Shown: piece after piece, positions 1-64,000 of the stretch
How the letters are laid out: every line of letters begins with the position of its first letter
How positions within the stretch are numbered: the stretch's first letter is position 1
Assembly: GCA_024277915.1 (NCBI GenBank)
Contig: JAJRUG010000128.1
Location: 1 to 64,000, forward strand
Direction: 5' to 3'
Source of the DNA: Gammaproteobacteria bacterium
GTDB lineage: Bacteria > Pseudomonadota > Gammaproteobacteria > Steroidobacterales > GCA-2729495
Length of the DNA stretch: 64,000 nucleotides
Notes under the pieces: model-generated
Seen by the model: only the letters and a program-made list of their open reading frames with translations
Database searches by the model: none
Told to the model about the DNA's origin: nothing
Made by a program: the position numbers and the translations under genes

Positions 1-1638
1 ACTTTTCCGATACCCTCTTTGGAGGGTGAGGCGAGACTTCCATCCATTGTCGATCTGTATGTTAACGGTGTACTGCGTAATCGTGAGCAGGTAGCGCCAG
101 GTCAGTTGCGAATCGAGGATATTCCGGTTGTGACCGGCGGTGGGCAGGTACAGATGGTAGTGACAGATATGCTCGGCAGGCAGCAGGTTGTCTTGCAGGA
201 TTTCTATGCCAGTGCACAAATGCTCAGGACTGGTCTGTCAGACTATTCCTACAGCATAGGCAAGCTCAGACAGAATTTCGGTCTTGCCAGCAATGACTAT
301 GGTGACGAGGTATTTCTCGGCAAGCATCGTTATGGTCTAAGTTCTGCAGTCACTCTGGGCGGGCGGGTAGAACTCTCTAATTTTACGCAGATATTTGGCG
401 GTAGTGCTGACTGGGCATTGACGCGTGGCGGAATCGCCAGCGCCGGGCTCGGCGCGAGTACTGGTCGTGCGGGCCAGGGAGTAGCTTGGCTGCTTGGATA
501 TCAATTTCAGAGTAGCAATTTTCATTTCAACGCCCGGGCATCGGGAACCAGCAGGGAATTTACGCTGATTGATACAGAGGGCTTTTTCACGCCGCCAAGC
601 CTTCAGACGGTAGTCAGCGGCGGATGGAGGAGGGGCCGGCGGGGCTCGATAGGTGCTACGCTGGTTCATCAGTCATATCGTGACCGGGAAAACCAGAATG
701 TATTGACCTTGACCCATAGCCGGGTGCTGCCAGGGAAGGTATCAATGGCGGTTTATACCAGTTGGCGGGATGCGGGGGAATCGGATTTCAGTGTCGGGTT
801 TTCATTCAGCAAGTCATTCGGGTACCGCCAGAGCGTCGGTACTTTTGCAGGCTACAGTCAGGATGAATTTCGCCTGCGGGCGGAAACGCAGTACAGTCTG
901 CCGGCTGGTCCCGGTGTAGGCTACCGGGCAGGTGCATCGCTGGCCGACAACAATCAGTTTGATGCCAATCTGGTAGGTCAGACAGATTTCGGTCGTTATT
1001 CGCTGGAAGCGCAGCAGTACGACCAGGATTTTTCCTGGCGGGCCAATGCGATGGGGTCTGTCGCATGGTTGACGGGGCGACCCTACTTCGCCAGAGAAAT
1101 AAATGACGGATTTGCGGTAGCCCAGGTGGGCAACTTTTCTGATATTCGTGTCTATGTCGATAATCAGGAGATCGGCAGGTCTGATTCACAAGGCCGGATA
1201 CTGTTACCCGCGTTACGACCCTATCAGGCGAACCGGATCCGGATCGAGGCCAACGATTTGCCGATACAGGCCAGGGTGGGTGCCATCGAAATGACAGTTT
1301 CACCATCTTTTCGCAGTGGTACGGTTGTGAACTTCGATGTCGATATGGCGTATTCGATGATTGTATTTGCGCGGCTACCGGATGGCAGTGCAGTACCTGA
1401 AGGGGCGGTAGCCAGAATACAGGGCGGGACAGAACAATTGCCGATCGGACTGGGCGGCATGATCTACCTGGCAGGCCTTGACGGTGTAACGGTGGTTGAA
1501 GTTACCTGGCCGGGAAACGCGTGCAGCTTTACGGCACCTGTTCCTGACGGAGATCATCCGTTGCCGAGCATTCCTGTCGCCTGTACCGGTGCCGACAAAG
1601 ATTCGCGTCACATTGTGATGGGCCGGAATAATGAGTAA
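1..1638 (+). CDS. Fimbrial outer-membrane usher, C-terminal part (5' end outside window)
   Basis: The frame is open from base 1, so only about 545 of the roughly 800 residues usual for an usher are present. Ushers are outer-membrane pores that receive chaperone-bound pilus subunits and assemble them outside the cell. What is visible is a long run of alternating aromatic/polar beta-strands typical of the usher barrel, then a small beta domain (GNFSDIRVYVDNQEIG) and a C-terminal domain with one Cys pair (NACSF and PVACTG). A spore-coat-U-type subunit gene follows after 11 bases, which points to the Csu-like (archaic) chaperone-usher class. The missing N-terminus and the chaperone and other subunits should lie just upstream. 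Family assignment is firm; the pilus subtype is inferred from the neighbour. Confidence 0.85.
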   Translation, partial: TFPIPSLEGEARLPSIVDLYVNGVLRNREQVAPGQLRIEDIPVVTGGGQVQMVVTDMLGRQQVVLQDFYASAQMLRTGLSDYSYSIGKLRQNFGLASNDYGDEVFLGKHRYGLSSAVTLGGRVELSNFTQIFGGSADWALTRGGIASAGLGASTGRAGQGVAWLLGYQFQSSNFHFNARASGTSREFTLIDTEGFFTPPSLQTVVSGGWRRGRRGSIGATLVHQSYRDRENQNVLTLTHSRVLPGKVSMAVYTSWRDAGESDFSVGFSFSKSFGYRQSVGTFAGYSQDEFRLRAETQYSLPAGPGVGYRAGASLADNNQFDANLVGQTDFGRYSLEAQQYDQDFSWRANAMGSVAWLTGRPYFAREINDGFAVAQVGNFSDIRVYVDNQEIGRSDSQGRILLPALRPYQANRIRIEANDLPIQARVGAIEMTVSPSFRSGTVVNFDVDMAYSMIVFARLPDGSAVPEGAVARIQGGTEQLPIGLGGMIYLAGLDGVTVVEVTWPGNACSFTAPVPDGDHPLPSIPVACTGADKDSRHIVMGRNNE

Positions 1639-1649
1639 GGCACAATAGA

Positions 1650-2120
1650 ATGACAGGCTTACGAAAATTTCTGCTGCTAATGATGCTGTCAGTCATGTGT
1701 GCAGAGTCAGCCTATGCCTTTCATAACCGGTTCTGTTTCATTCGCTCTTTCCCGGTATCTTTTGGTAATTACACGCCTGCCACACCCGTATCGGTAGATA
1801 GCACGGGGAGAATCAGAGTGCTCTGCATTGGTGGCGGACCGGGAAATTTCTACACTTTGAATATTGATTCGGGTTTGAGTGGCAACACCGCAAACCGAAC
1901 CATGCTGTTCGGCGGTAACCCGCTCGCCTACAATCTATACAAGGACCCTGCCAGAACACAGATATGGGGCGATGGCACTGGTGGAGCGACTCCACTGGCA
2001 CAACCGGTAAACAGTTTTTTTATTATCAGGACGGTACCGGTATACGGGCGGCTGTTTGCGAATCAGGATCCGGTCCCCGGGATGTACTCCGATACCGTAT
2101 TTGTAACCATTGAGTTCTAG
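1650..2120 (+). CDS. Spore coat protein U domain pilus subunit
   Basis: Protein of 156 residues with a Sec signal peptide (hydrophobic LLLMMLSVMC, cleavage probably after AYA). The mature part carries the features of the SCPU/Csu pilin family: an early Cys, a strand like FPVSFGNYTPATPVSV, and a C-terminal strand YSDTVFVTIEF of the kind used in donor-strand exchange. Family members are polymerised or placed at the tip of archaic chaperone-usher pili. It follows the usher with an AAGG ribosome-binding site about 9 bases before the ATG, so the two are probably co-transcribed. It is the last gene of the operon here. Whether it is the tip adhesin or a minor subunit cannot be told from one sequence. 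Confidence 0.82.
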   Translation: MTGLRKFLLLMMLSVMCAESAYAFHNRFCFIRSFPVSFGNYTPATPVSVDSTGRIRVLCIGGGPGNFYTLNIDSGLSGNTANRTMLFGGNPLAYNLYKDPARTQIWGDGTGGATPLAQPVNSFFIIRTVPVYGRLFANQDPVPGMYSDTVFVTIEF

Positions 2121-2156
2121 GGTTCTCGGCTAACAGGCTACCCGAGTGACCGGGTA

Positions 2157-4121
2157 TCAGGATGGCTGAGGCTGTCCACCCACCGGCATACAAAGCGACT
2201 GGAACACACCGGTTTCAGCGGTGGTTGACCAGGCAACCTGATTCTTCCCTTCATCTTTGGCTGTGTACAGCGCCCGGTCCGCTGCGACCAGGTAGGTTTC
2301 CGGTTCTGACTCTTCCGAGGGTACGGTGGATGTGACGCCGACGCTCACAGTCACCAGCTTGCCGGAGCTGCTTTCCCGGTGCGGCAGTGCCAGTTCTTCC
2401 ACCGCTTTGCGGATATTCTCGGCAACCCGGAGGCCACCTTCCAGTGGAGTATCACCGAGGATGGCCACAAATTCTTCACCACCGTACCGGGCAACCATGT
2501 CTGAGCCCCGGCAAACGACATCACGAATTGCTTCTGCAACCGCGCGCAGGCAGGTATCTCCCTTCTGATGGCCATAGGTATCGTTGTAGGCCTTGAAATC
2601 ATCGATATCGATAATGACGAATGAGATGGCCTGTTTATCTCTTTGTGCCTGGCGCCAGGTCTGGCTCAGGAACTCTGCAAACCAGCGCCGGTTGGCGACA
2701 CCCGTCAGACTGTCTATGCGACTAAGGCGCCTCAGTGCGCTGTTGGCTTCCTTGAGCTGTTCAGTTCGTTTGGCTATTTCTTTTTCACGGTTGGTGATGA
2801 CAAACTCAAGCTCAGTGCGCAGTTTTTCGCCCTCTCTGAGAGCGGATTGAATTTTTCCGTAGGATCGACGCAACCGGCGCGCCAGTGAGTCCAGGTGATC
2901 GAATACCGCTGTGACTTCCCGCGGCGCATCAGGTGGAGGCAAAGGAATAGTGGCATCTTCCTTGAGATCAAAATGCCGGACTGCCCCGTCAAGAGCTTTC
3001 AGAGGCCGGGAGATACTGTTTGCCAGCGCCAGCGCAAAGCAGATGGATATCGCAATTGTGAAGACCAGCCAGGTGAAGGCAACGGCGTACTCCTCAAGCA
3101 GAGCGTTCTGTACCTGACTGAGCGGATCGAAAACGATGACCTGCCAGCCGTCAGTCGTAGTACTCCGTGCAGCCAGGTATTTCTGTGCGGATTGGCTACC
3201 AGGTGGCTGGTGATCAAAGTTGTAGGCTCCGATGCGGTTGGGCATGGTTTCACTACGGAGTATCAGGCTGTTGTTGAGGTCTGTCAGAGCATCCATGCCT
3301 GCTGATGCAGAGGCAAACAATACGCGGTTATACGGGTCGGTAATCAGGATTCCCGCTCCCTTGTCAACCGGTGCCATTTCCGCGCTGATGGCGAGTCTGT
3401 CGAGGCCCAGATACCCCAGCACAACGCCCCAATGCTGACCGTCGGAAGCTGTTACGGGAGCCCCGATAATGATTATTGGCTGACTATCAAGCGTCGCATC
3501 CATCAATGCATTCGAAACGTACACCTCGCCACTGGCCAGCGGTTTGGTAAAGAAGTCTCGATTCGCAAATGAATTCGACGGGTCATCAAAAGTCCGTAGC
3601 CGGCCATTGACCATTGATGATCCCGCAATCACCTCTCCTGACCTGTTGACTACTACCAATGACCTGAATGAAGCATATTTTCCATGAACAGAAGTCATCC
3701 ACCCGCTGAGATGCCTGGTGGGCTGGTTGACTTGTCCCTGCAACTGGATGGCAAGATCCTCTATGGAGTTGCTGACCATGTTCAGGATGTAGCCGGTATT
3801 GCTCGCGATTGTGTCGGCGCTCGACTGCAGCAGAGTCGCGTTACGTTCGAGTTGCTCATGTGTTGATCTTTCCGAGAGCACCAGGGCCAGCGAAATCGCC
3901 GGGAGAGTGGCTGCCAATACCAGGCCTAACAGCAGCCGGCTTTTTAGTGTCGGCATTTGCAGCTTTCGGATTGCTGTTGGGAGTTTCTTGCCGGTCAGCA
4001 GCAGGATGCCGGCATAAAGACCCAGCAATCCGAACAGCGTGATGCCGGCCAGTGTGATCCAGACAGGCCAGGAGAGTCCATAGGATGTGGAGTCACCGAT
4101 GTAGGATAGCCATCCTTTCAT
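2157..4121 (-). CDS. Membrane diguanylate cyclase with periplasmic sensor, HAMP and GGDEF
   Basis: 654 residues. Two N-terminal hydrophobic segments (about 18-45 and 64-84) are followed by an extracytoplasmic region of Cache type, a further membrane segment near 350, a HAMP-like linker (NSISRPLKALDGAVRHF), a coiled coil and a C-terminal GGDEF domain. The active-site loop is GGEEF at residues 547-551. An RxxD motif (R538-D541) sits five residues before it, the usual inhibitory I-site for c-di-GMP. It should make c-di-GMP from two GTP in response to an external ligand. It converges on the pilus operon, and surface pili are common c-di-GMP targets, but a link is only inferred. The ligand is unknown. 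Confidence 0.9.
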   Translation of the reverse strand: MKGWLSYIGDSTSYGLSWPVWITLAGITLFGLLGLYAGILLLTGKKLPTAIRKLQMPTLKSRLLLGLVLAATLPAISLALVLSERSTHEQLERNATLLQSSADTIASNTGYILNMVSNSIEDLAIQLQGQVNQPTRHLSGWMTSVHGKYASFRSLVVVNRSGEVIAGSSMVNGRLRTFDDPSNSFANRDFFTKPLASGEVYVSNALMDATLDSQPIIIIGAPVTASDGQHWGVVLGYLGLDRLAISAEMAPVDKGAGILITDPYNRVLFASASAGMDALTDLNNSLILRSETMPNRIGAYNFDHQPPGSQSAQKYLAARSTTTDGWQVIVFDPLSQVQNALLEEYAVAFTWLVFTIAISICFALALANSISRPLKALDGAVRHFDLKEDATIPLPPPDAPREVTAVFDHLDSLARRLRRSYGKIQSALREGEKLRTELEFVITNREKEIAKRTEQLKEANSALRRLSRIDSLTGVANRRWFAEFLSQTWRQAQRDKQAISFVIIDIDDFKAYNDTYGHQKGDTCLRAVAEAIRDVVCRGSDMVARYGGEEFVAILGDTPLEGGLRVAENIRKAVEELALPHRESSSGKLVTVSVGVTSTVPSEESEPETYLVAADRALYTAKDEGKNQVAWSTTAETGVFQSLCMPVGGQPQPS

Positions 4122-4333
4122 AGTGTCAGGTTCATCTATTGCCGGAGTCGGAAAAACCCGATTCAGAAAGGCCCTGATTCACCGGATCGGGGCACATTGA
4201 ACAGGGAGCAGCCTGTGAGAATAGCCCTGACAGCGCCGGATTGATGCGACCTGATCCCGCTTTTTCGGGTAAAGTGGGCGGACATAAGCAGGGAGTTTGC
4301 CACTGGCAAACACCGTCATTTCAAGGGGAAGCA

Positions 4334-7069
4334 ATGAACTATCGACAGGCGTATAAGTGCATCGGGTGGCTGGGTGTTTTTCTGTCTTTCGGACTGTTAG
4401 CAGCCTGCGGCAGTGATACCGGCACCGAATCTGTCGTAAAGGCTGCCTCTGATGATGAGCCGTATTTTCGCTTGCCCGATACAGTCCGCCCTGAACGATA
4501 CCGGCTCGACCTGACGATCATCCCGGATAGCGATCACTTTTCCGGCCATGTTGAAATTGACGTAGAGATAGTCAAACCGGTCGACGTCATCTGGTTGCAT
4601 GGCAAGAATCTCGATATCAGTTCGGCGACCGTGACCAAGAGTAACGGTGAAGTGATCGCAGCGATATACAGTGAAGTGACCACCGACGGGATGGCTCGCC
4701 TGAACTTGATGGAAGAACTGCAGCCGCAAATGGCAACGATCAGTATCGACTATTCCGCTCCCTTCAAGCCCACGCTGAATGGCTTGTACAAGGTGAAAGT
4801 TGGCAATGATTCATATGGGTTCACGCAGTTCGAAAGTATCTACGCACGCAGAGCCTTTCCTTCATTTGATGAGCCACGTTTCAAAACGCCATTTGAAACC
4901 ACAATTACTACTCGCTCTGCCTATGGTGCTTTCAGCAATACTCTGGCCACTGGCGAAACAGCACTCGAAAATGATCTGAAGCGGATCAGCTACGCAGTAA
5001 CCGAGAAACTACCGACGTACCTTGTGGCATTCGCTGTAGGGCCGCTGGATGTCGTGGAGTGGGCCGCAATACCACCGTCATCGTATCGTGACAGTCCAAT
5101 TCCATTGCGTGGCCTTGCGGTTCGCGGGCAGGGCGAGCGGATGAACTGGGCGCTGAAAAACACAGCACAGCTGCTGGGCTCGCTCGAAGAGTATTTCGGG
5201 GTCGCATATCCATATGACAAGCTGGATATTGTCGCAGTACCCGATTTTGCCAGCGGTGCGATGGAGAATGCGGGGTTGATTACCTACCGGGAGCCGTTGC
5301 TACTATTGGGTGATGAACCGTCGGTCAATATGCAGCGACGCTATGTCATGACCCATGCCCACGAATTAGCCCATCAATGGTTCGGGAACCTGGTCACCAT
5401 GCCCTGGTGGGATGACATCTGGCTCAATGAGGCATTCGCAAGCTGGATTCAGGCCAAGGCAAGCCATGAGTGGGGCCCGGAATATCAATTTGACAGGCAT
5501 ACCCAGGCGCGCGGATTCAACGTCATGGCAGCGGACAGCCTGATCACGGCACGGCAGATACGGCAGCCGGTCAAAGATTCAGGCGGCATTATCAACGCCT
5601 TCGATGGTATTACCTATCTCAAGGGTGCTGCTGTTTTGCAGATGATTGAGCGCTATCTTGGAGCAGACAACTTCCGGGCAGGAATTCGCAGCTATATACA
5701 GGAACACAGGTTTGGCAGTGCTACGGTATATGACCTGATTGCAGCCCTGACCGCAGCATCAGGCAAAGACAAGGATGTGAAAGGCGCGTTTGAGAGCTTT
5801 TTGTTCCAGCCGGGAGTGCCCTATGTCGATGTCGCTGTTCGTTGTGAAGGCGAAACCGTAGTAGTTGACATGACTCAGGAACGGTATTTTCCGCTGGGAT
5901 CAGCCGGTGACCGCAACCAGACCTGGAATATTCCGGTTTGCCTTGCCTGGGGAAGCGGGGTTGAACGTAACGAAGAATGTATCTTGCTCACCGGGCAACA
6001 GCAAACTGTCTCATTACCTGGTGCCACGCAATGTCCTGACTGGTTGATGCCGAATGCAGGCGGAGCCGGGTACTATCGATGGAACCTGGATGACAAAAGC
6101 ATGATGGCGCTGCGCAAGGTGTTCAATACAGAACTGGATGCCCAGGAGCGCCTTTCAGTAGTTGATACCCTGACAGCCGGGGTGAATAACGGTACAACTT
6201 CGATTGGAACATTTGTCGAGATGCTTCCCGAAATTGTGGCGGCCAAAGAACGTACGGTAGTGACGTCACCGATGGGAACCTATCGGCGTATCATGACCAG
6301 GCTGCTGGATGAGGATCTTCAGGGGAAGGCAAGAAGTCATATCGATGCCATTTTGTCGCCGCGTCTTGCTGCTCTTGACGAACCTGGCGGTGCCGAGTCA
6401 CCAGTTGAAGCTGTAATGATGCGCCGTTACCTGATCAATTTCCTCGCACTGGATGCCCGTTCTTCGGATCTTCGTGGGGAACTGAAACAGGCTGCACATC
6501 GTTATATTGGCTACCAGACGGATGGAGCGCTGCATGACGATGCGCTGGATCCCGACCTGCTGACTACCGCTCTGATTGTAGCTGTTGAGGATAGTAGTGC
6601 CGGGTTTGTAGATGCACTCATCGTACAACTCAAGGCCAGTAGCGATCAGCGCATCCGCCAGTCTATTATTTCAGCATTGGCAAATGCGACTGATCCGGTA
6701 TCTATCGGGGAAATTCGTAAAGTCGTGATGAGCGATGCAGTACGTGCCAATGAAAGACAGACCTGGCTGGGGGGTATTCTCAATGATGATAGTCGCGCTG
6801 TGAACTGGCCCTGGGTTCAGGAGAATGTGGAGCTGATCCTCGCAGGCGGGTCAGACCGCATAGCCCGCGATGCGCCCAGATCATTCGGACGATGGTTTTG
6901 TTCTGATGAGGAAGCCGGCCAACTGCAAGCATTATTCGAGGACCGTGTGGATGACCACCTCGGCAGCCGCAAAGTCTACGAACAGACTCTGGAAAGTATT
7001 GATCTGTGTGTTGCATTCAAAGAGGGGCAATCCGGCAGTGCAGCTGACTATTTTTCTGCATTGGAGTAG
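4334..7069 (+). CDS. M1 family zinc aminopeptidase, lipoprotein
   Basis: A longer frame begins at 4241, but the ATG at 4334 has an AAGGGGAA ribosome-binding site and opens a lipoprotein signal (LLAAC), so it is preferred; this gives 911 residues. Gluzincin M1 hallmarks are present: GAMEN at 308-312 (N-terminal amine recognition) and HELAHQ at 343-348 with the third zinc ligand in WLNEAF (Glu366), giving HExxH-18-E. The N-terminal third resembles the M1 beta-saddle domain and the C-terminal third the helical ERAP1-type domain. It probably trims peptides in the periplasm or at the outer membrane. It stands alone between a divergent diguanylate cyclase gene and the next gene 127 bases on. Confidence 0.93.
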   Translation: MNYRQAYKCIGWLGVFLSFGLLAACGSDTGTESVVKAASDDEPYFRLPDTVRPERYRLDLTIIPDSDHFSGHVEIDVEIVKPVDVIWLHGKNLDISSATVTKSNGEVIAAIYSEVTTDGMARLNLMEELQPQMATISIDYSAPFKPTLNGLYKVKVGNDSYGFTQFESIYARRAFPSFDEPRFKTPFETTITTRSAYGAFSNTLATGETALENDLKRISYAVTEKLPTYLVAFAVGPLDVVEWAAIPPSSYRDSPIPLRGLAVRGQGERMNWALKNTAQLLGSLEEYFGVAYPYDKLDIVAVPDFASGAMENAGLITYREPLLLLGDEPSVNMQRRYVMTHAHELAHQWFGNLVTMPWWDDIWLNEAFASWIQAKASHEWGPEYQFDRHTQARGFNVMAADSLITARQIRQPVKDSGGIINAFDGITYLKGAAVLQMIERYLGADNFRAGIRSYIQEHRFGSATVYDLIAALTAASGKDKDVKGAFESFLFQPGVPYVDVAVRCEGETVVVDMTQERYFPLGSAGDRNQTWNIPVCLAWGSGVERNEECILLTGQQQTVSLPGATQCPDWLMPNAGGAGYYRWNLDDKSMMALRKVFNTELDAQERLSVVDTLTAGVNNGTTSIGTFVEMLPEIVAAKERTVVTSPMGTYRRIMTRLLDEDLQGKARSHIDAILSPRLAALDEPGGAESPVEAVMMRRYLINFLALDARSSDLRGELKQAAHRYIGYQTDGALHDDALDPDLLTTALIVAVEDSSAGFVDALIVQLKASSDQRIRQSIISALANATDPVSIGEIRKVVMSDAVRANERQTWLGGILNDDSRAVNWPWVQENVELILAGGSDRIARDAPRSFGRWFCSDEEAGQLQALFEDRVDDHLGSRKVYEQTLESIDLCVAFKEGQSGSAADYFSALE

Positions 7070-7196
7070 CCTGACACAGATATCGGGTGGTGGTGCAAAA
7101 CCTGATCCAGTTCGCAGTTTCCATAATCTCTGTTGATTTTGGTCGGGTGGGTTTCTATGGTGATGCCACACACCTTATAAAGGCCGGACTATAGTC

Positions 7197-8600
7197 ATGG
7201 AAAGCCCCGTACTCGACGCCCATCAAAAAACGCTGTCGATCAACCTTGATGAGAACCAGTACGGCACGATCGCAGAGATCGGGGCGGGCCAGGAAACGGC
7301 CCGCTGGTTTTTCAGAGTAGGCGGTGCAGCAGGCACCATCGCGAAAGCCATTTCGGCCTATGACATGAAGGTCAGTGACACGATCTACGGGCCGTGTCAG
7401 CGGTATGTCAGCCGTCAGCGCCTGGAAGCCATGGTCAACCATGAATACCAGCTGCTCATCGAGCGCCTGGGCGAAAAGCGTGGCGAGCAATGTTCATTTT
7501 TTGCCTTTGCCAACACAGTAGCTACCTGCAGTTTTTCGCAGAAGACACCGGGACATGGCTGGCTCGGCATCAAGTTTCGGGCGGAGCCACACCAGGAGGC
7601 ATCGCAAATCGATTTGCATGTGGTGCTCAAGGGGCAGGAAGTGGTCCAGGATCAGGAGACGCTGGGCCTTCTGGGGGTCAATCTGATCTACGGCGCGATG
7701 AACTATCATAATGATCCCGAACGACTACTGAGGTCTTTACTCGATAACCTCAGTGTTGATTTTCTGGAGATTGATCTGATCGATTTTAATGGGCCTGCAT
7801 TTGCACAGGTTGACAATCGGTTGATGGCATTGCACCTGGTGCAGCAGGGGTTATCCAAGGCTGCCATGTTCCGGGCAGATGGAAAAGTAGTACAGCCGGC
7901 AGAAGTTTTGTACAAGAAGGCCACGCTGGTGGAGCGCAGCCGGTTTCGTCCACCCACGCACCTGACGATGGATCTTCTCGATTGTTCTTACAGGGCATTT
8001 TGCAAGGAACAGGATGTTGAGCAGAAGGAGGTTGTGGTACTCAGTGAAATGACGCTGCATCATCTTGGCGCGCGCACGGAAATTGATGTTGATGATTTTC
8101 TTCAGCGTGCAGAGATTTTGTGTGCCCTGGGAAAGAACGTACTAATCTCTGATTTCCCTGAGTTTTTTCGATTGGCGGAATATCTGTCCGGCTGCACGGA
8201 AAAACCAATAGGCATTGCTCTTGGGGTTCCAACATTACGCCAGATATTCGATGAAAAATACTACCAGGATCTTGGTGGCGGTATCATGGAGTCAATGGGC
8301 AGGATGTTTGGAAAGAATGTACGGCTCTATGTCTGTCCCGAGTTGGCGGAGAACGGGATAGATCTGGTGACAATCAGCAACCTGGATATTCCAGCCCGGC
8401 AGAAAAATTTGTACCGTCATATTTGTGAAAACGGTTGCATCCGGGAGTTGACGGGTATCAATAAATCACATCTGTCGATCCTGTCCAATACCGTGCTGGA
8501 AAAAATCAGGAATAATGATCCGGAATGGGAGCAGATGGTACCGGAAATCGTAGCGAGTATCGTCAAGGAGCAGCGCTTGTTCAGCTACGGCTGTGGTTAG
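7197..8600 (+). CDS. Conserved protein of unknown function (467 aa)
   Basis: Soluble-looking protein without signal peptide or membrane segments. It opens with GTIAEIGAGQETARWFFRVG and has conserved-looking blocks such as SAYDMKVSDTIYG, GVNLIYGAMNYHN and LSEMTLHHLGAR. I recall this family only as a conserved proteobacterial protein that databases label inconsistently (for example as a TonB-dependent receptor); the sequence has nothing of a beta-barrel receptor, so I give no function. The middle part (DFLQRAEILCALGKNVLISDF, then an acidic-hydrophobic GVPTLRQIFDEKYY) looks like a globular alpha/beta enzyme. The antiporter gene that follows overlaps its stop by 8 bases if the GTG start is used, so the two may be co-expressed. 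Confidence 0.7.
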   Translation: MESPVLDAHQKTLSINLDENQYGTIAEIGAGQETARWFFRVGGAAGTIAKAISAYDMKVSDTIYGPCQRYVSRQRLEAMVNHEYQLLIERLGEKRGEQCSFFAFANTVATCSFSQKTPGHGWLGIKFRAEPHQEASQIDLHVVLKGQEVVQDQETLGLLGVNLIYGAMNYHNDPERLLRSLLDNLSVDFLEIDLIDFNGPAFAQVDNRLMALHLVQQGLSKAAMFRADGKVVQPAEVLYKKATLVERSRFRPPTHLTMDLLDCSYRAFCKEQDVEQKEVVVLSEMTLHHLGARTEIDVDDFLQRAEILCALGKNVLISDFPEFFRLAEYLSGCTEKPIGIALGVPTLRQIFDEKYYQDLGGGIMESMGRMFGKNVRLYVCPELAENGIDLVTISNLDIPARQKNLYRHICENGCIRELTGINKSHLSILSNTVLEKIRNNDPEWEQMVPEIVASIVKEQRLFSYGCG

Positions 8601-10158
8601 CCGGCGGCACCGCTTATGGCGCACTATGGCGGCGCCACTGGCACTGACAATAATTGTCGGAATCGTTCTTGCCAATTCATCAGCTGCACCGGCCGGAGCG
8701 GTGCCCCACTATGGTGTGCTCTCTTTATTACCGGCAGCTGTGACATTGGTCGTATGTTTCTGGAGCAGGAATGTCATTCTTGGTTTGTTTTGCGGCGTAC
8801 TGTCAGGCGGTATTGTTACCGGGCAGTTTAATGTTATTCGCGCTTACCTGATACCAAGCCTTGGTAGCGAGCAATACGCACAAATCCTGTTGGTCTATTT
8901 ATGGGCGTTGGGCGGCCTCATCGGGATCTGGACCAAGAATGGCGGTGCCCGGCATTTCGCCAAGACTGTCGCACACCGGTTTGTGAGCTCTGCACGCTCG
9001 GCCAAGTTGTTTGCCTGGACTATGGGTATCATTTTCCATCAGGGCGGGACAATCAGTACCGTACTGGCCGGAACGACTGCAAAACCCGTGGCGGATCGCG
9101 AACGTGTATCACATGAGGAGCTGTCATATATTGTTGACTCCACTGCCTCGCCCATCGCGACGCTGATTCCATTCAATGTCTGGCCCATCTATATTGCCGG
9201 GCTGATTACAATCGACTCTTTGAGTACTCTTGTTCCTGATGAGGAAAGTGCGATTGTCTGGTTCCTGAAGGCTATTCCGTTCAATTTCTATGCATGGATT
9301 GCAGTGACTTTTACATTGCTGCTTTCACTGGACAAGATGTTCTGGGTTGGCAAACGTATGCGCAGCGCGATGACAAGGGCGCGGGAGACAGGGCAGCTTG
9401 ATAGTAAGGATGCTCAGCCGCTGTTGGCGAAGGAGCTGAGCAATGCGGATGTCCCGGACTATTATCAGCCAGGGCTGGCAGATTTTTTTGTGCCCATTAG
9501 CATCCTGCTGGGGTTTACTATTGTGCCCTGGTTTCTGACGGGTGCACCGATGGTTTTTGAGGCATTTGGTTTGTCGCTGGTAGCCGCGATGATCCTGTCC
9601 GGCATCAGGGGCATGGCAATCCGGGATGTCTTCGATGGCATGCTCAACGGGATCAAAGGAGTCACAATCGGCGCTGTGATCCTTGGCCTGGCAGTAACGC
9701 TGGGTAACGTGTCTGAAGCGCTTGGTACTGCGGTATTTATCATCGAGAACACCAGCGGATTATTGCAAAATGTGCCCTATATGCTGCCCGGTATTTTGAT
9801 GATCGTGTGTATGCTGGTGTCTTTCTCGATTGGCTCATCATGGGGCACTTACGCTGTTGTATTTCCGATCGCACTACCGCTCGCTTTTGCAGTGAGCCCG
9901 GATCCGCTGTTCTTTGCGTTGAATTTTGGCGCAATTCTGGGTGGTGGAGTATTCGGAGATCAGTGTTCGCCATTTTCCGATACAACCGTATTGTCATCAA
10001 TGGCCTGCGGTGCAGATCTGATGGACCATGTCTTTACTCAACTGCCATTAGCACTGCTGGCTGCTGGTATTTCAATAGTTTTGTATATGCTGATCGCATT
10101 TATGCACTTTTATATAGACATGGGGTTTCCCGGGCCGGGAACAAGTCTTGGAATATGA
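8593..10158 (+). CDS. NhaC-type Na+/H+ antiporter family protein
   Basis: 521 residues from a GTG that overlaps the upstream stop; an ATG at 8626 would give 510 residues and directly precedes the first membrane segment. Neither has a strong ribosome-binding site. About a dozen hydrophobic segments are visible. Signature stretches of the NhaC/ion-transporter superfamily include FHQGGTISTVLAGTTAKPVADR, split around the membrane re-entrant region, SSWGTYAVVFPIALPLA, and FGDQCSPFSDTTVLSSMACG near the C-terminus. The family exchanges Na+ (sometimes coupled to organic acids) for protons across the inner membrane. The 3' end overlaps the convergent next gene by 49 bases. Exact substrate is uncertain. 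Confidence 0.85.
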   Translation: MVSRRHRLWRTMAAPLALTIIVGIVLANSSAAPAGAVPHYGVLSLLPAAVTLVVCFWSRNVILGLFCGVLSGGIVTGQFNVIRAYLIPSLGSEQYAQILLVYLWALGGLIGIWTKNGGARHFAKTVAHRFVSSARSAKLFAWTMGIIFHQGGTISTVLAGTTAKPVADRERVSHEELSYIVDSTASPIATLIPFNVWPIYIAGLITIDSLSTLVPDEESAIVWFLKAIPFNFYAWIAVTFTLLLSLDKMFWVGKRMRSAMTRARETGQLDSKDAQPLLAKELSNADVPDYYQPGLADFFVPISILLGFTIVPWFLTGAPMVFEAFGLSLVAAMILSGIRGMAIRDVFDGMLNGIKGVTIGAVILGLAVTLGNVSEALGTAVFIIENTSGLLQNVPYMLPGILMIVCMLVSFSIGSSWGTYAVVFPIALPLAFAVSPDPLFFALNFGAILGGGVFGDQCSPFSDTTVLSSMACGADLMDHVFTQLPLALLAAGISIVLYMLIAFMHFYIDMGFPGPGTSLGI

Positions 10159-10625
10159 GCGGTGCAATTTGGTACAACCTGTTCAATATCGACCAGAACT
10201 ACCCGTGGTTGATCAGGGAATAATTCCTTGATTGCACCTTTCTCATGGATTGATGCCCGGCCATTGACCCTGAGGCGGGCACCATCAGAAAAATCAATAA
10301 ACAGCATTCCCACCCGGGGGTTTTCAAGAATATTGCCGATACTCATGAATGCTCCATTCCCGTCATAGTCCGGAAAAGCAAGCTGGATAGTGTTGATGAT
10401 TCGAACAACACCAGCACCCCCGCCCTTGAAGGAGCAGTCGCAAGATCCATTGCTGCCGCTGGTCGCTAAAAAGAAGAAAGGAGCATTTTCGATACGTTGA
10501 TGGAAGGATTCCGGAATATGATCCATCAGAAGACGGGTTCGTCTCGCCTTGTCCCATATATGTGTCGTTTGCCACCTTTCCTGTGCAGCAACTTCTCCCG
10601 GATGAAAGTCATGATTATCAGGCAT
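10110..10625 (-). CDS. Pyridoxamine 5'-phosphate oxidase-like flavin-nucleotide-binding protein
   Basis: 171 residues of the PNPOx-like split-barrel fold: APFFFLATSGSNGSCDCSFKGG corresponds to the first flavin-contacting strands, followed by LAFPDYDGNGAFMSIGNILENPRVGMLFIDF and a basic-acidic strand GARLRVNGRAS. Members bind FMN, F420 or haem and reduce small substrates; which applies here cannot be seen. The 3' end overlaps the antiporter gene in the opposite strand by 49 bases. The 140 bases upstream of its start contain one of the long hairpin repeats. It is too divergent from PdxH to be called pyridoxine phosphate oxidase. Confidence 0.8.
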   Translation of the reverse strand: MPDNHDFHPGEVAAQERWQTTHIWDKARRTRLLMDHIPESFHQRIENAPFFFLATSGSNGSCDCSFKGGGAGVVRIINTIQLAFPDYDGNGAFMSIGNILENPRVGMLFIDFSDGARLRVNGRASIHEKGAIKELFPDQPRVVLVDIEQVVPNCTAHIPRLVPGPGNPMSI

Positions 10626-10767
10626 GGATATTAGTGTTAGAGAAAAACCTGATTAAAATAGTACAGTGAATTTCTTAAGAGACCCTTAAGCTGTGATACT
10701 CAAGACTGACTCTTGCAATCAGTGCCCCATAATACTCTCTGAAGTGCCAGAACAGACTATTGTGTCA

Positions 10768-10850
10768 GAGGATACGTACCGTTAACCCTTGCGGCGAAAT
10801 ACGGACCGCAGGGAGCCATCCGCCTGCAAGGGTTAACGGTACGTATCCTC
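10768..10850. repeat. Long perfect hairpin repeat, copy A
   Basis: A 25-bp perfect inverted repeat (10768-10792 and 10826-10850) encloses a 33-base loop. The loop contains GGACCGCAGGGAGCCATCCG, shared with copies B and C at 54.1 and 57.7 kb. The element is preceded by TGTCAGAGGA and followed by TCCTCGGG, as in the other copies. Its arms differ from theirs at many positions but remain fully complementary to each other. No T-tract follows, so it does not look like an ordinary intrinsic terminator. It lies between the start of a flavin-binding protein gene and a tRNA gene; the bases around it (10626-10906) show no other gene. Confidence 0.85.
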
Positions 10851-10906
10851 GGGGGATACCGTCCTGGCGAATATTGGCCCCCGTTTATTACGGTTTCTAA
10901 GAAAAT

Positions 10907-10983
10907 TGGTGGGCCTGGTAGGACTTGAACCTACGACCAATGGATTATGAGTCCACTGCTCTAACCAGCTGAGCTACAGGCCC
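10907..10983 (-). tRNA. tRNA with CAU anticodon, probably tRNA-Ile2 (lysidine type)
   Basis: On the minus strand a full cloverleaf can be drawn: acceptor stem GGGCCTG/CAGGCCC (7 perfect pairs), D arm GCTCAGCTGGTTAGAGC, anticodon arm GTGGA-CTCATAA-TCCAT, T arm GTAGGTTCAAGTCCTAC, and an encoded CCA end. The anticodon is CAU. Candidates are elongator Met or the minor Ile tRNA whose C34 is changed to lysidine by TilS. The anticodon-stem and variable region (TTGGTCG, TTCAAGTCC) resemble bacterial tRNA-Ile2 more than elongator Met, and initiator Met is excluded by the paired first position. The identity choice is inference. Confidence 0.9.
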
Positions 10984-11122
10984 ACTTCGTCCCCGGGTTT
11001 TCCGAGATTGCCCCGGGGCGGGAATTCTACCAGTTTCAACAGGCTGTAGAATAGCTTCCGACCCAGGTCATTGCTGATAGAATGGATGCCCGTCAACCAG
11101 TCAGGTCAATGATCCAGTCACC

Positions 11123-11707
11123 ATGAGCAGCCGTACGCGAGATATGCCGCCGCTGAGCGGTCCGGCCCGTATTCTTCGAGAAATCCGGTACCACGAGAGC
11201 TCCCGCCAGGGGCTGGGGCTGGTGCTATTGGCCGTTTATTCATTGCTATCCCGGCCACAGATTGAGTTGTTCTATGCGGGATCCGCAATTGCCCTTGCCG
11301 GCATGCTGGTGCGTCTGTATGCCTCGGGGTTCATATTCAAAAACCAGAAGCTGGCAACCGGGGGACCCTATTCGCTGGTGCGGCATCCACTCTACACGGG
11401 CAATCTACTGTTGATGATCGGGTTTACCATCTCCAGTGCGCAGTGGTGGGCAGTTCTGGCTTCTGCTGTATTCTGGTGGCTATATTATCCGACAGCAATC
11501 GACTACGAAGACCGGAAGCTGCATAAACTGTTCGGCGAGGAATGGGAAAAATGGTCGAAAACGGTACCCGCAGTGATTCCCCGGCGGCTTATCCCCAAAG
11601 GTGAGGGAAGCTGGTCGTTTATGACCAGCCTGAAGCAAAATGCAGAGCCGGCCGTGGTTGTATTTGTGTTGTTCTGGCTTTGGTACATTGGCCGACCCTT
11701 CTTTTGA
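11123..11707 (+). CDS. Isoprenylcysteine carboxyl methyltransferase/PEMT-family membrane methyltransferase
   Basis: 194 residues with about four hydrophobic segments. The C-terminal half carries the ICMT/PEMT signature: GGPYSLVRHPLYTGNLLLMIG followed by a membrane segment and YEDRKLHKLFGEEWEKW, the SAM-binding part of this fold. Bacterial members methylate small lipids or isoprenoid-like acceptors, or have unknown substrates. It starts 139 bases after the tRNA on the opposite strand, and its 3' end overlaps the next gene. The overlap suggests coupled expression with the kinase-like protein. Substrate unknown. Confidence 0.78.
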   Translation: MSSRTRDMPPLSGPARILREIRYHESSRQGLGLVLLAVYSLLSRPQIELFYAGSAIALAGMLVRLYASGFIFKNQKLATGGPYSLVRHPLYTGNLLLMIGFTISSAQWWAVLASAVFWWLYYPTAIDYEDRKLHKLFGEEWEKWSKTVPAVIPRRLIPKGEGSWSFMTSLKQNAEPAVVVFVLFWLWYIGRPFF

Positions 11708-12365
11708 TATTTCGGAGCTGGCCACCGGCACACTCCTGAGCCGTGGTTACCAGGGGGAGGTTTACCTCACGTGTTCCGGGGCGCAGCGCCTGGTCACCAA
11801 AAAAGCGATGGGCTCCTTTCCGGTCCGGATAATCCGGGAGTACATGCTGCGACGGGAGTATTCCGTCTATCAAAGACTCGAAGGCATTTCCGGCGTGCCT
11901 CGTTGTTTCGGTTTGCACGCCGGGAAGCTTTTGGTGCTTGAGTACATCGAGAGCCAGTCCTTTCGGGAGTCTGGCAAGCCACCGGAACACAGGCAGCGGT
12001 TTTTTTCCGAATTACTGGAAATCATCCAGTCCTTGCATCGCGCAGGCATCGCGCACGCTGATATGAAACGCAAGGATAACATTCTGATCGATACAACCGG
12101 CAGCCCGTACCTGATCGATTTTGGTGCTGCTGTCGCACTTCGGGAAGGTGGTAGTTTTCTGAACCGGTTTTTTTTCAGGCAGGCCTGCAGAATGGATCTG
12201 AATGCATGGATCAAACTGAAATACAGAAATCGATTTGACAACCTTTCTGAAGCAGATCAACATTTTTATCAGCCGACAACGATGGAGAAATGGGCTCGTA
12301 CGATGCGCCCGTTCTGGCAGGCTGCCACATTTCGTCGCTGGCGCAAGGCTCGCCGAAATCGATAA
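11640..12365 (+). CDS. Small kinase-like protein (LPS-kinase/RIO-like fold)
   Basis: Up to 241 residues. The catalytic core of the protein-kinase fold is recognisable: a basic N-lobe, LVLEYIES as hinge, HADMKRKDNILI as catalytic loop (HxD...N) and YLIDFGAA as the metal-binding DFG. The small size and the HADMK form fit the lipopolysaccharide core heptose/Kdo kinase and RIO-like groups rather than Ser/Thr receptor kinases. The ATG at 11640 overlaps the upstream methyltransferase gene by 68 bases; a TTG at 11688 (20-base overlap) is an alternative. It may phosphorylate an envelope glycolipid, but this is inference. A convergent lipoprotein gene follows after 9 bases. Confidence 0.7.
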   Translation: MQSRPWLYLCCSGFGTLADPSFDISELATGTLLSRGYQGEVYLTCSGAQRLVTKKAMGSFPVRIIREYMLRREYSVYQRLEGISGVPRCFGLHAGKLLVLEYIESQSFRESGKPPEHRQRFFSELLEIIQSLHRAGIAHADMKRKDNILIDTTGSPYLIDFGAAVALREGGSFLNRFFFRQACRMDLNAWIKLKYRNRFDNLSEADQHFYQPTTMEKWARTMRPFWQAATFRRWRKARRNR

Positions 12366-12374
12366 ATCAGGCAA

Positions 12375-12785
12375 TCACGAAGTGGCCGGACTTTTTGACG
12401 GGAGCGCGGGTGGCTTACCCGGGTTCTTGCCCGGTTTGCGCCGATAGCAGATCTTGCTGGATTTCCCTGAGACCCGAACGTCGAAGCGTCGTCCGTCTGC
12501 CTCAACAATGACCTGATGGCCGGGGGTAATGACCATCAGGTAGGATCTTCCAGGCTCCGGACAGTCGAGACTGGAATCACTGAAGTCTTTGACAACGATC
12601 GAGATGATCTCTGCACTTTCCGGTGGAATGCCAAGCAGGTCAGAGACGGTTTTGAGGGCTGTTTTTTCTGGTGTAGTGTCGTTGTTGCCCATGGATTGAT
12701 CTGAGCCGGCAGGTTTTATGCAGCCGGCAAGCAGCATGGTTGTTACCACCAAACCAGTCAATACGATCCTGTAGACAGCGCACAT
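12375..12785 (-). CDS. Small lipoprotein of unknown function
   Basis: The frame extends up to 12881, but the ATG at 12785 has a GGAG ribosome-binding site about 8 bases before it and opens a typical lipoprotein signal (LVVTTMLLAGC), so it is preferred, giving 136 residues. The mature part contains a compact domain with SYLMVITPGHQVIVEADGRRFDVRV and two Cys residues, and ends in a Pro/Lys/Ser-rich tail. I do not recognise the family. The gene is divergent from the membrane-anchored phosphatase-fold gene at 12918 with 132 bases between the starts, so they may share a regulatory region. Confidence 0.65.
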   Translation of the reverse strand: MCAVYRIVLTGLVVTTMLLAGCIKPAGSDQSMGNNDTTPEKTALKTVSDLLGIPPESAEIISIVVKDFSDSSLDCPEPGRSYLMVITPGHQVIVEADGRRFDVRVSGKSSKICYRRKPGKNPGKPPALPSKSPATS

Positions 12786-12917
12786 GGCAAGACTCCGCAA
12801 GCCATCAGATGAACCAGAGCCCAAATTCAATAGTACACGAGCCACATCAGTATGTGTCAGAATGCATGCTCGCAAGGTCACACCGGAACATGGCTTGATT
12901 GCTTACAGGAAGAGAAC

Positions 12918-13907
12918 TTGATCTGGTGGTTTGCTTATTGGGCCTTGGCCAGTGCTGGTCTGGCCACCATATTAGCGCTGTTCGGTTCCCGGTACTGGTT
13001 TTTTGAGCTGTTCACGCATTTCCGTGTGGCATATCTGCTGTTACTTTTGTTCGCAGCGCTGACTTTCGTATACACCCGGAATTTACCCGCAGCAGCAGCA
13101 GCTTTGCTGCTTTGCTTGCCAAATCTTTTCTACGTTGGCCCTTACCTGAAAGGACTTGTTTTGTACCAGGGTGTTGCCGGGCAATCGGGCTCGTCAGTAT
13201 CGCTGGTTTCACTGAATCTGCTGCTCACAAATCATGCCCATGAAGCGGTTCTGGCGTACCTTAAACAGAAGGCTCCGGATGTGCTTGTATTGTCCGAGAT
13301 GACCCCCTCCTGGGCTCAGGCACTTGCCGGTCTTGAGCAGGAGTACCAATGGCATGAAGTACATCCCCAGCAAGGTGCATTCGGGCTGGCTGTATACTCA
13401 CGTTTTCCACTCACCGATACCCGGGTAACTGATCTTGGTGCTCCGGATAGCATTAATGTGCATACCATTGTCGATCTGCCGGATCGATATCTGGAACTCT
13501 ATGCTGTTCATCTGTCGGCGCCGACCACAGCTGAGCGGGCTGCATGGCGAAACTCTCAGATAGCCAGCTTGTCTGAGCAATTAAGTTTTGGCCGGATTGA
13601 TTTGACCGAGGCGGATTCAGAACAGCTCGAAAACACATCGAAGCCATGGCAGAGAATGATCATCGGCGACCTGAATCTGACGCCCTTTTCGTCCTGTTTT
13701 GTGAAGTTGCTTCGCAGAACATCGATGTTTGACGCACGGCAGCGCTCAGGTTTGCATGTGACCTGGCCGATAGGATGGGTACCTGTCTGGATTCCTATCG
13801 ATCATTGTATTGTGGGCCCGGACGTATCGAGTGTCCGGGTTGAATGTGGGCCTGATGTAGGGTCAGACCACTATCCGCTGGAGGTTACGATCAGCACTCG
13901 GATTTAA
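12918..13907 (+). CDS. Membrane-anchored endonuclease/exonuclease/phosphatase-family protein
   Basis: A TTG at 12918 with AGGA seven bases upstream is preferred over the unsupported ATG at 12852; it gives 329 residues. Three hydrophobic segments occupy roughly the first 100 residues. The rest is an EEP-fold domain: VSLVSLNLLLTNHAHEAV (metal-binding Asn), PDVLVLSEMTP (catalytic Glu), LELYAVHLSAP, MIIGDLNLTPFS (Asp/Asn) and the terminal GSDHYPLEV (Asp-His). Such membrane-tethered EEP proteins are common next to envelope genes; substrates may be phosphodiesters of lipids or nucleotides. The next operon begins 21 bases downstream and could be read through. Confidence 0.8.
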   Translation: MIWWFAYWALASAGLATILALFGSRYWFFELFTHFRVAYLLLLLFAALTFVYTRNLPAAAAALLLCLPNLFYVGPYLKGLVLYQGVAGQSGSSVSLVSLNLLLTNHAHEAVLAYLKQKAPDVLVLSEMTPSWAQALAGLEQEYQWHEVHPQQGAFGLAVYSRFPLTDTRVTDLGAPDSINVHTIVDLPDRYLELYAVHLSAPTTAERAAWRNSQIASLSEQLSFGRIDLTEADSEQLENTSKPWQRMIIGDLNLTPFSSCFVKLLRRTSMFDARQRSGLHVTWPIGWVPVWIPIDHCIVGPDVSSVRVECGPDVGSDHYPLEVTISTRI

Positions 13908-13928
13908 TACAGGGTAAAGGAGCCATGT

Positions 13929-15452
13929 ATGAGTCTTGTCACTGAAGTTCTTAATCTTCTCGTTTACCTGTTCATTTTTGCCCTGGGCGCCGGATTTTTG
14001 GCGCTGGTGCTGACCTATGTGATTGATCGCACCCAGACAAAGCACGCGATTCGTCGTAACTACCCTGTTGTAGGCCGTTTTCGTTATTTCTTTGAGGAGA
14101 TGGGCGAGTTTTTCCGGCAGTACTTTGTCGCCATGGATCGTGAGGAGATGCCGTTTAATCGCGCCGAGCGATCCTGGGCCTATCGGGCGGCAAAGGGTGT
14201 CGACAGTACAGTTGCCTTTGGTTCAACGGTGGATATCACTTCTCCGGGCACACTGATCTTTCTCAATTGTTCGTTTCCGACCATGACTGAAGATGCCGCC
14301 CCTGTTGAGTCTATAGTGATCGGCGTCGGGTGCAGAACTCCTTATTCGACCGATAAGTTTTTCCATATCTCCGCGATGAGTTTCGGAGCGCTTTCAAAAC
14401 CTGCAGTACTGGCACTGTCCAATGGTGCACGGCTTTCAGGATGCTGGATAAACACAGGAGAGGGTGGACTGGCTTCCTGTCACCTGGAAGGCGGTGGCAA
14501 TATTGTATTTCAGGTGGGAACTGCGAAGTACGGTGTGAGAAATGACAAGGGTGAGTTGGACGAAGACAAGTTGCGAGAGGTGGCCAGTCACCAACAGGTA
14601 AGAATGTTCGAGATCAAGCTGAGCCAGGGTGCGAAGCCCGGTAAGGGTGGCATTTTGCCAGGCAAGAAGGTGACGAAAGAAATTGCGGCAACACGGGGGA
14701 TACCCGTTGGCGAGGACTCCATCAGTCCCAACCGTCACCCTGATATTGATAGCGTTTCTGATCTTCTGGACATGATTGCCAGAATCCGGCGCTGTACCGG
14801 GAAACCGGTTGGCTTTAAGGCTGTGATCGGAAGCTGTGGGTGGCTGGAAGAACTATTCGCCGAGGTAAAGCGGCGGGGTGATGAGTCTGCGCCTGATTTC
14901 ATTACCGTGGATTCAGGAGATGGTGGTACGGGTGCAGCACCGATGGCACTGATCGATAATGTCGGGCTGCCCATTCGGGAGAGCCTCCCGATGGTCATTG
15001 ACCGGCTGGACAAATTCGGTCTTCGGCCGCGGGTTCGGGTCATTGCCAGTGGCAAGCTGATCAACCCGCTGGGTGTCGCCTGGGCTTTGTGTATGGGTGC
15101 CGACCTGATCGTATCTGCACGAGGATTCATGTTTGCGCTGGGGTGTATCCAGTCACTCAAATGCAACAGTAATACCTGCCCGACCGGCATTGCGACCCAT
15201 GACAAGCATCTGCAAAGAGGGCTCGTGCCCGCCGACAAAGCGAAACGTGTGATGCGCTATCAGCAGGAAATGGAAAAAGAAGTCTGTGTCATTGCCCACT
15301 CTTGCGGTGTGAACGAACCACGGAAACTACGCCGGCATCATTGTCGAGTGGTTCAGGCAAACGGCAGGTCGGTGCCGCTTGATGAGCTCTATCCGCCGAC
15401 CGGGAAAACCCAACAACCTGTATTACAAGGGGTAAGAAATGAACGCGTCTGA
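13929..15452 (+). CDS. FMN-binding glutamate-synthase-domain protein, membrane anchored
   Basis: 507 residues: one N-terminal membrane segment (about 8-30) and then the FMN/2-oxoglutarate barrel of the glutamate synthase large subunit, standing alone without the glutaminase domain. The barrel features include ISAMSFGALSKPAVLALS, EGGLASCHL and a TVDSGDGGTGAAP loop. Three Cys at 406, 412 and 417 (spacing 5 and 4 residues) match the 3Fe-4S ligands of GltB. The ATG has an AAAGGAG site six bases before it. The gene overlaps the next by 14 bases and heads a three-gene operon. Lone FMN-GltS domains are widespread but their substrate is not established; true glutamate synthase activity would need an ammonia or amide source. 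Confidence 0.85.
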   Translation: MSLVTEVLNLLVYLFIFALGAGFLALVLTYVIDRTQTKHAIRRNYPVVGRFRYFFEEMGEFFRQYFVAMDREEMPFNRAERSWAYRAAKGVDSTVAFGSTVDITSPGTLIFLNCSFPTMTEDAAPVESIVIGVGCRTPYSTDKFFHISAMSFGALSKPAVLALSNGARLSGCWINTGEGGLASCHLEGGGNIVFQVGTAKYGVRNDKGELDEDKLREVASHQQVRMFEIKLSQGAKPGKGGILPGKKVTKEIAATRGIPVGEDSISPNRHPDIDSVSDLLDMIARIRRCTGKPVGFKAVIGSCGWLEELFAEVKRRGDESAPDFITVDSGDGGTGAAPMALIDNVGLPIRESLPMVIDRLDKFGLRPRVRVIASGKLINPLGVAWALCMGADLIVSARGFMFALGCIQSLKCNSNTCPTGIATHDKHLQRGLVPADKAKRVMRYQQEMEKEVCVIAHSCGVNEPRKLRRHHCRVVQANGRSVPLDELYPPTGKTQQPVLQGVRNERV

Positions 15453-17100
15453 ATTACTGGTACGTTGTCTGGAGCGGGAAGGCATTGAGTATATTTTCGG
15501 GGTTCCCGGGGAGGAGAATGCCGACTTTATGATGGCGTTGGAGCAATCTGATCGAATCCGGTTTGTACTGACACGCCATGAACAGGGCGCGGCGTTCATG
15601 GCCGAAATTTACGGGCGTCTGACCGGCCAGCCAGCCGTTTGTCTTGGCACGCTCGGACCGGGTGCTACCAACCTGATCACCGGTGTTGCTGATTCCAATA
15701 TGGATCGGGCACCCATGCTGGTACTGACCGGGCAGGGATCTACAGCCAGGCTACACAAGGAGTCGCATCAGATTATGGATGCGATAGAGATGTTCAAGCC
15801 GGTAACAAAATGGGCAACGAGCATCGTCAATCCAGATACGATCCCCGAGATCGTCCGCAAGGCAGTACGTCTTGCCCGCACTGAGAAACCGGGGGCAGTC
15901 CATATCGAATTGCCCGAAGACATTGCCAAGCTGGAAACTGCTGAATTACCGATGGAGCCGAGAAGGTTTCGGCGGTCGGTTGCTGATGACAAGATTGTTG
16001 ATCGAGCTTTCTCATTACTGTCGAAAGCAAAGCGACCTGTCATCCTGGCGGGTAACGGGTGTGTCCGCAGGCGTGCCAGCAAACAGCTGAGGTTGTTTTG
16101 TGAACGCACCGGCATTGGCGTGATCAGCACTTTCATGGCAAAGGGTTGTGTTGATGTCGATGCAGACTACTGCATGTACACAATCGGGTTGGGTAGCAAG
16201 GATCTGCCGGCAGTTCTGATCGACGAGGCTGACCTGGTTATCACACTGGGGTTCGACATGGTGGAGTACCATCCCGGTTTATGGAATCCGAATCGCGACA
16301 AGGCCATCATCCATGCAGATTTTTTGCCGGCGGAAATAGACACTCACTACCACCCGGAAGTAGAGTTGATCGGAGACCTCGCTCATACCTTGTGGATGTT
16401 CAACGAACGTGCAGCGCAGGCAAAAGACCTGAGTTTTGATTTCGCCCCACAGGAAAGTCTGCGACAAAAGATGGGTGCTGAAATGGCCATGCATGCCGAT
16501 GACGACACTTCCGGCACGATCAGGCCGCAGAAAGCACTTTGGGATGCGCGTGAAGTGCTTCGCCCGCAGGATATTCTGCTTTCTGATGTGGGGGCGCACA
16601 AGATGTGGATAGCCCGGCACTTCCATTGTCATGAGCCGAATACTTGCCTGATTCCAAACGGGTTTTGCTCAATGGGGTTCGCATTACCCGGGGCAATTGC
16701 TGCCAGTATGGTCTATCCTGATCGGCGGATTCTCGGTATTTCCGGAGACGGCGGGTTCCTTATGAATGTACAGGAGATGGAAACAGCGACACGTCTTGGC
16801 ACTCAACTGGTCATGCTGATCTGGGAGGACTGCGAGTACGGCCTGATCGCATGGAAGCAACACAGCCAGTTTGGTCGCCACACGGATCTGGCATTTAATA
16901 ACCCGGACTGGCTGGGTCTGGCGGCAGCATTTGGCTGGAGTGGGCACCATGTTGATCAAAGCAAGGAACTTAAGGCAACACTGCAAAAGGCCCTGGAAGA
17001 ACAGGGGCCCAGTCTGGTAGTGATGCCGGTAGATTATCGTGAGAATATGTTCCTGACCAAGCGCCTGGGTGAGTTGACTGAACCCGGGTTGGTGAGCTGA
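15439..17100 (+). CDS. Acetolactate-synthase-like TPP-dependent enzyme
   Basis: 553 residues with the three TPP-enzyme domains in order. The N-terminal pyrimidine-binding domain shows FGVPGEENADF and the catalytic Glu in RHEQGAAFMAEIYGR; the central domain has KRPVILAGNGC; the C-terminal PP domain has GDGGFLMNVQEMETATRLG and continues to WEDCEYGLIAWKQ, the Mg/TPP motif of catabolic AlsS-like proteins. No ilvN-type regulatory subunit is nearby, so it is not the anabolic IlvBN. Its AAGGGG site lies inside the preceding gene. It probably condenses or decarboxylates a 2-oxo acid, and the adjacent aldehyde dehydrogenase could consume an aldehyde product. Confidence 0.85.
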   Translation: MNASELLVRCLEREGIEYIFGVPGEENADFMMALEQSDRIRFVLTRHEQGAAFMAEIYGRLTGQPAVCLGTLGPGATNLITGVADSNMDRAPMLVLTGQGSTARLHKESHQIMDAIEMFKPVTKWATSIVNPDTIPEIVRKAVRLARTEKPGAVHIELPEDIAKLETAELPMEPRRFRRSVADDKIVDRAFSLLSKAKRPVILAGNGCVRRRASKQLRLFCERTGIGVISTFMAKGCVDVDADYCMYTIGLGSKDLPAVLIDEADLVITLGFDMVEYHPGLWNPNRDKAIIHADFLPAEIDTHYHPEVELIGDLAHTLWMFNERAAQAKDLSFDFAPQESLRQKMGAEMAMHADDDTSGTIRPQKALWDAREVLRPQDILLSDVGAHKMWIARHFHCHEPNTCLIPNGFCSMGFALPGAIAASMVYPDRRILGISGDGGFLMNVQEMETATRLGTQLVMLIWEDCEYGLIAWKQHSQFGRHTDLAFNNPDWLGLAAAFGWSGHHVDQSKELKATLQKALEEQGPSLVVMPVDYRENMFLTKRLGELTEPGLVS

Positions 17101-17113
17101 CCGGATAATTTCT

Positions 17114-18550
17114 ATGTTTGAATTTCAGATACTGATTCCCGGTGCGGGGCCCGCGGCCGGTACTTCAAAAGTTGTAGCGCCCTTCGACGGTAAAGTCATC
17201 GCTACCTTACCCGCCTGTGATGAAACGCATGTCGAGCAGGCACTGTCCACCGCCGCAGCCCTATACCACGATAGAGCCGGCTGGATTCCACTCCATGAGC
17301 GGGTAGTTATTCTTGAGCGTGCGGTGGAGCTGATGTCCGGGCAAATCGAAGAGCTGGCTATCGGTGCTGCTACCGAGGGCGGTAAGCCTTTGCTGGATTC
17401 CCGGGTAGAGGCCAATCGTGCAGTAGACGGACTGAAGCTGTGCATTGAGGCAATAAGAAGTGATCAGGGTGAAGTGGTGCCGGTCGGCGGCACGGCTTCA
17501 GGTGCACATCGCATGGCATTCACCCGGCGTGAACCGATCGGCGTGGTCGTCGCGGTCAGCGCTTTTAATCACCCGCTTAACCTGATTGTGCATCAGGTGG
17601 CGGCTGCGGTTGCCGCAGGTTGCCCGGTCATCGTTAAACCGGCAGGTGATACGCCGCTGTCGTGTATTCGGTTTGTACAACTTCTTCATCAGGCAGGTTT
17701 GCCACCGGAGTGGTGTCAGGTAGTCATCACCGACAGCAACGAAATCGCAGAGCGTCTGGTAACCGATCGCCGGGTCGCCTTTTTCAGTTTCATTGGCAGC
17801 GCGAAAGTCGGCTGGATGCTGCGCAGTAAACTTGCCCCGGGCACACGGTGTGCGCTGGAGCATGGTGGTGCGGCACCGCTGATTATCGCTTCTGATGCCG
17901 ATCTTGATCTGGCGTTGCCTGCGGTGACCAAGGGCGGGTTTTACCATGCCGGCCAGGTCTGTGTTTCCGTTCAGCGCGTGTTTGCGCACCGCTCCATTGC
18001 CAGGGGCTTCGCGGAGCGGCTTGCGGAGAACGCTGCGGCACTGAAGGTGGGTGACCCTGTTTTGGCTGAGACGGAAATCGGACCGTTGATCCGGCCCGGT
18101 GAAGTTACGCGAGTGCATAGCTGGGTATCAGAGGCCGTTGCGGATGGTGCTGAACTGCTCAGCGGCGGAAAGCCTGTTAGCGAGACCTGCTACCCTTGCA
18201 CCGTTTTATATCAGCCTCCCGAGCAGGCGAAGGTCAGTCAGCAGGAAATATTCGGTCCGGTAGTCTGTGTCTACGAATTCGACAAGCTGGATTCCGCCAT
18301 CGAGCGAGCCAATCAGCTTCCGTTTGCTTTTCAGGCGGCTATCTACTCAAGGTCGATCGATACTGCATTACGCGCTTTTCGCGGGTTGCATGCATCTGCA
18401 GTGATGGTGAATGATCACACGGCTTTTCGTGTAGACGGAATGCCGTTCGCCGGATTGTCTCAGTCGGGTCTGGGAGTCGGCGGTATCAGTCACACCATCC
18501 ATGACATGACCATCGGAAAGATGATGGTCATGCACTCACCAGAGATTTAG
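17114..18550 (+). CDS. Aldehyde dehydrogenase family protein
   Basis: 478 residues, the normal length of the NAD(P)-dependent ALDH superfamily. Cofactor and catalytic elements are visible: VVAVSAFNHPLNLIVHQVAAA, SFIGSAKVGWML, the catalytic Glu in LEHGGAAPLI (usually LELGGxxP) and the nucleophile Cys in GGFYHAGQVCVSVQRV. It ends with the conserved GMPFAGLSQSGLGVGG. The LEHGG form and short length fit the subgroup near lactaldehyde/succinate-semialdehyde enzymes, but the substrate cannot be assigned. It starts 13 bases after the TPP enzyme and closes the operon, ending 22 bases before the convergent rpoD. Confidence 0.88.
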   Translation: MFEFQILIPGAGPAAGTSKVVAPFDGKVIATLPACDETHVEQALSTAAALYHDRAGWIPLHERVVILERAVELMSGQIEELAIGAATEGGKPLLDSRVEANRAVDGLKLCIEAIRSDQGEVVPVGGTASGAHRMAFTRREPIGVVVAVSAFNHPLNLIVHQVAAAVAAGCPVIVKPAGDTPLSCIRFVQLLHQAGLPPEWCQVVITDSNEIAERLVTDRRVAFFSFIGSAKVGWMLRSKLAPGTRCALEHGGAAPLIIASDADLDLALPAVTKGGFYHAGQVCVSVQRVFAHRSIARGFAERLAENAAALKVGDPVLAETEIGPLIRPGEVTRVHSWVSEAVADGAELLSGGKPVSETCYPCTVLYQPPEQAKVSQQEIFGPVVCVYEFDKLDSAIERANQLPFAFQAAIYSRSIDTALRAFRGLHASAVMVNDHTAFRVDGMPFAGLSQSGLGVGGISHTIHDMTIGKMMVMHSPEI

Positions 18551-18572
18551 CGGAAAAACCGGGTCGAACCGG

Positions 18573-20438
18573 CTAGTCTTCCAGCAGAAAGCTCCGTAGC
18601 GTATCGCTGCGAGACGGGTGCCGGAGTTTGCGCAAGGCCTTGGCTTCGATCTGCCGGATACGCTCCCGGGTGACATCAAACTGTTTGCCGACTTCTTCCA
18701 GCGTATGATCGGTGTTCATGTCGATACCAAAGCGCATGCGCAGCACCTTGGCTTCGCGCGGTGTCAGTCCAGCCAGAACATCCCAGGTTGTTTCCTTGAG
18801 GCCCTCGGTGGTTGCGGAATCAATCGGCGAATGTTCTGTGGTGTCCTCGATAAAATCTCCGAGGTGTGAGTCTTCGTCATCACCGATCGGTGTTTCCATC
18901 GAGATCGGTTCTTTGGCAATTTTCAATACCTTGCGAACCTTGTCTTCAGGCATTTCCATGCGCTCGGAAAGTTCTTCCGGTGTTGGCTCCCGGCCCATTT
19001 CCTGGAGCATCTGCCGTGAAATACGATTCAGCTTGTTAATGGTTTCGATCATGTGCACCGGAATACGGATGGTCCGTGCCTGGTCAGCAATAGAGCGTGT
19101 AATTGCCTGGCGAATCCACCAGGTTGCGTAGGTAGAAAACTTGTACCCGCGCTGGTACTCAAACTTGTCGACTGCTTTCATCAGGCCGATATTGCCTTCC
19201 TGAATCAGGTCCAGGAACTGCAGGCCACGGTTGGTGTACTTTTTGGCGATGGAAATAACCAGGCGCAGGTTTGCCTCAACCATTTCCTTTTTTGCGCGTC
19301 GCGCCTTGGCTTCGCCGATGGACATCTGGCGGTTGATCTCTTTGATCTCAGCGATAGTGAGAAACGAGGTTGCCTCGATGTTGACCAGCTTGCGCTGGGC
19401 TCGAAGAATATCTTCCTTCAGTTTTGCCAGTGTCGACGAGTGCTTGCGCTTGGCTCGAATGTGTTTTTCGACCCAATTGAGATTGGTTTCATTTTTCGGG
19501 AAGCTGCCGATAAAGTCTTTGCGAGACATGCCGGCTTCAACCACACAAATAGCTGCGATACGGCGCTCGTACAATCGGATATTGCGAATTGTTCCGCGGA
19601 CACTATTGCCGATACGATCAAACAGTTTTGGTGCCAGCTTCAGCTCCATGATCTCGGCAGTCATTTTTTCGCGGGCCCTGACGGTCTTGGGGTCTTTGCA
19701 ACCGTGCTCCTGCAGCATCGCGACAAAACGTTTTTGCTTTCGAAAAATCGATTTCATACGTTTTTCGACTTCTGCCGGATCTGGCCCGGTGTCTTCCGGC
19801 TCCTCGTCATTTTTTTCAACCGGTTTGCTGGCATCGCGTGGCACTGCCTGCTTGATTTCCTGGGGTGCGTTCGGGTCGATAAAACCCACAACGACGTCAT
19901 GCAGTCGGGCTTCTCCGGCACGCACCGGCAAATAGGCATCAGCGAGTACATCAAGAGCAGGCGGGAAAAAAGTAGCGGCAGTCTTGACTGCATTCAGGCC
20001 TTCTTCAATCCGCTTTGCGATCCGGATTTCGCCTTCACGTGTCAGGAGCTCTACGGTGCCCATCTCACGCATGTACATTCGAACCGGATCTGTGGTGCGA
20101 CCGAATTCACTGTCAACGGTAGCAATGACCGCAGCCGCTTCGTCGGCTGCTTCGTCATCGTTGGTCACCGCAGTATCAGATAACAGCAGTGATTCGACAT
20201 CGGGTGCTTTTTCGTGCACCGTAATGCCCATATCGTTAATCATGTTAACGATATCCTCGATCTGCTCCGGATCCACAATATCGTTAGGCAGGTGGTCATT
20301 CACCTCCGCGTAGGTCAGATAACCCTGCTCCTTGCCACGCGCGATAAGAAGCTTTAGCTGGGATTTCTGATCCGTGGTAGTGTTTTGAGCCGTTTCAACG
20401 GCTTCTTGTTTCACTATTTTTTTCGCTTGCGCCTTCAC
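18573..20438 (-). CDS. rpoD: RNA polymerase primary sigma factor RpoD (sigma70)
   Basis: 621 residues with region 1.1 ([21 protein letters not shown]), region 1.2 ([18 protein letters not shown]), a long acidic non-conserved insert with a conserved core, region 2 ([18 protein letters not shown] and [13 protein letters not shown]), region 3 and region 4 ([36 protein letters not shown]). The start is GTG. This is the housekeeping sigma factor that directs most transcription. It is the distal gene of the rpsU-yqeY-dnaG-rpoD operon, with 232 bases between it and dnaG that hold its own promoter. The far C-terminus [13 protein letters not shown] is the usual one. Confidence 0.98.
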
Positions 20439-20473
20439 TCAGTCACCCCGTATATGCCACACGTAAACGATCC

Positions 20474-20502
20474 ATTATATGGGATTGCTGCCACGGTATC
20501 CA
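20474..20502 (-). promoter_or_regulatory. Predicted sigma70 promoter for rpoD between dnaG and rpoD
   Basis: On the minus strand TGGATA (20497-20502) and TATAAT (20474-20479) are separated by 17 bases; the -10 is perfect and the -35 matches four of six. Transcription would begin near 20467, giving a short leader before the GTG at 20438. A separate rpoD promoter in this place is known from the E. coli operon, where it lets rpoD respond independently of rpsU and dnaG. Seen by eye only. Confidence 0.5.
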
Positions 20503-20670
20503 GACCAATAAGCGGTTTTCCGGGCTGAATCGGATAGTTGTAAGCCGTTGTTTCAATAAGATAAAACATATTGTCTTCCATTGTGCGGTGCTTTTCCAGC
20601 CGGGTTGAGTACCGCATACACAAGGACTCTGTCCAGTTAGACGCTTTATCGGCCGATTAGGTCGCAAGCT

Positions 20671-22428
20671 TTATGCTGGATTGCCCAAGTTTGGCTCGAT
20701 TTTCTGTAATTGAAGGAATTCGGCCTTCTCGTCAGCACTCAAGCTCCCCCCGGTCATTTTTTCGACCAGTTCCTCAAGGCGGATCCGCTTCGCATCACTA
20801 ACGATCCGGGTCAGGTTGTCTGCCAGTACCTGGGCTGCCAGCTGCTCTGTGACCAGCATTTCCTCACCAAGCAACTGCTCCAGGTGCGGCTTTTCCGGTC
20901 TGTCGCGAAACCGTTCCAGCAGTATTGCAGTAGTGATATTGGGGTGCTGCCGCGCAATTTCAAGGAGTTCGAGAATCAGTGAAACGCCACGTTGTGTAGC
21001 CTGTGGTAACCCGGCAGGGTGATTCGCCTTGCTTGCCTGGGACGGATAATGAAGCAACAGTGCGATAGCCTGCTTTACCAGTGTTCCGCGCAGTCCAGAT
21101 GATCTGCTGGTCGTAGCGGATCGACGCAAGGCCGGGCGTGTATCGGCTGGTTCGGCAAGAACCGGTTCAAGCAGGTTTCGCTTCAGGCCAACTTCTTCTG
21201 CCAGTCGTTCAGTCAGCATTTCGCGATAAACACCTTGAGGCAACTTGTTTAGCAGGGGTTTTACAAGCTCTGCCAGCCGTGCTCGCCCATCCATATTGCT
21301 GGTGTCCGTTTGCTCTTTCATATGGCTCATCAAATAATCGGAAAGCGGCATGCTCGCTGACAGCCGTTTCAAGAACATTTCACTGCCCTCCTGCTGTACC
21401 AGAGAGTCCGGGTCTTCTCCATCGGGCAGGAACAAAAAGCGCAGTTGCCTGCCGTCGCGTATTTCTCCCAGGCCGGTTTGAAGCGCCCGCCAGGCTGCAT
21501 CACGGCCGGCTCGGTCCCCGTCGAAACAGAAAATCACTTCGTGTGTTGCGCGGAACAGGCGCCGCAAGTGATCCGGCGTTGTAGCCGTGCCCAGCGTTGC
21601 GACCACATTGCGAATACCCTTGCAGGCCAGGCTGACAACATCCACATAGCCTTCGACGACGAGGATGCATTCAAGCTTGCGATGTGCCTCGCGCGTTTCG
21701 TAGAGGCCGTAGAGTTCCCGCCCTTTGTGAAAGGTCGGAGTTTCCGGAGAGTTAAGGTATTTGGGCTCGCCGCTACCCAGTACCCGCCCACCAAATGCAA
21801 TCACCCGGCCACGGCTATCGCGAATCGGGAACATGATGCGTTCGCGAAACCGGTCATAGTAGCCACCGTTGTCTCGCTGGATCACCATTCCGGCGGAAAG
21901 CAGCTGCCGTCGGGTAGCGTCATTGTCAGGGAATTGCCGCAGCAGGTTGTCCCAGCCAGCCGGCGCATAACCCAGGCCGAAGCTGAGTGCAGTTTCTCCG
22001 TCCAGCCCACGGGATTTCAGATAGCTGATCGCCTTGCTGTCTTCTCTTAGTGCCTGTGTATAAAAGGCGGCGGCTTTGCCGAGCAGTTCATACAGTGGCG
22101 CCAGCGGGGTACTTTCTTTTGCCTGCTCATCACGGGGAACCTTAAGACCCAAATGGTGCGCGAGATCCTCAATGGCATCGACAAATTCAAGTCGCTCGTA
22201 TTCCATCAGGAAACCGACCGCCGTGCCGTGGGCACCACAGCCGAAGCAATGGTAAAATCCTTTGTCCGGGCTGACAGTGAAGGAGGGAGATTTTTCGTCG
22301 TGGAATGGGCAGCAGGCTTTGTATTCGCGCCCGGCTTTTTTCAGTTGTACGCGCGATCCGACGATCTCGACGATGTCGACTCGCTGTACCAGATCGTCAA
22401 TAAAGTCCTGGGGTATTCTTCCTGCCAC
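20671..22428 (-). CDS. dnaG: DNA primase DnaG
   Basis: 585 residues. The N-terminal zinc-binding domain has CCPFHDEKSPSF and YHCFGCGAHG (CHC2 type). The central RNA-polymerase/TOPRIM domain contains LVVEGYVDVVSLACKG and FCFDGDRAGRDAA, the metal-binding acidic residues. The C-terminal third is the helicase-interaction domain that contacts DnaB. It makes the RNA primers for replication. It follows yqeY after 12 bases on the same strand, and rpoD lies downstream. Confidence 0.97.
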   Translation of the reverse strand: MAGRIPQDFIDDLVQRVDIVEIVGSRVQLKKAGREYKACCPFHDEKSPSFTVSPDKGFYHCFGCGAHGTAVGFLMEYERLEFVDAIEDLAHHLGLKVPRDEQAKESTPLAPLYELLGKAAAFYTQALREDSKAISYLKSRGLDGETALSFGLGYAPAGWDNLLRQFPDNDATRRQLLSAGMVIQRDNGGYYDRFRERIMFPIRDSRGRVIAFGGRVLGSGEPKYLNSPETPTFHKGRELYGLYETREAHRKLECILVVEGYVDVVSLACKGIRNVVATLGTATTPDHLRRLFRATHEVIFCFDGDRAGRDAAWRALQTGLGEIRDGRQLRFLFLPDGEDPDSLVQQEGSEMFLKRLSASMPLSDYLMSHMKEQTDTSNMDGRARLAELVKPLLNKLPQGVYREMLTERLAEEVGLKRNLLEPVLAEPADTRPALRRSATTSRSSGLRGTLVKQAIALLLHYPSQASKANHPAGLPQATQRGVSLILELLEIARQHPNITTAILLERFRDRPEKPHLEQLLGEEMLVTEQLAAQVLADNLTRIVSDAKRIRLEELVEKMTGGSLSADEKAEFLQLQKIEPNLGNPA

Positions 22429-22440
22429 CTGTCTATGATA

Positions 22441-22887
22441 TCAGTTTGAGAGTCGATCCTTGACCAGCTGGCTGACCTTGCCCATATCGACCCTTCCCTG
22501 AGCCTGTTCGCGTACAGCAGTCATGACCTTGCCCATATCTTTCATGCTTGCGGCGGATACTGAAGTAATCGCTGCTTCGATGAGTACTTGCAGGTCTGAA
22601 TCAGGCAACGGCTCGGGGAGGTAGCACTGCAGAATTTCTGCCTCGGCGAGTTCTTTTTCCGCCAGTTCGGCTCTCGCCCCATTCTCGTATTGGGTGGCCG
22701 CTTCCCGGCGTTGCTTGATCTGTTTCTCTACAATACCAAGCAGTACATCTTCACTGAGCACCTCGCGCCCATCGACTTCGCGCTGCTGTATGGCAGCCAG
22801 CAGCATACGGAGTGTACTGACACGCAGTTTTTCTCCGGCACGCAGGGCGGTGTTGGTATCTGATCGAATTCGGGTCTTCAAAGACAT
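22441..22887 (-). CDS. yqeY: GatB/YqeY domain protein
   Basis: 148 residues, the full length of the YqeY family: helical N-terminal part (TLRMLLAAIQQREVDGREVL) and C-terminal part with MKDMGKVMTAVREQAQGRVDMGKVSQLVK. It resembles the tRNA-binding tail of the amidotransferase subunit GatB, but its own function is not established. In many proteobacteria it sits between rpsU and dnaG, exactly as here. The 12-base gap to dnaG suggests translation coupling. Confidence 0.92.
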   Translation of the reverse strand: MSLKTRIRSDTNTALRAGEKLRVSTLRMLLAAIQQREVDGREVLSEDVLLGIVEKQIKQRREAATQYENGARAELAEKELAEAEILQCYLPEPLPDSDLQVLIEAAITSVSAASMKDMGKVMTAVREQAQGRVDMGKVSQLVKDRLSN

Positions 22888-22968
22888 GAAGAACTCCTGA
22901 AACTACTGACCCTGAAACGATTGGTAAAGTGACGGGTCGGTTGATAAAGCCTGCTGAATAGTCAGGCG

Positions 22969-23193
22969 TCAGTACATTCGTTGTCGGCTGTTGGAATCAC
23001 GTGAATTGCGCTTGAGCTGGCGTTTAACAGCGGCAGCTTTCTTGCGCTTGCGTTCCTGGGTGGGCTTTTCGTAATATTCACGACGACGCACTTCGGTTAA
23101 TACGCCTGCTTTTTCGCAGGATCGTTTGAACCTGCGCAGGGCGGCTTCAAAATGCTCGTTCTCTCTGATGCGAACGCTTGGCAACTCTATCAT
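22969..23193 (-). CDS. rpsU: 30S ribosomal protein S21
   Basis: 74 residues, strongly basic, with the invariant core [18 protein letters not shown] followed by [19 protein letters not shown]21 is needed for mRNA start-site selection on the small subunit. It is the first gene of the rpsU-yqeY-dnaG-rpoD operon and is divergent from tsaD, with 156 bases between the two starts. The initial [13 protein letters not shown] is a few residues longer than in E. coli, which is normal variation. Confidence 0.97.
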
Positions 23194-23349
23194 CCCCGTG
23201 AAATACTAAAAAACCTGAAAATCACCCTGAATAAGCCTGAGGATATACCAGTGATTATCCAAGAGCGAAAAAACAAGAGCGAAAAAAACCGGCAGTGACG
23301 CCGGGGCAATAGAGAACTTTAGCGCCAAACCTGTAGAATTGCAAAACAT

Positions 23350-24390
23350 ATGATTGTATTGGGTATTGAGACGAGCTGTGATGAGACCGGGGTCGGGATC
23401 TACGATTCCGGGCGTGGTCTTGTGGCGCACCGCTTATACAGCCAGATTGCGCTCCACGCCCCATATGGCGGGGTTGTTCCGGAGCTGGCCTCACGAGACC
23501 ATGTGCGAAAGCTGTTGCCCCTGGTTGAAGGCGCCCTGGAGGATGCCGGGATTCATGGTTCATCACTTTCGGCAGTAGCCTACACCGCCGGTCCCGGGCT
23601 GATTGGCGCGTTACTTGTGGGTGGAACCCTGGGGGTCGGGTTGGCAATGAGCTGGGGCGTGCCAGCGATTCCTGTCCACCATATGGAAGCTCATCTGTTG
23701 GCGCCCATGATGGAGAAAGATGGGCCGGGATTCCCACTGGTAGCGCTGCTGGTATCGGGTGGTCATACCATGCTGGTTGATGTGCGCAGCATCGGAGACT
23801 ATGAAGTTCTCGGGCAGACGCTGGATGATGCTGCCGGTGAGGCATTCGATAAGACCGCAAAATTGCTGGGTCTTTCCTACCCTGGTGGACCGGCGCTGGC
23901 GAAACTCGCCGAGCAGGGCAATGCGGATAGCTACCGGTTTCCAAGACCGATGTTGAAGCGGCCCGGGCTGGATTTCAGTTTCAGCGGGTTAAAAACAGCA
24001 GTAATGATCAAGGTGCGTGAACTTGAAGCTAATGGCAATCTGGATGAGCAGACAAAAGCTGATTTGGCGAGTTCTTTTCAGGCAGCTGTGGTCGATACCC
24101 TGGTAGCAAAATCTGTACGGGCTTTGGATCAGACCGGGTACCAGCGGCTGGTTGTCGCCGGTGGTGTCGGTGCAAACCAGAGCTTGAGGCAGCAGCTTGG
24201 GCCGAAACTGGCCGGTCGCGGGGCATGTGTTTATTATCCTGGCCTTGAATATTGCACCGATAATGGGGCAATGATTGCTTTTGCCGGCCTGGAATCACTT
24301 AAAGCGGATCCTGCGGCATACCAGGCAGTGCTTGATTATACCGTTCATGCCCAGGCACGCTGGGAACTGGGACAGCCTCTTTCCGGATAG
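23350..24390 (+). CDS. tsaD: tRNA N6-threonylcarbamoyladenosine transferase TsaD
   Basis: 346 residues of the ASKHA fold, opening with [17 protein letters not shown]. The iron-binding HMEAH motif appears in [12 protein letters not shown], and the later loops ([37 protein letters not shown]) match the family. With TsaB, TsaE and TsaC it forms t6A at position 37 of ANN-decoding tRNAs. It is divergent from rpsU and followed after 11 bases by folB; plsY, often found between tsaD and folB, is absent here. Confidence 0.97.
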
Positions 24391-24401
24391 ACTGTTTTGC
24401 T

Positions 24402-24755
24402 ATGGATACAGTTTTTTTAACCGACCTGCGTGTCAAAGCCATCATTGGAATATTTGAATGGGAGCGCAGGGTACGCCAGACGGTCAGCATAGATCTTGAA
24501 ATTGCTACCGACAACCAGCGGGCCGCGCAAACGGATCGCATCGAAGATGCACTCGACTACAAAACTGTCAGTAAACGGGTGGTCGAATTTATAGAAAACT
24601 CTGACTTCCAGCTTATCGAAACAATGGCGGAAGGAATTGCCGCCATTGTTACCGATGAATTTGCCGCTCCCTGGGTCAAAGTAGTCGTTCACAAACCCGG
24701 TGCGATCAAGGCGGCAAAAGATGTGGGTGTTGCGATCGAGCGAGGGCAGCGGTGA
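24402..24755 (+). CDS. folB: Dihydroneopterin aldolase FolB
   Basis: 117 residues, the family's usual length. It begins MDTVFLTDLRVKAIIGIFEWERR and contains the conserved DYKTVSKRVVEFIENS and LIETMAEGIAAIV (catalytic Glu/Lys region), ending in VHKPGAIKAAKDVGVAIER. It cleaves dihydroneopterin to 6-hydroxymethyl-dihydropterin in folate synthesis. Its TGA overlaps the GTG start of folK, so the two are translationally coupled. Confidence 0.95.
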   Translation: MDTVFLTDLRVKAIIGIFEWERRVRQTVSIDLEIATDNQRAAQTDRIEDALDYKTVSKRVVEFIENSDFQLIETMAEGIAAIVTDEFAAPWVKVVVHKPGAIKAAKDVGVAIERGQR

Positions 24756-25240
24756 GGGTTTACATTAGTGTGGGTAGCAATATCGACGCTGAAATAAATC
24801 TGAAAAATGCCTGCCGGGCGCTGAGAGACGAGTATGGGCAGTTAAGTATTTCATCTGTGTACCGGAATGCATCCTATGGATTCGAAGGTGATGATTTCCT
24901 CAATGCTGTCATGGGTTTTTCCACCGAACAGAGCCCGCAGGAAGTCCTTGGCGTGATGACACGACTGCATCATGAAGCCGGGCGAGACAGTAGCGGCAAA
25001 CGGTATGGTCCGCGGGTGCTGGATCTTGATCTTCTGCTATACGGTGACAGGGTGATCGACGAGTCCGGTGTTCGGGTACCGCGCCGCGATATCCTGTTGC
25101 ATGGCTTTGTGTTGGGGCCGATGGCGGAACTTGCTCCCGGGCAAAAACACCCGGTCACCGGTGAAACCATGGCAGAACTCTGGGATCGTTTCGATCAGCA
25201 AAAACACCCATTGTACAAACAGGATATCTTATTGCGGTAG
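24752..25240 (+). CDS. folK: 2-amino-4-hydroxy-6-hydroxymethyldihydropteridine pyrophosphokinase FolK
   Basis: 162 residues starting at GTG within a 4-base overlap with folB. HPPK features: an opening VYISVGSNIDAEINLKNA, then the signature GPRVLDLDLLLYGDRVI with its metal-binding Asp pair, and PRRDILLHGFVLGPMAEL. It pyrophosphorylates the FolB product using ATP, the step before dihydropteroate synthase. The convergent pteridine reductase gene ends 6 bases after it. Confidence 0.95.
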   Translation: MRVYISVGSNIDAEINLKNACRALRDEYGQLSISSVYRNASYGFEGDDFLNAVMGFSTEQSPQEVLGVMTRLHHEAGRDSSGKRYGPRVLDLDLLLYGDRVIDESGVRVPRRDILLHGFVLGPMAELAPGQKHPVTGETMAELWDRFDQQKHPLYKQDILLR

Positions 25241-25246
25241 GCGGGT

Positions 25247-26002
25247 TTACCAGCCGATACTGCGGCCACCATCCACGGCGATGATTTGTCCGGTGACATA
25301 GCTGGCATCCCTGACCAGGTAGAGCACACAATTGGCGATATCCTCCGGATTACCCGCACGCGCCATTGGTACCTGTTTGACGACGCTTTCCTTCACGGCT
25401 TCCGGCATTCCATCCTCCGGCCATAGTATCGCGCCGGGGGAAACACCGTTGACCCGGATGTCCGGGGCAAGATCCCGTGCCAACGAACGTGTCAGCATTG
25501 CCAAGCCTGCTTTGGCGGCTCCGTAGACTGGATGGCATCGCAGCGGACGTTGAGAATGGATATCGACAATATTGATAATGACACCCTTGGTTTTCTGCAA
25601 ATGCGGTATTACAGCCTGACTGAGAAAAAGCGGTGCTTTGAGATTGGTTCCTATCAGGTCATCCCAGTGCCTGTCGGTAATTGTTCCGATGGGCGTCGGG
25701 TAGAAACTTGATGCGTTGTTGATCAGGCAGTCCAGCCTGCCCGTTTGATCCAGCACATCCGTAACCAATTCCGGAATACGCACAGTATTCAGAAGATCGC
25801 CTTTGACGATGATGGCGGAATCAGCGCGATCGGCAAGCAGTGCTTCTGCCAGCCCGGCAGCGGGTGCTTCCGATTCCCGGTAATGAATGGCGATGTTGGC
25901 GCCCTGGGCATGCAGCTTGCGTGCGATGCTCGCCCCGATACGTTTTGCGGCACCGGTGATCAGTACCCATTTTCCTTCGAGTTTTGATTGATCGTTGGAC
26001 AT
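25247..26002 (-). CDS. folM: Pteridine reductase-like short-chain dehydrogenase (FolM/PTR1 type)
   Basis: 251 residues from the ATG at 26002 (an upstream in-frame codon at 26047 adds 15 poorly conserved residues). Rossmann motif with Arg as in pteridine reductases: TGAAKRIGASIARKL, with HYRES at the NADPH-specific strand end. LINNASSFYPTPIG, the catalytic YGAAKAG (Tyr and Lys) and SPGAILWPE complete the SDR core. FolM makes tetrahydromonapterin and can reduce dihydrofolate weakly. The position next to folB and folK supports a pterin substrate. Symbol by family resemblance and context. Confidence 0.8.
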   Translation of the reverse strand: MSNDQSKLEGKWVLITGAAKRIGASIARKLHAQGANIAIHYRESEAPAAGLAEALLADRADSAIIVKGDLLNTVRIPELVTDVLDQTGRLDCLINNASSFYPTPIGTITDRHWDDLIGTNLKAPLFLSQAVIPHLQKTKGVIINIVDIHSQRPLRCHPVYGAAKAGLAMLTRSLARDLAPDIRVNGVSPGAILWPEDGMPEAVKESVVKQVPMARAGNPEDIANCVLYLVRDASYVTGQIIAVDGGRSIGW

Positions 26003-26099
26003 TTTTCCCGGCCAATATCCTGAGTGATTCCTGCTGACTGGCGTCAAGGTTACACTACCGCCACCAAGCTCTCATCCACTCCTTTGCAGTTTGTTCGAT

Positions 26100-27272
26100 A
26101 TGGAAGTCCAATTGAAGTTCCCGGTACCGCCCAAAGATGCGCTGGCTCACAGCCAGAGACTTGAGCGACTGATTCAGGATCAGCTCAGCATAGCCGGCGG
26201 CTGGATCAGCTTTGCCAAATACATGGAGCTTGCCCTCTACGCACCGGGCCTGGGGTATTACAGCGCGGGTGCCCGTAAGTTTGGTGTTGACGGGGACTTT
26301 ACGACGGCACCGGAGATTTCTCCCCTGTATGCACGGTGCCTCTCAAATATTCTGGCGCCGGTGGTTCAGTCCTTCGATCATGGAATGATTCTGGAGCTGG
26401 GCGGTGGAACCGGGGTGCTGGCAGTGGAAGTACTGCTGGCGCTGGAACAGCGGGATGCATTACCTGACCGGTACCTGATGCTGGATGTCAGTGCTGATCT
26501 TCGGGAACGTCAGCAATCACTGGTTGAGGAAAAAGTACCTGATCTTGCTCATCTTGTTGAGTGGATCGATTCGCTGCCGGGAGCGGCTTTCGATGGTGTC
26601 ATTCTGGCCAATGAAGTGATTGATGCATTGCCGGTGGAGCGTTTCGTCATTTCAGGGGACGATGTGCAGGCGGTTGGGGTTGGGGATAGAGACGGGTCAC
26701 TGGTCTGGAGCAGGGGGGTTGCGGGCAATAATTTGTGTGAGGGTGTCAGGGCGATAGAAAATATGCTCAATACAAAGTTGCCATCCGGCTATGAATCAGA
26801 ATTCAGCCCCGGGTTACCGCCGTGGATATCCGGGCTGGCAGGTGTATTAGCCAATGGCATCGTGATGTTGGCAGATTACGGCTATCCCCGCCGCGATTAT
26901 TACCATGCCGACCGCACCCAGGGCACTCTTCGCTGCCATTATCGGCATCGTAGCCATGATGACCCGTTTCTCTATCCAGGTCTTCAGGATATTACTGCCT
27001 GGGTGGATTTTTCAGCAGTCGCAGAAGCTGCACAGGATGCCGGATTTTCTCTGGAAGTCTATACAACGCAGGCCCAGTTTTTGCTCGGAGCGGGAATTGA
27101 TGCCGAGTTCGCAACAATGAGCGGGACAGATCAGCTGGTCGCGGCTCAGCAAGCTCGCGTGCTGCTGATGCCCGGCGAGATGGGAGAGCATTTCAAGCTC
27201 ATGCTGCTGGGCAAGGGAGATGTAAGCGCACTACCCGAACTTGAGTGCAGGGATTTCCGTTCATGGTTGTGA
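26100..27272 (+). CDS. MidA/NDUFAF7-family SAM-dependent methyltransferase
   Basis: 390 residues from ATG 26100; a TTG three codons earlier is also possible. The N-terminal part GWISFAKYMELALYAPGLGYY and FTTAPEISPLYARCL is the hallmark of the family (formerly DUF185). A class I SAM site follows: MILELGGGTGVLAVEVL, then VILANEVIDALPVERF. The eukaryotic member methylates an Arg of complex I subunit NDUFS2; bacterial targets are unproven. It is divergent from the pteridine reductase gene. Its stop is 9 bases from a foldback element. Confidence 0.9.
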   Translation: MEVQLKFPVPPKDALAHSQRLERLIQDQLSIAGGWISFAKYMELALYAPGLGYYSAGARKFGVDGDFTTAPEISPLYARCLSNILAPVVQSFDHGMILELGGGTGVLAVEVLLALEQRDALPDRYLMLDVSADLRERQQSLVEEKVPDLAHLVEWIDSLPGAAFDGVILANEVIDALPVERFVISGDDVQAVGVGDRDGSLVWSRGVAGNNLCEGVRAIENMLNTKLPSGYESEFSPGLPPWISGLAGVLANGIVMLADYGYPRRDYYHADRTQGTLRCHYRHRSHDDPFLYPGLQDITAWVDFSAVAEAAQDAGFSLEVYTTQAQFLLGAGIDAEFATMSGTDQLVAAQQARVLLMPGEMGEHFKLMLLGKGDVSALPELECRDFRSWL

Positions 27273-27280
27273 AGGAAATG

Positions 27281-27532
27281 AAAAGGGGGTCGGACCTCGA
27301 TAACCTGCTGATAAGCTATAAAAAACGGGGATATTCATCACCTGAATTTCGCTTAAAGGCACGTTTTCGGGGGTAAAAACGCTACTTTAAGCATCTGTGT
27401 GGCAGAGCGTGAAGTACTGATGCTTAGAAGCCCCATTTTGCCCCCCAAAACGTGGTTGTAAGACCCGTATGGTTGGCTGATATGATGGATAGTTCAATTT
27501 AAACATATAGTTATCGAGGTCCGACCCCTTTT
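27281..27532. mobile_element. MITE-like foldback element, 252 bp
   Basis: Terminal inverted repeats at 27281-27304 and 27510-27532 match over 23 bases with a single extra G on the left (AAAAGGGG..TCGGACCTCGATAAC). Inside, two further inverted pairs fold towards the centre: GCACGTTTTCGGGGG with CCCCCCAAAACGTGG, and TAAGCATC with GATGCTTA. There is no open frame, so it would be non-autonomous. GGGTCGGACC-type ends are often seen near REP/RAYT-type elements. It lies between two convergent genes, and its right end runs into the cca coding sequence. A degenerate relative of the right end is seen at 39730-39748. Confidence 0.75.
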
Positions 27533-28749
27533 GCATTCTTGATGGCAATCACCCGTGCTTCGTTGATCGCCTTGCCTAACGCTTTCCCTTCTAGCTGACC
27601 ATTTGCGGCAGCGGCAATCGATGCTGCATTGACCTTTGCAGCGGCGTTTCTTGCAGAGCGCAACAGGTCCGCTTGTGGATAGGCGTTATCCTGGCATCCT
27701 TTTCTGCCCTGCGAATCAGCTTGGGCTGCGGCCAGGAAATCTTCAAAGCGTTCCGGGCGTCGAAAGGCATCCACAGCATCGAGCATTTTGAGAATAGTAT
27801 CGGGGCGCAACTCCATGGCCATGTGACAATGGGTATGGTATTGCGCGACATGAATTGCCAGATCCCGGTATCGGTTAGGGACATTCAGGCGGTCGCATAG
27901 CTGGTTAACCAGCTTGATGCTTCGCTGTTCGTGTCCCCGGTGACGAGGCAACTCACTTTTCTGTGTGGTCGCTTTGCCCAGATCATGAACCAGCACGGCG
28001 AATCGTGCTTCGGTACTGATTTGCAGAACAGCTGCCTGGCGCAATGCCAGCAGAATATGGACACCGGTATCGATTTCCGGGTGCCATTGTTCCGGTTGTG
28101 GCACGCCAAACAGAGCATCCACCTCCGGAAAGATTACCGCCAGCGCACCACAGTCACGCAACACCTGGAAAAATATTTCCGGATGGTCTTCTCCAAGAGC
28201 CCGCTGTGTTTCTGTCCAGACCCTTTCAGGCACCAGTGATCCGACTTCGCCACTGGAGGCCATTTCTTTCATCAATTCCAGAGTCGAGGCGGCAACCGTG
28301 AATCCAAGTTCATGAAAACGGGCAGCAAAGCGTGCCACACGAAGAACACGCACGGGATCTTCCCTGAATGCTTCTGATACATGGCGCAATACCCTGTCAT
28401 CAATATCCGTCTGACCGCCATAGGGGTCGATTAGCCGGCCATCAGGATCCTGTGCGATAGCGTTGATAGTGAGGTCACGCCTGCGCAGATCTTCTTCCAG
28501 CGTAACCTCACTATTGGTGTGAAAATCAAAGCCGTGATAACCCCTGCCGGTTTTTCTTTCGGTACGCGCCAGGGCATATTCTTCCTTTGATTGCGGGTGG
28601 AGAAATACCGGAAAGTCCTTGCCTACCTTTTGGTAGCCCTGTTTTTCCAGCTCCCCTGCCTTGGCACCGACCACTACCCAATCACGTTCCCGGATTGCAA
28701 GACCCAGCAACTCATCACGGACGGCACCACCTACCAGGAAAATCTGCAT
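27511..28749 (-). CDS. cca: Multifunctional CCA tRNA nucleotidyltransferase
   Basis: 412 residues. The class II nucleotidyltransferase head has LVGGAVRDELLGL and RERDWVVVGA with the metal-binding DW (RDW), then RRDLTINAIA and RFAARFHELGF. The C-terminal part is an HD domain (AVLVHDLGKATTQ), typical of the gammaproteobacterial form with extra phosphatase and phosphodiesterase activity. It adds or repairs CCA at tRNA 3' ends. The last residues KGVGPR and the stop codon are encoded by the terminal repeat of the adjoining foldback element, so the native C-terminus was replaced or extended. Confidence 0.95.
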   Translation of the reverse strand: MQIFLVGGAVRDELLGLAIRERDWVVVGAKAGELEKQGYQKVGKDFPVFLHPQSKEEYALARTERKTGRGYHGFDFHTNSEVTLEEDLRRRDLTINAIAQDPDGRLIDPYGGQTDIDDRVLRHVSEAFREDPVRVLRVARFAARFHELGFTVAASTLELMKEMASSGEVGSLVPERVWTETQRALGEDHPEIFFQVLRDCGALAVIFPEVDALFGVPQPEQWHPEIDTGVHILLALRQAAVLQISTEARFAVLVHDLGKATTQKSELPRHRGHEQRSIKLVNQLCDRLNVPNRYRDLAIHVAQYHTHCHMAMELRPDTILKMLDAVDAFRRPERFEDFLAAAQADSQGRKGCQDNAYPQADLLRSARNAAAKVNAASIAAAANGQLEGKALGKAINEARVIAIKNAKGVGPR

Positions 28750-28797
28750 GGGTCTATTGTAGCGGTTATCCTGAAGAATGGATCAGAGGCTTCTTAA

Positions 28798-29928
28798 ATG
28801 AATGCAGGGTTTCGCATATTCGCTCTAGTGCTGACGATGCAGCTGTCGGCGTGCAGCATCGGATACTACTTCAAGGCAACTGCTGGACATCTGGAGTTGA
28901 TGCGGCTACGCCAACCGGTAGATCAGGTTCTGGCGGACCCGGAGACATCGCCGCAGCTGATGCGTTTTCTCGAGCAGGCCGGTGCTTCGCTGGCCTTTGC
29001 CCACAAGGATCTTCTGTTACCGGACAATGGCAGTTACCGCCAGTACTCAAATCTTGGCCGCCCGTATGCAGTCTGGAATGTGATCGCGGCTCCGGAGTTT
29101 TCGCTTGAGCCGGTGACCTGGTGTTTTCCAATCGCCGGATGTGTGGCTTACCGTGGTTACTTTAGAGAGGAATATGCTCAGGAATTAGCCAGCGGACTTG
29201 CCGGCGACGGAATGGATATTTTTGTGGGCGGCGCGACAGCTTATTCGACGCTGGGCAGATTTTCTGATCCGTTGCTAAACACTATGGCCGGATTACCGGC
29301 GCCCCGGCTCGCAGGTTTAATTTTTCACGAGCTTGCTCACCAGCAGCTGTATATAAAAGATGACACAAGATTCAACGAAGGTTTCGCCAGTTTTGTTGAG
29401 CAGGAAGGTTTGAGGCGCTGGACGGGATCTCGGTTTGATTCGGGATCAGACATCGCATCAGTTCAATGCGCTCTTGCCGTTCGTCACCAGCGGCGTACCG
29501 AAGCCCTGGAAATTCTCGTCCGGGGTCGTCGTCAGCTGGGGGAACTCTATGCGGCAGATTTAGCGGAGCCGGTCAGGCGCGCAGGGAAAGCAGCAATATT
29601 TGCAGACATGATCGAACAGTACCTTGTGCTCCGTGATCGATGGGGTCAGCCGCCGTTTTTCGATGGCTGGTTTGACCAGCGACTGAACAACGCCATGCTT
29701 GCAGCTCTGGGTGTATACGATGACTATGTGCCAGCATTTGATGCAATGCTGGCGGAAGCGCAGGGGGATCTGCAGGCCTTCTATCATCAGGCGGATCAGG
29801 TGGCAGGATTGCCCCGTCCAGAGCGTGATGCTGAAATGTCCCGGTTGTTGACCGAGGCGGCATCGAGTTCGGGTCCTAAGTTCGCCCGGCCACTCGCCGA
29901 AACCTGTCCAGATCAGACAGACAATTGA
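28798..29928 (+). CDS. Predicted aminopeptidase (zinc metallopeptidase lipoprotein)
   Basis: 376 residues with a lipoprotein signal (VLTMQLSACS). The zinc site is LIFHELAHQQLY followed by FNEGFASFVEQEG, i.e. HExxH and a downstream Glu in NEGFA. Preceding segments such as CFPIAGCVAYRGYF and DIFVGGATAYSTLGRF are characteristic of the proteobacterial predicted-aminopeptidase group (COG4324-like). Substrates are unknown; it likely acts at the periplasmic face. It is divergent from cca (48 bases between starts). Its last 53 bases overlap the convergent NDUFA9-like gene. Confidence 0.85.
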   Translation: MNAGFRIFALVLTMQLSACSIGYYFKATAGHLELMRLRQPVDQVLADPETSPQLMRFLEQAGASLAFAHKDLLLPDNGSYRQYSNLGRPYAVWNVIAAPEFSLEPVTWCFPIAGCVAYRGYFREEYAQELASGLAGDGMDIFVGGATAYSTLGRFSDPLLNTMAGLPAPRLAGLIFHELAHQQLYIKDDTRFNEGFASFVEQEGLRRWTGSRFDSGSDIASVQCALAVRHQRRTEALEILVRGRRQLGELYAADLAEPVRRAGKAAIFADMIEQYLVLRDRWGQPPFFDGWFDQRLNNAMLAALGVYDDYVPAFDAMLAEAQGDLQAFYHQADQVAGLPRPERDAEMSRLLTEAASSSGPKFARPLAETCPDQTDN

Positions 29929-30835
29929 TTTCACCAAGACAGGCATCCAGGTTTTTCTCGAAGGATCGCGCCTGAATGCCCAGCTGTGCGAGTCCGTTTT
30001 CCGTACACAGGCCCGGGACGGTCAGGGACAGATAGTTATCGGTAGAAAACGGTTTACCCGGGACAAAGTCCATGATGGCCGCCTGGATGCGTGACAGCCA
30101 CCGCGGCAGACCCACTATGATAGTGCGCGCTCCGATGGAGTGACGGATCATCCTGACCAACTCTCCAAGCGTATAGGACTGCGGGCCGCAGAGCTGGAAG
30201 GTCCGACTGTCCGTTTCCGGGTTGAACGCCGTGGCCATGATTGCCTTGACGACATCATCTACATGTACCGGCGCAAAACGTGCATCCGGTACCGCCAGGG
30301 GCAACAGTGGTACCAGGCGCAACAACGAAGCAAAACGATTGGTGAAAGAATCCATCGGGCCGAATATTACTGACGGCTGCAAAATGCTCCAGCCGGTCTT
30401 CATGTTGCTGGTAGTGATGATGCGTTCGGCTTCACCCTTGGTTCTCAGACAGTGACTGGGGCCAAACTCTGCATTGGCCCGAATGGCGCTGATCTGGACA
30501 AGTTTGCCGGGGTTGCTGCGGTCACAGGCCGCCACAATTTTTTCCGCCAGTTTGGTGTGCGCCAGCGAAAAACCTGAGCCGTCGCGACCTTGCTCATTCA
30601 GTATCCCGACCAGATTGATGACGACATCGCACCCCTCGAAAAGATGATCCAGCACGCCAGGCTGATGAATGTCGATCTGGATCAGTTCAATTTCCGGCAC
30701 CACCAGCAGATGGGCATTTCTTGCCCGGCTGCGGGTGGGTATGCGGATGCGGTGCCCCTGTCCTGCGAGCGTTCCGGCAAGGCGGGACCCGAGAAACCCG
30801 GTACCTCCCAACAGGCAGATTGTTTTCGTCTGCAT
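29876..30835 (-). CDS. Complex I NDUFA9-family NAD(P)-binding protein
   Basis: 319 residues from ATG 30835, seven bases after a GGGG site; a GTG one codon earlier is less likely. It is an atypical short-chain dehydrogenase: ICLLGGTGFLGSRLAGTLA binds the dinucleotide, with INLVGILNEQGRDG, LVQISAIRA and ILQPSVIFGPMDSFTNRFASLL following. The Tyr-Lys catalytic pair of true epimerases is not evident, as in NDUFA9 homologues. Bacterial members may bind ubiquinone or NADPH; the role is unproven. Coding ends overlap the convergent metallopeptidase gene. The Deg protease gene ends 39 bases upstream of its start on the same strand. Confidence 0.87.
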   Translation of the reverse strand: MQTKTICLLGGTGFLGSRLAGTLAGQGHRIRIPTRSRARNAHLLVVPEIELIQIDIHQPGVLDHLFEGCDVVINLVGILNEQGRDGSGFSLAHTKLAEKIVAACDRSNPGKLVQISAIRANAEFGPSHCLRTKGEAERIITTSNMKTGWSILQPSVIFGPMDSFTNRFASLLRLVPLLPLAVPDARFAPVHVDDVVKAIMATAFNPETDSRTFQLCGPQSYTLGELVRMIRHSIGARTIIVGLPRWLSRIQAAIMDFVPGKPFSTDNYLSLTVPGLCTENGLAQLGIQARSFEKNLDACLGEINCLSDLDRFRRVAGRT

Positions 30836-30874
30836 CACTCCACCCCTTCAGTTACCCGGCCAGACAGCTCGCGC

Positions 30875-32269
30875 CTATTGAACGCGAACCAGCAGCTTCC
30901 GGTTGCCACGCTGGATGCTCAAAAACAGCAGATCCTGATCCTCGGCGACCTTCTGAAGTTCTTGCACAGATCGTACCCGGCGGCGATTTACATTTGTGAT
31001 GATGTCATTGGTTCTCAATCCTTGCTGTGCAGCCGGGCTTCCCTGGGTCACGGACTCAACAAGCACTGCCCTGCCGGGAAAACTATCGGTATCGCCGTTA
31101 AAATCGCCAACCATCGCACCGGTCAAACCCGGATGAATATCTTCGCCAGCAACCTGTCCAGGTCCGTCAATTTCATCCAGTTCGGCCTTGATATGGATGC
31201 GTTTCCCCTCGCGTATCAGCTCTATGCTGACACTGTCTCCACTGCGTTTCAGCCCGATGGTTGCCCGCAGTTCCGATGCGCTGTCAACGGCTTTTCCATC
31301 CACGCTGACAATGACATCTCCTACTTCGATACCTGCCTTTTCCGCCGCAGAATCTGCCACGACTTCCAGTACCAGCGCTCCCGCCGTGGCATCACCGCCC
31401 AGAACTTCGGCATCATCTGCGCTCATATCGCCGATACTGACGCCCAGCAGACCACGCCGTACTTCACCGAATTCCAGAATCTGCGACATGATGGACTCGG
31501 CCATGTTCACCGGAATCGCGAAGCCGATGCCAATATTGCCGCCGGAACGACTGACGATCATCGAATTGATTCCAATCAGTTCACCGTTGAGATCGATGAG
31601 TGCGCCCCCTGAATTGCCGGGATTGATAGAGGCATCAGTCTGGATGAAATCCTCGTAGCCACCGGGGTTCATGCCGGAGCGTCCCAGCGCACTGATAATG
31701 CCCGAGGTCACCGTATGTTGCAGGCCGAAGGGATTGCCGATGGCCACAACAAAATCGCCGACCTCAATGTTGTCAGAATTACCGAGCTCCATTTGTTGCA
31801 GGTTCTCGGCATCCTCAACCTGCAGCACAGCGACATCGGTGCCGGGATCGCTGCCAACGACAGTCGCTGTAAACCTGCGATTGTCGGTCAGAACCACTTC
31901 AATTTCGTCAGCATTAGCGATCACATGGTGATTGGTCAGGATGTAACCGTTTTTTGCATCAACGATGACCCCTGAACCGGCGCTGCGTACTTCTCGTTCG
32001 CGTTGCCGGGGCTGTCGTCGTGGGTCGCCAAAAAAGCGCCTGAAAAACGGGTCTTCCATGAGCGGGTTTTGCCGCGCCGAAACCGTGCCTTTGGTCGCGA
32101 TGCTGACCACCGAAGGTGCGGCTTTCTTGACCAGTGGCGCCAGGCTTGGTACCGGTGTATCACCGACGGCTGCTGGGATAGCGGCAAGTCCGGCCTGGGT
32201 CAGAAACAGACTGGCAGTGAGAGTGAGTAACAAGAGTCGGGGGCGATAATCGGGGAGCGATAGTGTCAT
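30875..32269 (-). CDS. degQ: Periplasmic Do-family serine protease (DegP/DegQ type)
   Basis: 464 residues with a cleavable signal peptide (LLLLTLTASLFLTQAGLA). The trypsin-like domain has the full triad: His in LTNHHVIANA, Asp in DPGTDVAVLQ and Ser in NPGNSGGALID. Two PDZ domains follow (RRGLLGVSIGDMSADDAEVLG and a second one ending in TNVNRRRVRSVQELQKV). It has two PDZ domains, unlike DegS. The short arginine-rich RQPRQREREVRSAG loop stands where DegP has its LA loop. It degrades misfolded envelope proteins. It is divergent from nrdJ. Confidence 0.93.
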   Translation of the reverse strand: MTLSLPDYRPRLLLLTLTASLFLTQAGLAAIPAAVGDTPVPSLAPLVKKAAPSVVSIATKGTVSARQNPLMEDPFFRRFFGDPRRQPRQREREVRSAGSGVIVDAKNGYILTNHHVIANADEIEVVLTDNRRFTATVVGSDPGTDVAVLQVEDAENLQQMELGNSDNIEVGDFVVAIGNPFGLQHTVTSGIISALGRSGMNPGGYEDFIQTDASINPGNSGGALIDLNGELIGINSMIVSRSGGNIGIGFAIPVNMAESIMSQILEFGEVRRGLLGVSIGDMSADDAEVLGGDATAGALVLEVVADSAAEKAGIEVGDVIVSVDGKAVDSASELRATIGLKRSGDSVSIELIREGKRIHIKAELDEIDGPGQVAGEDIHPGLTGAMVGDFNGDTDSFPGRAVLVESVTQGSPAAQQGLRTNDIITNVNRRRVRSVQELQKVAEDQDLLFLSIQRGNRKLLVRVQ

Positions 32270-32450
32270 GGGGTTTCCTATGCAGTGGTACGGTTTCTGT
32301 AATGCAGGAATGATAGCCGGTTTTTATTCGGACAACGACAGCTGCGGGCTTTAAACAACTATTCAGATGCGATAGACAATAAGAGGGTCGCAAAGGTTCT
32401 GATCTGTGGATTAACTGTGGGAAAAACGTGGGTCTCCTGAGTATAAACAA

Positions 32451-32466
32451 CCACAATATATTGTGG
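32451..32466. promoter_or_regulatory. NrdR box 1
   Basis: A perfect palindrome, CCACAATATATTGTGG, within an even longer palindrome 32449-32468. It matches the NrdR consensus ACACWATATATWGTGT closely. NrdR is the nucleotide-sensing repressor of ribonucleotide reductase genes. It is centred 179 bp from box 2, a much wider separation than the usual 31-32 bp pair. Confidence 0.75.
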
Positions 32467-32588
32467 TTCCGCGGAGCCGGACAAGGTACTGAAATAGTTC
32501 GTTATTGTGGTGGGGCAAGCATAATGAATACGTCATAAGTGATTGTTATATATAGACTATAGTTATAAGAGAAATGTCTTGAAACTGC

Positions 32589-32617
32589 TTGACACTAGCA
32601 GTGATCGGACATAATCT
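32589..32617 (+). promoter_or_regulatory. Predicted sigma70 promoter of nrdJa-nrdJb
   Basis: TTGACA (32589-32594), a 17-base spacer and TAATCT (32612-32617): a perfect -35 and a -10 with four of six matches. Start of transcription would fall near 32624, just before NrdR box 2, so repressor binding there would block initiation. The leader to the nrdJa start would be about 140 bases. Confidence 0.6.
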
Positions 32618-32629
32618 AGCAACAGGCCA

Positions 32630-32645
32630 GCACAATATCTTGTGT
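32630..32645. promoter_or_regulatory. NrdR box 2
   Basis: GCACAATATCTTGTGT differs from the NrdR consensus only in the centre. It lies at about +6 to +22 relative to the predicted start of the nrdJ transcript, a natural repressing position. Confidence 0.7.
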
Positions 32646-32766
32646 CATGCCTATTCAGGGAAAATTATGCAGATCAGGGGGAGGCTCAGCTCCTGGTCAT
32701 TGGGTTTCAGTCCGTGGAAAACGGATATTTAGTAATGATTAACCACATTGGGGAAGAGTGTTGGTG

Positions 32767-34932
32767 ATGAATTCGGTATTGCAGGCAGATCAAAACAAGG
32801 CAACGACAATCAGCTTCCAGGAAACATCCATGGATATCTGGGATAAAAAATATCGGCTGAAGTCGAAGACCGGAGAAGTTATTGATGAAACCATAGACGA
32901 TACTTACAAGCGTGTGGCACGCGCAGTCGCCGGGGTAGAGAAAGAAGAGTGCAGGGATGCCTGGTATGAGCAGTTTCTCTGGGCATTGCGTCGCGGGGCA
33001 GTACCCGCCGGACGAATTGTGTCCAATGCCGGTGCTCTGGATCACAAGCCGGCGACCTCAACGATCAACTGCACGGTATCGGGCAGTATCCGCGATTCCA
33101 TGCATGAAATTCTGGACAAGGTACACGAAGCAGGACTAACGCTGAAGGCCGGCTGTGGGATCGGATACGAATTCTCCACGCTGCGTCCCAAGGGCGCGTA
33201 TGTTACTGGCGCCGGAGCCTACACTTCAGGCCCGCTGTCGTTCATGGATATCTACGACAAGATGTGTTTCACGGTTTCATCAGCCGGCGGTCGGCGTGGC
33301 GCCCAGATGGGCACGTTCGATGTGGGTCATCCCGATGTCATGGATTTTATTCGCGCCAAACGTGAAGACGGCCGGTTGCGTCAGTTTAATCTTTCACTTT
33401 TGATTACAGATGATTTCATGCGGGCTGTTAAAAACGACGAGCAATGGACGCTCGCATTTCCGCTCGATCGCCGGCAGGCAGAAAAAGAAAATGTGGATCT
33501 GGATAATCCGGCCAGGGTTTTGTGGCGTGACTGGCCCGTGACGGATGGTTATCTGACCAACGATCAGGGCGAAGTCGCCTGCGTGATTTCCAAGGTGCTG
33601 CCCGCCCGGCGTCTTTGGGACATGATCATGGCTTCTACCTATGATTTTGCCGAGCCAGGGTTTGTGCTCATCGACCGTGTCAACGAGATGAATAACAACT
33701 GGTTTGCTGAAGATATCCGGGCGACCAACCCCTGCGGCGAGCAACCCCTGCCACCCTACGGCTCTTGCCTGTTGGGGTCGGTCAACCTGACCAAGTTTGT
33801 TGTGAATCCGTTTACCGACGCAGTGCGCTTTGACTGGGATGAATTTCACCGGGTAGTCCGGGTTTTCACCCGGATGCTGGATAACGTCGTTGAGATAAAC
33901 GGCCTGCCGCTGGAAGGCCAGCGGCAGGAAATCGAGCGCAAACGCCGCCATGGCATGGGTTTCCTCGGTCTTGGCTCAACTATCGCCATGCTGAAGATGA
34001 AGTATGGATCTCAGGAGTCTGTTGAGTTCACCGATAAAGTGGCCAAAGAACTGGCACTGGCAGGCTGGGAAGTCGGCCTGGAGCTTGCCAGGGAAAAAGG
34101 TCCGGCTCCGATCATGAACGAGGAGTTCACCGTTACCCCGGAAATGTTGAGAAAACGGCCGGAAATGGCTGATGATGGCTGGAAGACCGGTGACACCATT
34201 CCCGGGCGGACTTTGCATGCCCGGTACAGCCGCTATATGCAAAAGATTGCCGGTGTAGCGCCGGAGCTGGTCAAGGATCTGGAGCAGTATGGCGCAAGAT
34301 TTACCCACCATAGTTCCATCGCACCTACCGGCACGATTTCATTGTCTTTGGCGAATAATGCGAGTAACGGTATAGAACCGAGTTTTGCCCATCAATACTT
34401 CCGCAATGTGATCCGCGAGGGCAAGAAAACCAAGGAAAAGGTCGATGTTTACTCCTACGAGTTGCTCGCCTATCAGCAGCAGGTGAATGCCAATGCCCAT
34501 CCGGATGCAGAAAATCCCGATCACCAGTTACCGGATTATTTTGTAACGGCTGATAGTATCACTCCCAAACAACATGTCGATATTCAGGCAGCAGCCCAAG
34601 TGTGGGTGGATTCTTCAATATCAAAAACAGCCAATGTACCGACTGATTTTCCCTATGAGGATTTCAAGGATATCTACATGTATGCCTATGAGCAGGGTTT
34701 GAAGGGCTGTACGACATTCCGCTTTAATCCCGAGGCTTTTCAGGGTGTGCTGGTGAAGGAATCCGACCTGAAGAAAACTTCATATACCTTTGTGCTCGAC
34801 GATGAAACAGAGGTCACGGTCAAAGGAGACGACGAGATCGAATACGATGGCGAAATCCACTCGGCAGCCAATCTGTTCGATGCATTGAAAGAGGGTTACT
34901 ACGGCAAGTTTGAGAATGTGTCCAGAAAATAG
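32767..34932 (+). CDS. nrdJ: B12-dependent (class II) ribonucleotide reductase, catalytic subunit NrdJa
   Basis: 721 residues from the ATG at 32767, which has GGGGAAGAG upstream; the frame opens three codons earlier at a GTG. Class II RNR features include INCTVSGSIRDSMHEILDK, LTLKAGCGIGYEF, the catalytic NPCGEQPLPPYGSC segment and SSIAPTGTISL. The ten-stranded barrel is complete but the C-terminal redox tail is carried by the next gene, as in the split NrdJa/NrdJb of Pseudomonas. It makes deoxynucleotides with adenosylcobalamin, with or without oxygen. Regulation by NrdR is indicated by two upstream boxes. The C-terminus has an acidic segment (VKGDDEIEYDGEIH). Confidence 0.95.
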   Translation: MNSVLQADQNKATTISFQETSMDIWDKKYRLKSKTGEVIDETIDDTYKRVARAVAGVEKEECRDAWYEQFLWALRRGAVPAGRIVSNAGALDHKPATSTINCTVSGSIRDSMHEILDKVHEAGLTLKAGCGIGYEFSTLRPKGAYVTGAGAYTSGPLSFMDIYDKMCFTVSSAGGRRGAQMGTFDVGHPDVMDFIRAKREDGRLRQFNLSLLITDDFMRAVKNDEQWTLAFPLDRRQAEKENVDLDNPARVLWRDWPVTDGYLTNDQGEVACVISKVLPARRLWDMIMASTYDFAEPGFVLIDRVNEMNNNWFAEDIRATNPCGEQPLPPYGSCLLGSVNLTKFVVNPFTDAVRFDWDEFHRVVRVFTRMLDNVVEINGLPLEGQRQEIERKRRHGMGFLGLGSTIAMLKMKYGSQESVEFTDKVAKELALAGWEVGLELAREKGPAPIMNEEFTVTPEMLRKRPEMADDGWKTGDTIPGRTLHARYSRYMQKIAGVAPELVKDLEQYGARFTHHSSIAPTGTISLSLANNASNGIEPSFAHQYFRNVIREGKKTKEKVDVYSYELLAYQQQVNANAHPDAENPDHQLPDYFVTADSITPKQHVDIQAAAQVWVDSSISKTANVPTDFPYEDFKDIYMYAYEQGLKGCTTFRFNPEAFQGVLVKESDLKKTSYTFVLDDETEVTVKGDDEIEYDGEIHSAANLFDALKEGYYGKFENVSRK

Positions 34933-34983
34933 CAGCAAACGGACGCTAGAGTAAAAGTCAGAGTAAATAAGGTTGAATCAGAA

Positions 34984-35697
34984 ATGGCAAGAATAACGAT
35001 AGACAAGAAAATTGTTGACTACCGGGTTGAAAGCGCGGAACAGGGCAGCACTGGAAAATATGAAAAGCAGTCTCTCTCATTAGAGACCAGTGCAGATGGA
35101 AAAGTAGTACGCATGCACGAGAAGCTGGAGCGGCCGGAAATGCTGCGCGGCTCTACCTACAAGGTAAAAACACCGGTCTCCGACCATGCCATGTATGTCA
35201 CCATCAATGACCTGATACTGAATCCGGGTACCGAGCACGAGACCTACAGGCCATTCGAAATATTCATCAATTCAAAGAACCTGGATCACTACCAGTGGAT
35301 TGTCGCACTGACCCGGATTATGTCTGCCGTTTTTCGCAAGGGTGGTGATGTCACCTTCCTGGTAGACGAGCTGAAAGCTGTTTTTGATCCTCGTGGCGGC
35401 TACTGGCAAACTGGAGGCAACTACATGCCATCCATCATCGCCGAGCTTGGTCATATCATAGAGAAGCACTTGCGGTACATCGGCATGTTGCCGAAGGAAA
35501 CGCTGGACGATCATCAAAAAGAACTGGTCGCCATGAAGCGCCGCGAGTACGAGCAACAAAACCAGCAACAGGATGCATTCGCACGCGGAGGCTTCCCGGA
35601 AGGTGCCCAGCTATGCACTAAATGCAACACCCTCGCCACAGTCATGATGGACGGGTGCATGACCTGTCTGAACTGTGGCGAGTCCAAATGCGGATAG
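34984..35697 (+). CDS. Class II ribonucleotide reductase small subunit NrdJb
   Basis: 237 residues that match the C-terminal portion of one-piece class II enzymes: a TSCPD-like domain (PFEIFINSKNLDHYQWIVALTRIMSAVFRKG) followed by a Cys-rich tail with CTKCNTLATVMMDGCMTCLNCGESKCG in two CxxC pairs plus CxxxxC. In P. aeruginosa NrdJb is required with NrdJa for activity, and the tail Cys pairs re-reduce the active site. It starts 51 bases after nrdJa and is surely in the same operon. Confidence 0.9.
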   Translation: MARITIDKKIVDYRVESAEQGSTGKYEKQSLSLETSADGKVVRMHEKLERPEMLRGSTYKVKTPVSDHAMYVTINDLILNPGTEHETYRPFEIFINSKNLDHYQWIVALTRIMSAVFRKGGDVTFLVDELKAVFDPRGGYWQTGGNYMPSIIAELGHIIEKHLRYIGMLPKETLDDHQKELVAMKRREYEQQNQQQDAFARGGFPEGAQLCTKCNTLATVMMDGCMTCLNCGESKCG

Positions 35698-35714
35698 CAC
35701 CGAACGTTGGTGTG

Positions 35715-36854
35715 TTATTTTGAAACCAGCAATATGTTAAACATCTGGGTTGCATCGCCTGGAGATTGCCCTACACAACTCATGATATTTTTGCCCGTAC
35801 CCTGAGCATCTATATTAGCCATACAGGCCATATTGCCCATGATGGAACCCGGTGCAGAAACCGCGATGGTTCCAGTGATGAATCCATCGCTGGGGTTGTC
35901 TGCGCTCGCCAGGTTGATCGTGACTGTGTCGGCTGACAGCGTATTGGCCTCGATATCGGTGACAAGATTTCCGGTGCAGCTGCCGTTCGCTGTGCAGCTG
36001 ACGCTTACCGGAGATATCTGACTGCCGCTGACCTGACTGCCGTCAAACAATAGCCCGGCATATTCACCTGCCACAACGCTGATATTGCCGAGGGTCTCTT
36101 GGCCAAAACCGAAAATGAAATTGTCGTCAGTATCATCGTTGGGGGTATTGAGGCCTATCCTGACAATAGCGCCACCATTGCTGGTCAGGTACATCTCGGT
36201 CTCGCCATCCACTTGCATGATGCCGTCAGCGCAGGTTTCGGCGGTCATGGCGTCTGCAACCAATGAAGTCTGGTCGAGTGCATACATGGAGGGCAGGGAA
36301 GGAGTGCCGGTCGACACGTCGAAGTTAAAGGTACCGTAAAAGCCCTCTGTGCTACCGGAGGCATCCGCTCCGGCCTCTATTTTCACCATGACCCAGTTGG
36401 CATCCAGATCAGTCGTCGGGCATTCACCACCGGCAACCATGGGAATGATCTGATCATCTACCGAATCGAGTGGCTTGAGGACGAACGTATAACCCGGCAC
36501 ATTCAAGGCAAAAGCCGCATCACCGACAGAAGGTGCGTCAACGCCTGTATCGGCAGCTACTGTGCCTACCGTCAGTTTGAGGAGCCCGGATGCCAGGGCC
36601 GTATAGTCGCCGGTAATCGTCATTACCACCGGCGTGGTGACAGATTCAGCCATGGTAATAGTGAAAGTGTTGTCGCTGGCAAGCGTGACATCCCAGCGGG
36701 AACCCGGGCCGGCATAGGAAGTGGAGGTAACGGGATCGGGATTGCTGATGGATCCGCTACTGCTACTGCCCCCACAGCCGCTAATCAGCGCCACACTACT
36801 GGTTGTAACTATGATGACAGCAAGAGGTTTGACAAGTAGATCTATGATTTTCAA
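35715..36854 (-). CDS. Secreted lipoprotein of unknown function
   Basis: 379 residues with a lipoprotein signal (TSSVALISGC) followed by a GGSSSSGS linker. The rest is rich in Gly, Ser, Thr, Asp and beta-prone, with Cys residues placed as a few pairs (GGECPTTD, AETCADG, SVSCTANGSCTGN, MACMAN, MSCVGQ). Low charge and the predicted beta content suggest an exported surface or periplasmic protein. I do not recognise a family. It is convergent with nrdJb (17 bases apart) and divergent from hldE. Confidence 0.7.
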   Translation of the reverse strand: MKIIDLLVKPLAVIIVTTSSVALISGCGGSSSSGSISNPDPVTSTSYAGPGSRWDVTLASDNTFTITMAESVTTPVVMTITGDYTALASGLLKLTVGTVAADTGVDAPSVGDAAFALNVPGYTFVLKPLDSVDDQIIPMVAGGECPTTDLDANWVMVKIEAGADASGSTEGFYGTFNFDVSTGTPSLPSMYALDQTSLVADAMTAETCADGIMQVDGETEMYLTSNGGAIVRIGLNTPNDDTDDNFIFGFGQETLGNISVVAGEYAGLLFDGSQVSGSQISPVSVSCTANGSCTGNLVTDIEANTLSADTVTINLASADNPSDGFITGTIAVSAPGSIMGNMACMANIDAQGTGKNIMSCVGQSPGDATQMFNILLVSK

Positions 36855-36997
36855 TATTCAGCTCCTTGGTTGGATACACGTAATACCTCAGTTTATATCG
36901 ACAGGTTCGGAGAATACTTTAGGGATCTATGGGCAAAACCCGCATCAGTACCCTGTGATAATATCGCGGCATTCCTCAGCCTTGATGGTCGCCGCTA

Positions 36998-38428
36998 ATG
37001 AGTCTTTCAGTTCCTGATTTTTCCGCTGTGAAAGCGCTGGTGGTGGGCGACCTGATGCTCGACCAGTACTGGTTTGGGCCGACTGCGAGGATTTCACCAG
37101 AGGCACCGGTGCCGGTGGTCAGGGTGACGGAGGCGCAGGGACGTGCCGGTGGTGCGGCCAATGTTGCTGTAAACCTTGCCAGTCTTGGAACTACTACCGT
37201 GCTGACCGGTATTCTGGGGCAGGATGCCAACGGTGATACCTTGCAGCGACTCGTGGAGAGTCATGGCATAGAGTTTGACGGCGTGCGATCGGCAACCCAG
37301 CCGACCATTACCAAACTTCGGGTGTTAAGCCGTAATCAGCAGTTGATTCGGCTGGATACCGAGAATCCCTATTCGTCTGCAGACATTGAACCGGTCTACG
37401 GCGTCACCAGAAAATATATTGCCAACACTGATGTATGTATTTTTTCCGACTATGCCAAGGGCAGCCTGGGACAGGTGCAACAGTTGATCTCACTATGCCG
37501 TGAGCATGATGTCACCGTATTGGTTGACCCGAAAGGTGCGGATTTCGAGCGATACCGAGGCGCTGATCTTCTGACGCCGAACTTCAGCGAGTTTGAAGCT
37601 GTGGCAGGCCCTGTGTCGGGGGATGAAATGCTGATCGAACGCGCGCAGAGCCTGCTGATTCAGCTGGAGTTAAAGGCAATGCTGGTGACACTCGGCGAGC
37701 GAGGCATGCTGGTGGTTTCTGCATCCGAGGCGCCATTGCTGTTGCCGGCAAGAGCGCGGGAAGTATTTGATGTCACCGGTGCAGGCGATACAGTGATCGC
37801 TACGCTAGCGGCAGGACTGGGTTCGGGAATGAAACTGGCAGATGCAGCCGGGTTGGCGAATCTGGCAGCCGGGTTGGTGGTACGCAAGATTGGAGTCGCC
37901 TCAGTCACGCCATCGGAACTCATGCTGGCGCTACATGAGCACGGAAAGGGCGGCCGGGGCCTGGTGAACCGCGATGAAGCGCACCGGGTAGCTGCAGAGG
38001 CGCGATCCCGAGGCGAACGGGTGGTAATGACTAATGGTTGTTTCGATATTCTGCATACCGGCCACGTCGCATATCTTGAGGAGGCCAAGGCGCTGGGCGA
38101 CCGACTTATCGTTGCGGTTAACGATGATGCATCCGTCACCAAACTGAAAGGTGAAGGACGACCAATCAATCCACTGGAGGATCGTATGAGCGTTCTTGCC
38201 GGGCTGGCATCGGTTGATTGGGTTGTACCATTCTCCGAGGACACACCCGAACAGCTGGTCACAGAGATACTGCCCGATGTTCTGGTCAAGGGTGGTGACT
38301 ACCAGGTTGATGAAATTGCCGGTGGTCGTGCCGTGCTGGAGAATGGTGGCAGCGTAAAGGTCTTGAGTTTTCGTGAAGGTCGCTCGACATCGGCGATTAT
38401 TCAGGCCATAAGCTCGCTCAACGACTAG
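36998..38428 (+). CDS. hldE: Bifunctional D-glycero-beta-D-manno-heptose kinase/adenylyltransferase HldE
   Basis: 476 residues with both domains. The N-terminal PfkB-type kinase (about 1-320) shows VVGDLMLDQYWFG, GRAGGAANVAVNLASLG and the catalytic DVTGAGDTVIATLA. The C-terminal nucleotidyltransferase (about 340-476) has MTNGCFDILHTGHVAYLEEA with the HxGH motif. It makes ADP-heptose precursors for the LPS inner core. waaA follows after 24 bases, so the two LPS genes likely form an operon. Confidence 0.97.
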   Translation: MSLSVPDFSAVKALVVGDLMLDQYWFGPTARISPEAPVPVVRVTEAQGRAGGAANVAVNLASLGTTTVLTGILGQDANGDTLQRLVESHGIEFDGVRSATQPTITKLRVLSRNQQLIRLDTENPYSSADIEPVYGVTRKYIANTDVCIFSDYAKGSLGQVQQLISLCREHDVTVLVDPKGADFERYRGADLLTPNFSEFEAVAGPVSGDEMLIERAQSLLIQLELKAMLVTLGERGMLVVSASEAPLLLPARAREVFDVTGAGDTVIATLAAGLGSGMKLADAAGLANLAAGLVVRKIGVASVTPSELMLALHEHGKGGRGLVNRDEAHRVAAEARSRGERVVMTNGCFDILHTGHVAYLEEAKALGDRLIVAVNDDASVTKLKGEGRPINPLEDRMSVLAGLASVDWVVPFSEDTPEQLVTEILPDVLVKGGDYQVDEIAGGRAVLENGGSVKVLSFREGRSTSAIIQAISSLND

Positions 38429-38452
38429 AACAATCCGCACGAGATTGCACCA

Positions 38453-39715
38453 GTGCGATTTATCTATGTCATCCTGACCTACTTGCTGACGCCAATCGGC
38501 CTGGCGCACCTGTATTGGCGCAGTTTGAGCGCACCGGCCTATCGTCAACGTATCAGGGAGCGCTTCGGCTACGGGATTGCTCCGCTCGACCGGCCGAGCA
38601 TCTGGGTTCATGCCGTATCTGTTGGAGAAGTGCAGGCGGCTGCTGCATTGATCAGGAGGCTGCAGAAGCGCTACCCGGACAGAGCTGTGGTGGTCACCAC
38701 CACAACCCCCACCGGCTCGCAGAGAGTTCGGGATCTGTTTGGTGAATCAGTCGTACACAGCTATGTGCCCTTTGATCTGCACACCGCTGTCAGGCGGTTT
38801 TTCAACTGGGCTCAACCCGAACTGGCGATCATCATGGAAACTGAACTATGGCCAAATCTCTATAACGAATGCGGGGTGCGCAAGGTGCCACTGGTGCTGG
38901 CCAGCGCCAGGGTTTCGCTGCGTTCGTTGAAATGGTACCGGCGACTTTCAGTTTTATTTCGTGAGGCGCTCTCCAATGGCATTGTCATCGCCGCACAAAG
39001 CGAGATTGATGCCAACCGCTTCAGCTCCCTGGGTACAGGCTACGAACGGACTCATGTGATCGGCAATATCAAGATTGACTTTGATCCGGCGCCGGAGATG
39101 CATGAACGGGGCCGGGCATTCAGGGCGGAGCATGCGCCTGATCGACCAGTATGGATTGCTGCGAGTACGCATTCTGATGAGGAACGAACTTTGCTGAGAG
39201 TTCATCAGCAGGTGCTTGAGCAGTTCCCGACAGCCCTGCTGCTGATAGTGCCTCGCCATCCAGAGCGATTCCAGTCAGTCGCTGCTTTGATTGAACAGAA
39301 AAAAATGGTCTGTGTTACCCGCAGCAGCCGGAGCATCTGTACTGCGGATACCCGGGTATTCCTGGGTGACAGCATGGGTGAGCTGCAGATGTTTTATGCG
39401 GCTTCGGATGTTGCTTTCGTGGCCGGGAGCCTGGTGCCGATCGGCGGGCACAATCTGCTGGAACCTGCAGCGCTGGGTATTCCGGTGATTACCGGGCCGC
39501 ACAATTTCAATTCGCCGGATATCGCCCGGTTGCTCCACAAAAGTAATGCTGCCACGATTGTTGACGGTGAGCAGACCCTCGCAGATGAAATTATTCGTCT
39601 ACTCGGTGACCCGGAGGGCAGGGCCCGCCGGGGCGCGTTGGGGAAATCGGCTATTGAAAGTAATCGTGGCGCACTGGATCGGCTGATGAACCTGATAGAG
39701 CCACTGGTTCACTAG
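38453..39715 (+). CDS. waaA: Kdo transferase WaaA (KdtA)
   Basis: 420 residues with an N-terminal membrane anchor (VILTYLLTPIGLAHLYW) and a GT-B fold of family GT30. Family stretches: IWVHAVSVGEVQAA with the catalytic Glu, VVTTTTPTGSQRV, IIMETELWPNL and VPIGGHNLLEPAALGIPVITGPH in the donor-binding half. It adds Kdo from CMP-Kdo to lipid IVA. Starts with GTG. A REP-like remnant (39730-39748) separates its end from convergent tolC. Confidence 0.96.
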   Translation: MRFIYVILTYLLTPIGLAHLYWRSLSAPAYRQRIRERFGYGIAPLDRPSIWVHAVSVGEVQAAAALIRRLQKRYPDRAVVVTTTTPTGSQRVRDLFGESVVHSYVPFDLHTAVRRFFNWAQPELAIIMETELWPNLYNECGVRKVPLVLASARVSLRSLKWYRRLSVLFREALSNGIVIAAQSEIDANRFSSLGTGYERTHVIGNIKIDFDPAPEMHERGRAFRAEHAPDRPVWIAASTHSDEERTLLRVHQQVLEQFPTALLLIVPRHPERFQSVAALIEQKKMVCVTRSSRSICTADTRVFLGDSMGELQMFYAASDVAFVAGSLVPIGGHNLLEPAALGIPVITGPHNFNSPDIARLLHKSNAATIVDGEQTLADEIIRLLGDPEGRARRGALGKSAIESNRGALDRLMNLIEPLVH

Positions 39716-39729
39716 AAATTGAGAAATGA

Positions 39730-39748
39730 CGGTTCGACCCCCTTTTGC
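39730..39748. repeat. Degenerate end of a foldback/REP-type element
   Basis: GGTTCGACCCCCTTTTGC here resembles the right terminus of the 27.5-kb foldback element (GGTCCGACCCCTTTTGC). No partner repeat is seen nearby, so it looks like a solitary remnant between waaA and the convergent tolC-like gene. Confidence 0.45.
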
Positions 39749-39781
39749 CTGAGGCCTGCGCCCCAAATCCGGCTGACGGGT

Positions 39782-41161
39782 CTACTGCAACCAGCTGTTC
39801 ACTTCCGCCAAATCGTCGACATTCAACGTACCGGCTGACAGCTTCAGGCGCAGCACGTTGACGATGTAATCATAACGGCTGCTCAGGTAGGCAGCTTCGG
39901 CGATGAACAACTGGCGGCGTGCGTCGAGAACATCAACTGTCGTCCGGGTGCCGACTTCGAATCCGGCCTCGGTGGCTTCCAGCGCAGTCTGGGATGAGGA
40001 AAATGCCTGCCTGAGTGCTTTGACGCGCGATATATCCGAGATCACGCCGAGATAGGAGTCCCTGGTTTCACGTTCCGTCTGACGCGCCACTCGCTCAAGT
40101 TGTTCCTTTGCGGCACGGTGCTGATAGACGGCTTGTCGTACTCTTGACGATGTTGCGCCACCGCTGAAAATGGGTACCTGAAGTTGGATTGAGATGGTAT
40201 CCGACACTGATGCCGAATCTGCCTGGCTCAATGGCGGAAGAGGAAACGGCTCGACCGAAATACTCCGTTTGCCCTTGGTGTCGCGATCACTACGCGATGC
40301 AACCAGGTCAAGGGTTGGATAGTGTCCGGTACGCGCGATGCTGATATTGTCACGGCTTATTTCCACGCCAATATCGCTGGACATCAAAGCCAGATTCCGT
40401 TGCAGTGCAACGTCAACCCATTCCTCTACGTTCGGCGGCTCAGGATTGAGCAGAGGAATTTCTTCTTTGGGTGTGGACAGGTTCCCGGGATACTCACCAG
40501 TGATTTCCCGAAGTACTTCCTTTTGGTTGGCCAGATTGCGCTTTGCAGAAATCTCTATGGCAATAGCCAGATCCCACGCAGCTTGCGCCTCCTGAACATC
40601 GGTAATAGCGATCAGACCCACTTCAAATCGTTTTTGTGCTTGCTCCAGTTGCCTGCCGATGGCTTCTTTTGCTGACTGCTCGGTTCTCAAGGTGTCCTGT
40701 GCAGCGAGTACGTTGAAAAATGCAGCGGCGACCCTGGCCATCAGATCCTGAGCAGCTGCCTTGTAGTCAATGTCTGCCCGGGCAACCTGTTTATCTGCCT
40801 GCTTCAGCGCAACCCACTGATCCCATCTGAAAATACTCTGTCTGAGCTGAAGATCCCAAGAGGTAGTATCGTTATCAGTTTCGAAAAGACTGGTGAAAAA
40901 GCCGCCTCCCGGTCTATTGGTCTGGCTGCTACCGCTGGCCTGGACATTCTGGAAAGAGATGCTTCCGTCGATTTGCGGTAATAAAACAGCACGTGCCTGT
41001 GGCTTCGCTTCCAGCGCAGCCATTCGGGTTGCGTCTGCTTCCCGGAGGAGCGGGTCACTGCGCAGGGCACTTTGGTATACGTCCAGCAGGGATTCTGAAA
41101 AACCAATCTGACTGAATAGCAGGCTGATGATGCAAATGAGGAATCGAGTTGTATTTATCAT
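39782..41161 (-). CDS. tolC: TolC-family outer-membrane channel protein
   Basis: 459 residues with a signal peptide (FLICIISLLFSQIGFS) and then LLDVYQSALRSDPLLREADATR, the start of the mature TolC fold. The protein is an internal duplication of long coiled-coil helices and beta strands (paired LRQSIFRWDQWVALKQADKQV and LQVPIFSGGATSSRVRQA). It is the outer-membrane exit duct for type I secretion and tripartite efflux pumps. No pump genes are adjacent. It is convergent with waaA. The PCMT-like gene lies 124 bases upstream on the same strand. Confidence 0.92.
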   Translation of the reverse strand: MINTTRFLICIISLLFSQIGFSESLLDVYQSALRSDPLLREADATRMAALEAKPQARAVLLPQIDGSISFQNVQASGSSQTNRPGGGFFTSLFETDNDTTSWDLQLRQSIFRWDQWVALKQADKQVARADIDYKAAAQDLMARVAAAFFNVLAAQDTLRTEQSAKEAIGRQLEQAQKRFEVGLIAITDVQEAQAAWDLAIAIEISAKRNLANQKEVLREITGEYPGNLSTPKEEIPLLNPEPPNVEEWVDVALQRNLALMSSDIGVEISRDNISIARTGHYPTLDLVASRSDRDTKGKRSISVEPFPLPPLSQADSASVSDTISIQLQVPIFSGGATSSRVRQAVYQHRAAKEQLERVARQTERETRDSYLGVISDISRVKALRQAFSSSQTALEATEAGFEVGTRTTVDVLDARRQLFIAEAAYLSSRYDYIVNVLRLKLSAGTLNVDDLAEVNSWLQ

Positions 41162-41285
41162 AGCCGTTTCCGAATTAATTCATTCAATGGTGCGTGCGAA
41201 AGAGCCTGTGATCAAGGTCTATCGCTGTGATAGATATCGATTGTGCCTCTGTATGCCCTAACGGGTCATATGGGGAAGGGACAAC

Positions 41286-41942
41286 TCAAAGTATAAACTG
41301 TTCATGAAGCGGTGCATTGGTCAGCGGTGGCAGCATGGTTTCAAACAAGGACTTCACGACCCATTCCCGGTCACCGGATCGGGTTACCAGAGTAGCCTCC
41401 ATAATCGGTGCCTGTCCGACGATCACAAACAGCCGTCCACCCGGAGCCAGCCACTCCTGAAACCGGGGGTCGTATTCCGGAATTGAGCCAGTTACTGCGA
41501 TGACATCGTATGGCTGTTCTGGTGTCATCTCATAATCATAGGCATCCTGAACCGATAGATTGCAGTTATTGATCCCCAGGCTTTTCAAATGTTCTCGAGC
41601 GCTGTCGATGAAGTCCGGATACAGATCAATACTGGTGACATGGTGCGCTAGTCGGGCGAGGCAGGCGGTGAGAAACCCGCTGCCCGTACCGATTTCCAGT
41701 ACACGATCATGGCGGGATATATTCAGGGCCTGCAGCAACCGCCCCTCGAGGCGAGGTTTCATCATGCACTGATGATGTGCGAGGGGGACTTCGATATCGG
41801 CAAAAGCCAGTTTCTGGAACGCTGCCGGGGTGAACCGGTCTCTTGGGATTTCACCGAAGAGTTCCAGGATATCCTGATTCAACACCTTCCAGGGACGGAG
41901 TTGCTGATTCACCATATTGCTTCGGGCGGTTTCGGTTTCCAT
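41286..41942 (-). CDS. Protein-L-isoaspartate O-methyltransferase family protein
   Basis: 218 residues from the ATG at 41942; an in-frame start at 42002 would add 20 unconserved residues. It begins METETARSNMVNQQLRPW, as in the short PCMT-like family next to tolC in many gammaproteobacteria. The SAM site is DRVLEIGTGSGFLTACLARLAH, followed by VTSIDLY. The Ser/Thr-containing substrate loop differs from canonical Pcm, so activity on isoaspartate is not assured. It is divergent from the c-di-GMP gene at 42165. Confidence 0.85.
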   Translation of the reverse strand: METETARSNMVNQQLRPWKVLNQDILELFGEIPRDRFTPAAFQKLAFADIEVPLAHHQCMMKPRLEGRLLQALNISRHDRVLEIGTGSGFLTACLARLAHHVTSIDLYPDFIDSAREHLKSLGINNCNLSVQDAYDYEMTPEQPYDVIAVTGSIPEYDPRFQEWLAPGGRLFVIVGQAPIMEATLVTRSGDREWVVKSLFETMLPPLTNAPLHEQFIL

Positions 41943-42164
41943 ATCGGTTTGCAGGTCGATTCGGGCTTCGCGCAGGTTACGGGCTTTGTCCGGGATGCAC
42001 AAGGTGTGCCGGATTATGGTTAATCCTCACACTGGCAGCGGCCTCCATAGGCTATGCTAGGCATTGTATGTCGGTCTATATAGAGTCTGTTTCTGTCCGT
42101 GGTTTTGTTGCTACGGAGGCGGACGATAATAACAGACAGACCGGTGCTCGTTCCTTCCATTGTG

Positions 42165-44486
42165 ATGCCCATGAACGATATCTGGCTGATTAGTGCGCTC
42201 GTGGCAGCCTTTCTGGGGCTGGGGTTGCTGTGCCTGTACTGGTGGGTCAGCAAACGTCGCTATGCCCGGGATATCGGCACGCTCCACGAGGAGATTGTGG
42301 ATGCTGCGGAGAACGCAGCATTTGGAAAACGGATCACCGGGTTGCGGGGATCTTCCGAGCTGATTGAGCTGGGCGATATCATCAATCAGCTATTTGATGC
42401 TCTGCATTCGAAAGACGGGCAGCTGCGTCAGGCAGAGGCGATGTTTCCTGACCTCGTTAATACCATGCCGGAAGTGGTTGTGGTGCATCGAAAGCACATT
42501 ATATTTGCCAATCATATTGCAGCAGGAATGCTGGGTGTTACAGCAGCACAACTTACCGGTAAGCCTTACACAGATATGATTCGTCCGGCCTACCGGGCGA
42601 TGATGCGCAAGTCGGTCGACAAACGCCTGGCCGGGGAAGAGGTTCCGGAAAAGCACGAAATACAATTGATTAATGGTGAAGAACGGGGGCTGTGGTTCGA
42701 GATTACCTCCGGCTTGATCAACTATCGCGGGCAGCCGGCCATTCTTTCGATTGGCAGGGATATCAGTTACCGCAAAAGCATCGAGGCGAATCTTGGCAGA
42801 AGCAAACATCAGGCACAGGTGACGCTTGAGTCCATCGGGGAGGGTGTGATTACCACAGACACCCAGGGAATTATCGACTATATGAATCTTGCTGCGGAAA
42901 GGCTCACCGGCGTCGCCCGTAATCATGCAGTGGGAAAAACCCTGGCTGACATTGTGAACCTCGTTGATGAGACTGATCGCCGCGATCTGGGCGACCCGGT
43001 TGCCCGGTGCCTGATGGATCGCCGCCAGATCAGTATGGGGCGCAGGGCAGTCATGGTGTCTGCTGACGGGAATGATGAATTGTCTATCGAGCTTACCGCA
43101 TCACCTATAAAGGGAGTGGGCGAGGCCCTTGCCGGCGTGGTGGTCATTATGCATGACGTCACAGAAATGCGTGGCCTGAACAGGCAAATGAGTTACCAGG
43201 CGGCACATGATCCACTGACCGGCCTGATCAATCGACGGGAATTTGAACGCAGACTGGAGTTGTCTCTGGGATCCGCGCACAAAGCGGAAGTGAACCACAT
43301 CCTGTGTTACCTGGATCTGGACCGTTTCAAGGTGGTGAACGACACTTGCGGCCATGCAGCCGGCGACAATATGCTGCGGGAAGTGGCAACCCTGATCAGG
43401 GATCAGGTACGGGATTCAGACTTTGTGGCACGACTTGGCGGTGATGAGTTTGGTCTGTTGTTATTCGGTTGTCCGCTGAAAAAAGCCCGGCAAATTGCCG
43501 ATGATGTCTGTACGGCCGTCAGGGACTACCGGTTTGTATGGCAGGACAGGATATTTACCATTGGTGTCAGTATCGGTCTGGTAGAGGTTGGCCGGGAAGC
43601 CGGCACCATGAAGGAAATGCTCAGTGCTGCAGACTCCGCTTGTTATATCGCCAAGCAACAGGGTCGCGGACAGGTGCATATCTATTCGGCGAAAGATGAA
43701 GTATCAGCCAGGCAACGAGGTGAAATTCGCTGGTTGCATATGCTACAAACAGCTCTTAAGGAAGACCGCTTCGAGATCCATACCCAGCCGATCATTTCAG
43801 TCACGGGTAAAGGGGAACATGGGCCGGCTATCGAAATCCTGTTGCGTATGATCGGTGATGACGGGCAGTTTATTTTACCGAAGCAGTTCATTCAGGCTGC
43901 GGAGCGGTACCAGCTCATGGTCAACGTAGACAGGTGGGTGGTGCAATCAACCCTGGCAGCGGTCGGGCAGGGCGCTATCAGGCTGCCTGAAAACCGGAGT
44001 TGCAGTATCAATCTCTCCGGGCAGACACTTGGTGAGGAGTCTTTCCTGGAATTCGTTGTGGATTGCCTCGATCACAGTCAGGTTGATCCGGTAGATATCT
44101 GTTTTGAGATCACTGAATCAGCCGTCATGGCTAATCTTGAGCAGGCGCGCCGATTCGTTGATGTGCTGCATGGCATGGGCTGTCAATTTGGCCTGGATGA
44201 TTTTGGCAGCGGTGTCGGTTCTCTTGCGCGACTGAAAGATCTGTCGATTGATTACCTGAAAATCGATGGTGCTTATACACATGACCTGGGCGAGGAAACA
44301 CTCAATCGGCAGGTGGTCGTAGCGGTGACAAAAATGGCAAGGGCAGTCGGTTTCAGGGTTATTGCTGAACAGGTCGAGGAACAAGAAGACTTCGATGCAT
44401 TGCGTGATATCGGTGTCGACTTCATCCAAGGGTATTTCGTCAATCATCCACGCCCGCTTGGTGAAAGCAACAGTCCAAGGCATTAG
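42165..44486 (+). CDS. PAS-GGDEF-EAL c-di-GMP turnover protein
   Basis: 773 residues from ATG 42165; a GTG at 42099 extends the frame by 22 residues and neither has a clear ribosome-binding site. One N-terminal membrane segment (ISALVAAFLGLGLLCLYWW), two PAS domains (about 90-200 and 215-340), GGDEF at 425-429 with an RxxD I-site (RDSD) just before it, and an EAL domain in which the signature is EIL (Glu557), followed by FEITESAV, FGLDDFGSG and LKIDGAY. Metal-binding Glu and Asp residues appear present, so phosphodiesterase activity is likely; both activities are possible. The stop codon lies at the edge of broken hairpin copy D. Confidence 0.92.
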   Translation: MPMNDIWLISALVAAFLGLGLLCLYWWVSKRRYARDIGTLHEEIVDAAENAAFGKRITGLRGSSELIELGDIINQLFDALHSKDGQLRQAEAMFPDLVNTMPEVVVVHRKHIIFANHIAAGMLGVTAAQLTGKPYTDMIRPAYRAMMRKSVDKRLAGEEVPEKHEIQLINGEERGLWFEITSGLINYRGQPAILSIGRDISYRKSIEANLGRSKHQAQVTLESIGEGVITTDTQGIIDYMNLAAERLTGVARNHAVGKTLADIVNLVDETDRRDLGDPVARCLMDRRQISMGRRAVMVSADGNDELSIELTASPIKGVGEALAGVVVIMHDVTEMRGLNRQMSYQAAHDPLTGLINRREFERRLELSLGSAHKAEVNHILCYLDLDRFKVVNDTCGHAAGDNMLREVATLIRDQVRDSDFVARLGGDEFGLLLFGCPLKKARQIADDVCTAVRDYRFVWQDRIFTIGVSIGLVEVGREAGTMKEMLSAADSACYIAKQQGRGQVHIYSAKDEVSARQRGEIRWLHMLQTALKEDRFEIHTQPIISVTGKGEHGPAIEILLRMIGDDGQFILPKQFIQAAERYQLMVNVDRWVVQSTLAAVGQGAIRLPENRSCSINLSGQTLGEESFLEFVVDCLDHSQVDPVDICFEITESAVMANLEQARRFVDVLHGMGCQFGLDDFGSGVGSLARLKDLSIDYLKIDGAYTHDLGEETLNRQVVVAVTKMARAVGFRVIAEQVEEQEDFDALRDIGVDFIQGYFVNHPRPLGESNSPRH

Positions 44487-44491
44487 CTGCC

Positions 44492-44587
44492 CGATTGGCA
44501 CGACGATTCAAGCAGTGAGAGACAGGCAGAAATGTAGAGGCAGGTGGTTCAATCCCGAGGATAGGTGCCGGTTACCCTTTCCTGCGG
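44492..44587 (-). repeat. Broken hairpin repeat, copy D (tail and one arm only)
   Basis: In minus-strand reading, one hairpin arm (44557-44582, nearly the same as the arm of copy B with one base missing) is followed by the conserved CCTCGGGATT..ACCACCTGC block (44540-44560) and, after a variable gap, a 20-base block at 44492-44511 identical to 54231-54250 of copy B. The loop and the opposite arm are missing. At the loop edge (TCCTGCGG) the sequence switches to an hppA-like fragment. It lies between convergent genes. Confidence 0.75.
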
Positions 44588-44626
44588 TATCTTTGTAGGG
44601 GCCGCCTACGGTATCACCGGCGACCG
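44580..44626 (-). pseudogene. 47-base fragment matching the 3' part of hppA
   Basis: 44580-44626 is identical to 49898-49944 except at two positions. That part of hppA encodes the conserved [14 protein letters not shown] motif of H+-pyrophosphatases. Identity includes third codon positions, so it is a recent copy from this gene or a very close one rather than convergence. It directly abuts the truncated hairpin D. A further block, 44639-44667, resembles 49679-49707 in the REP patch beside hppA (25 of 29 bases). Confidence 0.75.
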
Positions 44627-44652
44627 AGAGGATTTGGAGGTGCCGGTGTTCA

Positions 44653-46062
44653 CTATTTAACTATCGGTCCAGACCAGGCTTCCTGCCATGCCTGAAACTC
44701 CAGCGGCTTTAATTGATATCGGGCAAAATTTCCTTCATGCATGCCAAGCAGTTCACTCTCGGCTACTTCTCTGAACTGTTCGCGTGCGGCAGGTTTAACG
44801 TGTTCTTCTGACCAATCAGCGATGCACACGAGTGCTGCCTTCTTGTTCATCCGTTCACGTACGATATGACCGATGAGGTTACGTAGCCCGATACGGTGCT
44901 CTAGTCTGAAGGGGTCCGGTTCTCCGAGTGATTGTCTGACAGCCATATACCGTGAGGCAGAACGCTCATAAGCCAGAATGAAGAGGTCTTTCAGCAGGTC
45001 AACCTTGTTGAGCTCGTATACACCAAGTACCGCTTCCGTGTAATTTTTCGTTGGAACATCGGTGAAAGACAGAGGTGTCAAGTTGGCTTTGATCAGAGGG
45101 ATGTTGGCAGCAAGGCGCGATACACGTTTGTTCACATCGTCAAACGGTTGCAGATACGGTAACTGCACCATGATGAATAATGATTGTTCAAAAGGGTTTT
45201 TAATCGCAGTGGCCGTCACCAGTATCTGGTCGAAATACTCTTCTATAAGTTGAGGCACTTCGAGCGGGTGAAAAGTCGACTTCTGTATACCGATGGCAAT
45301 GTGCCGCAGTCGTCCTGCTGATTCCGGTTCTGCGAGCAGGTTGTTTGCGAGCAGGGCATGGAGGTTGAGAACTGTGTGACGATTGAAACCTGTTTCCCCG
45401 GCCGAACCAACGAGAAATTCTATTGCATCTTTGTGGTTCAGAATCATCTGGGCTTCGAGCCGGGCCTTACCTTTGGCTTCTTCACCGAAAGCGATAAGAC
45501 GCCTGGTATCGAGAAGAGAATAGGTGTTGCCCTCAAGGCGGCTCGAATTCCAGGACAGATCAATGAGCAGGCGGTTCAGTATTTGCTTTGCATGTGTTCC
45601 GGCCGGTTGTTCTGCTGTTGTCAGTGTGCCGATTTCTTCAAGATGTGTGCACTCTTTTTCGGAAAGGTATGCACTGACATTTGGCCGGTAGGCGTCCAGG
45701 AATTCGCGATTGTAGCCAACGGGCTTTCGCTTGAGGATGGGCTTGCGGACATATTTCCGGATTGCAGCAGCACTTTTTGAGATCGGCATATGGGCTTCGA
45801 ACTCTTGTGCATCTTGTGATTCACCATTGACTGCTGGATGTTCCGCTGCTGCCGCAGGAGCTCGGTATTTTACCCAGCGTTTTTCACCTTCCGTGACCAG
45901 GCGTTTTTTGTCCACGAGATATTTCAGGCGATATTGTAGTGTGCGGCGAGGAAGGTCTGTTCCCAATTGACGCGCAATTCCTTGTACGCCGATCCCGTTT
46001 GGGTGGTCGCACACAATCGCCTCAATGGCCTGCAGTTCCTTTGTGGGTATTCGTTTCGCCAA
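44653..46062 (-). CDS. Fic-family protein with N-terminal winged helix and divergent active site
   Basis: 469 residues from a TTG start. The first 70 residues look like a winged helix (GVQGIARQLGTDLPRRTLQYRLKYLVDKKRLV). The Fic core spans about 160-370. An inhibitory-helix motif SSRLEGN (173-179) matches (S/T)xxxE(G/N), placed before the core as in class II Fic proteins. The catalytic loop reads QPFDDVNKRVSR (305-316) where active enzymes have HPFxxGNGRxxR: the His is Gln305 and the first Gly is Val310. Canonical AMP transfer therefore looks impaired; the same QPFxDVNKR form recurs in a known subfamily, so it may be a sensor or use another chemistry. Inverted and direct repeats precede the start. 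Confidence 0.87.
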   Translation of the reverse strand: MAKRIPTKELQAIEAIVCDHPNGIGVQGIARQLGTDLPRRTLQYRLKYLVDKKRLVTEGEKRWVKYRAPAAAAEHPAVNGESQDAQEFEAHMPISKSAAAIRKYVRKPILKRKPVGYNREFLDAYRPNVSAYLSEKECTHLEEIGTLTTAEQPAGTHAKQILNRLLIDLSWNSSRLEGNTYSLLDTRRLIAFGEEAKGKARLEAQMILNHKDAIEFLVGSAGETGFNRHTVLNLHALLANNLLAEPESAGRLRHIAIGIQKSTFHPLEVPQLIEEYFDQILVTATAIKNPFEQSLFIMVQLPYLQPFDDVNKRVSRLAANIPLIKANLTPLSFTDVPTKNYTEAVLGVYELNKVDLLKDLFILAYERSASRYMAVRQSLGEPDPFRLEHRIGLRNLIGHIVRERMNKKAALVCIADWSEEHVKPAAREQFREVAESELLGMHEGNFARYQLKPLEFQAWQEAWSGPIVK

Positions 46063-46088
46063 TGTAGCGCCTGACGTGCAGATTTAGT

Positions 46089-46154
46089 CTATGCGCAATT
46101 AAAACATATATATACGCAACTATCAATTCTATGCGCAATAATACTTGCGCATAG
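46089..46154. promoter_or_regulatory. Operator-like repeats upstream of the Fic gene
   Basis: CTATGCGCAA occurs at 46089-46098 and 46129-46138, with a weaker ATATACGCAA at 46110-46119 and an inverted copy TTGCGCATAG at 46145-46154. The last two exact copies form a perfect 10-bp inverted repeat with a 6-base gap. The direct copies are 19-21 bp apart, i.e. on one face of the helix. The array starts 27 bases upstream of the Fic start; the protein's own winged helix is an obvious candidate ligand. Confidence 0.6.
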
Positions 46155-46273
46155 AGGGGTTCAGGTACACAACAGGTGGAGGGCAAAAGAACCGAAAAAA
46201 TGAGCTGATATCGCGTTGATTCCCGTATGTATTAGTAAAGGGGGATCGAGTTGATTCCCCGGGGGAGTCAACG

Positions 46274-49200
46274 ATGCGTATCAGGTACATAGCAGTAATT
46301 GTTTTCACGATGGTGTTTCTGTCTGCCTGCGGCAGCGGCAACAGCCCTGCATTGCCTGTGGTGCCTGCTGACCCGGGCGATGATGTCACCCCTCCGGTTG
46401 GCATGGTCACCAGCCTCTCGATCACCCCCAGGTCAACCCTGCTCGCAAGACTGGATGATACCCATCAGCTCAATGCCGAACTCCTTGATGAAGACGGCGC
46501 GATGGTCGATAAACCGGTCGCCTGGACCAGCAGCGATCCGAACATTGTCGCGGTGGATGAACAGGGGCTGCTCACCTCCATGGGTACCATCGGCTCAGCT
46601 TCGGTGACGGCGGAGGTGGATGGAGTGACCTCAGGTCCGGTGATCGTGGTGGTGGTATTGCCGGCGCTCAACACACAGTTCGTCAATGATGACCAGGTGG
46701 TCGGCGACATGGAGCTGGTCGACCCCGAGTCACAATATGCCCCCGGTGCACAGTACCGGGTCACGCTGACCGGCATCGATGTGCCTGATATCGGTACGAT
46801 CCTTCTGGCCAGGGAAACGCAGCTGATTGCCGGCGGTGTTGTGGATGTGCAGCAGGATGGCGACGAGATCATCGTCACGCTGGAAGTGCTGCCGATCGAT
46901 GAACTGGTCACCAGCATGAAGATCGACCAGGTATTTGTGCCGACTGAAGATGACATCACGATGTCACAGGAAGCCTCGGAATATTACACGATGGAACGTC
47001 TGGAAGACGGCAGTTACCTGTTTACGCTATTACCGGATACACCCGTCGCAGAGCCTGTGGGCAGCTCGGTACAATCAGCGCGCACTGCTGATTCCATGGT
47101 ACAGGCAATACGCCCCCCCGATTCCACCGTGCAGGCGGTGATCGGTACGGTAGCCAATCCCTTTTATCCCTTTGACTGCAAATTCACCGGGCCAAGCTTC
47201 ACTGGCAATTCCGGCAACGAGGTTTTTACACTGCAGGGCTTGTCACCCACCATTGGTCTGGAAAAGGATATCTCCCTGCCGTTTGTTTATGACAGCGCCT
47301 TGGGTGGTTTGCAGGAGATCAAGCTACAGGCGAGGGTCAAGGGGACTTTTACTTTCAGGAACAAGCTGTCTGTCCAACTGGAAGGCAAGGCAGGTTGCAA
47401 GCTGAAACTGCTGGAGATCCCTGTTCCGTTTCCTGCGCCCTTGGGGCTGGTGCTGGGTGGCCAGATTCCCCTCGGGATCGGCTTTGAGCTCAGCGGTAAG
47501 GTCACGCTGGCCGATATGGGTTTTGGTGTCACGGCCAATTCTGAACTGCGTATGGAGCTTGGTATGGTTTGCCCCAACGGAGAGAACTGTGCGTTTGACG
47601 AAGACGGAGCTGTTCTTACCGCTACCGGTGAGGCCAAGCCGGTGATTGATTTACCCCCGGGGTTGAGCAACCCGGCAGGGGATCTGAAGTTTGAGCCGGC
47701 CGTTGAGGGGTTTGGCTATGCCGATTTTACCTTCGGGCATCCACTATTCAGTTCATGGCGCATGACCCTGGCCAATCTGCAAGCCGGGGTGAAGGTGGGT
47801 GCCAACCTCGCACTGGTGGAAACCCAGATTGATGATGGGAGCTATGCTTCTGACTACAAGCTGAGTACAGAGTTTTCAGCGAAGCCCGGTGAAGATCTGG
47901 CAGACCTGCTGACCCTGCTGGGCACGAGTCAGCTCAATGCACTGACCCTCACCGACAGTACCATCCTGCTCACCTCTCCGGCAGCGGAAGTCCCGCTGAC
48001 TGCGCCCACAACCAAGCTGATTACAGCAGATGTTGCAAATTACACAGTGGGTGATGTGGTGACTTTTACGGTCAAGCTGGATCCGAGCACCGTCAACTTT
48101 ATTCCGTTTGTCTACAATGTGGATGAGGTGATGATCTACCGGGATAATGAATTAGTCGCTGGTGCCAATGATCCGACCCGGGTGGAGCGGAGAACGGCCA
48201 GTGATGGTCAGACCGAGTTCACTATTACCTGGACGGCGACAGAGAGTGGATCGATCGGCGACAATTTCCATGCATTTGTCAGTACGGACTTGTTGCCGCT
48301 GCCTTATTTTGGAGAGCTGGAACTGGGGAAGGTGAGAGGTTCGTCCGCCGATAAGGCCTGGGGTAGTGCCGAGCTGATCGAGACTGACAATGCAGGGAAT
48401 GCATACCGTCCACAAATCGCCATTGATAATAACGGCAATGCCATCGCGGTGTGGCTCCAACACGATGGCACGCGCTGGAACATCAGGGCCAACCGCTTTG
48501 ATGGTACAAGCTGGGGCAGCGCCGAGCTGATTGAAACCAACAACGCAGGAGATGCATTCGATCCACAAATCGCCGTTGACGGTAACGGCAATGCCCTCGC
48601 GGTGTGGGCCCAATCTGATGGCACCCGCAATAACATCTGGGCCAATCGCTTTGATGGCACAAGCTGGGGCAGCGCCGTGCTGATTGAGACTAACAACGCA
48701 GGAAATGCATTCGCTCCACAAATTGCCGCTGATAACAACGGCAATGCCCTCGCGGTGTGGCAGCAATCCGATGGTACCCGCTTTAACATCTGGGCTAAGC
48801 GCTTCGATGGCACAAGTTGGGGCAGCGCCACACTGATTTCGACCAACAATGCAATCGGTGGATTTGTTCCGCGAATCGCTTTTGATAACAACGGCAATGC
48901 CCTCGCGGTGTGGCGGCAATTCGGTGGCACCCCTATTATCAGCAGCATCTGGGCCAACCGCTTTGATGGCACAAGCTGGGGCAGCGCTGAGCTGATTGAG
49001 AACAACAATGCAGGGGATGGATGGGAGCCGCAAATCGCTTTTGATAACAACGGCAATGCCCTCGCGGTGTGGCAGCAATTCGATGGCCCCCAAGGCGACC
49101 CCAGCTCCCGCGATGGCATCTGGGCCAACCGCTTTGATGGCACAAGCTGGGGCAGCGCCGAGCAGATTGACACCAACAATGCAAGAGGTACATTCGGTCA

Positions 49201-49576
49201 GCAAATCGCTTTTGATAACAACGGCAATGCCCTCGCGGTGTGGCAGCAAGGCGATGGCATCTGGGCCAACCGCTTTGATGGCACAAGCTGGGGCATCGCT
49301 GAGCTGATTGAGACCAACAACGCAGTCAATGCATCCCGTCCGCAAATCGCTGTTGATAGCAACGGCAATGCCCTCGCGGTGTGGCACCAATCCGATGGCA
49401 TCGGGGCCAACCGCTTTGATGGCACAAGCTGGGGCAGCGCCGAGCTGATTGCGACCAGCATTGTAAGCGGAGCAGACTCTCCACAAATCGCCTTTGATAA
49501 CAACGGCAATGCCCTCGCGGTGTGGGGGCAATCTGATGGCACCCGCTTGAACATCTGGGCGAACCGCTTTGAATAA
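46274..49576 (+). CDS. Large lipoprotein with Ig-like domain and eight C-terminal tandem repeats
   Basis: 1100 residues. A GGGGGAG site precedes the ATG by 6 bases, and the N-terminus is a lipoprotein signal (MVFLSACGSGN). Residues about 44-128 form a bacterial Ig-like (Big_2) domain (LNAELLDEDGAMVDKPVAWTSSDPNIVAVD). A middle beta-rich region of unknown type follows. Residues 696-1100 consist of eight repeats of mostly 51 residues: WGSAELIETNNAG, then PQIAFDNNGNALAVW, then IWANRFDGTS. Each repeat resembles a blade-like beta unit, so an eight-bladed propeller is plausible. It is likely surface or periplasmic, possibly an adhesin or glycan-binding protein. It is divergent from the Fic gene. Confidence 0.85.
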   Translation: MRIRYIAVIVFTMVFLSACGSGNSPALPVVPADPGDDVTPPVGMVTSLSITPRSTLLARLDDTHQLNAELLDEDGAMVDKPVAWTSSDPNIVAVDEQGLLTSMGTIGSASVTAEVDGVTSGPVIVVVVLPALNTQFVNDDQVVGDMELVDPESQYAPGAQYRVTLTGIDVPDIGTILLARETQLIAGGVVDVQQDGDEIIVTLEVLPIDELVTSMKIDQVFVPTEDDITMSQEASEYYTMERLEDGSYLFTLLPDTPVAEPVGSSVQSARTADSMVQAIRPPDSTVQAVIGTVANPFYPFDCKFTGPSFTGNSGNEVFTLQGLSPTIGLEKDISLPFVYDSALGGLQEIKLQARVKGTFTFRNKLSVQLEGKAGCKLKLLEIPVPFPAPLGLVLGGQIPLGIGFELSGKVTLADMGFGVTANSELRMELGMVCPNGENCAFDEDGAVLTATGEAKPVIDLPPGLSNPAGDLKFEPAVEGFGYADFTFGHPLFSSWRMTLANLQAGVKVGANLALVETQIDDGSYASDYKLSTEFSAKPGEDLADLLTLLGTSQLNALTLTDSTILLTSPAAEVPLTAPTTKLITADVANYTVGDVVTFTVKLDPSTVNFIPFVYNVDEVMIYRDNELVAGANDPTRVERRTASDGQTEFTITWTATESGSIGDNFHAFVSTDLLPLPYFGELELGKVRGSSADKAWGSAELIETDNAGNAYRPQIAIDNNGNAIAVWLQHDGTRWNIRANRFDGTSWGSAELIETNNAGDAFDPQIAVDGNGNALAVWAQSDGTRNNIWANRFDGTSWGSAVLIETNNAGNAFAPQIAADNNGNALAVWQQSDGTRFNIWAKRFDGTSWGSATLISTNNAIGGFVPRIAFDNNGNALAVWRQFGGTPIISSIWANRFDGTSWGSAELIENNNAGDGWEPQIAFDNNGNALAVWQQFDGPQGDPSSRDGIWANRFDGTSWGSAEQIDTNNARGTFGQQIAFDNNGNALAVWQQGDGIWANRFDGTSWGIAELIETNNAVNASRPQIAVDSNGNALAVWHQSDGIGANRFDGTSWGSAELIATSIVSGADSPQIAFDNNGNALAVWGQSDGTRLNIWANRFE
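48359..49573 (+). repeat. Eight in-frame tandem repeats of about 153 bp
   Basis: The repeats are 51, 51, 51, 53, 57, 47, 47 and 48 residues long. The DNA of the repeats is nearly identical in the block coding for NNGNALAVW and in the NRFDGTSWG block, with variation focused on the segment after AVW and after TNNA. Such even homogenisation indicates recent duplication or gene conversion, and copy number probably varies between strains. Confidence 0.85.
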
Positions 49577-49604
49577 ATGAATAAATAGGGTCACACCAAT
49601 GTTT

Positions 49605-49724
49605 GGGGTCAGAGTAAAAACTCTGTTTATGGGGTCAGAGTAAAAACTCCAGGAAATGAACGACTGCTGTCTGATTGTGGTGCCGGTGTTAGCTATTTAT
49701 CTATTGGGTTATTACTCTGACCCT
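49605..49724. repeat. REP-like repeat patch (GGGGTCAGAGTAAAA motifs)
   Basis: GGGGTCAGAGTAAAAACTC occurs twice directly (49605-49624 and 49631-49649) and a matching inverted end, TTACTCTGACCC, at 49711-49722. This GGGTCAGAGT form is the end sequence of REP/RAYT-type elements in many gammaproteobacteria. No transposase gene is present here, so it is a remnant or a non-autonomous unit. The internal stretch 49679-49707 is related to 44639-44667. Confidence 0.7.
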
Positions 49725-49777
49725 AATTATTGATCCGCGACCTCTTCGTGAAAGCCAAAGACCGGGGAGACATCCAT

Positions 49778-49805
49778 AAAAAAAGGGCCCGCAAAGCGGG
49801 CCCTT
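49778..49805 (-). terminator. Intrinsic terminator of hppA
   Basis: Minus-strand hairpin AAGGGCCCGC-TTT-GCGGGCCCTT (10-bp stem, 49783-49805) followed by a run of T (A-run at 49778-49784 on the plus strand). It is 26 bases beyond the hppA stop codon. Confidence 0.9.
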
Positions 49806-49831
49806 GATTTCATGCACTGTTTGTACCGGAA

Positions 49832-51874
49832 CTACAGTAACGGCACCATCAGCAATGCAACAATGTTGATGATCTTGATCAACGGGTTAATCGCAGGTCC
49901 TGCGGTATCTTTGTAGGGGTCGCCTACGGTATCACCGGTGACCGCAGCCTTGTGGGCTTCGGAACCCTTGCCGCCGACATTACCATCTTCGATATATTTC
50001 TTGGCATTATCCCAGGCGCCACCACCAGTGGTCATGGAAATCGCCAGGAAAATTCCGGTAATAATCGTACCAATCAACAGGCCGCCCAATGCACGGATGG
50101 CTTCATCCGGTCCCATCAGAAAACGGATGATCACTACCAGAATAATCGGAACCAGCACCGGCAGCAGCGACGGAATAATCATTTCCTTGATCGCAGATTT
50201 GGTCAGCAGATCAACAGCACGGGAATAGTCAGGCTTGGTGGTGCCTTCCATGATGCCGGGGATTTCGCGGAACTGACGACGAACCTCCTCAACCACTGAT
50301 CCGGCTGCGCGGCCAACGGCTTCCATTGCCATCGAGGCAAACAGATAGGGCACCATGCCGCCGATGAACAGGCCGATAATGACGGCGGGATCGGACAGCG
50401 AAAAGTCCTGCGCTCTGCCTGCAGCCGCGAGGTTATTGGTGTAATCAGCGAATAATACCAGTGCAGCCAGGCCTGCCGAGCCGATGGCGTAGCCTTTGGT
50501 GACAGCCTTGGTAGTGTTGCCGACTGCATCAAGAGGATCAGTAATGCTACGAATCTCGGCGGGCAGTTCAGCCATCTCGGCGATACCACCAGCGTTGTCC
50601 GTGATCGGCCCGAATGCATCAAGAGCTACGATCATACCGGTCATCGACAGCATAGATGTCGCAGCAATAGCAATACCGTAAACACCGGCAAGCTCGTAGG
50701 AGCCATAAATACTGAGACACACGGCGATCACAGGCCAGGCTGTAGATTTCATTGATACGCCGAGACCGGCAATAATGTTGGTTGCATGACCTGTCGATGA
50801 GGCATTGGCCACTTTTTGCACCGGACTGAATTCGGTACCCGTGTAGTACTCGGTAATGAATACCAGGGCAGCTGTCAGTGCCAGTCCGATTACAGCAGCT
50901 CCCCAAAGGCCGATGGTAGATATTCCTTCGATTCCGCCCATGGTCATGTCAGTCACGAACCAAAAAGCAATCGCTGCCAGCACACCCGACACGATGACAC
51001 CTTTATAGAGGGCGCCCATGATTTTGCCACCCTCGGAAGTCTTGACGAAAAATGTGCCAACAATCGATGCGATGATCGATACTGCGCCAAGTACCAGGGG
51101 ATACAGCACGCCGGCATTGTTCTCGATCAACAGACTGCCCAGCAGCATGGTGGCAACAATCGTGACCGCATAGGTCTCAAACAGGTCGGCCGCCATGCCC
51201 GCACAGTCACCCACATTGTCGCCAACGTTATCAGCGATAACCGCGGGGTTGCGGGGATCATCTTCAGGAATCCCGGCTTCAACCTTGCCGACCAGATCAG
51301 CACCAACATCCGCACCCTTGGTGAAAATGCCGCCGCCCAGCCGGGCGAAAATGGAGATCAGGGAGCCGCCGAATGCGAATCCGACCAGGGCATGCAGTGC
51401 CTCATCAGTGCCGGTACCCATGGCGATCAATATCCAGTAGTAGCCTGCTACACCAAGCAGTGCCAGACCTACCACCAGCATGCCGGTGATTGCGCCACCC
51501 TTGAATGCCACCTGCAAGGCCGGGTTGATTCCTGAGAAGGCAGCCTGAGCTGTGCGTACATTGGCACGTACGGGAATATGCATGCCCAGAAAGCCGGTGG
51601 CTCCGGACAACAAGGCACCCAGTGCAAAGCCGATACCGGTTTTAACACCGAGTGTGACGAGCAGCACGACGCACAGGATGACACCGACAATGCTGATGGC
51701 AAAGTACTGGCGCTTAAGGTAGGCCATGGCCCCTTCCTGAATAGCGCCGGCAATCGACTGCATCCGCTCATTACCTGCTGGTTGTTTTAGCACCCAGCGG
51801 GCAGTTAGTGCACCGTAGAGTACGGCTAGTAGTGATGCGCCAATGGCCAGCCAAAGCGCTGTATCGGTTGACAT
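49832..51874 (-). CDS. hppA: Membrane proton-pumping pyrophosphatase HppA (K+-independent type)
   Basis: 680 residues with about 16 hydrophobic segments. Pyrophosphate-binding motifs are complete: [34 protein letters not shown] near 210-240, [12 protein letters not shown], and the C-terminal [23 protein letters not shown]. The K+-dependence switch is Lys ([10 protein letters not shown], Lys456), the form of K+-independent H+-pumps; K+-dependent enzymes have Ala. It couples PPi hydrolysis to proton export. AAGGGGAG precedes the ATG. An extended -10 (TGCTATCAT) in the last codons of the upstream pfp gene may serve as a promoter. A strong terminator follows. Confidence 0.97.
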
Positions 51875-51974
51875 GAATTGCTCCCCTTAAAAAAAGATAA
51901 AATTTTCCCCGATGTGACCGTTCGGGCGGCTCCCTTGCCGCTTTTGTTTCCGGTCTGGGATCTGAAAAAGCGCG

Positions 51975-53240
51975 CTATGATAGCACAAAATTTGTTGTTA
52001 GCTTTTTCCTGACCAACACTCGTTTCAATGTGACGTAATCTGGCAGCCCGTTTTTGTACGGGGGATAGTCTTCCCCTTGTATCAGTGGCTGCAGATACCG
52101 GCGGCCCGCTGCGGTAATGCCGAAGCCATCTTTGGTGATGTAGCGCCGTGGCATCATTTTTTCCCGGTTAGCGACCCGGCCCAGAGCGGTTTCCCCGATG
52201 GCCCATCGGTAGGGTTGATCGGACTTCCGGACGATCACGGGCATGACAGCATTCTTGCCGGCCAAAGCCAGTTCCACGGCAGCCTTACCCACGGCATAGG
52301 CTTGATCGACATCAGTTTTTGAAGCGAGATGGCGAGCCGATCGCTGCAAATAATCAGCGATGGCGTAATGAAACTTCAAACCCAGCTTGTCACGCACCAT
52401 ATTTGCCACCACCGTGGCGACACCCCCCAGCTGCTTATGTCCAAAGGCGTCCACCAGGCCGGTATCGGCCAGGAATTGTCCATTTCGATATCGTGCCCCC
52501 TCGCTGACGACCACCACGCAATAACCATAGTCTTTGACGCAGCGTCGAACCCTGGTGAGAAATGCCTGGCGATTAAACGGAATTTCCGGGAACAGGATGA
52601 TGTGTGGCGCATCTTCGGGCAGATTGCCCGCCAGACCACCGGCCGCAGCAATCCAGCCCGCATGTCGACCCATGACTTCCAGTATGAATACCTTGGTAGA
52701 GGTCCTGGACATCGACGCAACGTCCTTGGCCGCCTCCAGGGTTGATACGGCCACGTATTTAGCCACCGAACCGAATCCCGGACAGGTATCAGTGATGGGC
52801 AAATCATTGTCGACTGTTTTCGGCACCCCGATGCAGGTCAGCGGATAACCGAGGCGCTTGCCGATTTGGGACAGCTTGTGAGCCGTATCCATGGAATCAC
52901 CGCCGCCGTTGTAAAAGAAGTAGCCGATATCATGCGCCTTGCAGACTTCGATGATGCGGGCGTATTCCACATGGTTTTCTTCCAGGCTTTTGAGCTTGTA
53001 GCGGGCCGAGCCGAATGCACCGCCTGGTGTATGACGGAGTGCTGCAATCGAACGCGCAGTTTCCTTGCTGGTATCGATGAGGTTTTCGGTGAGCACGCCA
53101 ACGATGCCATTGTCTCCGGCAAAAACCTTACCGATGCGGCCAGGGTGTCGTCGTGCCGTTTCGATGACGCCACAGGCGCTGGCGTTGATAACAGATGTGA
53201 CACCGCCGGACTGGGCGTAGAGGGCGTTCCGCTTCGACAT
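51975..53240 (-). CDS. pfp: Pyrophosphate-dependent 6-phosphofructokinase
   Basis: 421 residues of the PFK fold. The phosphoryl-donor loop reads NGGGDSMDT (111-119), placing Asp115 where ATP enzymes have Gly, and PKTVDND (140-146) has Lys141 in place of the Gly of ATP-type PGTIDND; Asp144 is the catalytic base. Both changes are hallmarks of PPi use. MGRHAGWIAA is the fructose-6-phosphate site. The reaction is reversible, so it can serve glycolysis or gluconeogenesis. hppA lies 100 bases downstream on the same strand, as in methanotrophs where the two are co-transcribed. GGGGA precedes the ATG. Confidence 0.93.
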   Translation of the reverse strand: MSKRNALYAQSGGVTSVINASACGVIETARRHPGRIGKVFAGDNGIVGVLTENLIDTSKETARSIAALRHTPGGAFGSARYKLKSLEENHVEYARIIEVCKAHDIGYFFYNGGGDSMDTAHKLSQIGKRLGYPLTCIGVPKTVDNDLPITDTCPGFGSVAKYVAVSTLEAAKDVASMSRTSTKVFILEVMGRHAGWIAAAGGLAGNLPEDAPHIILFPEIPFNRQAFLTRVRRCVKDYGYCVVVVSEGARYRNGQFLADTGLVDAFGHKQLGGVATVVANMVRDKLGLKFHYAIADYLQRSARHLASKTDVDQAYAVGKAAVELALAGKNAVMPVIVRKSDQPYRWAIGETALGRVANREKMMPRRYITKDGFGITAAGRRYLQPLIQGEDYPPYKNGLPDYVTLKRVLVRKKLTTNFVLS

Positions 53241-53371
53241 GGTTTATTATTCCCCTTGCAAATTAAGGTCTGGACAGACTGCGTTCATTTAAGTGGATTT
53301 GAGGCGTGGCGAAACATACCATATTGCCTCTGTATAGTTGACCGTTGATGTAACAGGGAAATACTGAATCA

Positions 53372-54028
53372 GTGAGGATTGTATTTTTAGGGGCTCCGGG
53401 ATCGGGCAAGGGAACACAGGCACAGCGTTTGATGGCCGACCACGGCATGGTGCAGGTTTCTACCGGTGATTTGTTACGGACGGCCGTAGCGACGGGCACT
53501 GATCTTGGCTTGCGAGCCAAAGCGGCAATGGATGCTGGTGACCTGGTGTCGGATGAAATCGTGTTGCAAATGATCATTCATCGCCTGCAGCAGGATGACA
53601 CCAGTGGCGGGTTTATTCTGGACGGATTCCCAAGGAATCTGGTCCAGGCGCAGGCGCTGGAAAGCATGCTCGCAGATATTTCGCAGCCGCTGGATACTGT
53701 GATTCTGCTGGATGTCGATCTTGATATTCTGATGAAGCGATTGACGGGGCGGCGTACCTGCTCTCTCACGGGCAAATTGTTAAACGTTTATTTCTCACCA
53801 CAAAGTGAAATTGATGCCTGTGTGGATGCCGGCGGAAAATTGATTCATCGTGCCGATGACAATGAAGAAACCATTGGTAACCGGCTCAAGGTTTACCGGG
53901 AGATGACCGAGCCCCTGATCGAGCACTATCGGAGCGCCGGGCTGTTAAAGACAGTTCAGGGTGCTGGTGATGTTGATACTGTTTATCAAGGTCTGGTCAC
54001 CGCGTTGGACCTGTCAGGAAATGGCTAG
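53372..54028 (+). CDS. adk: Adenylate kinase
   Basis: 218 residues from a GTG start. P-loop FLGAPGSGKGTQAQ, AMP-binding STGDLLRTAV and GFPRNLVQAQAL, and a full-length LID domain (GRRTCSLTGKLLNVYF to RADDNEETIGNRLKVY) are present. The LID has a lone Cys-His pattern rather than four Cys, so it is probably not the zinc type. It equilibrates AMP, ADP and ATP. It is divergent from pfp with 131 bases between the starts and is followed by hairpin copy B. Confidence 0.93.
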   Translation: MRIVFLGAPGSGKGTQAQRLMADHGMVQVSTGDLLRTAVATGTDLGLRAKAAMDAGDLVSDEIVLQMIIHRLQQDDTSGGFILDGFPRNLVQAQALESMLADISQPLDTVILLDVDLDILMKRLTGRRTCSLTGKLLNVYFSPQSEIDACVDAGGKLIHRADDNEETIGNRLKVYREMTEPLIEHYRSAGLLKTVQGAGDVDTVYQGLVTALDLSGNG

Positions 54029-54096
54029 CTGCAATAGTCGAGAGCCATCAGTATTTCAATGCCCCCCTCCGAAAACTCAATATACCGCCGATGTCA

Positions 54097-54250
54097 GAGG
54101 AGTAGGTGCCGGTTACCCTTTCCAGCGGAGTAAAGCGGACCGCAGGGAGCCATCCGCAGGAAAGGGTAACCGGCACCTACTCCTCGGGATTAAACCACCT
54201 GCGTTAACGTTTCCGCCGGTTTTTATTTGTTTGAATCGTCGTGCCAATCG
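54097..54250. repeat. Long perfect hairpin repeat, copy B, with conserved tail
   Basis: A 27-bp perfect inverted repeat (54097-54123 and 54159-54185) encloses a 35-base loop; GCGGA and TCCGC at the loop edges add five more pairs after an A-A mismatch. The flanks are GATGTCAGAGGA and TCCTCGGG. A tail follows with ATTAAACCACCTGC and, after a variable stretch, a 20-base block (54231-54250, starting TTGAATCGTCGTGCC) identical to one in copy D. Sits in the 322-base space between convergent adk and rnd, which holds no gene. Confidence 0.88.
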
Positions 54251-54350
54251 TCCGGCATTAGCTGCTCCGATCCCTTTTTGTCGGGGGAACGGCGGTATGT
54301 TCGGACTCTGATGGCAAGATTGGGCTTCGGCTGTGGGAGCAAAGGTTTTG

Positions 54351-55460
54351 CTATAAAGCACCAAGCAGCTTTTCACCGATCACTTCTTTCCGCCAACCGT
54401 TGAGTACCCGGCCATCTTGTTCGCCACGAAATATGGCGATGAGTTCTTTCTTGGCGGCCAGTACTTCCGGCACAATATTGAGAGCTGCTGCAATTTCCCT
54501 GGTGATTTCCGACATGCGTTTGACGGCTGCTTTTTCTTCGGCTGCCGGTTTGTCATGTTGCCGGATAGTCAACTCACCCTTTTCCCAGGCGCAGGTAGCG
54601 GCGAGTTGCAGCTTGATAATATTTTCGGCATGCCGTTCCGCAAACCGTTTCGCAACGTCAGTGCAGTCGGCCAGTCCACCTACTGTCTGCGGATTATCCA
54701 GGGCGATACTCAACAGGGCCTTGTCGCTTAGTATCCATTGTCGTGGCCGGTCGGCTCTGGCGGCTTTTTGTTCCCGCCACTGTGCAAGTTTCCGCGCGCG
54801 AGCCTGTTCCGCCGGAGGCAGGAAGGGGATGCTCTTTATTCTTTGCCAGGCCAGTTCCGGCGGAGATTCGTGCAGTGCCGGGTCGGCGAGTGCGGCACAG
54901 TCTTCAACAACCCATTCGTAGCGACCGTGTTGCTCCAGTTTTTCTCTCAAATGATTGTACAGATCCGCAAGATGAACCGTGTCGTTTGCTGCATAGCTGA
55001 TCTGTGCTTCGGACAACGGTCGGCGAGACCAGTCAGTTCTGGTTTGTCCCTTGTCGACATGGATGCCGAGGATGTCATGCACCAATCCGGCATAGCCGAT
55101 CTGCGCGGGATGTCCGAGCAGGCCTGCGGCAATTTGTGTATCAAACAATGGTTGTGGCAGACAGTGATGGTTAAGGTGCAGTATTTCCAGATCCTGTCGA
55201 CAGGCATGCATGATGATGACGTTACTTTCCGCCATCAGAATGGGCCACAAATCACCGATATCCAGATCGGCCAGCGTATCAATGCAGAAAACCCTGTCCC
55301 CGGCCGAGATTTGTATCAGGCAGAGGATCGATGCATAGGTATTGGTGCGCATGAATTCCGTGTCCATGCTGAGGATCCCGGGTTCGGGCAGAAACAGCAA
55401 GGCGGCATCCAGTTCGCTTTGCTGTTGAATCATGCTGATGTTGTGAATCGAGGCTGGCAT
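54351..55460 (-). CDS. rnd: Ribonuclease D
   Basis: 369 residues. The DEDDy exonuclease domain shows LSMDTEFMRTNTY (Asp-Glu), MHACRQDLEIL (Asp), and ISYAANDTVHLADLY (Tyr and Asp of motif III). One or two HRDC domains follow (KLAQWREQKAARADRPRQWILSD). It trims the 3' ends of tRNA precursors and other small RNAs. It is divergent from mpl with 31 bases between starts. Confidence 0.94.
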   Translation of the reverse strand: MPASIHNISMIQQQSELDAALLFLPEPGILSMDTEFMRTNTYASILCLIQISAGDRVFCIDTLADLDIGDLWPILMAESNVIIMHACRQDLEILHLNHHCLPQPLFDTQIAAGLLGHPAQIGYAGLVHDILGIHVDKGQTRTDWSRRPLSEAQISYAANDTVHLADLYNHLREKLEQHGRYEWVVEDCAALADPALHESPPELAWQRIKSIPFLPPAEQARARKLAQWREQKAARADRPRQWILSDKALLSIALDNPQTVGGLADCTDVAKRFAERHAENIIKLQLAATCAWEKGELTIRQHDKPAAEEKAAVKRMSEITREIAAALNIVPEVLAAKKELIAIFRGEQDGRVLNGWRKEVIGEKLLGAL

Positions 55461-55491
55461 GTGCGCAGAGTGTAGGGGATCATAGCGCCTG

Positions 55492-56877
55492 ATGCATATT
55501 CATATTTTAGGAATCTGTGGCACCTTCATGGCGGGCATTGCAGCGATTGCGAGATCTGCGGGTCATCGTGTGACTGGTTCCGACGCTGGTGTGTATCCGC
55601 CGATGAGCAATCAACTGGCTGTTTTGGGCATCGAGATCACCCAGGGATATGAGAGCAGCCAGCTGAATCCTGCGCCTGACACCGTGATCGTCGGGAATGT
55701 CATGAGCCGCGGCATGCCGGTGATCGAGACCCTGCTGAACAGTAGCATTCCTTGTTTTTCCGGGCCGGAATGGTTATCCAGAGAAGTTCTGGGTCATCGT
55801 CAGGTACTGGCAGTGTCCGGGACCCATGGAAAAACCACCACCGCCAGCCTGCTGGCGTGGATTCTTGAGTGCGCCGGGCATGATCCGGGGTTTCTGATTG
55901 GTGGCATTTCCCCCGACCTTGGCGTGTCAGCAAGACTGGGAACCGGAAAAGTATTCGTGATTGAGGCAGACGAGTACGACACCGCTTTTTTCGACAAACG
56001 CGCAAAATTTCTGCATTACAAACCACAGACACTGGTCATCAATAATCTGGAGTTTGACCATGCTGATATTTTCAGCGATCTCGATGCGATCCTGTGGCAG
56101 TTTCATCAGTTGCTGCGCATGATGCCCGGAGAGGCGCGAATCATTACCAATGCAAACGACGATAATATCCGGCAGCTTCTGGACATGGGGTGCTGGACAC
56201 CCGTAGAAACATTTTCCAGTCTGGAAAGCTCATCGGCAACCTGGACGGTCAAGGCTGAAGTCCTGCCGAGTGGCTGCGAGCAGCCACGCAGCTTGCTGAA
56301 AATCATGGAGCAGCAGGGACAATCTGCCGAGGTTGCCTGGCAACTCGCCGGGAATCACAATGCCGAAAATGCATTGGCTGCTGTTCTGGCTGCGCGAACC
56401 GCAGGCGTGGATGTTGAAACTTCGTTGCAGGCACTATCGCGATTTTCCGGAGTGAAAAGACGATTGGAGTTGCTCGGTACTTATGGCGGTGTCAGTCTCT
56501 ATGATGATTTCGCCCACCATCCCACGGCAATCAGGCGCACGATTAACGCCATGCAACCCGTGCGAACGAAGGGCAGGTTGTTGATTGTGCTGGAGCCGGC
56601 ATCAAACACCATGAAAGCAGGCGTTCACCGGGAATCTCTCGCCAGTGCCCTGGAGAAGGCAGATCAGGTATGGGTTTACAAGCCCGCCGGACTCGATTGG
56701 AATATTGATGAGGCTCTGAAAGAACTGCATGGTGTGCAAACCTGTGACAAGCCTGCTGACATGGTTGCCGAGATTACTCAGTACAGCCAACCCGGAGACC
56801 ACATTGTGGTGATGAGTAATGGCGGGTTTCAGGGGATCCATACAGATCTGCAGCAAATGCTGAGTTGCAGAACATGA
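55492..56877 (+). CDS. mpl: UDP-N-acetylmuramate:L-Ala-gamma-D-Glu-meso-DAP ligase Mpl
   Basis: 461 residues of the Mur ligase family. It opens [33 protein letters not shown], the Mpl-type Rossmann domain. The ATP site is [32 protein letters not shown] marks the C-terminal domain. The enzyme reloads recovered tripeptide directly onto UDP-MurNAc in peptidoglycan recycling. The next gene's ATG overlaps its TGA (ATGA), so translation is coupled. Confidence 0.95.
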
Positions 56878-57440
56878 ACAAAGAAGCCGTGCCGGAACTG
56901 CCAAAAAGTGCATTCACGCCAAAATTGCGCGTCACGGTAGGTGACATCACGCGGTTGCGCGTCGATGCGATCGTTAATGCCGCCAATTCCAGTTTACGCG
57001 GTGGTGGAGGGGTTGATGGGGCGATTCATCAAACTGCCGGACCGGAGCTTCTTGCCGAGTGCAGGTCATTGGGCGGTTGCCCGACCGGTTCAGCCAAGCT
57101 GACCGGAGGCTACGGCTTGCCGGCGCAGTATGTGATCCATGCAGTAGGTCCTGTGTGGCAGGGCGGGGGATCCGGCGAGCCCGGGTTATTGGCATCCTGC
57201 TACAAAGAAGCACTGAAACTGGCTGCGCAGGAGAACGAGATTCGCACCATCGCGTTTTCCTCTATTAGCTGTGGCGTCTACGGATATCCCGTATCGCAAG
57301 CCGTCAATATTGCAGTACAAACAGTTCGTCAGTTTGAGTACCCTCCAGCCTCTCTGGAACGGGTGTACTTTTGTTGTTTCGATGAATCAATTGCGGCAAT
57401 GTATCGTCATGTGTTGCAAACATCACCAAAGGGAGCTTGA
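56874..57440 (+). CDS. Macrodomain protein (ADP-ribose hydrolase, YmdB-like)
   Basis: 188 residues from the ATG that overlaps the mpl stop. Macrodomain signature: [22 protein letters not shown], then [18 protein letters not shown] (ADP-ribose loop 1), [13 protein letters not shown], and [14 protein letters not shown] (loop 2). This is the MacroD/YmdB arrangement, with the Gly-rich loop and GVYGYP of O-acetyl-ADP-ribose deacetylases and mono-ADP-ribosyl hydrolases. Coupling to mpl is unusual enough to note. A rubredoxin gene follows 9 bases later. Confidence 0.92.
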
Positions 57441-57449
57441 GAGTCACAC

Positions 57450-57614
57450 ATGAAAAGACATATGTGCCTGGTTTGCGGGTTTATATTCGATGAGGCCAAG
57501 GGAGCACCCGAACATGGCATTGCACCCGGGACTTGCTGGGAAGACGTGCCCCTGTCATGGAGATGCCCTGACTGTGGTGCCGGGAAAGAGGATTTCGAGC
57601 CAGCTGATGCTTGA
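57450..57614 (+). CDS. Rubredoxin
   Basis: 54-residue protein too short for most ORF screens. It has both Fe ligand pairs: [14 protein letters not shown] (CxxCG) and [14 protein letters not shown] (CPxCG), spaced as in small rubredoxins, with [12 protein letters not shown] between. The extra Cys in GTCW is not a usual ligand. It carries single electrons to partners such as oxygen-reducing or alkane-oxidising systems; no partner is adjacent. It follows the macrodomain gene by 9 bases, so co-transcription with mpl is likely. The ATG is preceded by GAGAG about 6 bases upstream. Confidence 0.92.
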
Positions 57615-57672
57615 TTCTGCAATCAGCGTCCGTTAGTACGCTCAGGAAAATCCAAAATTTGTGTTGATGTCA

Positions 57673-57818
57673 GAGGACAGGTAGCTGGTACGCCTTTCCA
57701 GCGGAGTAAAGCGGACCGAAGGGAGCCATCCGCAGGAAAGGCGTACCAGCTACCTGTCCTCGGGGTTTACCGCCAATCTTGTCGTTTGCCCGTCTCACCT
57801 CGCTTGAATGGTCGTGCC
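57673..57818. repeat. Long perfect hairpin repeat, copy C, with tail
   Basis: A 27-bp perfect inverted repeat (57673-57699 and 57735-57761) with a 35-base loop that differs from copy B's loop at one position. Arms differ from copy B at nine positions and each change is matched on the other arm. Flanks are again GATGTCAGAGGA and TCCTCGGG, and a tail block TTGAATGGTCGTGCC (57804-57818) corresponds to that of copies B and D with one change. It lies between the convergent rubredoxin and TraB/GumN genes. Confidence 0.88.
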
Positions 57819-57846
57819 CTTCACTCGGCCTCATCTGCCCGATCCC

Positions 57847-58719
57847 CTAACGCTGAATCTGTTTCGACGGGTATCCCGCTTTGTCCAGCATCGCCAGTAC
57901 ACTGTCTTTTCCGACCAGATGCCCGGTACCCACCACGATCAGATAATCATCCGAATCCTTGGTGAGTTGAGAGATAATTTTAGTCCAGTTGCGATTGCGA
58001 TCAACCAGCATGCGTTGATAGAGTTCGGGTTGTTCCGCCATCGTGTCAATGATCAGGGATTCCAATGCCCTGGTATTGCCCGACTTCCACGCAGTGATCA
58101 TATTGGCAACCATTTCCTCTACTTCACCTGCCTCATCAAGAGTCGCCAGAAGAAAATCCCTCTGTGCACTGATTGACATTCCATCCATTACGCCGAGTTG
58201 ATACTCCAGGGTTTCAAGCCCGCGAATCTCTTTCCTGTCCTGCATGGCGCGTGCAGCAAGCCGGGAGTCCACACCGAAGTTCGGGTCAAAGCCGAGTTGC
58301 ATCAGTGTCAACTGAGTGACAACAATGGCTCCATACCAGGGCTCGAACGCATCGAGTATCGCCATGCTGATATTGATTTCAGCGGCCATTTTGCTCGCCC
58401 TGTCATAGGCAGCCGCTCCCAGCATGTCTTTAAGCTGTTTGCCATCCGGATCCGCGGCGAGTTGCATAATAGCCAGCTGTGCCTGCATTGGATCCATGTC
58501 GTCCAGATCAATTTCCATTATCAGGGTGTCAGAGTTACGGTAGGCTTCGTCAATTTTGCTTGCCAGAGGATAGTCATCTGCCCGCAGGTAATGCACCGAG
58601 CCGAGCAACATGATGCGATTTTTCGTGCCCTGTAGTTCCCACAAAGCCAGTGCATCTGACTGAGCAAACCCTGATACGAGAACAAAGACCAGTACAATAA
58701 GCAATTTCAGTCGAGTCAT
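57847..58719 (-). CDS. TraB/GumN family protein
   Basis: 290 residues with a signal peptide (LLIVLVFVLVSGFAQSDA). The family's signature is complete: LWELQGTKNRIMLLGSVHYL (GxxH), DTLIMEIDLDD, RKEIRGLETLEYQLGVMDG and the closing VVGTGHLVGKDSVLAML (GxGH). The TraB/Tiki fold is a metal-dependent protease in animals; bacterial substrates are unknown. It is probably secreted to the periplasm. Stands alone, convergent with rubredoxin across hairpin C. Confidence 0.93.
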   Translation of the reverse strand: MTRLKLLIVLVFVLVSGFAQSDALALWELQGTKNRIMLLGSVHYLRADDYPLASKIDEAYRNSDTLIMEIDLDDMDPMQAQLAIMQLAADPDGKQLKDMLGAAAYDRASKMAAEINISMAILDAFEPWYGAIVVTQLTLMQLGFDPNFGVDSRLAARAMQDRKEIRGLETLEYQLGVMDGMSISAQRDFLLATLDEAGEVEEMVANMITAWKSGNTRALESLIIDTMAEQPELYQRMLVDRNRNWTKIISQLTKDSDDYLIVVGTGHLVGKDSVLAMLDKAGYPSKQIQR

Positions 58720-58774
58720 TTCGAATTACTCCGATTACTATTCCGGAAATTGTTCCGGGTTATTGCTTCAGAAA

Positions 58775-59533
58775 CTATTCAAGCCAGATAACTTCAGTGT
58801 CAATAGAGCCATTGGCGTGAAGATTCAGCCAGCGAAAGCCCGGTGGCCGATTGTCGACCGCGAAGTCGTCGCTATTGGGCAGGAACTGCGAGCAGGTGGA
58901 TGGTGTGCTCATCAGTCGAATGCCCTTGCGACTGCGATCAGACGCCTGGTGTACATGTCCCCATAGCAACCCCCGGACCTGGGGATTGCTGTCGACGATT
59001 GTCATGAGCTGATCTTTGTTTCGCAGGCCAACGCCATCCAGCCACCGGCTGCCCATGTGGACAGGCTGGTGATGGAGGCTGATCAGTACATGCTGATTGG
59101 CACAATCTGCCAGGGAATGGCGCAGGAACGCAAGCTCACTTTCCGGAAGCCGGCCACCGTCGTCCCCGGCAATGAAGCTGTTGAGCAGGATCAGGCGCCA
59201 GGATCCCAGTGAGGCAACACCACATAACTGGAAAGGGACTGTCTGCAATACATTTTCCATTATCTCCGGTGCATCGTGGTTGCCCGGCAAACAATAGACA
59301 GGTACATCCAGTCGTTCCAGGCTTTTACGGAACAACAGGTACCCGGCAAGCGTTTCATCCTGCACCAGATCGCCGGTTGCCAGCACGGCATCCGGCGGGT
59401 TCGGGTCGGCCAACACCCGGTCAATGACCGCGCAAAATGTCTCATAGGTCACTACACCGCGCATTCTGCTCTCGATGTGAGCATGCAGGTGTGGGTCAGT
59501 GATATGCAGCAGTCTTACAGACTCAGCCGGCAT
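58775..59533 (-). CDS. cpdA: 3',5'-cyclic-AMP phosphodiesterase CpdA-type
   Basis: 252 residues of the calcineurin-like metallophosphoesterase fold. Metal ligands are seen in order: LLHITDPHLH (Asp, His), ATGDLVQDE (Asp), CLPGNHDAPE (Asn, His), LISLHHQPV (His) and LLWGHVHQA (GHxH). The SVPxYCxPGNHD and GHVH spacing fits CpdA, the cAMP phosphodiesterase of class III. It ends the run beside ahcY, which is on the same strand 8 bases upstream, so it may be expressed with it. Substrate not proven from sequence. Confidence 0.87.
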   Translation of the reverse strand: MPAESVRLLHITDPHLHAHIESRMRGVVTYETFCAVIDRVLADPNPPDAVLATGDLVQDETLAGYLLFRKSLERLDVPVYCLPGNHDAPEIMENVLQTVPFQLCGVASLGSWRLILLNSFIAGDDGGRLPESELAFLRHSLADCANQHVLISLHHQPVHMGSRWLDGVGLRNKDQLMTIVDSNPQVRGLLWGHVHQASDRSRKGIRLMSTPSTCSQFLPNSDDFAVDNRPPGFRWLNLHANGSIDTEVIWLE

Positions 59534-59541
59534 TGCTCGAC

Positions 59542-60855
59542 TCAGTAGCGGTAGTAGTCTGGTTTGTAGGGTCCGTCAACGGGTACACCGATGTAGTCAG
59601 CCTGCTTCTGGCTAAGCTTGGTCAGGTTTGCGCCAAGTTTTCCAAGGTGCAGTCGGGCCACCTTCTCGTCAAGATACTTGGGCAGTACATACACTTTTCG
59701 CTCGTAATTATCGGGTTTTTGCCACAGCTCAATCTGCGCAAGTACCTGATTGGTAAACGAACTCGACATGACAAAACTCGGATGTCCGGTGGCACAGCCA
59801 AGATTGACCAGGCGGCCTTCCGCCAAAAGGATAATTCGTTTGCCGTCCGGGAAGATGATGTGATCCACCTGTGGCTTGATGTTCTCCCACGTGTGCTGCT
59901 GGAGGCCGGCCACATCGATTTCACTGTCGAAGTGGCCGATATTACAGACGATCGCCTGATCAGGCATTCTTGCCATGTGATCGTGATCAATCACATGGTG
60001 GTTGCCGGTCGCGGTGACAAAAATATTTGCCTGAGAGCAGGCGTCATCAACGGTGACTACCCGGTAACCTTCCATGGCGGCCTGCAGCGCACAAATCGGA
60101 TCGATTTCTGCAACCCATACTGTCGCTCCCAGACCACGCAGTGACTGTGCGCAACCCTTGCCGACATCGCCATAACCGATCACAAGAGCAATCTTGCCGG
60201 CGATCATCACATCTGTTGCTCGCTTGATCCCATCGACCAGCGATTCACGGCAGCCATAGAGGTTGTCGAATTTCGATTTGGTGACCGAGTCGTTGACATT
60301 AATGGCAGGACACATCAATGACTGATCCTTTTCCATGTCATACAAACGACTGACACCCGTGGTCGTTTCTTCGGACAGGCCGCGAACATTTTTCATGATT
60401 TCCGGATATTTCTCATGCATGACAGCTGTCAGATCACCGCCGTCATCCAGCAGCATATTGGGTTGCCAGCCGCCCGGGCCATTAATGGTCTGCTCTACAC
60501 ACCACCAGTACTCTTCTTCGGTTTCCCCTTTCCAGGCAAACACAGGAACACCGCTCGCAGCAATCGCAGCAGCAGCATGATCCTGGGTGGAGAAGATGTT
60601 GCATGATGACCAACGGACTTCAGCGCCGAGTGCCACGAGGGTTTCGATGAGCACCGCTGTCTGGATGGTCATGTGCAGGCACCCGACAATGCGGGCATCT
60701 TTCAATGGGGCTGCTGCGCCATATTCTTCGCGCAATGCCATCAGCCCCGGCATTTCTGTTTCGGCAATGGCTATTTCCTTTCGCCCCCAATCCGCTAGTG
60801 AGATATCGGCGACTTTGTAGTCCTGATCGGGCGTTACTGCTGCTTCTGTATTCAT
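59542..60855 (-). CDS. ahcY: Adenosylhomocysteinase
   Basis: 437 residues. NAD-binding [30 protein letters not shown] and the catalytic regions [37 protein letters not shown] are family signatures, as is the terminal KPDYYRY with Lys and Tyr that reach across the dimer. It hydrolyses S-adenosylhomocysteine to adenosine and homocysteine. It lies 52 bases downstream of metK on the same strand, so the pair makes and clears the SAM by-product. I see no SAH riboswitch in that short gap. Confidence 0.98.
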
Positions 60856-60907
60856 TATCTGATTCCTGTGGTGTATCTGAATATTCCGAAATTAATTATT
60901 TAGAGTG

Positions 60908-62074
60908 TCAGACTGCGGCGTCCGCACTTAGCGCTTCGGCCCGATCCGTCTTTTCCCAGGTAAAGCCCGGCTCTTCTCGACCGAAATGCCCGTATGCCGC
61001 TGTCGGTCGGTAGATAGGCCTGATCAGGTCAAGCATCTCCATTATTCCAAAGGGTGTGAGGTCGAAATGCCTCTTCACCAGTTCGGTTAATTCATGTTCT
61101 GAGATCTTGCCGGTACCAAAGGTATCGACTGCAATCGAGGTAGGTTTCTTGACGCCGATTGCATAGGAAACCTGAACTTCGCAGCGGTCGGCAAGGCCGG
61201 CTGCAACAATATTCTTGGCAACATAGCGGCTTGCATAGGCAGCTGACCGGTCGACCTTGGAGGGGTCTTTGCCCGAGAAGGCGCCACCGCCGTGGCGAGC
61301 CATGCCGCCATAGGTATCGACGATGATTTTGCGTCCAGTAACACCGCAGTCACCCATCGGGCCGCCAATCTCGAATCTGCCGGTTGGATTGATGTGAATA
61401 TTCTCGTCTTTCACTTTGCTGAGCCACTCTTCCGGCAGTATGGGTTTAATGATGCACTCCATCACGCCTTCCCTGAGATCTTTGTAATCGACTTCGGGAG
61501 CATGCTGGGTGGATAACACGATGGCGTCAATGCCGATGGGCTTGCCGTCCTGATAGATCATGGTGACCTGACTTTTGGCATCCGGTCGCAGCCAGGCGAG
61601 TTCACCGTTCTTGCGGGCATCAGCCTGACGTTTTACCAGCCGGTGTGAGTAGGTGATCGGTGCGGGCATGAGCACATCGGTTTCATTGCTGGCATAACCG
61701 AACATCATTCCCTGATCCCCGGCACCCTGCTCGCGCGGATCATCGCGATCCACTCCCTGGGAAATATGCGGTGATTGTTTGCCAATCGCATTGAGCACGC
61801 CACAGGCATTGCCGTCGAAGCCCAGCTCCGAGCAATCGTAGCCGATATCCACGATGACCTGGCGAACCAGGGCTTCCAGATCAATCCAGGCTGACGTTGT
61901 AACCTCTCCGGCGATGATCACGAACCCGGTCTTCAACAGGGTTTCTACCGCGACCCGGGCGTCGGGATCTTCCGAAATAATTGCATCGAGGATGGCATCC
62001 GAAACCTGATCGGCCATCTTGTCTGGATGTCCTTCAGAGACGGATTCGGATGTGAACAGATTCTGATCTACCAT
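60908..62074 (-). CDS. metK: S-adenosylmethionine synthase MetK
   Basis: 388 residues from the ATG at 62074; the frame continues 47 residues further upstream but only this start opens with the family's [23 protein letters not shown] and Met-binding motifs [16 protein letters not shown] and [19 protein letters not shown] are complete. It makes SAM from Met and ATP. It is divergent from the transketolase gene, as in Pseudomonas. A TATAAT lies 44 bases upstream of the start. Confidence 0.97.
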
Positions 62075-62117
62075 GTATTTACCTGTTGATTTGTGGGTCG
62101 GAGTATAAAAGCCGCTT

Positions 62118-62123
62118 ATTATA
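62118..62123 (-). promoter_or_regulatory. Possible -10 of metK-ahcY
   Basis: TATAAT on the minus strand, 44 bases before the metK start. Candidate -35 sequences (TCGACA with a 19-base spacer) are weak. It sits in a short palindrome, GCCG..CGGC. No clear SAM riboswitch is visible in the 192-base space to the transketolase start. Confidence 0.35.
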
Positions 62124-62266
62124 ACGGCAGATGGTGGTGTGCTGTCGATGCTCAGGTCACATTCTGTTGCCGGGGCACCCGGAATACGCGACAATGCGCG
62201 GCTCCAATTCATCAAATAATCACTCTATCATTTGCCGGCGTCAGACTTTTTGGACACGCTACAGAC

Positions 62267-64000
62267 ATGACAACACAAGCTTCATCCGAGACCTCCAGGC
62301 CTGCCCGCAGAGAACTTGCCAATGCTATCCGCGCCCTGGCGATGGATGCAGTCCAACAGGCGAATTCAGGACATCCTGGCATGCCGATGGGTATGGCGGA
62401 CATTGCAGAGGTCTTGTGGAATGACTTCATGCAACATAATCCATCCAATCCCGAATGGCCCAACCGGGACCGGTTTGTGTTGTCGAATGGCCATGGGTCC
62501 ATGCTGCTGTATGCCACGGCACATCTGTCCGGCTATGCGCTGGGCATGGATGAAATTCGCAATTTTCGCCAACTGGGTGCGCGCACTGCCGGTCATCCGG
62601 AACGAGACCACGCTATCGGCATCGAAACAACCACCGGCCCGCTCGGGCAGGGTATCGCCAATGCTGTGGGCATGGCGCTGGCCGAGAAAATTCTTGCAGC
62701 CCGGTTTAACCGGCCTGATTTTCCGATTGTTGATCATCATACTTACGTGTTTCTGGGTGATGGTTGCATGATGGAGGGGATTTCCCACGAGGTCTGCTCA
62801 CTGGCGGGGACACTGGGTCTGGGGAAATTGATCTGTCTCTACGATGACAACAGTATTTCCATTGATGGCGGAACCAGTGGCTGGTTCACTGATGATACGC
62901 CAGAGCGGTTCAGGGCCTACGGATGGCAGGTGATTCCCGAGGTTGATGGTCACGATGCTGCCGCGCTCCATGATGCGATCACCGAGGCGCGCAAAAACAC
63001 CGATCAGCCAGCGCTGATCTGCTGCAAGACAGTCATTGGTTTCGGGTCGCCGAAGCTTCAGGGTACTGCGGCTACCCATGGCGCACCTCTTGGTGCCGAA
63101 GAAATCGCTGCGGTACGAGCCGAGCTGAACTGGTCGTCACCACCTTTCGAGATTCCACAGGAGATAGCTGCGGCATGGGATGCCCGGGAAGCAGGTGCCG
63201 GCCATGAGCAGCAATGGCAAACCCTTATGGACGCCTATACGGAAACCTGGCCGGAACTGGCGGCAGAATTTCATCGCCGTGTTAAAGGAGATCTGCCGGA
63301 AGGGTGGTCAACACACGCGGATGCAGCGATCAAAGCGGCAGCACAGGAGGGAGCCAGTATCGCGACACGCAAGGCTTCTCTGGGTGCGCTGAATGCTTTA
63401 GCAGCCGAACTGCCTGAACTGGTGGGCGGATCAGCCGACCTGACCGGATCAAACCTGACCCGGCATTCCACATCTGTGCCGGTGAGTGCTGAAGATGCTG
63501 ATGGCAATTACCTGTATTTCGGGGTTCGGGAATTCGGCATGGTAGCGATCCTGAATGGACTGACGCTGCATGGCGGCTTCATTCCCTATGGTGGCACCTT
63601 TCTCACTTTTGCCGACTATGCGCGCAATGCGTTGCGCATGGCTGCTTTGATGCAAATACAAAATATCTCGGTGTTTACCCATGACTCGATAGGTCTGGGC
63701 GAAGACGGGCCTACCCATCAGCCGGTGGAGCATGTCGCCAGTCTGCAGGTAATGCCCAATATGTGCGTATGGCGTCCCTGCGATGCGGTTGAAACGATGG
63801 TTGCGTGGCGTGATGCGATTGAACGGCGTGACGGGCCAACCAGCCTGATTCTGACCCGGCAGACATTGCCGCATCAGCAGCGAACGGATGAGCAGCTGGC
63901 ACAGATCGCCCGCGGTGGCTATGTATTACATGGCTCGGGAACCCCTCACCTGATACTGATGGCGACGGGCTCGGAAGTGGCGGTTGCCATGAATGCAGCA
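62267..64000 (+). CDS. tkt: Transketolase (3' end outside window)
   Basis: The frame starts [19 protein letters not shown] and stays open to the window's end, giving 578 of about 665 residues. Transketolase marks include [42 protein letters not shown], the TPP motif [17 protein letters not shown] and later [10 protein letters not shown] and [11 protein letters not shown], then [20 protein letters not shown]. It moves two-carbon units in the pentose phosphate pathway. It is divergent from metK; no strong ribosome-binding site is seen before the ATG. Confidence 0.97.

Follow-up and report, generated by a model that had tools for sequence, protein, structure and literature searches.

Dispersed hairpins with a conserved tip and freely varying, matched arms: an apparently undescribed relative of bacterial repetitive palindromes

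The window analysed here, a stretch of 64,000 nucleotides in contig C106 of the 3.10-Mb draft genome (G000) of a Woeseia-type marine bacterium, carries several copies of what is apparently a widespread and undescribed relative of the known bacterial repetitive palindromes, a hairpin element with a nearly invariant tip and arms that differ from copy to copy. We propose, with a probability of about 0.45, that it is a REPIN/BIME-like mobile palindrome, dispersed and non-autonomous, with the hairpins as the ends at which a putative trans-acting factor would recognize a folded strand. The observations in support of this reading are the copy number, the invariance of the tip, the organization as an inverted-pair unit, the presence or absence of units at corresponding sites together with tandem copies, the matched evolution of the arms in place, the strand-specific pairing and the placement between convergent genes.

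The copies of the hairpin in the window are summarized in Table 1. The original prediction, made from the sequence of the window, was accurate in its description: the three intact copies A, B and C were located exactly, their loop cores are identical apart from one C/A difference, the arms of each copy are perfect reverse complements, and all nine arm differences (9/9) between copies B and C are matched on the opposite arm. The location of copies B, C and the broken copy D between convergent genes was also upheld by the open reading frames, copy B lying between the genes for adenylate kinase and an RNase-D-like protein. When compared with dinucleotide shuffles, the folding of copies A, B and C gave z-scores of -8.4, -10.4 and -10.7, respectively. 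The predicted unit of hairpin plus flanks turned out to be too small; both parts belong to a unit of about 340 bp that in its full form includes a second, inverted hairpin whose loop is the same. The window contains two further repeats, a tandem array of eight imperfect copies, each about 150 bp long, at 48328-49572, probably inside a repeat protein gene, and a 28-bp inverted repeat (93%) at 27277-27304 and 27510-27537, 205 bp apart, which contains GGGGTCGGACC.

Table 1. Features of the tip-hairpin copies within the 64-kb window
Feature	Position	Strand	Description
Copy A, type-1 hairpin	10768-10850	+	25-bp perfect arms; altered tip AAATACGGACCGCAGGGAGCCAT
Copy A unit, left outer inverted-repeat remnant TGATACTCAAGACTGACTCTTGCAATCAGTGC	10694-10725	+	Right part of the unit lost
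tRNA gene beside copy A unit	10910-10983	-	Copy A lies just 3' of the tRNA gene
Copy B, type-1 hairpin	54097-54185	+	27-bp perfect arms plus GCGGA/TCCGC; invariant tip
Copy B unit	54030-54321	+	Outer repeat remnant, type-1 hairpin, spacer, inner half only of type-2 hairpin (~54254-54285), right outer fragment
Copy B invariant tip GTAAAGCGGACCGCAGGGAGCCATCCGC	54130-54157	+	Contains the 23-nt TAAAGCGGACCGNAGGGAGCCAT common to hairpins of different genera and families
Copy C, type-1 hairpin	57673-57761	+	27-bp perfect arms; nine positions unlike copy B, all matched
Copy C unit	57610-57853	+	Outer repeat remnant, type-1 hairpin, spacer, inner part of type-2 hairpin (~57828-57853)
Copy D, broken	44481-44587	-	Type-1 inner half (44554-44587), spacer (44492-44561), collapsed type-2 remnant; outer half and tip lost

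The genome of the window and its relatives were searched for the tip pattern TAAAGCGGACCGNAGGGAGCCAT, allowing up to three mismatches and using the same pattern read backwards as a control. A total of 60 tips were identified in G000 against 0 for the backwards pattern, and these matches are therefore not due to chance. Had the copies in the window been the only ones, this would have spoken against the original prediction; the search yielded many, cleanly separated from the control. In G015, the sister genome belonging to the same genus, there are at least 37 tips, and the tip is carried by 37 of the 396 genomes of the order, most of the genomes being draft MAGs, with a patchy distribution over several families and a copy number that reaches 63 in a genome of another family. 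Matches bearing names are Woeseia-type MAGs, Woeseia being placed by NCBI in Woeseiales. The tip was absent from about 670 sampled genomes outside the order, which consisted of a class sample and a phylum sample. Since no viral contig and no phage carried the tip and the plasmid records gave just two weak matches (E 0.2), in Salinibacter, a phage or plasmid origin was dropped. A search of the open literature for a description of the tip repeat gave nothing relevant, which is weak evidence as subscription papers fall mostly outside its scope.

For sequence comparison, a set of 206 distinct hairpins was compiled from about 30 genomes, with preference for the copies listed first for each genome; as copies inside one genome are not independent, tests were also made per genome and per cluster. 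The sequence TAAAGCGGACCGNAGGGAGCCAT is common to all 206 hairpins with few variants. Arms are not related from one genome to another, and often not even from copy to copy in one genome: arms taken from different genomes pair at the background level (48%), as against 90% for the two arms of the same hairpin. The hairpins of G000 are of two types, with the feet TGTCAGAGG..CCTCGGGG and CCAAGGC..GCCG. For the tip we infer a structure of two G-C pairs (GC/GC), a GGA/GA internal loop and CC/GG pairs that close a loop of GNA or GNNA, variants of which were obtained by MFE folding. The natural variation fits this proposed structure, including the swap of C10-G16 to G10-C16, which several genomes show together with a G8C change, the replacement of GNA by GNNA in the tips of G015, and an additional small hairpin between A9 and C10 in the tips of G166 and G295.

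The truncated copies have their breakpoints inside the loop, at variable positions. A cut site for an enzyme in the loop was considered as the origin of the half-hairpins and dropped, because the breakpoints vary, their detection is biased, and the half copy of G000 at the L025/L034 locus corresponds to a hairpin that is still whole in G015, thus representing a deletion. Hairpins in another genome (L206 and L207 in G305) have an intact tip with non-matching arms, and carry similar right halves with different left halves, as if exchanged at the loop.

In G000, hairpins of the two types often form an inverted pair, about 141-147 bp from tip to tip, within the unit of about 340 bp, which is bounded by imperfect outer inverted repeats. 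Pairs in the opposite order are also found in other genomes, where solo hairpins are common. Two units of G000 (L006 and L021) are missing from the corresponding sites of G015, and G015 carries tandem units with a period of 339 bp and 91-95% identity. The original prediction had offered a mobile foldback unit and a structured RNA or DNA site as alternatives; these findings are signs of mobility, the folded strand is also under selection (see below), and either of the two may apply. Against mobility, neither target-site duplications nor clean unit ends were seen, the empty sites of G015 included; the 25 most frequent Pfam families in each set of flanking proteins (126 proteins) included neither a transposase or reverse transcriptase nor any further mobility gene; and no autonomous copy of the element was found.

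The residual mismatches of the stems differ between the two strands. After scoring the inner stems blind to wobble, with an equal penalty for every mismatch, we found 128 G.U against 13 A.C on the strand that carries the tip, and the excess persisted when counted by genome label (24 versus 0, with 7 ties) and with one hairpin per arm cluster (27 versus 2; leader clustering was used for the arms, nearly all of which were fused by single linkage). Such an excess of G.U would not be expected from a strand-symmetric process, and we infer therefore that it is the tip strand that folds, with selection acting on its fold. The element thus has a strand-specific, covarying secondary structure, as is characteristic of a structured functional nucleic acid, either RNA or single-stranded DNA. 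The bias is independent of neighbouring transcription, with 23 versus 0 for copies in sense and 23 versus 2 for copies in antisense direction, so that read-through mRNA is an unlikely carrier of the fold; this favours as the carrier single-stranded DNA, or RNA with its own promoter, no sign of which was seen.

The gene contexts of the element, determined from ORF calls of at least 90 codons, are predominantly convergent, with 92 convergent, 10 divergent and 41 and 32 co-directional pairs of flanking genes. The solo copies between co-directional genes are 19 in sense and 14 in antisense orientation. By Pfam, the 126 flanking proteins are products of ordinary housekeeping genes, which lie on many contigs. 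A shared neighbouring gene or mobility gene as the partner of the element was dropped from consideration.

This enrichment of convergent and depletion of divergent sites would also be expected of an element serving the host at the 3' ends of genes, that is, of an RNA hairpin which between convergent genes acts as a bidirectional terminator, a readthrough block or a protector of mRNA 3' ends, its tip being bound by an RNA-binding protein. Tolerance of G.U is typical of RNA selection, and the near equality of solos in both orientations and the same wobble bias in antisense copies argue against such a function. Likewise, the element has been kept between rpsJ and rplC, where a conserved promoter-like sequence follows it in front of rplC, and the sites of copies B and C in the sister species bear different long hairpins, as if any hairpin were useful; yet a T-tract is absent, and just about a tenth of the sampled genomes of the order carry the tip. 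We consider this explanation unlikely, and its narrower form, a sense-only hairpin at mRNA 3' ends, was dropped because both orientation and wobble bias are independent of the neighbouring genes. The original prediction that the hairpins are not CRISPRs, intrinsic terminators or known riboswitches is in agreement with our results: no T-tract follows the stems of copies A, B and C, no terminator-like site was detected at copy B or C, and in the Rfam search of the window only the tRNA reached the gathering score, the permissive search adding sub-threshold long-hairpin matches only.

The tip strand might alternatively be bound, in an extruded cruciform or hairpin, by a chromosome, topology or repair protein of the host, in the way that BIMEs are bound by gyrase and IHF. 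The orientation-neutral placement, the convergent intergenic sites, the strand-specific pairing and the long retention at rpsJ-rplC are all consistent with such a DNA-structure site, and its patchy occurrence among close relatives and the empty sites in the sister species speak against a site essential for the host, leaving it improbable in our estimate.

The matched evolution of the arms was analysed within one family and at one orthologous locus. In the type-2 family of G000, the tip diverges by 0.2%, the flanks by 26-30%, and the arms by 7% close to the tip, increasing to 26% at the foot. Changes in these arms comprise 73 matched Watson-Crick changes (44 transitions and 29 transversions), 6 single changes and 2 double non-pairing changes. 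Five species share an identical tip in the rpsJ-rplC spacer, where 10 arm pairs are changed on both sides and none on one side by a standard pair, and this signal vanishes when the partners are slid by one column. Since the locus is orthologous, these ten double-sided changes indicate that matched change occurs in place and not solely by copying of whole elements. The numerous matched transversions, far above the single changes, favour one-step copying from arm to arm, as originally suggested, and confirm that the compensation is not random; the excess of transitions in matched changes relative to the flanks (44:29 versus 174:223, p = 0.011) favours in addition some stepwise selection. The earlier statement that either selection or copying of the folded form keeps the stem perfect can thus be extended, copying being supported and the strand-specific G.U excess indicating selection beyond copying alone. 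Template switching that keeps the loop and repairs the stem has been proposed (PMC8794818). The tip-hairpin pair between rpsJ and rplC (L174, L176, L244, L246 and L255) is followed by a conserved promoter-like sequence, TTGTAA..TATAAT, before rplC, which suggests that the S10 operon is split at this spacer.

Mutation alone might account for the perfect arms, if intrastrand template switching in replication keeps any long palindrome perfect and the repeats are inert, with no need of selection. This mechanism is described (PMC8794818, PMC8604942) and would explain the many matched transversions and the few single changes, and the truncated copies break within the loop; it leaves unexplained the near-invariant tip across families and the 128 to 13 strand asymmetry, and the enrichment of transitions in matched changes and the lack of any loop inversion among about 55 hairpins of G000 also count against it. 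We regard this explanation as already weakened and quite improbable.

Among known systems, the element most resembles the REP, BIME and REPIN palindromes associated with RAYT, with which it shares dispersed intergenic palindromes, frequent inverted doublets in extragenic space (105 of 199 hairpins), the bias to convergent genes, compensatory changes and pairing as single-stranded DNA or RNA; it differs in its sequence-free arms of 25-31 bp, its conserved 23-nt apical loop and the lack of a detected association with RAYT. That the hairpins form an unusual REP family mobilized by a RAYT (Y1 tyrosine transposase) is highly improbable and, as tested, largely refuted: although REPIN-like inverted pairs, intergenic dispersal and compensatory changes are as described (PMC3116915) and Y1_Tnp genes occur in many genomes of the order, no such gene is present in the two carriers G000 and G008, its frequency is the same with the element (25/36 genomes) and without it (17/24), and the Y1_Tnp loci fetched contain no convincing hairpin copy, L185 having a tip-like match with 5 mismatches and no evident stem. 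We therefore classify the element as a variant of the dispersed extragenic palindromes, REPIN/BIME-like, for which RAYT-dependent membership is not supported.

The short non-autonomous intergenic palindromes with terminal inverted repeats, such as ERIC, NEMIS (Correia), YPAL and MITE-like units, are similar in organization. ERIC, NEMIS and YPAL-like palindromes retain sequence over the whole family, whereas the arms of the present element are unrelated between genomes and the tip alone is shared, and no target duplication was seen. Like attC sites and the ends of IS200/IS605, the element appears to have one folded strand as its functional form and a largely free stem sequence, but it is conserved in the loop and not at the stem base, and has neither GTTRRRY/RYYYAAC feet nor a cassette array; an attC or integron assignment was rejected on the basis of the feet, which include no GTTRRRY, and of the housekeeping flanks on many contigs. 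Comparison with REP/RAYT and with Rfam, as proposed in the original prediction, thus upheld neither assignment, and the arms are not explained by a known REP or attC-type family. The stem-loop origins of HUH Rep replicons are a possible further parallel, with a perfect free stem and an invariant loop, and the present element differs from these in being chromosomal, in many copies, with a loop of 23 nt and no Rep gene seen nearby. The maintenance of hairpins (quasipalindromes) by template switching, described for rRNA genes (PMC8794818), involves the same one-step matched changes with the loop kept and the stem repaired, and is favoured by stable GNRA-type loops; the tip element is different as it consists of dispersed repeats with arms of 25-31 bp and has the strand asymmetry in addition.

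According to the REPIN/BIME-like reading, a short intergenic unit, with two inverted hairpins at a distance of about 130-150 bp in its full form, would be spread through the genome by the putative trans-acting factor, which would recognize one folded single strand, a structured tip on a long stem, with the sequence of the arms left free. The recognized strand would more likely be DNA than RNA, because the wobble bias ignores the direction of neighbouring genes; the strand-specific pairing would suit RNA equally were the copies transcribed by themselves. The perfect arms might be maintained jointly, by selection on the folded strand and by template switching from arm to arm, which a stable tip could promote. 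An element that is merely selfish would not be expected to stay in place for long at rpsJ-rplC, as this one has in several species, and this counts against the reading.

A second family of long hairpins (L329 and L330-L335) has a conserved 52-nt tip, ..GTGAACCCATCCATGGGGGCTCG.., and copy-specific perfect arms of up to 92 bp. Among 114 gammaproteobacterial genomes sampled, 10 carry its tip, the copy number per genome reaching 43. At the G015 sites that match copies B and C of the window, L328 and L329 are located: the site of copy C holds a hairpin of 40 bp (contig C115, L328:567-670), whose loop of 24 nt has no relation to the tip family, and L329 is a 92-bp hairpin (contig C319, L329:223-458). 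Hairpins with a conserved tip and free arms may thus form a broader class. Whether they make up a separate class of element, in which only the apical tip is encoded and recognized and the sequence-free arms are rewritten from arm to arm, in place and at dozens of loci, so as to stay foldable on one strand, is a tentative and somewhat doubtful suggestion; the second, unrelated tip family suggests that such a class would be general and not tied to RAYT.

These hairpins provide a clean natural record of the evolution of perfect stems, with free arms, an invariant tip and orthologous loci, and with fast-evolving flanks that serve as an internal control, so that stepwise compensation and one-step template switching become directly testable against each other. 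If a factor recognizes the tip, it would represent a new system of folded-strand recognition alongside the RAYTs and the integron integrases.

Follow-up and report, generated by a model that had tools for sequence, protein, structure and literature searches.

Organisation of the locus

The stretch of 64,000 nucleotides analysed here (the window) encodes three co-oriented open reading frames on the + strand, each starting with ATG. The first (GLT; 13929..15452, 507 residues) is a lone glutamate-synthase FMN/3Fe-4S domain protein without a glutaminase domain. The second (TPP; 15439..17100, 553 residues), which the annotation places in an acetolactate synthase family (NF006187/PRK08322), is a predicted 2-oxoglutarate decarboxylase, and the third (ALDH; 17114..18550, 478 residues) is a predicted succinic semialdehyde dehydrogenase that is ALDH21-like. 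GLT and TPP overlap by 14 bp and a gap of 13 bp separates TPP from ALDH, which bears out the compact trio at 13929-18550 described in the first-pass annotation.

The trio continues an older co-oriented block (ICMT, kinase and Exo_endo_phos) that precedes it and extends to rpoD, the Exo_endo_phos stop lying 21 bp from the GLT start. A promoter and terminator scan of the locus gave no signal exceeding shuffles. A Pfam scan of the neighbouring proteins between 8593 and 18550 revealed neither a glutaminase domain nor a small subunit of acetolactate synthase (ALS). The relatives L205 and L206 have the order kinase-EEP-GLT-rpoD without the TPP-ALDH pair.

A predicted membrane-anchored glutamate synthase domain

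Glu_synthase (281 bits) is the only Pfam domain assigned to GLT. A transmembrane helix is predicted at the N-terminus (residues 2-35; 13932..14033, + strand) from hydropathy, the top window of which begins at residue 10, and is also present in the structure model, so that the membrane anchoring proposed earlier is retained as a prediction. The cysteines of the 3Fe-4S cluster, C406, C412 and C417 (15144..15179, +), align with C1137, C1143 and C1148 of Synechocystis Fd-GltS and are invariant across 28/28 aligned sequences. Alignment also shows E178, K230, K236, R256 and H270 of GLT to be retained as in GltS, together with these cysteines. We take E903, K972, Q978 and R992 of Fd-GltS to be ligand residues. 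The best PDB fold matches of the GLT model are large subunits of glutamate synthases (Z 34.5 to 30.5), including complexes with 2-oxoglutarate.

The earlier claims of an FMN barrel with all three cluster cysteines and of a missing glutaminase domain thus both hold. GLT shares with the synthase domain of GltB and Fd-GltS (PDB 1ea0, 1ofe) the FMN barrel, the cluster cysteines, most of the conserved active-site residues and the fold (Z 34.5), and has the features of a glutamate synthase FMN domain. It differs from them in its N-terminal membrane helix, in the loop GEGGQLP, which reads GKGGILP, and in the lack of the N-terminal glutaminase domain of a complete glutamate synthase. Among the solo GLT genes fetched, two of seven adjoin rpoD.

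The substrate of GLT may differ from that of GltS because of the altered loop. It could act on another amino acid or on an N-substituted glutamate, in the manner of N-methylglutamate synthase (MgsABC), and the operon would then degrade such a compound via 2-oxoglutarate. Apart from the loop, this is favoured by the carnitine genes and RidA adjoining a Leisingera trio and by RidA and an ABC gene for glycine betaine in the vicinity of a Vibrio pair, but these contexts are not common to the window. The partner subunits of MgsABC are encoded next to the FMN subunit, whereas the scan from 8593 to 18550 found members of other families, and we regard this alternative as quite unlikely. The fold, the retained residues and the neighbours favour GLT as an enzyme that interconverts glutamate and 2-oxoglutarate and exchanges electrons at the membrane, both reaction and direction being predictions.

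The TPP-dependent enzyme

TPP comprises the TPP_enzyme N, M and C domains of Pfam. Its mean identity is 48.9% to the cyanobacterial 2-oxoglutarate decarboxylases (OGDC) and 33.6% to the catabolic acetolactate synthase AlsS. The cyanobacterial set consists of 14 of 41 full-length matches and, as far as is known to us, the assayed proteins are not included; all 14 genes are situated just downstream of succinic semialdehyde dehydrogenase (SSADH) genes, which were located with a solved SSADH sequence. Among 106 family matches of the class sample outside the window, 53 were fetched, spread over the score and hence non-random, and 49 of these are OGDC-type by reading.

Quick maximum likelihood trees, with SH-aLRT support only, separate 83 OGDC-type rows including TPP from 5 AlsS-type rows with a support of 100. 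With outgroups from the own genome the split has a support of 95. L049 and L042 were dropped from both trees, and the tree with 83 rows against 5 was in addition calculated without L059 and the three own-genome outgroups. TPP is placed beside the cyanobacterial rows and is not nested among them. To our knowledge, no activity is known for any member of the clade of TPP.

Active-site positions of the Microcystis OGDC (MaKGD) are named in PMC10418658. Over residues 382-531 of that protein, 14 of the 15 named positions match TPP at a constant offset, and E50 also aligns; A408 and Q254 are not retained, being C and G in TPP. The segment V384-x-A386-H387-K388 of TPP (16588..16602, +) aligns with V382, A384, H385 and K386, and D464, Y467, L469 and K473 (16828..16857, +) align with D462, Y465, L467 and K471. 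A signature of 13 positions reads EVAHKCMDDYLKY in TPP, EVAHKAMDDYLKY in 13 of the 14 cyanobacterial rows and EISHAQLDDYMQY in AlsS of B. subtilis. In the Leisingera-type TPP found in some of the trios, H385 is replaced by Y or F and L467 by M (OGDC numbering), so the trios need not all share one substrate.

The first-pass annotation had called this enzyme AlsS-like with no regulatory subunit. The second part stands, as no small subunit is found nearby, and the first is true only at the level of the superfamily. AlsS and TPP have in common the superfamily, the fold and H387, but they fall in different clades and K388, L469 and K473 of TPP are A, M and Q in B. subtilis AlsS. TPP misses the cut-offs of the AlsS models TIGR02418 (438.7 of 551.1 bits) and NF006378 (481.2 of 510 bits) and passes that of NF006187 (714.6-714.9 bits; cut-off 509). 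If TPP were instead a genuine catabolic acetolactate synthase or a broadly acting carboligase, with ALDH clearing aldehyde by-products, this would agree with the name of the best curated models, with the AlsS types that are the PDB chains nearest to TPP and with the superfamily common to OGDC and AlsS. It is very unlikely in view of the missed AlsS cut-offs, the OGDC residues where AlsS differs, the separate clade and the recurrent linkage with sucA, lpd, gdhA and SSADH described below, and acetolactate synthase was rejected as the assignment. Based on the clade and the active site, TPP is predicted to be a 2-oxoglutarate decarboxylase of the cyanobacterial type.

The aldehyde dehydrogenase

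The third gene is confirmed as an aldehyde dehydrogenase (Aldedh, 416 bits). ALDH21 of moss (PDB 5mz5), its third-best PDB match (272 bits), is described as an NADP+-dependent SSADH in PMC7823795. C283 of ALDH (17960..17962, +) is the presumed catalytic cysteine. Arg121, Tyr296 and Arg457 of ALDH21, which we take to be carboxylate-binding, align with R102 (17417..17419, +), Y277 and R439 (18428..18430, +), and the three residues are retained in 36/36 ALDH21-like proteins of the aligned loci. Arg228 of ALDH21 is in contrast replaced by Asn in ALDH. Uncharacterised and lactaldehyde-named relatives also carry the ALDH21 arginines, which are therefore not specific to SSADH. At a haloarchaeal locus the genes for TPP and an ALDH overlap, and the best PDB match of this ALDH is a succinate-semialdehyde dehydrogenase (503 bits). 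From its family and the carboxylate-binding residues, ALDH is predicted to be a succinic semialdehyde dehydrogenase.

Conservation of the gene linkage

An even sample of 183 Gammaproteobacteria genomes besides that of the window has revealed 12 TPP-GLT pairs at most 10 kb apart, against 0.7 expected. These pairs occur in several gene orders and with different subfamilies, so the link is not due to chance; the GLT-adjacent state forces at least 7 changes on the TPP tree. ALDH and GLT are neighbours in 13 cases, four ALDH-GLT pairs are situated away from TPP, and TPP is present in 38 of the 40 genomes bearing ALDH, side by side with it in 30. The complete trio is also encoded on Leisingera plasmids. 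The view of the trio as a real module is thereby strengthened.

Among 60 relatives, 38 have a close GLT and 29 of these lack a TPP match (a hand count, with G001 broken by contig ends); in G001 and G004 the ALDH matches are at or near contig ends, which makes the absence of TPP from these two doubtful. ALDH is found in all 14 TPP-bearing relatives, some of which keep the pair at a place apart from GLT. Separation of the genes in most relatives had been named as the observation that would point to chance adjacency; it applies in part to GLT and not to TPP and ALDH. Most GLT-bearing relatives are without the pair, which counts against tight coupling. Gain or loss of the pair in the interval from GLT to rpoD, without any shared function, would explain the order in L205 and L206 and the relatives holding the pair elsewhere, but the excess of pairs, the 13 ALDH-GLT neighbours, the repeated state changes and the varied gene orders and subfamilies make it extremely improbable, and chance adjacency has been rejected.

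Association with the 2-oxoglutarate node

Several loci place these genes at the 2-oxoglutarate node, in favour of the bypass proposed below. GLT lies immediately before sucA-sucB-lpd in L208, the TPP gene is 0.9 kb from sucA in L159, a sucA-sucB-lpd operon has ALDH at 134 bp from its lpd gene, and gdhA, annotated as NADP-specific, adjoins TPP on two plasmids. These observations also bear on the possibility that GLT is assimilating, converting 2-oxoglutarate and free ammonium to glutamate. The operon would then apportion 2-oxoglutarate to the assimilation of nitrogen by GLT and to the formation of succinate by TPP and ALDH, in place of a linear glutamate degradation. The gdhA neighbours, the genome with GLT before sucA and the glutamate synthases as best structural matches are in its favour. 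It would, on the other hand, join two consumers of one substrate, gives no obvious use to membrane anchoring in synthesis and must be set against a large GltS open reading frame found elsewhere in the own genome (C6); we consider it unlikely.

A match to sucA is missing in 25 of 85 TPP-bearing genomes and in 11 of 98 others (p = 0.0026), an association that ignores phylogeny. As the own genome has sucA, its cycle can be closed without this route; simple replacement of 2-oxoglutarate dehydrogenase in this organism was rejected on that ground. The sucA association is in favour of the proposed bypass, and so is the own genome in that no match to glutamate decarboxylase was found in it.

A predicted bypass and its relation to known systems

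The placement of TPP in the OGDC clade and of ALDH near ALDH21 means that two of the three genes predict a known pathway, from 2-oxoglutarate via succinic semialdehyde to succinate. We hold, with evenly balanced confidence, that the operon encodes a bypass from 2-oxoglutarate and glutamate to succinate, all functions being predictions, whereas the arrangement of the genes, their homology, the conserved residues and the linkage are shown directly. GLT, carrying FMN and anchored by one helix, would interconvert glutamate with 2-oxoglutarate and ammonium, a substrate suggested by fold, residues and neighbours. Its 3Fe-4S cluster would relay electrons between the FMN and a carrier in the membrane; carrier and direction are guesses, with glutamate oxidation favoured. 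TPP, judging from clade and active site, would convert 2-oxoglutarate to succinic semialdehyde and CO2 without CoA or lipoate, and ALDH, by its family and carboxylate-binding residues, would use NAD(P)+ to oxidise the semialdehyde to succinate. Neither 2-oxoglutarate dehydrogenase nor succinyl-CoA would take part in this route. The earlier suggestion that the genes handle a 2-oxo acid by way of an aldehyde remains the best reading, with TPP of OGDC type and ALDH SSADH-like as predicted.

More tentatively, and on balance doubtfully, GLT might be a membrane-bound glutamate:quinone oxidoreductase derived from a lone GltS domain. With TPP and ALDH it would form a respiratory pathway from glutamate to succinate, free of CoA and lipoate, that has been disseminated through the Proteobacteria, in part on plasmids, while annotated as acetolactate synthase. 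In 85 of the 183 Gammaproteobacteria a gene scores above the threshold of NF006187 ('acetolactate synthase large subunit'), and most of the aligned genes from these genomes show the signature of 2-oxoglutarate decarboxylase or one close to it. If the predictions are true, the name of a large family is wrong, the TCA bypass of cyanobacteria is widespread well beyond that group, and lone GltS domains, for which we found no role described in the literature, gain a testable reaction. Trio-bearing species without a sucA match (G009, G027 and G031) may close the TCA cycle by the predicted bypass.

The cyanobacterial 2-oxoglutarate bypass consists of just such a decarboxylase and a semialdehyde dehydrogenase (PMC10418658, PMC4224347). 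The first-pass statement that no known pathway uses the trio therefore fails for the TPP and ALDH pair; full-text literature searches returned no description of the trio as a whole. The operon has in common with the cyanobacterial systems (SYNPCC7002_A2770, sll1981 and MaKGD of Microcystis) the two predicted steps, the TPP clade with its active-site signature and the adjacent decarboxylase and ALDH genes. It differs from them in having an ALDH21-like dehydrogenase in place of the SSADH type of cyanobacteria, in the additional GltS-like protein and in the presence of sucA in its own genome. The two-step bypass is thus already known from cyanobacteria, and what looks new is the addition of the GltS-like, membrane-anchored GLT to the decarboxylase and the aldehyde dehydrogenase.

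Gene organisation

Three genes on the forward strand make up the candidate module and encode a protein with a lone FMN/3Fe-4S domain of glutamate synthase (GltS) type (GLT, 13929-15452, 507 aa), a thiamine diphosphate enzyme (TPP, 15439-17100, 553 aa) and an aldehyde dehydrogenase (ALDH, 17114-18550, 478 aa). As described in the first-pass annotation the genes overlap or nearly so, with 14 bp shared by GLT and TPP and 13 bp separating TPP from ALDH. GLT follows an Exo_endo_phos gene at a distance of 21 bp, and 22 bp lie between the end of ALDH and that of the convergent rpoD (18573-20438). A small protein kinase/RIO-like gene (11640-12365) is kept with its ICMT neighbour upstream of GLT in relatives.

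The thiamine diphosphate enzyme

TPP was earlier described as AlsS-like, after the catabolic acetolactate synthase. Among curated models it matches NF006187 best (PRK08322, named 'acetolactate synthase large subunit'), at 714.6 bits for a cut-off of 509, and it scores below the cut-offs of the remaining acetolactate synthase models listed. PMC10418658 names active-site residues of a Microcystis 2-oxoglutarate decarboxylase that has been assayed; over residues 382-531, 14 of 15 named positions match TPP at a single offset, the sole change being A408 to C. Residue E50 of the Microcystis enzyme aligns with E48 of TPP, and the position of Q254 is occupied by G. Cyanobacterial-type decarboxylases were collected by searching genome contigs with the succinic semialdehyde dehydrogenase (SSADH) stretch of PDB 4it9, which we take to be the SSADH of Synechococcus PCC 7002, and 80 loci were kept. 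Directly downstream of these SSADH genes are 41 full-length TPP genes with 45 to 50% identity to the window TPP over their length. Mean identity is 48.9% to 14 aligned SSADH-linked members, all with the active-site signature (one with F at Y465), as against 33.6% to AlsS of B. subtilis. Trees separate the whole decarboxylase-type group from AlsS with support of 95 with outgroups and 100 without. TPP is thus assigned, by residues and phylogeny, to the 2-oxoglutarate decarboxylase type in place of the AlsS-like label, and NF006187 is likely a misnamed equivalog model, most of its aligned members having the decarboxylase residues. In the host genome one match passes the cut-off of the TPP family, and four others score lower than this threshold.

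A subgroup of decarboxylase-type TPPs lacking an adjacent ALDH (L159, L161-L164, L168-L172) occurs beside a DsbA-like gene in 10 loci, mostly upstream of an Exo_endo_phos gene and sometimes near suc genes. A haloarchaeal TPP gene (L057) is likewise followed by a DsbA-family gene.

The aldehyde dehydrogenase

The best PDB matches of ALDH are Burkholderia-type enzymes without stated substrate, moss ALDH21 and a lactaldehyde dehydrogenase. Arg121, Tyr296 and Arg457 of ALDH21, which we take to be its succinate ligands, have as aligned counterparts R102, Y277 and R439, conserved in all 36 ALDH21-like proteins of the fetched loci including that of the window. ALDH21 is an NADP+-dependent SSADH according to a review (PMC7823795). 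Since the same arginines are present in the lactaldehyde-named relative, these residues support, rather than prove, a predicted SSADH. On a haloarchaeal plasmid TPP overlaps an ALDH of a different kind (best PDB match succinate-semialdehyde dehydrogenase, 503 bits), and this pairing is also found in one gammaproteobacterium (L191); the TPP family has therefore acquired ALDH partners of two distinct kinds, each of which includes SSADHs.

The lone GltS domain

GLT consists of a single predicted membrane helix followed by the GltS-like domain. The top seven structural matches of its AlphaFold model (pLDDT 82.5, pTM 0.84) are glutamate synthases (Z 34.5 to 30.5), followed by 2-hydroxyacid oxidases and IPP isomerases (Z < 24). 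The three cluster cysteines noted in the first-pass annotation, together with E178, K230, K236, R256 and H270, are identical to those of the Synechocystis ferredoxin-dependent GltS, and the glutaminase part is indeed gone. The GltS loop GEGGQLP reads GKGGILP, and the two changed positions are occupied by K/H and I/V/M, respectively, in all aligned members of both module GLT subfamilies. The substrate pocket is therefore predicted to be GltS-like yet altered.

The host genome also has a GltS match inside a long open reading frame (1590 codons, contig C6), and a second lone GltS-like protein (C43:2368-3333) with 36% identity to GLT and a different active-site loop.

Linkage of the three genes

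It had been held that genes lying apart in most relatives would indicate chance adjacency. Among 60 relatives a close GLT (hand count, 38) does outnumber TPP (14); all 14 TPP-bearing relatives, however, have ALDH (16 in total), adjacent to TPP in 11, and the trio is contiguous in 7. In the two relatives with ALDH and no TPP (G001, G004), ALDH is located at the end of a contig or close to one. The window's order GLT-TPP-ALDH is seen in five (G009, G025, G027, G031, G038), and G045 and G058 have TPP-ALDH with a GLT of a distant subfamily. Two relatives (L205, L206) show the neighbourhood ICMT, kinase, EEP, GLT, rpoD without the pair, which has therefore been gained or lost beside a resident GLT. 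In another family (G061, L155) a Leisingera-type TPP-ALDH pair also adjoins rpoD.

The co-occurrence survey proposed earlier was extended to an even sample of 183 other Gammaproteobacteria, with TPP in 85, ALDH in 40 and GLT in 98. TPP is present in 38 of the 40 ALDH-bearing genomes and directly adjoins ALDH in 30 of them (p = 4e-13). It lies within 10 kb of GLT in 12 genomes, each listed under a different family, where random placement would give 0.7. In 13 genomes ALDH has GLT as a neighbour, and four of these have TPP elsewhere. The orders seen are GLT-TPP-ALDH, TPP-ALDH-GLT and GLT-TPP, involving three TPP and two GLT subfamilies; the TPP tree shows 9 changes of GLT-adjacent state, of which well-supported branches require at least 7. 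Leisingera plasmids, one typed conjugative, carry the trio with RidA next (identity to the window about 40-42% for TPP, 65-67% for GLT, 59-60% for ALDH). A shared function is the best explanation for a module that has been assembled anew from different components.

RidA-family genes occur beside the Leisingera trio (L033 12710-13054) and near a Vibrio ALDH-TPP pair (L054 3318-3812), perhaps serving imine intermediates of amino acid oxidation. An annotated anti-phage gene, hhe (L054 10738-15638), lies 2 kb past this pair on the same plasmid. In G151 GLT is broken (L157 3603-5029; two open frames, stop within the match) and TPP and ALDH are whole.

Proposed pathway and known systems

Neighbouring genes point to 2-oxoglutarate as the metabolite of the module. 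GLT is immediately upstream of sucA-sucB-lpd in G165 (L208), ALDH is 134 bp from lpd of such an operon in G051, TPP genes are close to sucA in G130, G060 and G200, and on plasmids of Sulfitobacter and Dinoroseobacter TPP has gdhA as its neighbour. Absence of sucA is seen in 25 of 85 TPP-bearing versus 11 of 98 other genomes (p = 0.0026, phylogeny ignored). Genus g9 of the window's family gives no sucA match in 5/5 genomes, three with the trio; the host genome has sucA. As glutamate decarboxylase finds no match in the host genome, the semialdehyde would come from TPP and not from a GABA shunt.

The most likely chain would have GLT interconverting glutamate and 2-oxoglutarate, TPP decarboxylating the latter to succinic semialdehyde and CO2, and ALDH oxidising this to succinate, dispensing with CoA, lipoate and the large 2-oxoglutarate dehydrogenase complex. 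The TPP and ALDH steps are well-supported predictions; the GLT step, which may run in either direction and would involve a putative electron partner, we infer from fold, residues and neighbours.

The first-pass annotation saw no known pathway here; the decarboxylase and SSADH steps, however, are those of a bypass already known from cyanobacteria (PMC10418658 and PMC4224347). As the bypass is known and no paper joining it to a lone GltS domain was found among the open-access papers searched, the module is treated as a variant of the known bypass.

What the first reader, a model, noticed from the sequence alone, without database searches (positions are those of the whole stretch)
44554..44667. 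Mosaic junction: half a hairpin fused to a fragment of hppA and a REP piece
Copy D keeps one arm, then at TCCTGCGG switches to 47 bases identical in 45 positions to the hppA 3' coding region (49898-49944). The same eight bases TCCTGCGG occur in hppA, so the switch point is an 8-bp shared word. A further block, 44639-44667, matches the REP patch next to hppA (49679-49707, 25 of 29). Two neighbouring pieces of the 49.6-49.9 kb locus thus reappear at 44.6 kb in swapped order. This looks like template switching at a hairpin during replication. The Fic stop codon lies in the copied REP-like piece.
Basis: partly seen in the sequence, partly recalled or inferred. Interest (0 to 1): 0.7.

Follow-up and report, generated by a model that had tools for sequence, protein, structure and literature searches.

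The report
Scar of an insertion beside hppA
The odd patchwork is best read as the worn edge of a 5-kb DNA insertion that landed between two genes that are direct neighbours in most relatives checked, duplicating bits of both gene ends, after which short-repeat deletions chewed away part of a hairpin repeat; it is a clear fossil of ordinary processes, not a long-distance copying jump.

Summary
In detail: half a hairpin (to 44587) fused at TCCTGCGG to 47 bp of hppA (45/47), then a REP-like block (25/29). The long-range template-switch reading is not needed. In the one same-genus genome and most relatives checked, the EAL gene (here ending 44486) and hppA (ending 49832) are convergent neighbours, 45-270 bp apart; here they are 5.3 kb apart. 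The interval holds cargo not found in any other same-family genome searched (Fic gene, 1100-aa lipoprotein). The right end of the insert carries a decayed second copy of the EAL 3' tail (49734-49764, 24/31, in frame, its stop abutting the old terminator). So the insert is flanked by duplicated pieces of the original EAL-terminator-hppA junction, and the 47-bp hppA piece is the fossil of the left-hand copy. Both base differences are derived in the fossil (26/26 relatives match the intact gene) and break the VGDPYKDT motif. The 8-bp junction is best read as a microhomology deletion between the hairpin arm and the adjacent hppA remnant. The REP block is a dispersed repeat, also found in relatives. 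How the insert entered is undetermined. Interest is modest. A 59-copy hairpin family was found in passing.

The parts
42099..44486 (+). PAS-GGDEF-EAL gene; the neighbour of hppA in most relatives checked
44447..44477 (+). EAL 3' tail, left copy of the duplicated junction
   Evidence: 24/31 match to 49734-49764
44475..44495 (+). Collapsed hairpin Q of copy D: CCAAGGCATTAGCTGCC joined to spacer at CGAT; supplies the EAL stop codon
   Evidence: comparison with intact copies
44493..44553 (+). Spacer of the two-hairpin repeat
   Evidence: 84-89% to other copies
44554..44587 (+). Left arm of hairpin P, truncated before its loop
44580..44587 (+). TCCTGCGG, 8-bp word shared by hairpin arm and hppA; deletion junction
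44580..44626 (-). hppA fossil (45/47 to 49898-49944); two derived nonsynonymous changes
44639..44667 (+). REP-like repeat; contains the Fic stop codon
   Evidence: relatives
44653..46062 (-). Fic-family gene, insert cargo; not found in the other same-family genomes searched
46274..49576 (+). 1100-aa repeat-bearing Big_2-like lipoprotein gene, insert cargo; no relative in 59 other genomes
49679..49707 (+). Second REP-like copy, direct orientation, at the right end of the insert
49734..49764 (+). Decayed second EAL 3' tail (frame IDPRPLRESQRP..., running on to stop TAA at 49777-49779)
   Evidence: 0 of 2000 shuffles and 0 of 1268 windows score as high
49778..49803 (.). Original terminator between the EAL gene and hppA (A-tract plus GGGCCCGC/GCGGGCCC stem)
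   Evidence: aligned with G001
49832..51874 (-). Intact hppA (H+-pyrophosphatase)
49898..49944 (-). hppA segment encoding [15 protein letters not shown], source of the fossil

Best explanation
The mosaic is the left edge of a ~5.1-kb insertion (about 44627-49730: Fic gene, lipoprotein gene, REP pieces) that entered the EAL/hppA convergent junction and left a direct duplication of that junction, originally at least ~210 bp (EAL tail, terminator, hppA 3' end). The right copy is largely intact, with decayed EAL tail, terminator and functional hppA. The left copy has been eroded. A two-hairpin repeat inserted at the EAL end; its hairpin Q collapsed at a 4-bp repeat (CGAT); and an 8-bp-repeat deletion (TCCTGCGG/TCCTGCGG) removed the rest of hairpin P together with the terminator and last ~22 codons of the redundant hppA copy, joining the hairpin arm to the 47-bp remnant. 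Shown: ancestral adjacency, reciprocal duplicated pieces, origin from this lineage's own hppA, polarity of the two changes. Inferred: single insertion-duplication event, order of events, slippage or deletion mechanism, mode of entry.
For: EAL and hppA are direct convergent neighbours in the same-genus genome G001 (49 bp) and many relatives across several families. Cargo is lineage-specific: Fic in 0 of 36 other family genomes, lipoprotein in 0 of 59 other genomes. The fossil is collinear with the original order and orientation (EAL tail, then hppA piece) and closer to this genome's hppA (45/47) than to any relative's (at most 39/47). The right flank carries the EAL tail in frame, ending in TAA at the old terminator as in G001. 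Fossil differences are derived (26/26 relatives T,T) and nonsynonymous (T->A, D->G in VGDPYKDT). A chance overlap of 8 bp or more at a random junction is about 1e-4. Another family member, G015, has its EAL 3' end (65/70) repeated 5.2 kb away inside its own EAL-hppA insert.
Against: The two EAL tails (24/31) are more diverged than the two hppA pieces (45/47), so they may not date from one event, or the right tail may be from a donor strain. No left-copy terminator or hppA tail survives, so the original length of the left copy is inferred. The insert has no recognisable integrase or transposase gene. REP copies near both ends could indicate another route of capture.
Confidence: 0.72

Rival explanations
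1. Templated insertion by template switching: replication stalled in the hairpin arm, the nascent strand jumped through TCCTGCGG to hppA, copied 47 nt and jumped back. hppA was then only ~150-200 bp away, before the cargo arrived, so this is a local rather than 5.3-kb switch.
For: 8-bp microhomology at the first switch; a strong hairpin at the stall site (intact P folds at about -66 kcal/mol with RNA parameters); short fragment length typical of templated insertions.
Against: Does not explain the reciprocal EAL tail on the other side of the insert; needs two jumps; no microhomology was identified at the right end of the 47-bp piece (44626/44627).
Confidence: 0.15
2. Integrative element using the 3' end of the EAL gene or hppA as attachment site; the duplicated gene ends are att-like repeats and the hppA piece is the displaced gene end. 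This is a possible mode of entry within the best explanation rather than fully exclusive of it.
For: Direct repeats of gene ends flank the insert; another family member repeats its EAL 3' end inside its insert; the EAL-hppA interval holds different inserts in several relatives.
Against: No integrase recognised among the insert's two large genes; no common core or fixed boundary among the genomes compared.
Confidence: 0.15
3. The REP copy and the hppA piece were copied together from the 49.6-49.9 kb locus in swapped order.
For: Only three good REP copies exist in the draft genome, two of them at the two ends of this insert.
Against: Similar REP-like copies occur in other genera and families, in G032 right after a Y1_Tnp gene; a copy in another family (G107) matches the 44639 copy as well (25/28) as 49679 does; ancestral adjacency makes a 5.3-kb source unnecessary.
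Confidence: 0.04
4. Assembly or binning chimera.
For: Draft assembly of 178 contigs.
Against: Duplicated pieces are diverged, not identical, and the fossil carries derived changes; the junction lies mid-contig.
Confidence: 0.05

Closest known systems
Microhomology (short direct repeat) deletion by replication slippage at hairpins
   Same: Deletion endpoints in an 8-bp direct repeat, one copy in a strong hairpin; slippage between short direct repeats across a hairpin is shown in vitro for two archaeal replicative polymerases (PMC4134008).
   Different: Here inferred from one fixed ancient event; the partner copy is a redundant gene remnant.
Insertion-duplication (Campbell-type or homology-facilitated illegitimate integration; genomic islands duplicating a gene 3' end; named from general knowledge)
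   Same: Cargo flanked by directly repeated gene ends, with one complete gene copy retained.
   Different: No integrase found; the duplicated pieces on the two sides are different remnants of the junction, unequally decayed.
REP / RAYT (REP-associated tyrosine transposase) repeats (PMC2817692)
   Same: The 29-bp block recurs in relatives, once beside a Y1_Tnp gene and once as an inverted pair.
   Different: Only three good copies in this draft genome and no Y1_Tnp gene detected in it.

Membership tests
Insertion with flanking duplication | Empty site in close relatives | tested here: met
   G001 and many relatives have EAL and hppA adjacent
Insertion with flanking duplication | Direct repeats of the target on both sides of the cargo | tested here: inconclusive
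   Both an hppA piece and an EAL tail occur on each side, but each is partial on one side and no single full-length repeated segment survives intact
Insertion with flanking duplication | Cargo absent from close relatives | tested here: met
Site-specific integrative element | Integrase or recombinase gene | tested here: inconclusive
   No Pfam recombinase in the two large cargo ORFs; smaller ORFs not scanned
Microhomology deletion | Shared word at the junction beyond chance | tested here: met
   8 bp, probability about 1e-4 for a random junction
Long-range template switch | Template distant from the insertion site at the time | tested here: not met
   hppA is adjacent in the order inferred as ancestral
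REP repeat of RAYT type | Recurs in relatives next to a Y1_Tnp gene | tested here: met
   L056, (one case)
REP repeat of RAYT type | High copy number with cognate transposase in the same genome | tested here: not met
   3 good copies; no PF01797 match in the 92.5% complete draft

The most novel reading that the evidence does not exclude
The convergent EAL/hppA junction is a recurrent capture site in this family, where incoming DNA duplicates the ends of the flanking genes through an unrecognised integration route.
Probability: 0.15. Interest if true: 0.45.

Novelty: new member of a known kind. Interest (0 to 1): 0.27.

Why it matters
It shows how a within-genome mosaic that looks like a long-distance template switch resolves, once ancestral gene order is known, into an insertion scar plus short-repeat deletions. 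The locus offers a natural series (empty site, duplicated ends, decay) for studying how convergent intergenic junctions capture DNA and how hairpin repeats erode.

Tried and rejected
Plasmid and phage collections, distant mode: no match. Viral contigs for the exact hairpin loop: none. Rfam: only a tRNA in the window. REP-like sequences around Fic homologues and Y1_Tnp loci elsewhere: none in 848 kb, so the REP block is not part of the Fic gene's usual surroundings. Full mosaic in relatives: none. A fixed truncation point for half-hairpins was considered and rejected: the truncated copies inspected end at different places. Literature searches for the integration route gave nothing specific.

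Full report
WHAT IS THERE. The two matches are exactly as described: 44580-44626 equals the hppA segment 49898-49944 in 45 of 47 positions, and 44639-44667 equals 49679-49707 in 25 of 29. The left part, 44492-44587, is a copy of a dispersed repeat. Complete copies consist of two strong hairpins, here named P and Q, facing away from each other across a ~75-bp spacer. Copy D keeps the spacer and the left arm of P up to TCCTGCGG. Its Q hairpin has also collapsed, joining CCAAGGCATTAGCTGCC to the spacer at a CGAT shared by both sides. The combination 1-214 of the query occurs once in the genome and in none of the other genomes searched.

ANCESTRAL ORDER. Searches with the EAL protein and with HppA put the two genes side by side and convergent in the one same-genus relative, with 49 bp between stops, and in many relatives across several families, usually 45-270 bp apart. 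In this genome they are 5.3 kb apart. The interval holds a Fic gene and a 1100-aa lipoprotein gene. No Fic relative was found in the 36 other genomes of the same family searched (it occurs in a few other families of the order), and no lipoprotein relative in any of the 59 other genomes. Fic relatives at about 60-69% identity are scattered over Alphaproteobacteria and other groups, in keeping with horizontal acquisition. The hppA piece thus lies about 95 bp from the EAL stop, where the hppA 3' end would have been.

THE RECIPROCAL PIECE. On the other side of the insert, 49734-49764 matches the EAL tail 44447-44477 in 24 of 31 positions without gaps; none of 2000 shuffles and none of 1268 other windows score as high. 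It is in the EAL frame (IDPRPLRESQRPGRHP*), and its stop TAA runs directly into the A-tract of the terminator that precedes hppA, as the EAL stop does in the same-genus relative. The insert is therefore flanked by duplicated parts of the original junction: EAL gene plus hppA piece on the left, EAL tail plus terminator plus intact hppA on the right.

ORIGIN AND POLARITY OF THE hppA PIECE. It is closer to this genome's own hppA (45/47) than to that of any of 26 relatives (at most 39/47). At both differing positions all 26 relatives agree with the intact gene, so both changes arose in the fossil. They would change T to A and D to G in the strongly conserved [13 protein letters not shown] stretch, as expected for a copy no longer under selection.

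THE JUNCTION. The arm-to-hppA switch falls in an 8-bp shared word; an overlap this long or longer is expected at about 1 in 10,000 random junctions. In the left copy as reconstructed, the hairpin repeat would have lain directly beside the terminator and hppA tail, so a simple deletion of roughly 200 bp between the two TCCTGCGG words yields the observed sequence. Slippage across a hairpin between short direct repeats has been shown in vitro for two archaeal replicative polymerases (PMC4134008). That this particular event happened by slippage is inference. A local template switch is a rival but does not account for the EAL tail on the far side.

THE REP BLOCK. Similar sequences occur in other genera and families: in G032 immediately behind a gene with a Y1_Tnp domain, in G013 as an inverted pair, and in G107 with 25/28 identity to the 44639 copy. 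Its presence on both sides therefore need not mean that it was copied together with hppA. This draft genome has only three good copies, two of them at the ends of the insert, and no detected PF01797 gene. Recombination between REP copies during capture of the cargo is therefore possible but untested.

RECURRENCE. Another genome of the family (G015), with 10.9 kb between the two genes, repeats its own EAL 3' end (65/70) about 5.2 kb into the interval, directly beside another repeated block. G031 has a 41-bp tandem repeat of the EAL end and G004 a 123-bp repeat in the interval. The junction looks like a recurrent site of insertion and end duplication. No common core or integrase was identified, so the mode of entry is left open.

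LIMITS. The genome is a draft of 178 contigs and no reads were available. The two EAL tails are more diverged than the two hppA pieces; either the right tail evolved faster or it came with donor DNA. The order of hairpin insertion, cargo insertion and deletion is inferred.

Noticed in passing
window 10768-10853, 54097-54250, 57730-57818 and 59 loop matches across the genome: A family of 59 hairpins with a nearly invariant apical loop (ATGGCTCCCTGCGGTCCGCTTTA) and stems that vary but mostly stay nearly fully paired (26 P and 33 Q by a simple rule, many distinct stems), often in P-spacer-Q pairs about 145 bp apart and mostly between convergent genes (27 of 42 loci with both flanks assigned). It is patchy among relatives: many copies in G001 and G041, few or none in most others. 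The copies in the window have no Rfam match.
   Followed up: partly
L290 (G015), L300 (G031), L120 (G004): Duplicated EAL 3' ends or intergenic repeats in the EAL-hppA interval of other family members, independent of the case studied.
   Followed up: partly
window 49597-49732: Inverted GGGGTCAGAGTAAAAAC / GTTATTACTCTGACCC repeats around the right REP copy, perhaps the remains of a mobile element.
   Followed up: no
window 48328-49572: Eight tandem repeats spaced 141-171 bp in the lipoprotein gene (NGNALAVWQQSDGT-type units).
   Followed up: no

Follow-up and report, generated by a model that had tools for sequence, protein, structure and literature searches.

A dispersed palindromic element with a conserved loop and covarying stems in a group of marine gammaproteobacteria

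The window, by which we mean the whole 64,000-nucleotide stretch of DNA analyzed here, contains four copies (A to D) of a hairpin element; for B, C and D, the open reading frames (ORFs) on either side are convergent. Copy B is on the plus strand, within a gap of about 320 bp between adk and rnd. Its hairpin 1 (54094–54185) has arms at 54097–54123 and 54159–54185 around a loop region at 54124–54158; the inverted repeat 54097–54129/54153–54185 is 97% complementary, and the single-strand DNA fold of 54030–54350 has a z-score of −6.8 relative to shuffled sequences. A conserved 22-nt loop core, AAAGCGGACCGCAGGGAGCCAT, occupies 54132–54153. The hairpin is followed by a linker that begins with a first tail block, ATTAAACCACCTGC (54189–54202), and ends with a second, TTGAATCGTCGTGCCAATCG (54231–54250), and then by a segment (CGGCATTAGCTGCTCCGATCCCTTTTTG, 54253–54280) that alignment with L009, L010, L017 and other genomic copies identifies as the left arm of a second hairpin. 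Copy alignment also places a left terminal segment (ATAGTCGAGAGCCATCAG...) at 54034–54068, its outer limit being approximate, which forms an imperfect inverted repeat with a right terminal segment (CTGATGGCAAGATTGGGCTTCGGCTGTG) at 54308–54335. Copy B thus keeps both ends, while from hairpin 2 the loop and the right arm have been deleted.

The other three copies are less complete. Hairpin 1 of copy C (57670–57761, plus strand; core AAAGCGGACCGAAGGGAGCCAT at 57708–57729) has a stem whose sequence differs from that of the other copies, yet is self-complementary. Downstream (57804–57846) lie a degraded tail block, TTGAATGGTCGTGCC (57804–57818), whose identity stops after 15 bases, and the start of the hairpin-2 left arm (57825–57846); the copy is cut inside hairpin 2. 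Copy D (44479–44587, minus strand) is partial, with the hairpin-1 right arm at 44557–44582, the blocks ATTGAACCACCTGC (44540–44553) and an identical TTGAATCGTCGTGCCAATCG (44492–44511), and a distal remnant of hairpin 2, the middle of which is missing. Copy A consists of a hairpin 1 (10768–10850, plus strand) with perfect 25-bp arms and a core variant at 10798, and of a left terminal segment upstream; it has neither the tail block nor hairpin 2. On re-checking the sequence, we found the coordinates of copies B, C and D and the tail-block bases given in the initial annotation to be exact throughout.

Several other repeats lie in this part of the window. Copy D and a fragment that matches the 3' portion of a sodium/proton pyrophosphatase gene (44580–44626 and 49898–49944; the gene is at 49832–51874, minus strand) meet at a TCCTGCGG common to both, in what looks like an illegitimate join at the hairpin. 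The sequence at 44639–44667 also resembles 49679–49707, downstream of the same gene. Another repeat, TGGGGTCAGAGTAAAAACTC, is present within 49597–49732 as two direct copies and an inverted partner, and eight tandem coding repeats of ~150 bp (48328–49572) lie within a large predicted lipoprotein-like ORF (46274–49576).

When positions 54080–54300 were used as a query against the window's own genome (G000; 3.1 Mb in 178 contigs, 92.5% complete), 71 matches were returned, many of them pieces of the same copies. In L009, L010 and L017, which are among the fuller copies, the tail leads on to the left arm of hairpin 2; the loop of this second hairpin is the hairpin-1 loop in reverse complement. The tail is therefore not a border of the element, but the linker and left arm of a second, inverted hairpin. 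Aligned copies have the order left end, hairpin 1, linker, hairpin 2, right end, over roughly 0.3–0.4 kb, and the two ends resemble imperfect inverted repeats of ~30–40 bp. The initial annotation was thus right that the mobile unit extends beyond the hairpin, and its figure of about 150 bp or more was an underestimate. The alignment of copies that it had proposed for locating the borders moved them out to hairpin 2 and the inverted ends, while no target-site duplication was seen at the few copy borders inspected by eye. Adjoining hairpin cores are almost always inverted with respect to each other (97 inverted pairs versus 2), so inverted pairing of a short repeat as the dispersed unit, as in REPINs, is found in 97/99 core pairs. 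Hairpin 2 is complete in about a dozen genomic copies and broken in B, C and D; in other copies the cut is within hairpin 1. Such truncated copies can be explained simply by deletions inside long hairpins.

Next, we surveyed the second tail block in the hairpin-1 copies of the window's genome that had at least 130 nt downstream (n = 25). The 20-base block was found within 6 edits in 19 of the 25 and in none of 125 shuffled segments; the genuine number is 18, since the match assigned to L045 (window copy A) is false and lies inside a tRNA gene. This is far beyond chance. Copies without the tail, which had been named as what would speak against a larger unit, do exist (besides copy A, the block is missing from L016, L022, L027, L032 and L034), but they look truncated, and we therefore regard the block as part of the ancestral unit that has often been lost. 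As had been noted, the stretch between the two blocks is unconserved: ~25–30 nt vary even among aligned copies of the window's genome. Conservation of the tail blocks themselves is confined to the subfamily in this genome, and the terminal segments are likewise common to G000 copies and not shared across genomes.

Across the families of the order, the conserved part is instead the hairpin loop. The most conserved part of the element is a 22-nt loop, AAAGCGGACCGNAGGGAGCCAT, and not the stem or the ends; the earlier suggestion that only ends and stem matter was wrong, as the stem sequence is among the least conserved parts and only its pairing is kept. Among 254 distinct instances of the core, positions 7, 9 and 15 read GCG in 212, CGC in 41 and CCG in one, and position 12 can be C, A, T or G. 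The co-switching of the three positions and the variable fourth fit a possible apical GNA mini-hairpin, but the isolated core, folded as DNA, favors a different pairing. The degree of loop conservation is overstated because the instances were found by searching for the core, while the contrast between the loop and the stems flanking the same cores is not inflated in this way.

The stems behave very differently. In 154 copies (96 without near-duplicates) that had been pre-filtered for at least 13 of 16 pairs, stem pairs 1–3 and 6–19 are Watson–Crick in 93–100% of cases, and positions 4–5 from the loop in 65–82%; the column-based expectation for the same set is mostly 0.3–0.8. Most stem positions in this filtered set use all four pair types, and pairing declines beyond ~30 bp. 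When the filter was omitted, at least 10 of 20 pairs were present in 221 of the 254 instances, in which 88% of the cells are Watson–Crick. Altogether, these data show covariation: the stem sequence is free to change and its pairing is kept. G-T accounts for 83 of the 520 non-Watson–Crick cells in the 221 unfiltered copies, about the share expected for random mismatches. It is more frequent than A-C (83 versus 29).

Compensatory changes in a stem are usually taken as proof of selection on RNA structure. Here two accounts could keep the stems paired, selection on structure or copying of one arm from the other, and both may act together; stem covariation alone does not separate them. Orthologous copies bear on this question. 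Six assemblies have elements between rpsJ and rplC, and four have them near hemE, where L185 is a different copy from L133, L139 and L194. In the second rpsJ-rplC hairpin, compared across six sequences that are few and related, 10 of 22 pairs show changes in both arms, and there is no pair with a change in one arm alone; 99.2% are paired, and on most measures none of 500 shuffles scored as high.

Some copies appear to have drawn their arms from host sequence. Six copies in G085 have outer inverted repeats of 19–45 bp whose distal parts differ from copy to copy; read by eye, L224 and L225 from the same genome have none. The outer repeat of L223 is a perfect 45 bp, and its right arm holds the last codons of murA, the murA model running to its end within that arm. 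In relatives the murA end is native and the upstream gene lies close to murA without the left arm; the best reading is therefore that the left arm of L223 was copied, inverted, from the right flank. This one worked case supports the view that, in some copies, host DNA flanking the element is present as an inverted duplicate. In L221, L185 and L271 a stop codon also lies in or at an arm, as read by eye.

A second hairpin family was found in the sister genome G001. It has a constant loop of ~50 nt, CCGCCGTGAACCC[AG]TCCATGGGGGCTTGCGTCCCGCGTCCATGCGGGACAC, with 32 matches in G001 and none in G000; L197/L321, L317/L319 and L329/L334 are probably the same copy or overlapping contigs. The 28 hairpins that were measured have stems of 13–126 bp with 0–2 mismatches, several of them cut by contig ends. 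These near-perfect stems are mostly locus-specific: beyond ~25–30 bp, the arms of different copies are about as alike as shuffled sequence, apart from a mild excess of C. The arms end a median of 17 nt from neighboring gene ends versus 92 nt from gene starts (14 of 31 versus 0 of 14 within 15 nt), with gene ends taken from a simple custom script. A tentative reading, which we hold to be possible although the odds are against it, is that a palindrome starts from the constant loop, takes its arms from adjacent host DNA and lengthens them by template switching up to a stop codon, where selection halts their growth. If that were true, the element would be a self-extending palindrome defined by its loop, and the long-range covariation would come from mutation and not from selection.

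We then asked where the elements occur. In four relatives that have adk and rnd at one locus (L272, L273, L274 and L276) the two stop codons are 28–60 bp apart and, judged from this spacing, copy B is shown to be an insertion relative to them. G001, of the same genus, has a different long hairpin in the same gap (L271, 220–462). Of 196 genomes of the order, 15 have the loop pattern, a patchy distribution, and a slightly wider form of the pattern was present in none of ~226 gammaproteobacteria sampled outside the order; among the matches listed in a public scan, carriers are mostly Woeseiaceae or unclassified gammaproteobacterial MAGs. Among the genomes sampled, then, the dispersed element was found only in one group of marine gammaproteobacteria. 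Some carriers frequently have a second loop form, AAAGCGCAGCGNAGCGAGCCAT (e.g., 49 matches in G070). L068, L072 and L054 (G001) are tandem elements ~340 bp apart, and L195 has convergent cores 4.4 kb apart.

Elements are mostly intergenic and near gene ends. In the first family, 29 of 66 elements lie in convergent gaps, compared with 29 of 221 background gaps, and 5 of 66 in divergent gaps, compared with 58 of 221; background gaps were at least 30 bp and came from a simple gene caller, and the p-values for position are too small because orthologous loci were counted more than once. Such a distribution, together with retention at the orthologous rpsJ-rplC and hemE sites across species, would suit transcribed hairpins that stabilize or terminate mRNAs and whose stems are kept by selection for RNA pairing. 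We think this explanation unlikely. The position bias would equally result from selection that spares promoters, stems that reach 126 bp and are unrelated in sequence exceed what an RNA hairpin needs, no one-sided changes were seen at rpsJ-rplC, and G-U is not in excess over other mismatches. An Rfam scan of window positions 44000–59000 gave no family at gathering score, all matches falling far below, and no T run was noticed by eye 3' of the hairpins. The asymmetry of G-T over A-C is not predicted by template switching and could hint at a constraint at the RNA level. We nevertheless favor copying over selection because of the absence of one-sided changes, the lack of a G-T excess over other mismatches, the locus-specific stems and the inverted murA flank; the arms probably stay paired because DNA replication copies one from the other.

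No enzyme that mobilizes the elements was found. Strict REPINs, in which a RAYT (TnpA-REP) transposase moves inverted pairs of REPs in hairpin form, would account for the 97 to 2 inverted pairing, the tens of copies per genome, the patchy presence and the mostly intergenic position near gene ends; REPs, too, lie mainly between convergent and unidirectional genes (PMC3733652). However, the window's genome has no Y1_Tnp match, although such a gene could be missing from an assembly that is 92.5% complete and in 178 contigs. Element-bearing genomes have few Y1 transposase genes, and core-like matches near them, in relatives and carriers, are only in coding or unrelated sequence; the flanks examined at 14 Y1 loci from carriers, whose assemblies are incomplete, held no genuine core that would mark a RAYT flanked by the same repeat. 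Stems of about 27–33 bp and more and a conserved loop also set the element apart from REPs, with stems of 5–13 bp (PMC3733652). We consider the strict form improbable.

Three other candidates were rejected. L215 (G127, 1036–2650), in which two element hairpins 1.57 kb (1573 bp) apart enclose an ORF of 375 aa and are flanked by similar direct repeats of ~25 bp, was considered as an autonomous copy; the ORF has no Pfam match at E up to 1, and it may be cargo or a later insertion. Recurring neighbor genes form clusters that are orthologous housekeeping loci, with no mobile gene in common. A viral origin would have rested on a single IMG/VR match in coding sequence with no visible hairpin, which we take as chance. 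SbcD is part of a nuclease that attacks long palindromes in Escherichia coli. It scored above the curated cut-off in 1 of 28 genomes of the order searched and does not explain the patchiness, because it is weak or absent in carriers and non-carriers alike.

The imperfect inverted ends of the window-genome subfamily would be expected of MITEs, sequences left behind by a DDE transposon with terminal inverted repeats, in which the hairpins would be incidental. This is very unlikely: it is the loop that is shared between genomes and not the ends, the L215 ORF has no Pfam match and no autonomous copy was found, and target-site duplications were not seen by eye. The very long perfect palindromes could in principle be artefacts of assembly or amplification, given that all sources are draft or metagenome-assembled and that several copies lie at contig ends. 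We hardly credit this, since assemblies produced independently have the same loops and architecture, most loci are continuous with single-copy genes on either side, and different species agree at orthologous sites.

The reading that we prefer, and to which we give about an even chance, is a dispersed, REPIN-like, non-autonomous palindromic element with a loop that is recognized and with arms that replication template switching extends and keeps identical. A full copy is an inverted pair of long hairpins with a short linker and, in the window's genome, imperfect inverted ends, and the ~22-nt loop, in opposite orientation in the two hairpins, is the conserved signal. We infer that the loop is recognized by an enzyme, probably as single-stranded DNA, and that replication passes through template switching: on stalling at a hairpin, it would switch template within the molecule, as in the quasipalindrome mutation pathway known in E. 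coli, which would keep the arms complementary and sometimes extend them into adjoining host sequence. The stems would need only to pair, and the copies that persist would be mainly those lying directly behind the end of a gene. Template switching at quasipalindromes is well established and brings the arms of an inverted repeat closer to perfect complementarity (PMC7202029). With its dozens of copies in each genome and its orthologues across species, the element offers a natural collection in which covariation may come from DNA-level arm copying and in which selection and arm copying can be distinguished; it would also be informative on the persistence of long palindromes in genomes.

We found no description in the literature of the core sequence, of Woeseia repeats or of long palindromes with a conserved loop. 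The closest parallels are partial. REPINs (PMC3116915) are also short, non-autonomous inverted pairs, present in many intergenic copies per genome and with compensatory changes in their hairpin; their outer REPs are conserved and the spacer varies, whereas here the loops are conserved, the stems vary and the ends are not shared between genomes, so that the REPIN pattern of conserved ends around a variable, hairpin-forming spacer is absent. Each hairpin is also much longer here, and the link to a RAYT was not found. The GTAG and CGTC families of REP/BIME sequences (PMC3733652) resemble the element in being palindromic, intergenic, biased to gene ends and often arranged as inverted dimers, but their stems are 5–13 bp, a range that the elements here exceed, their loops are 2–20 nt, G-T pairs are common in them and they bear a GTAG or CGTC tag. 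Long palindromes of Blochmannia (62–136 bp; PMC3017870) are nearly all at least partly intergenic and similarly unexplained, and the part of that account available to us reports no common loop or repeat family among them. Finally, quasipalindrome template-switch mutation (PMC7202029) likewise copies one arm of an inverted repeat from the other, although it is known as the mechanism of mutational hotspots rather than as the upkeep of a dispersed repeat family.
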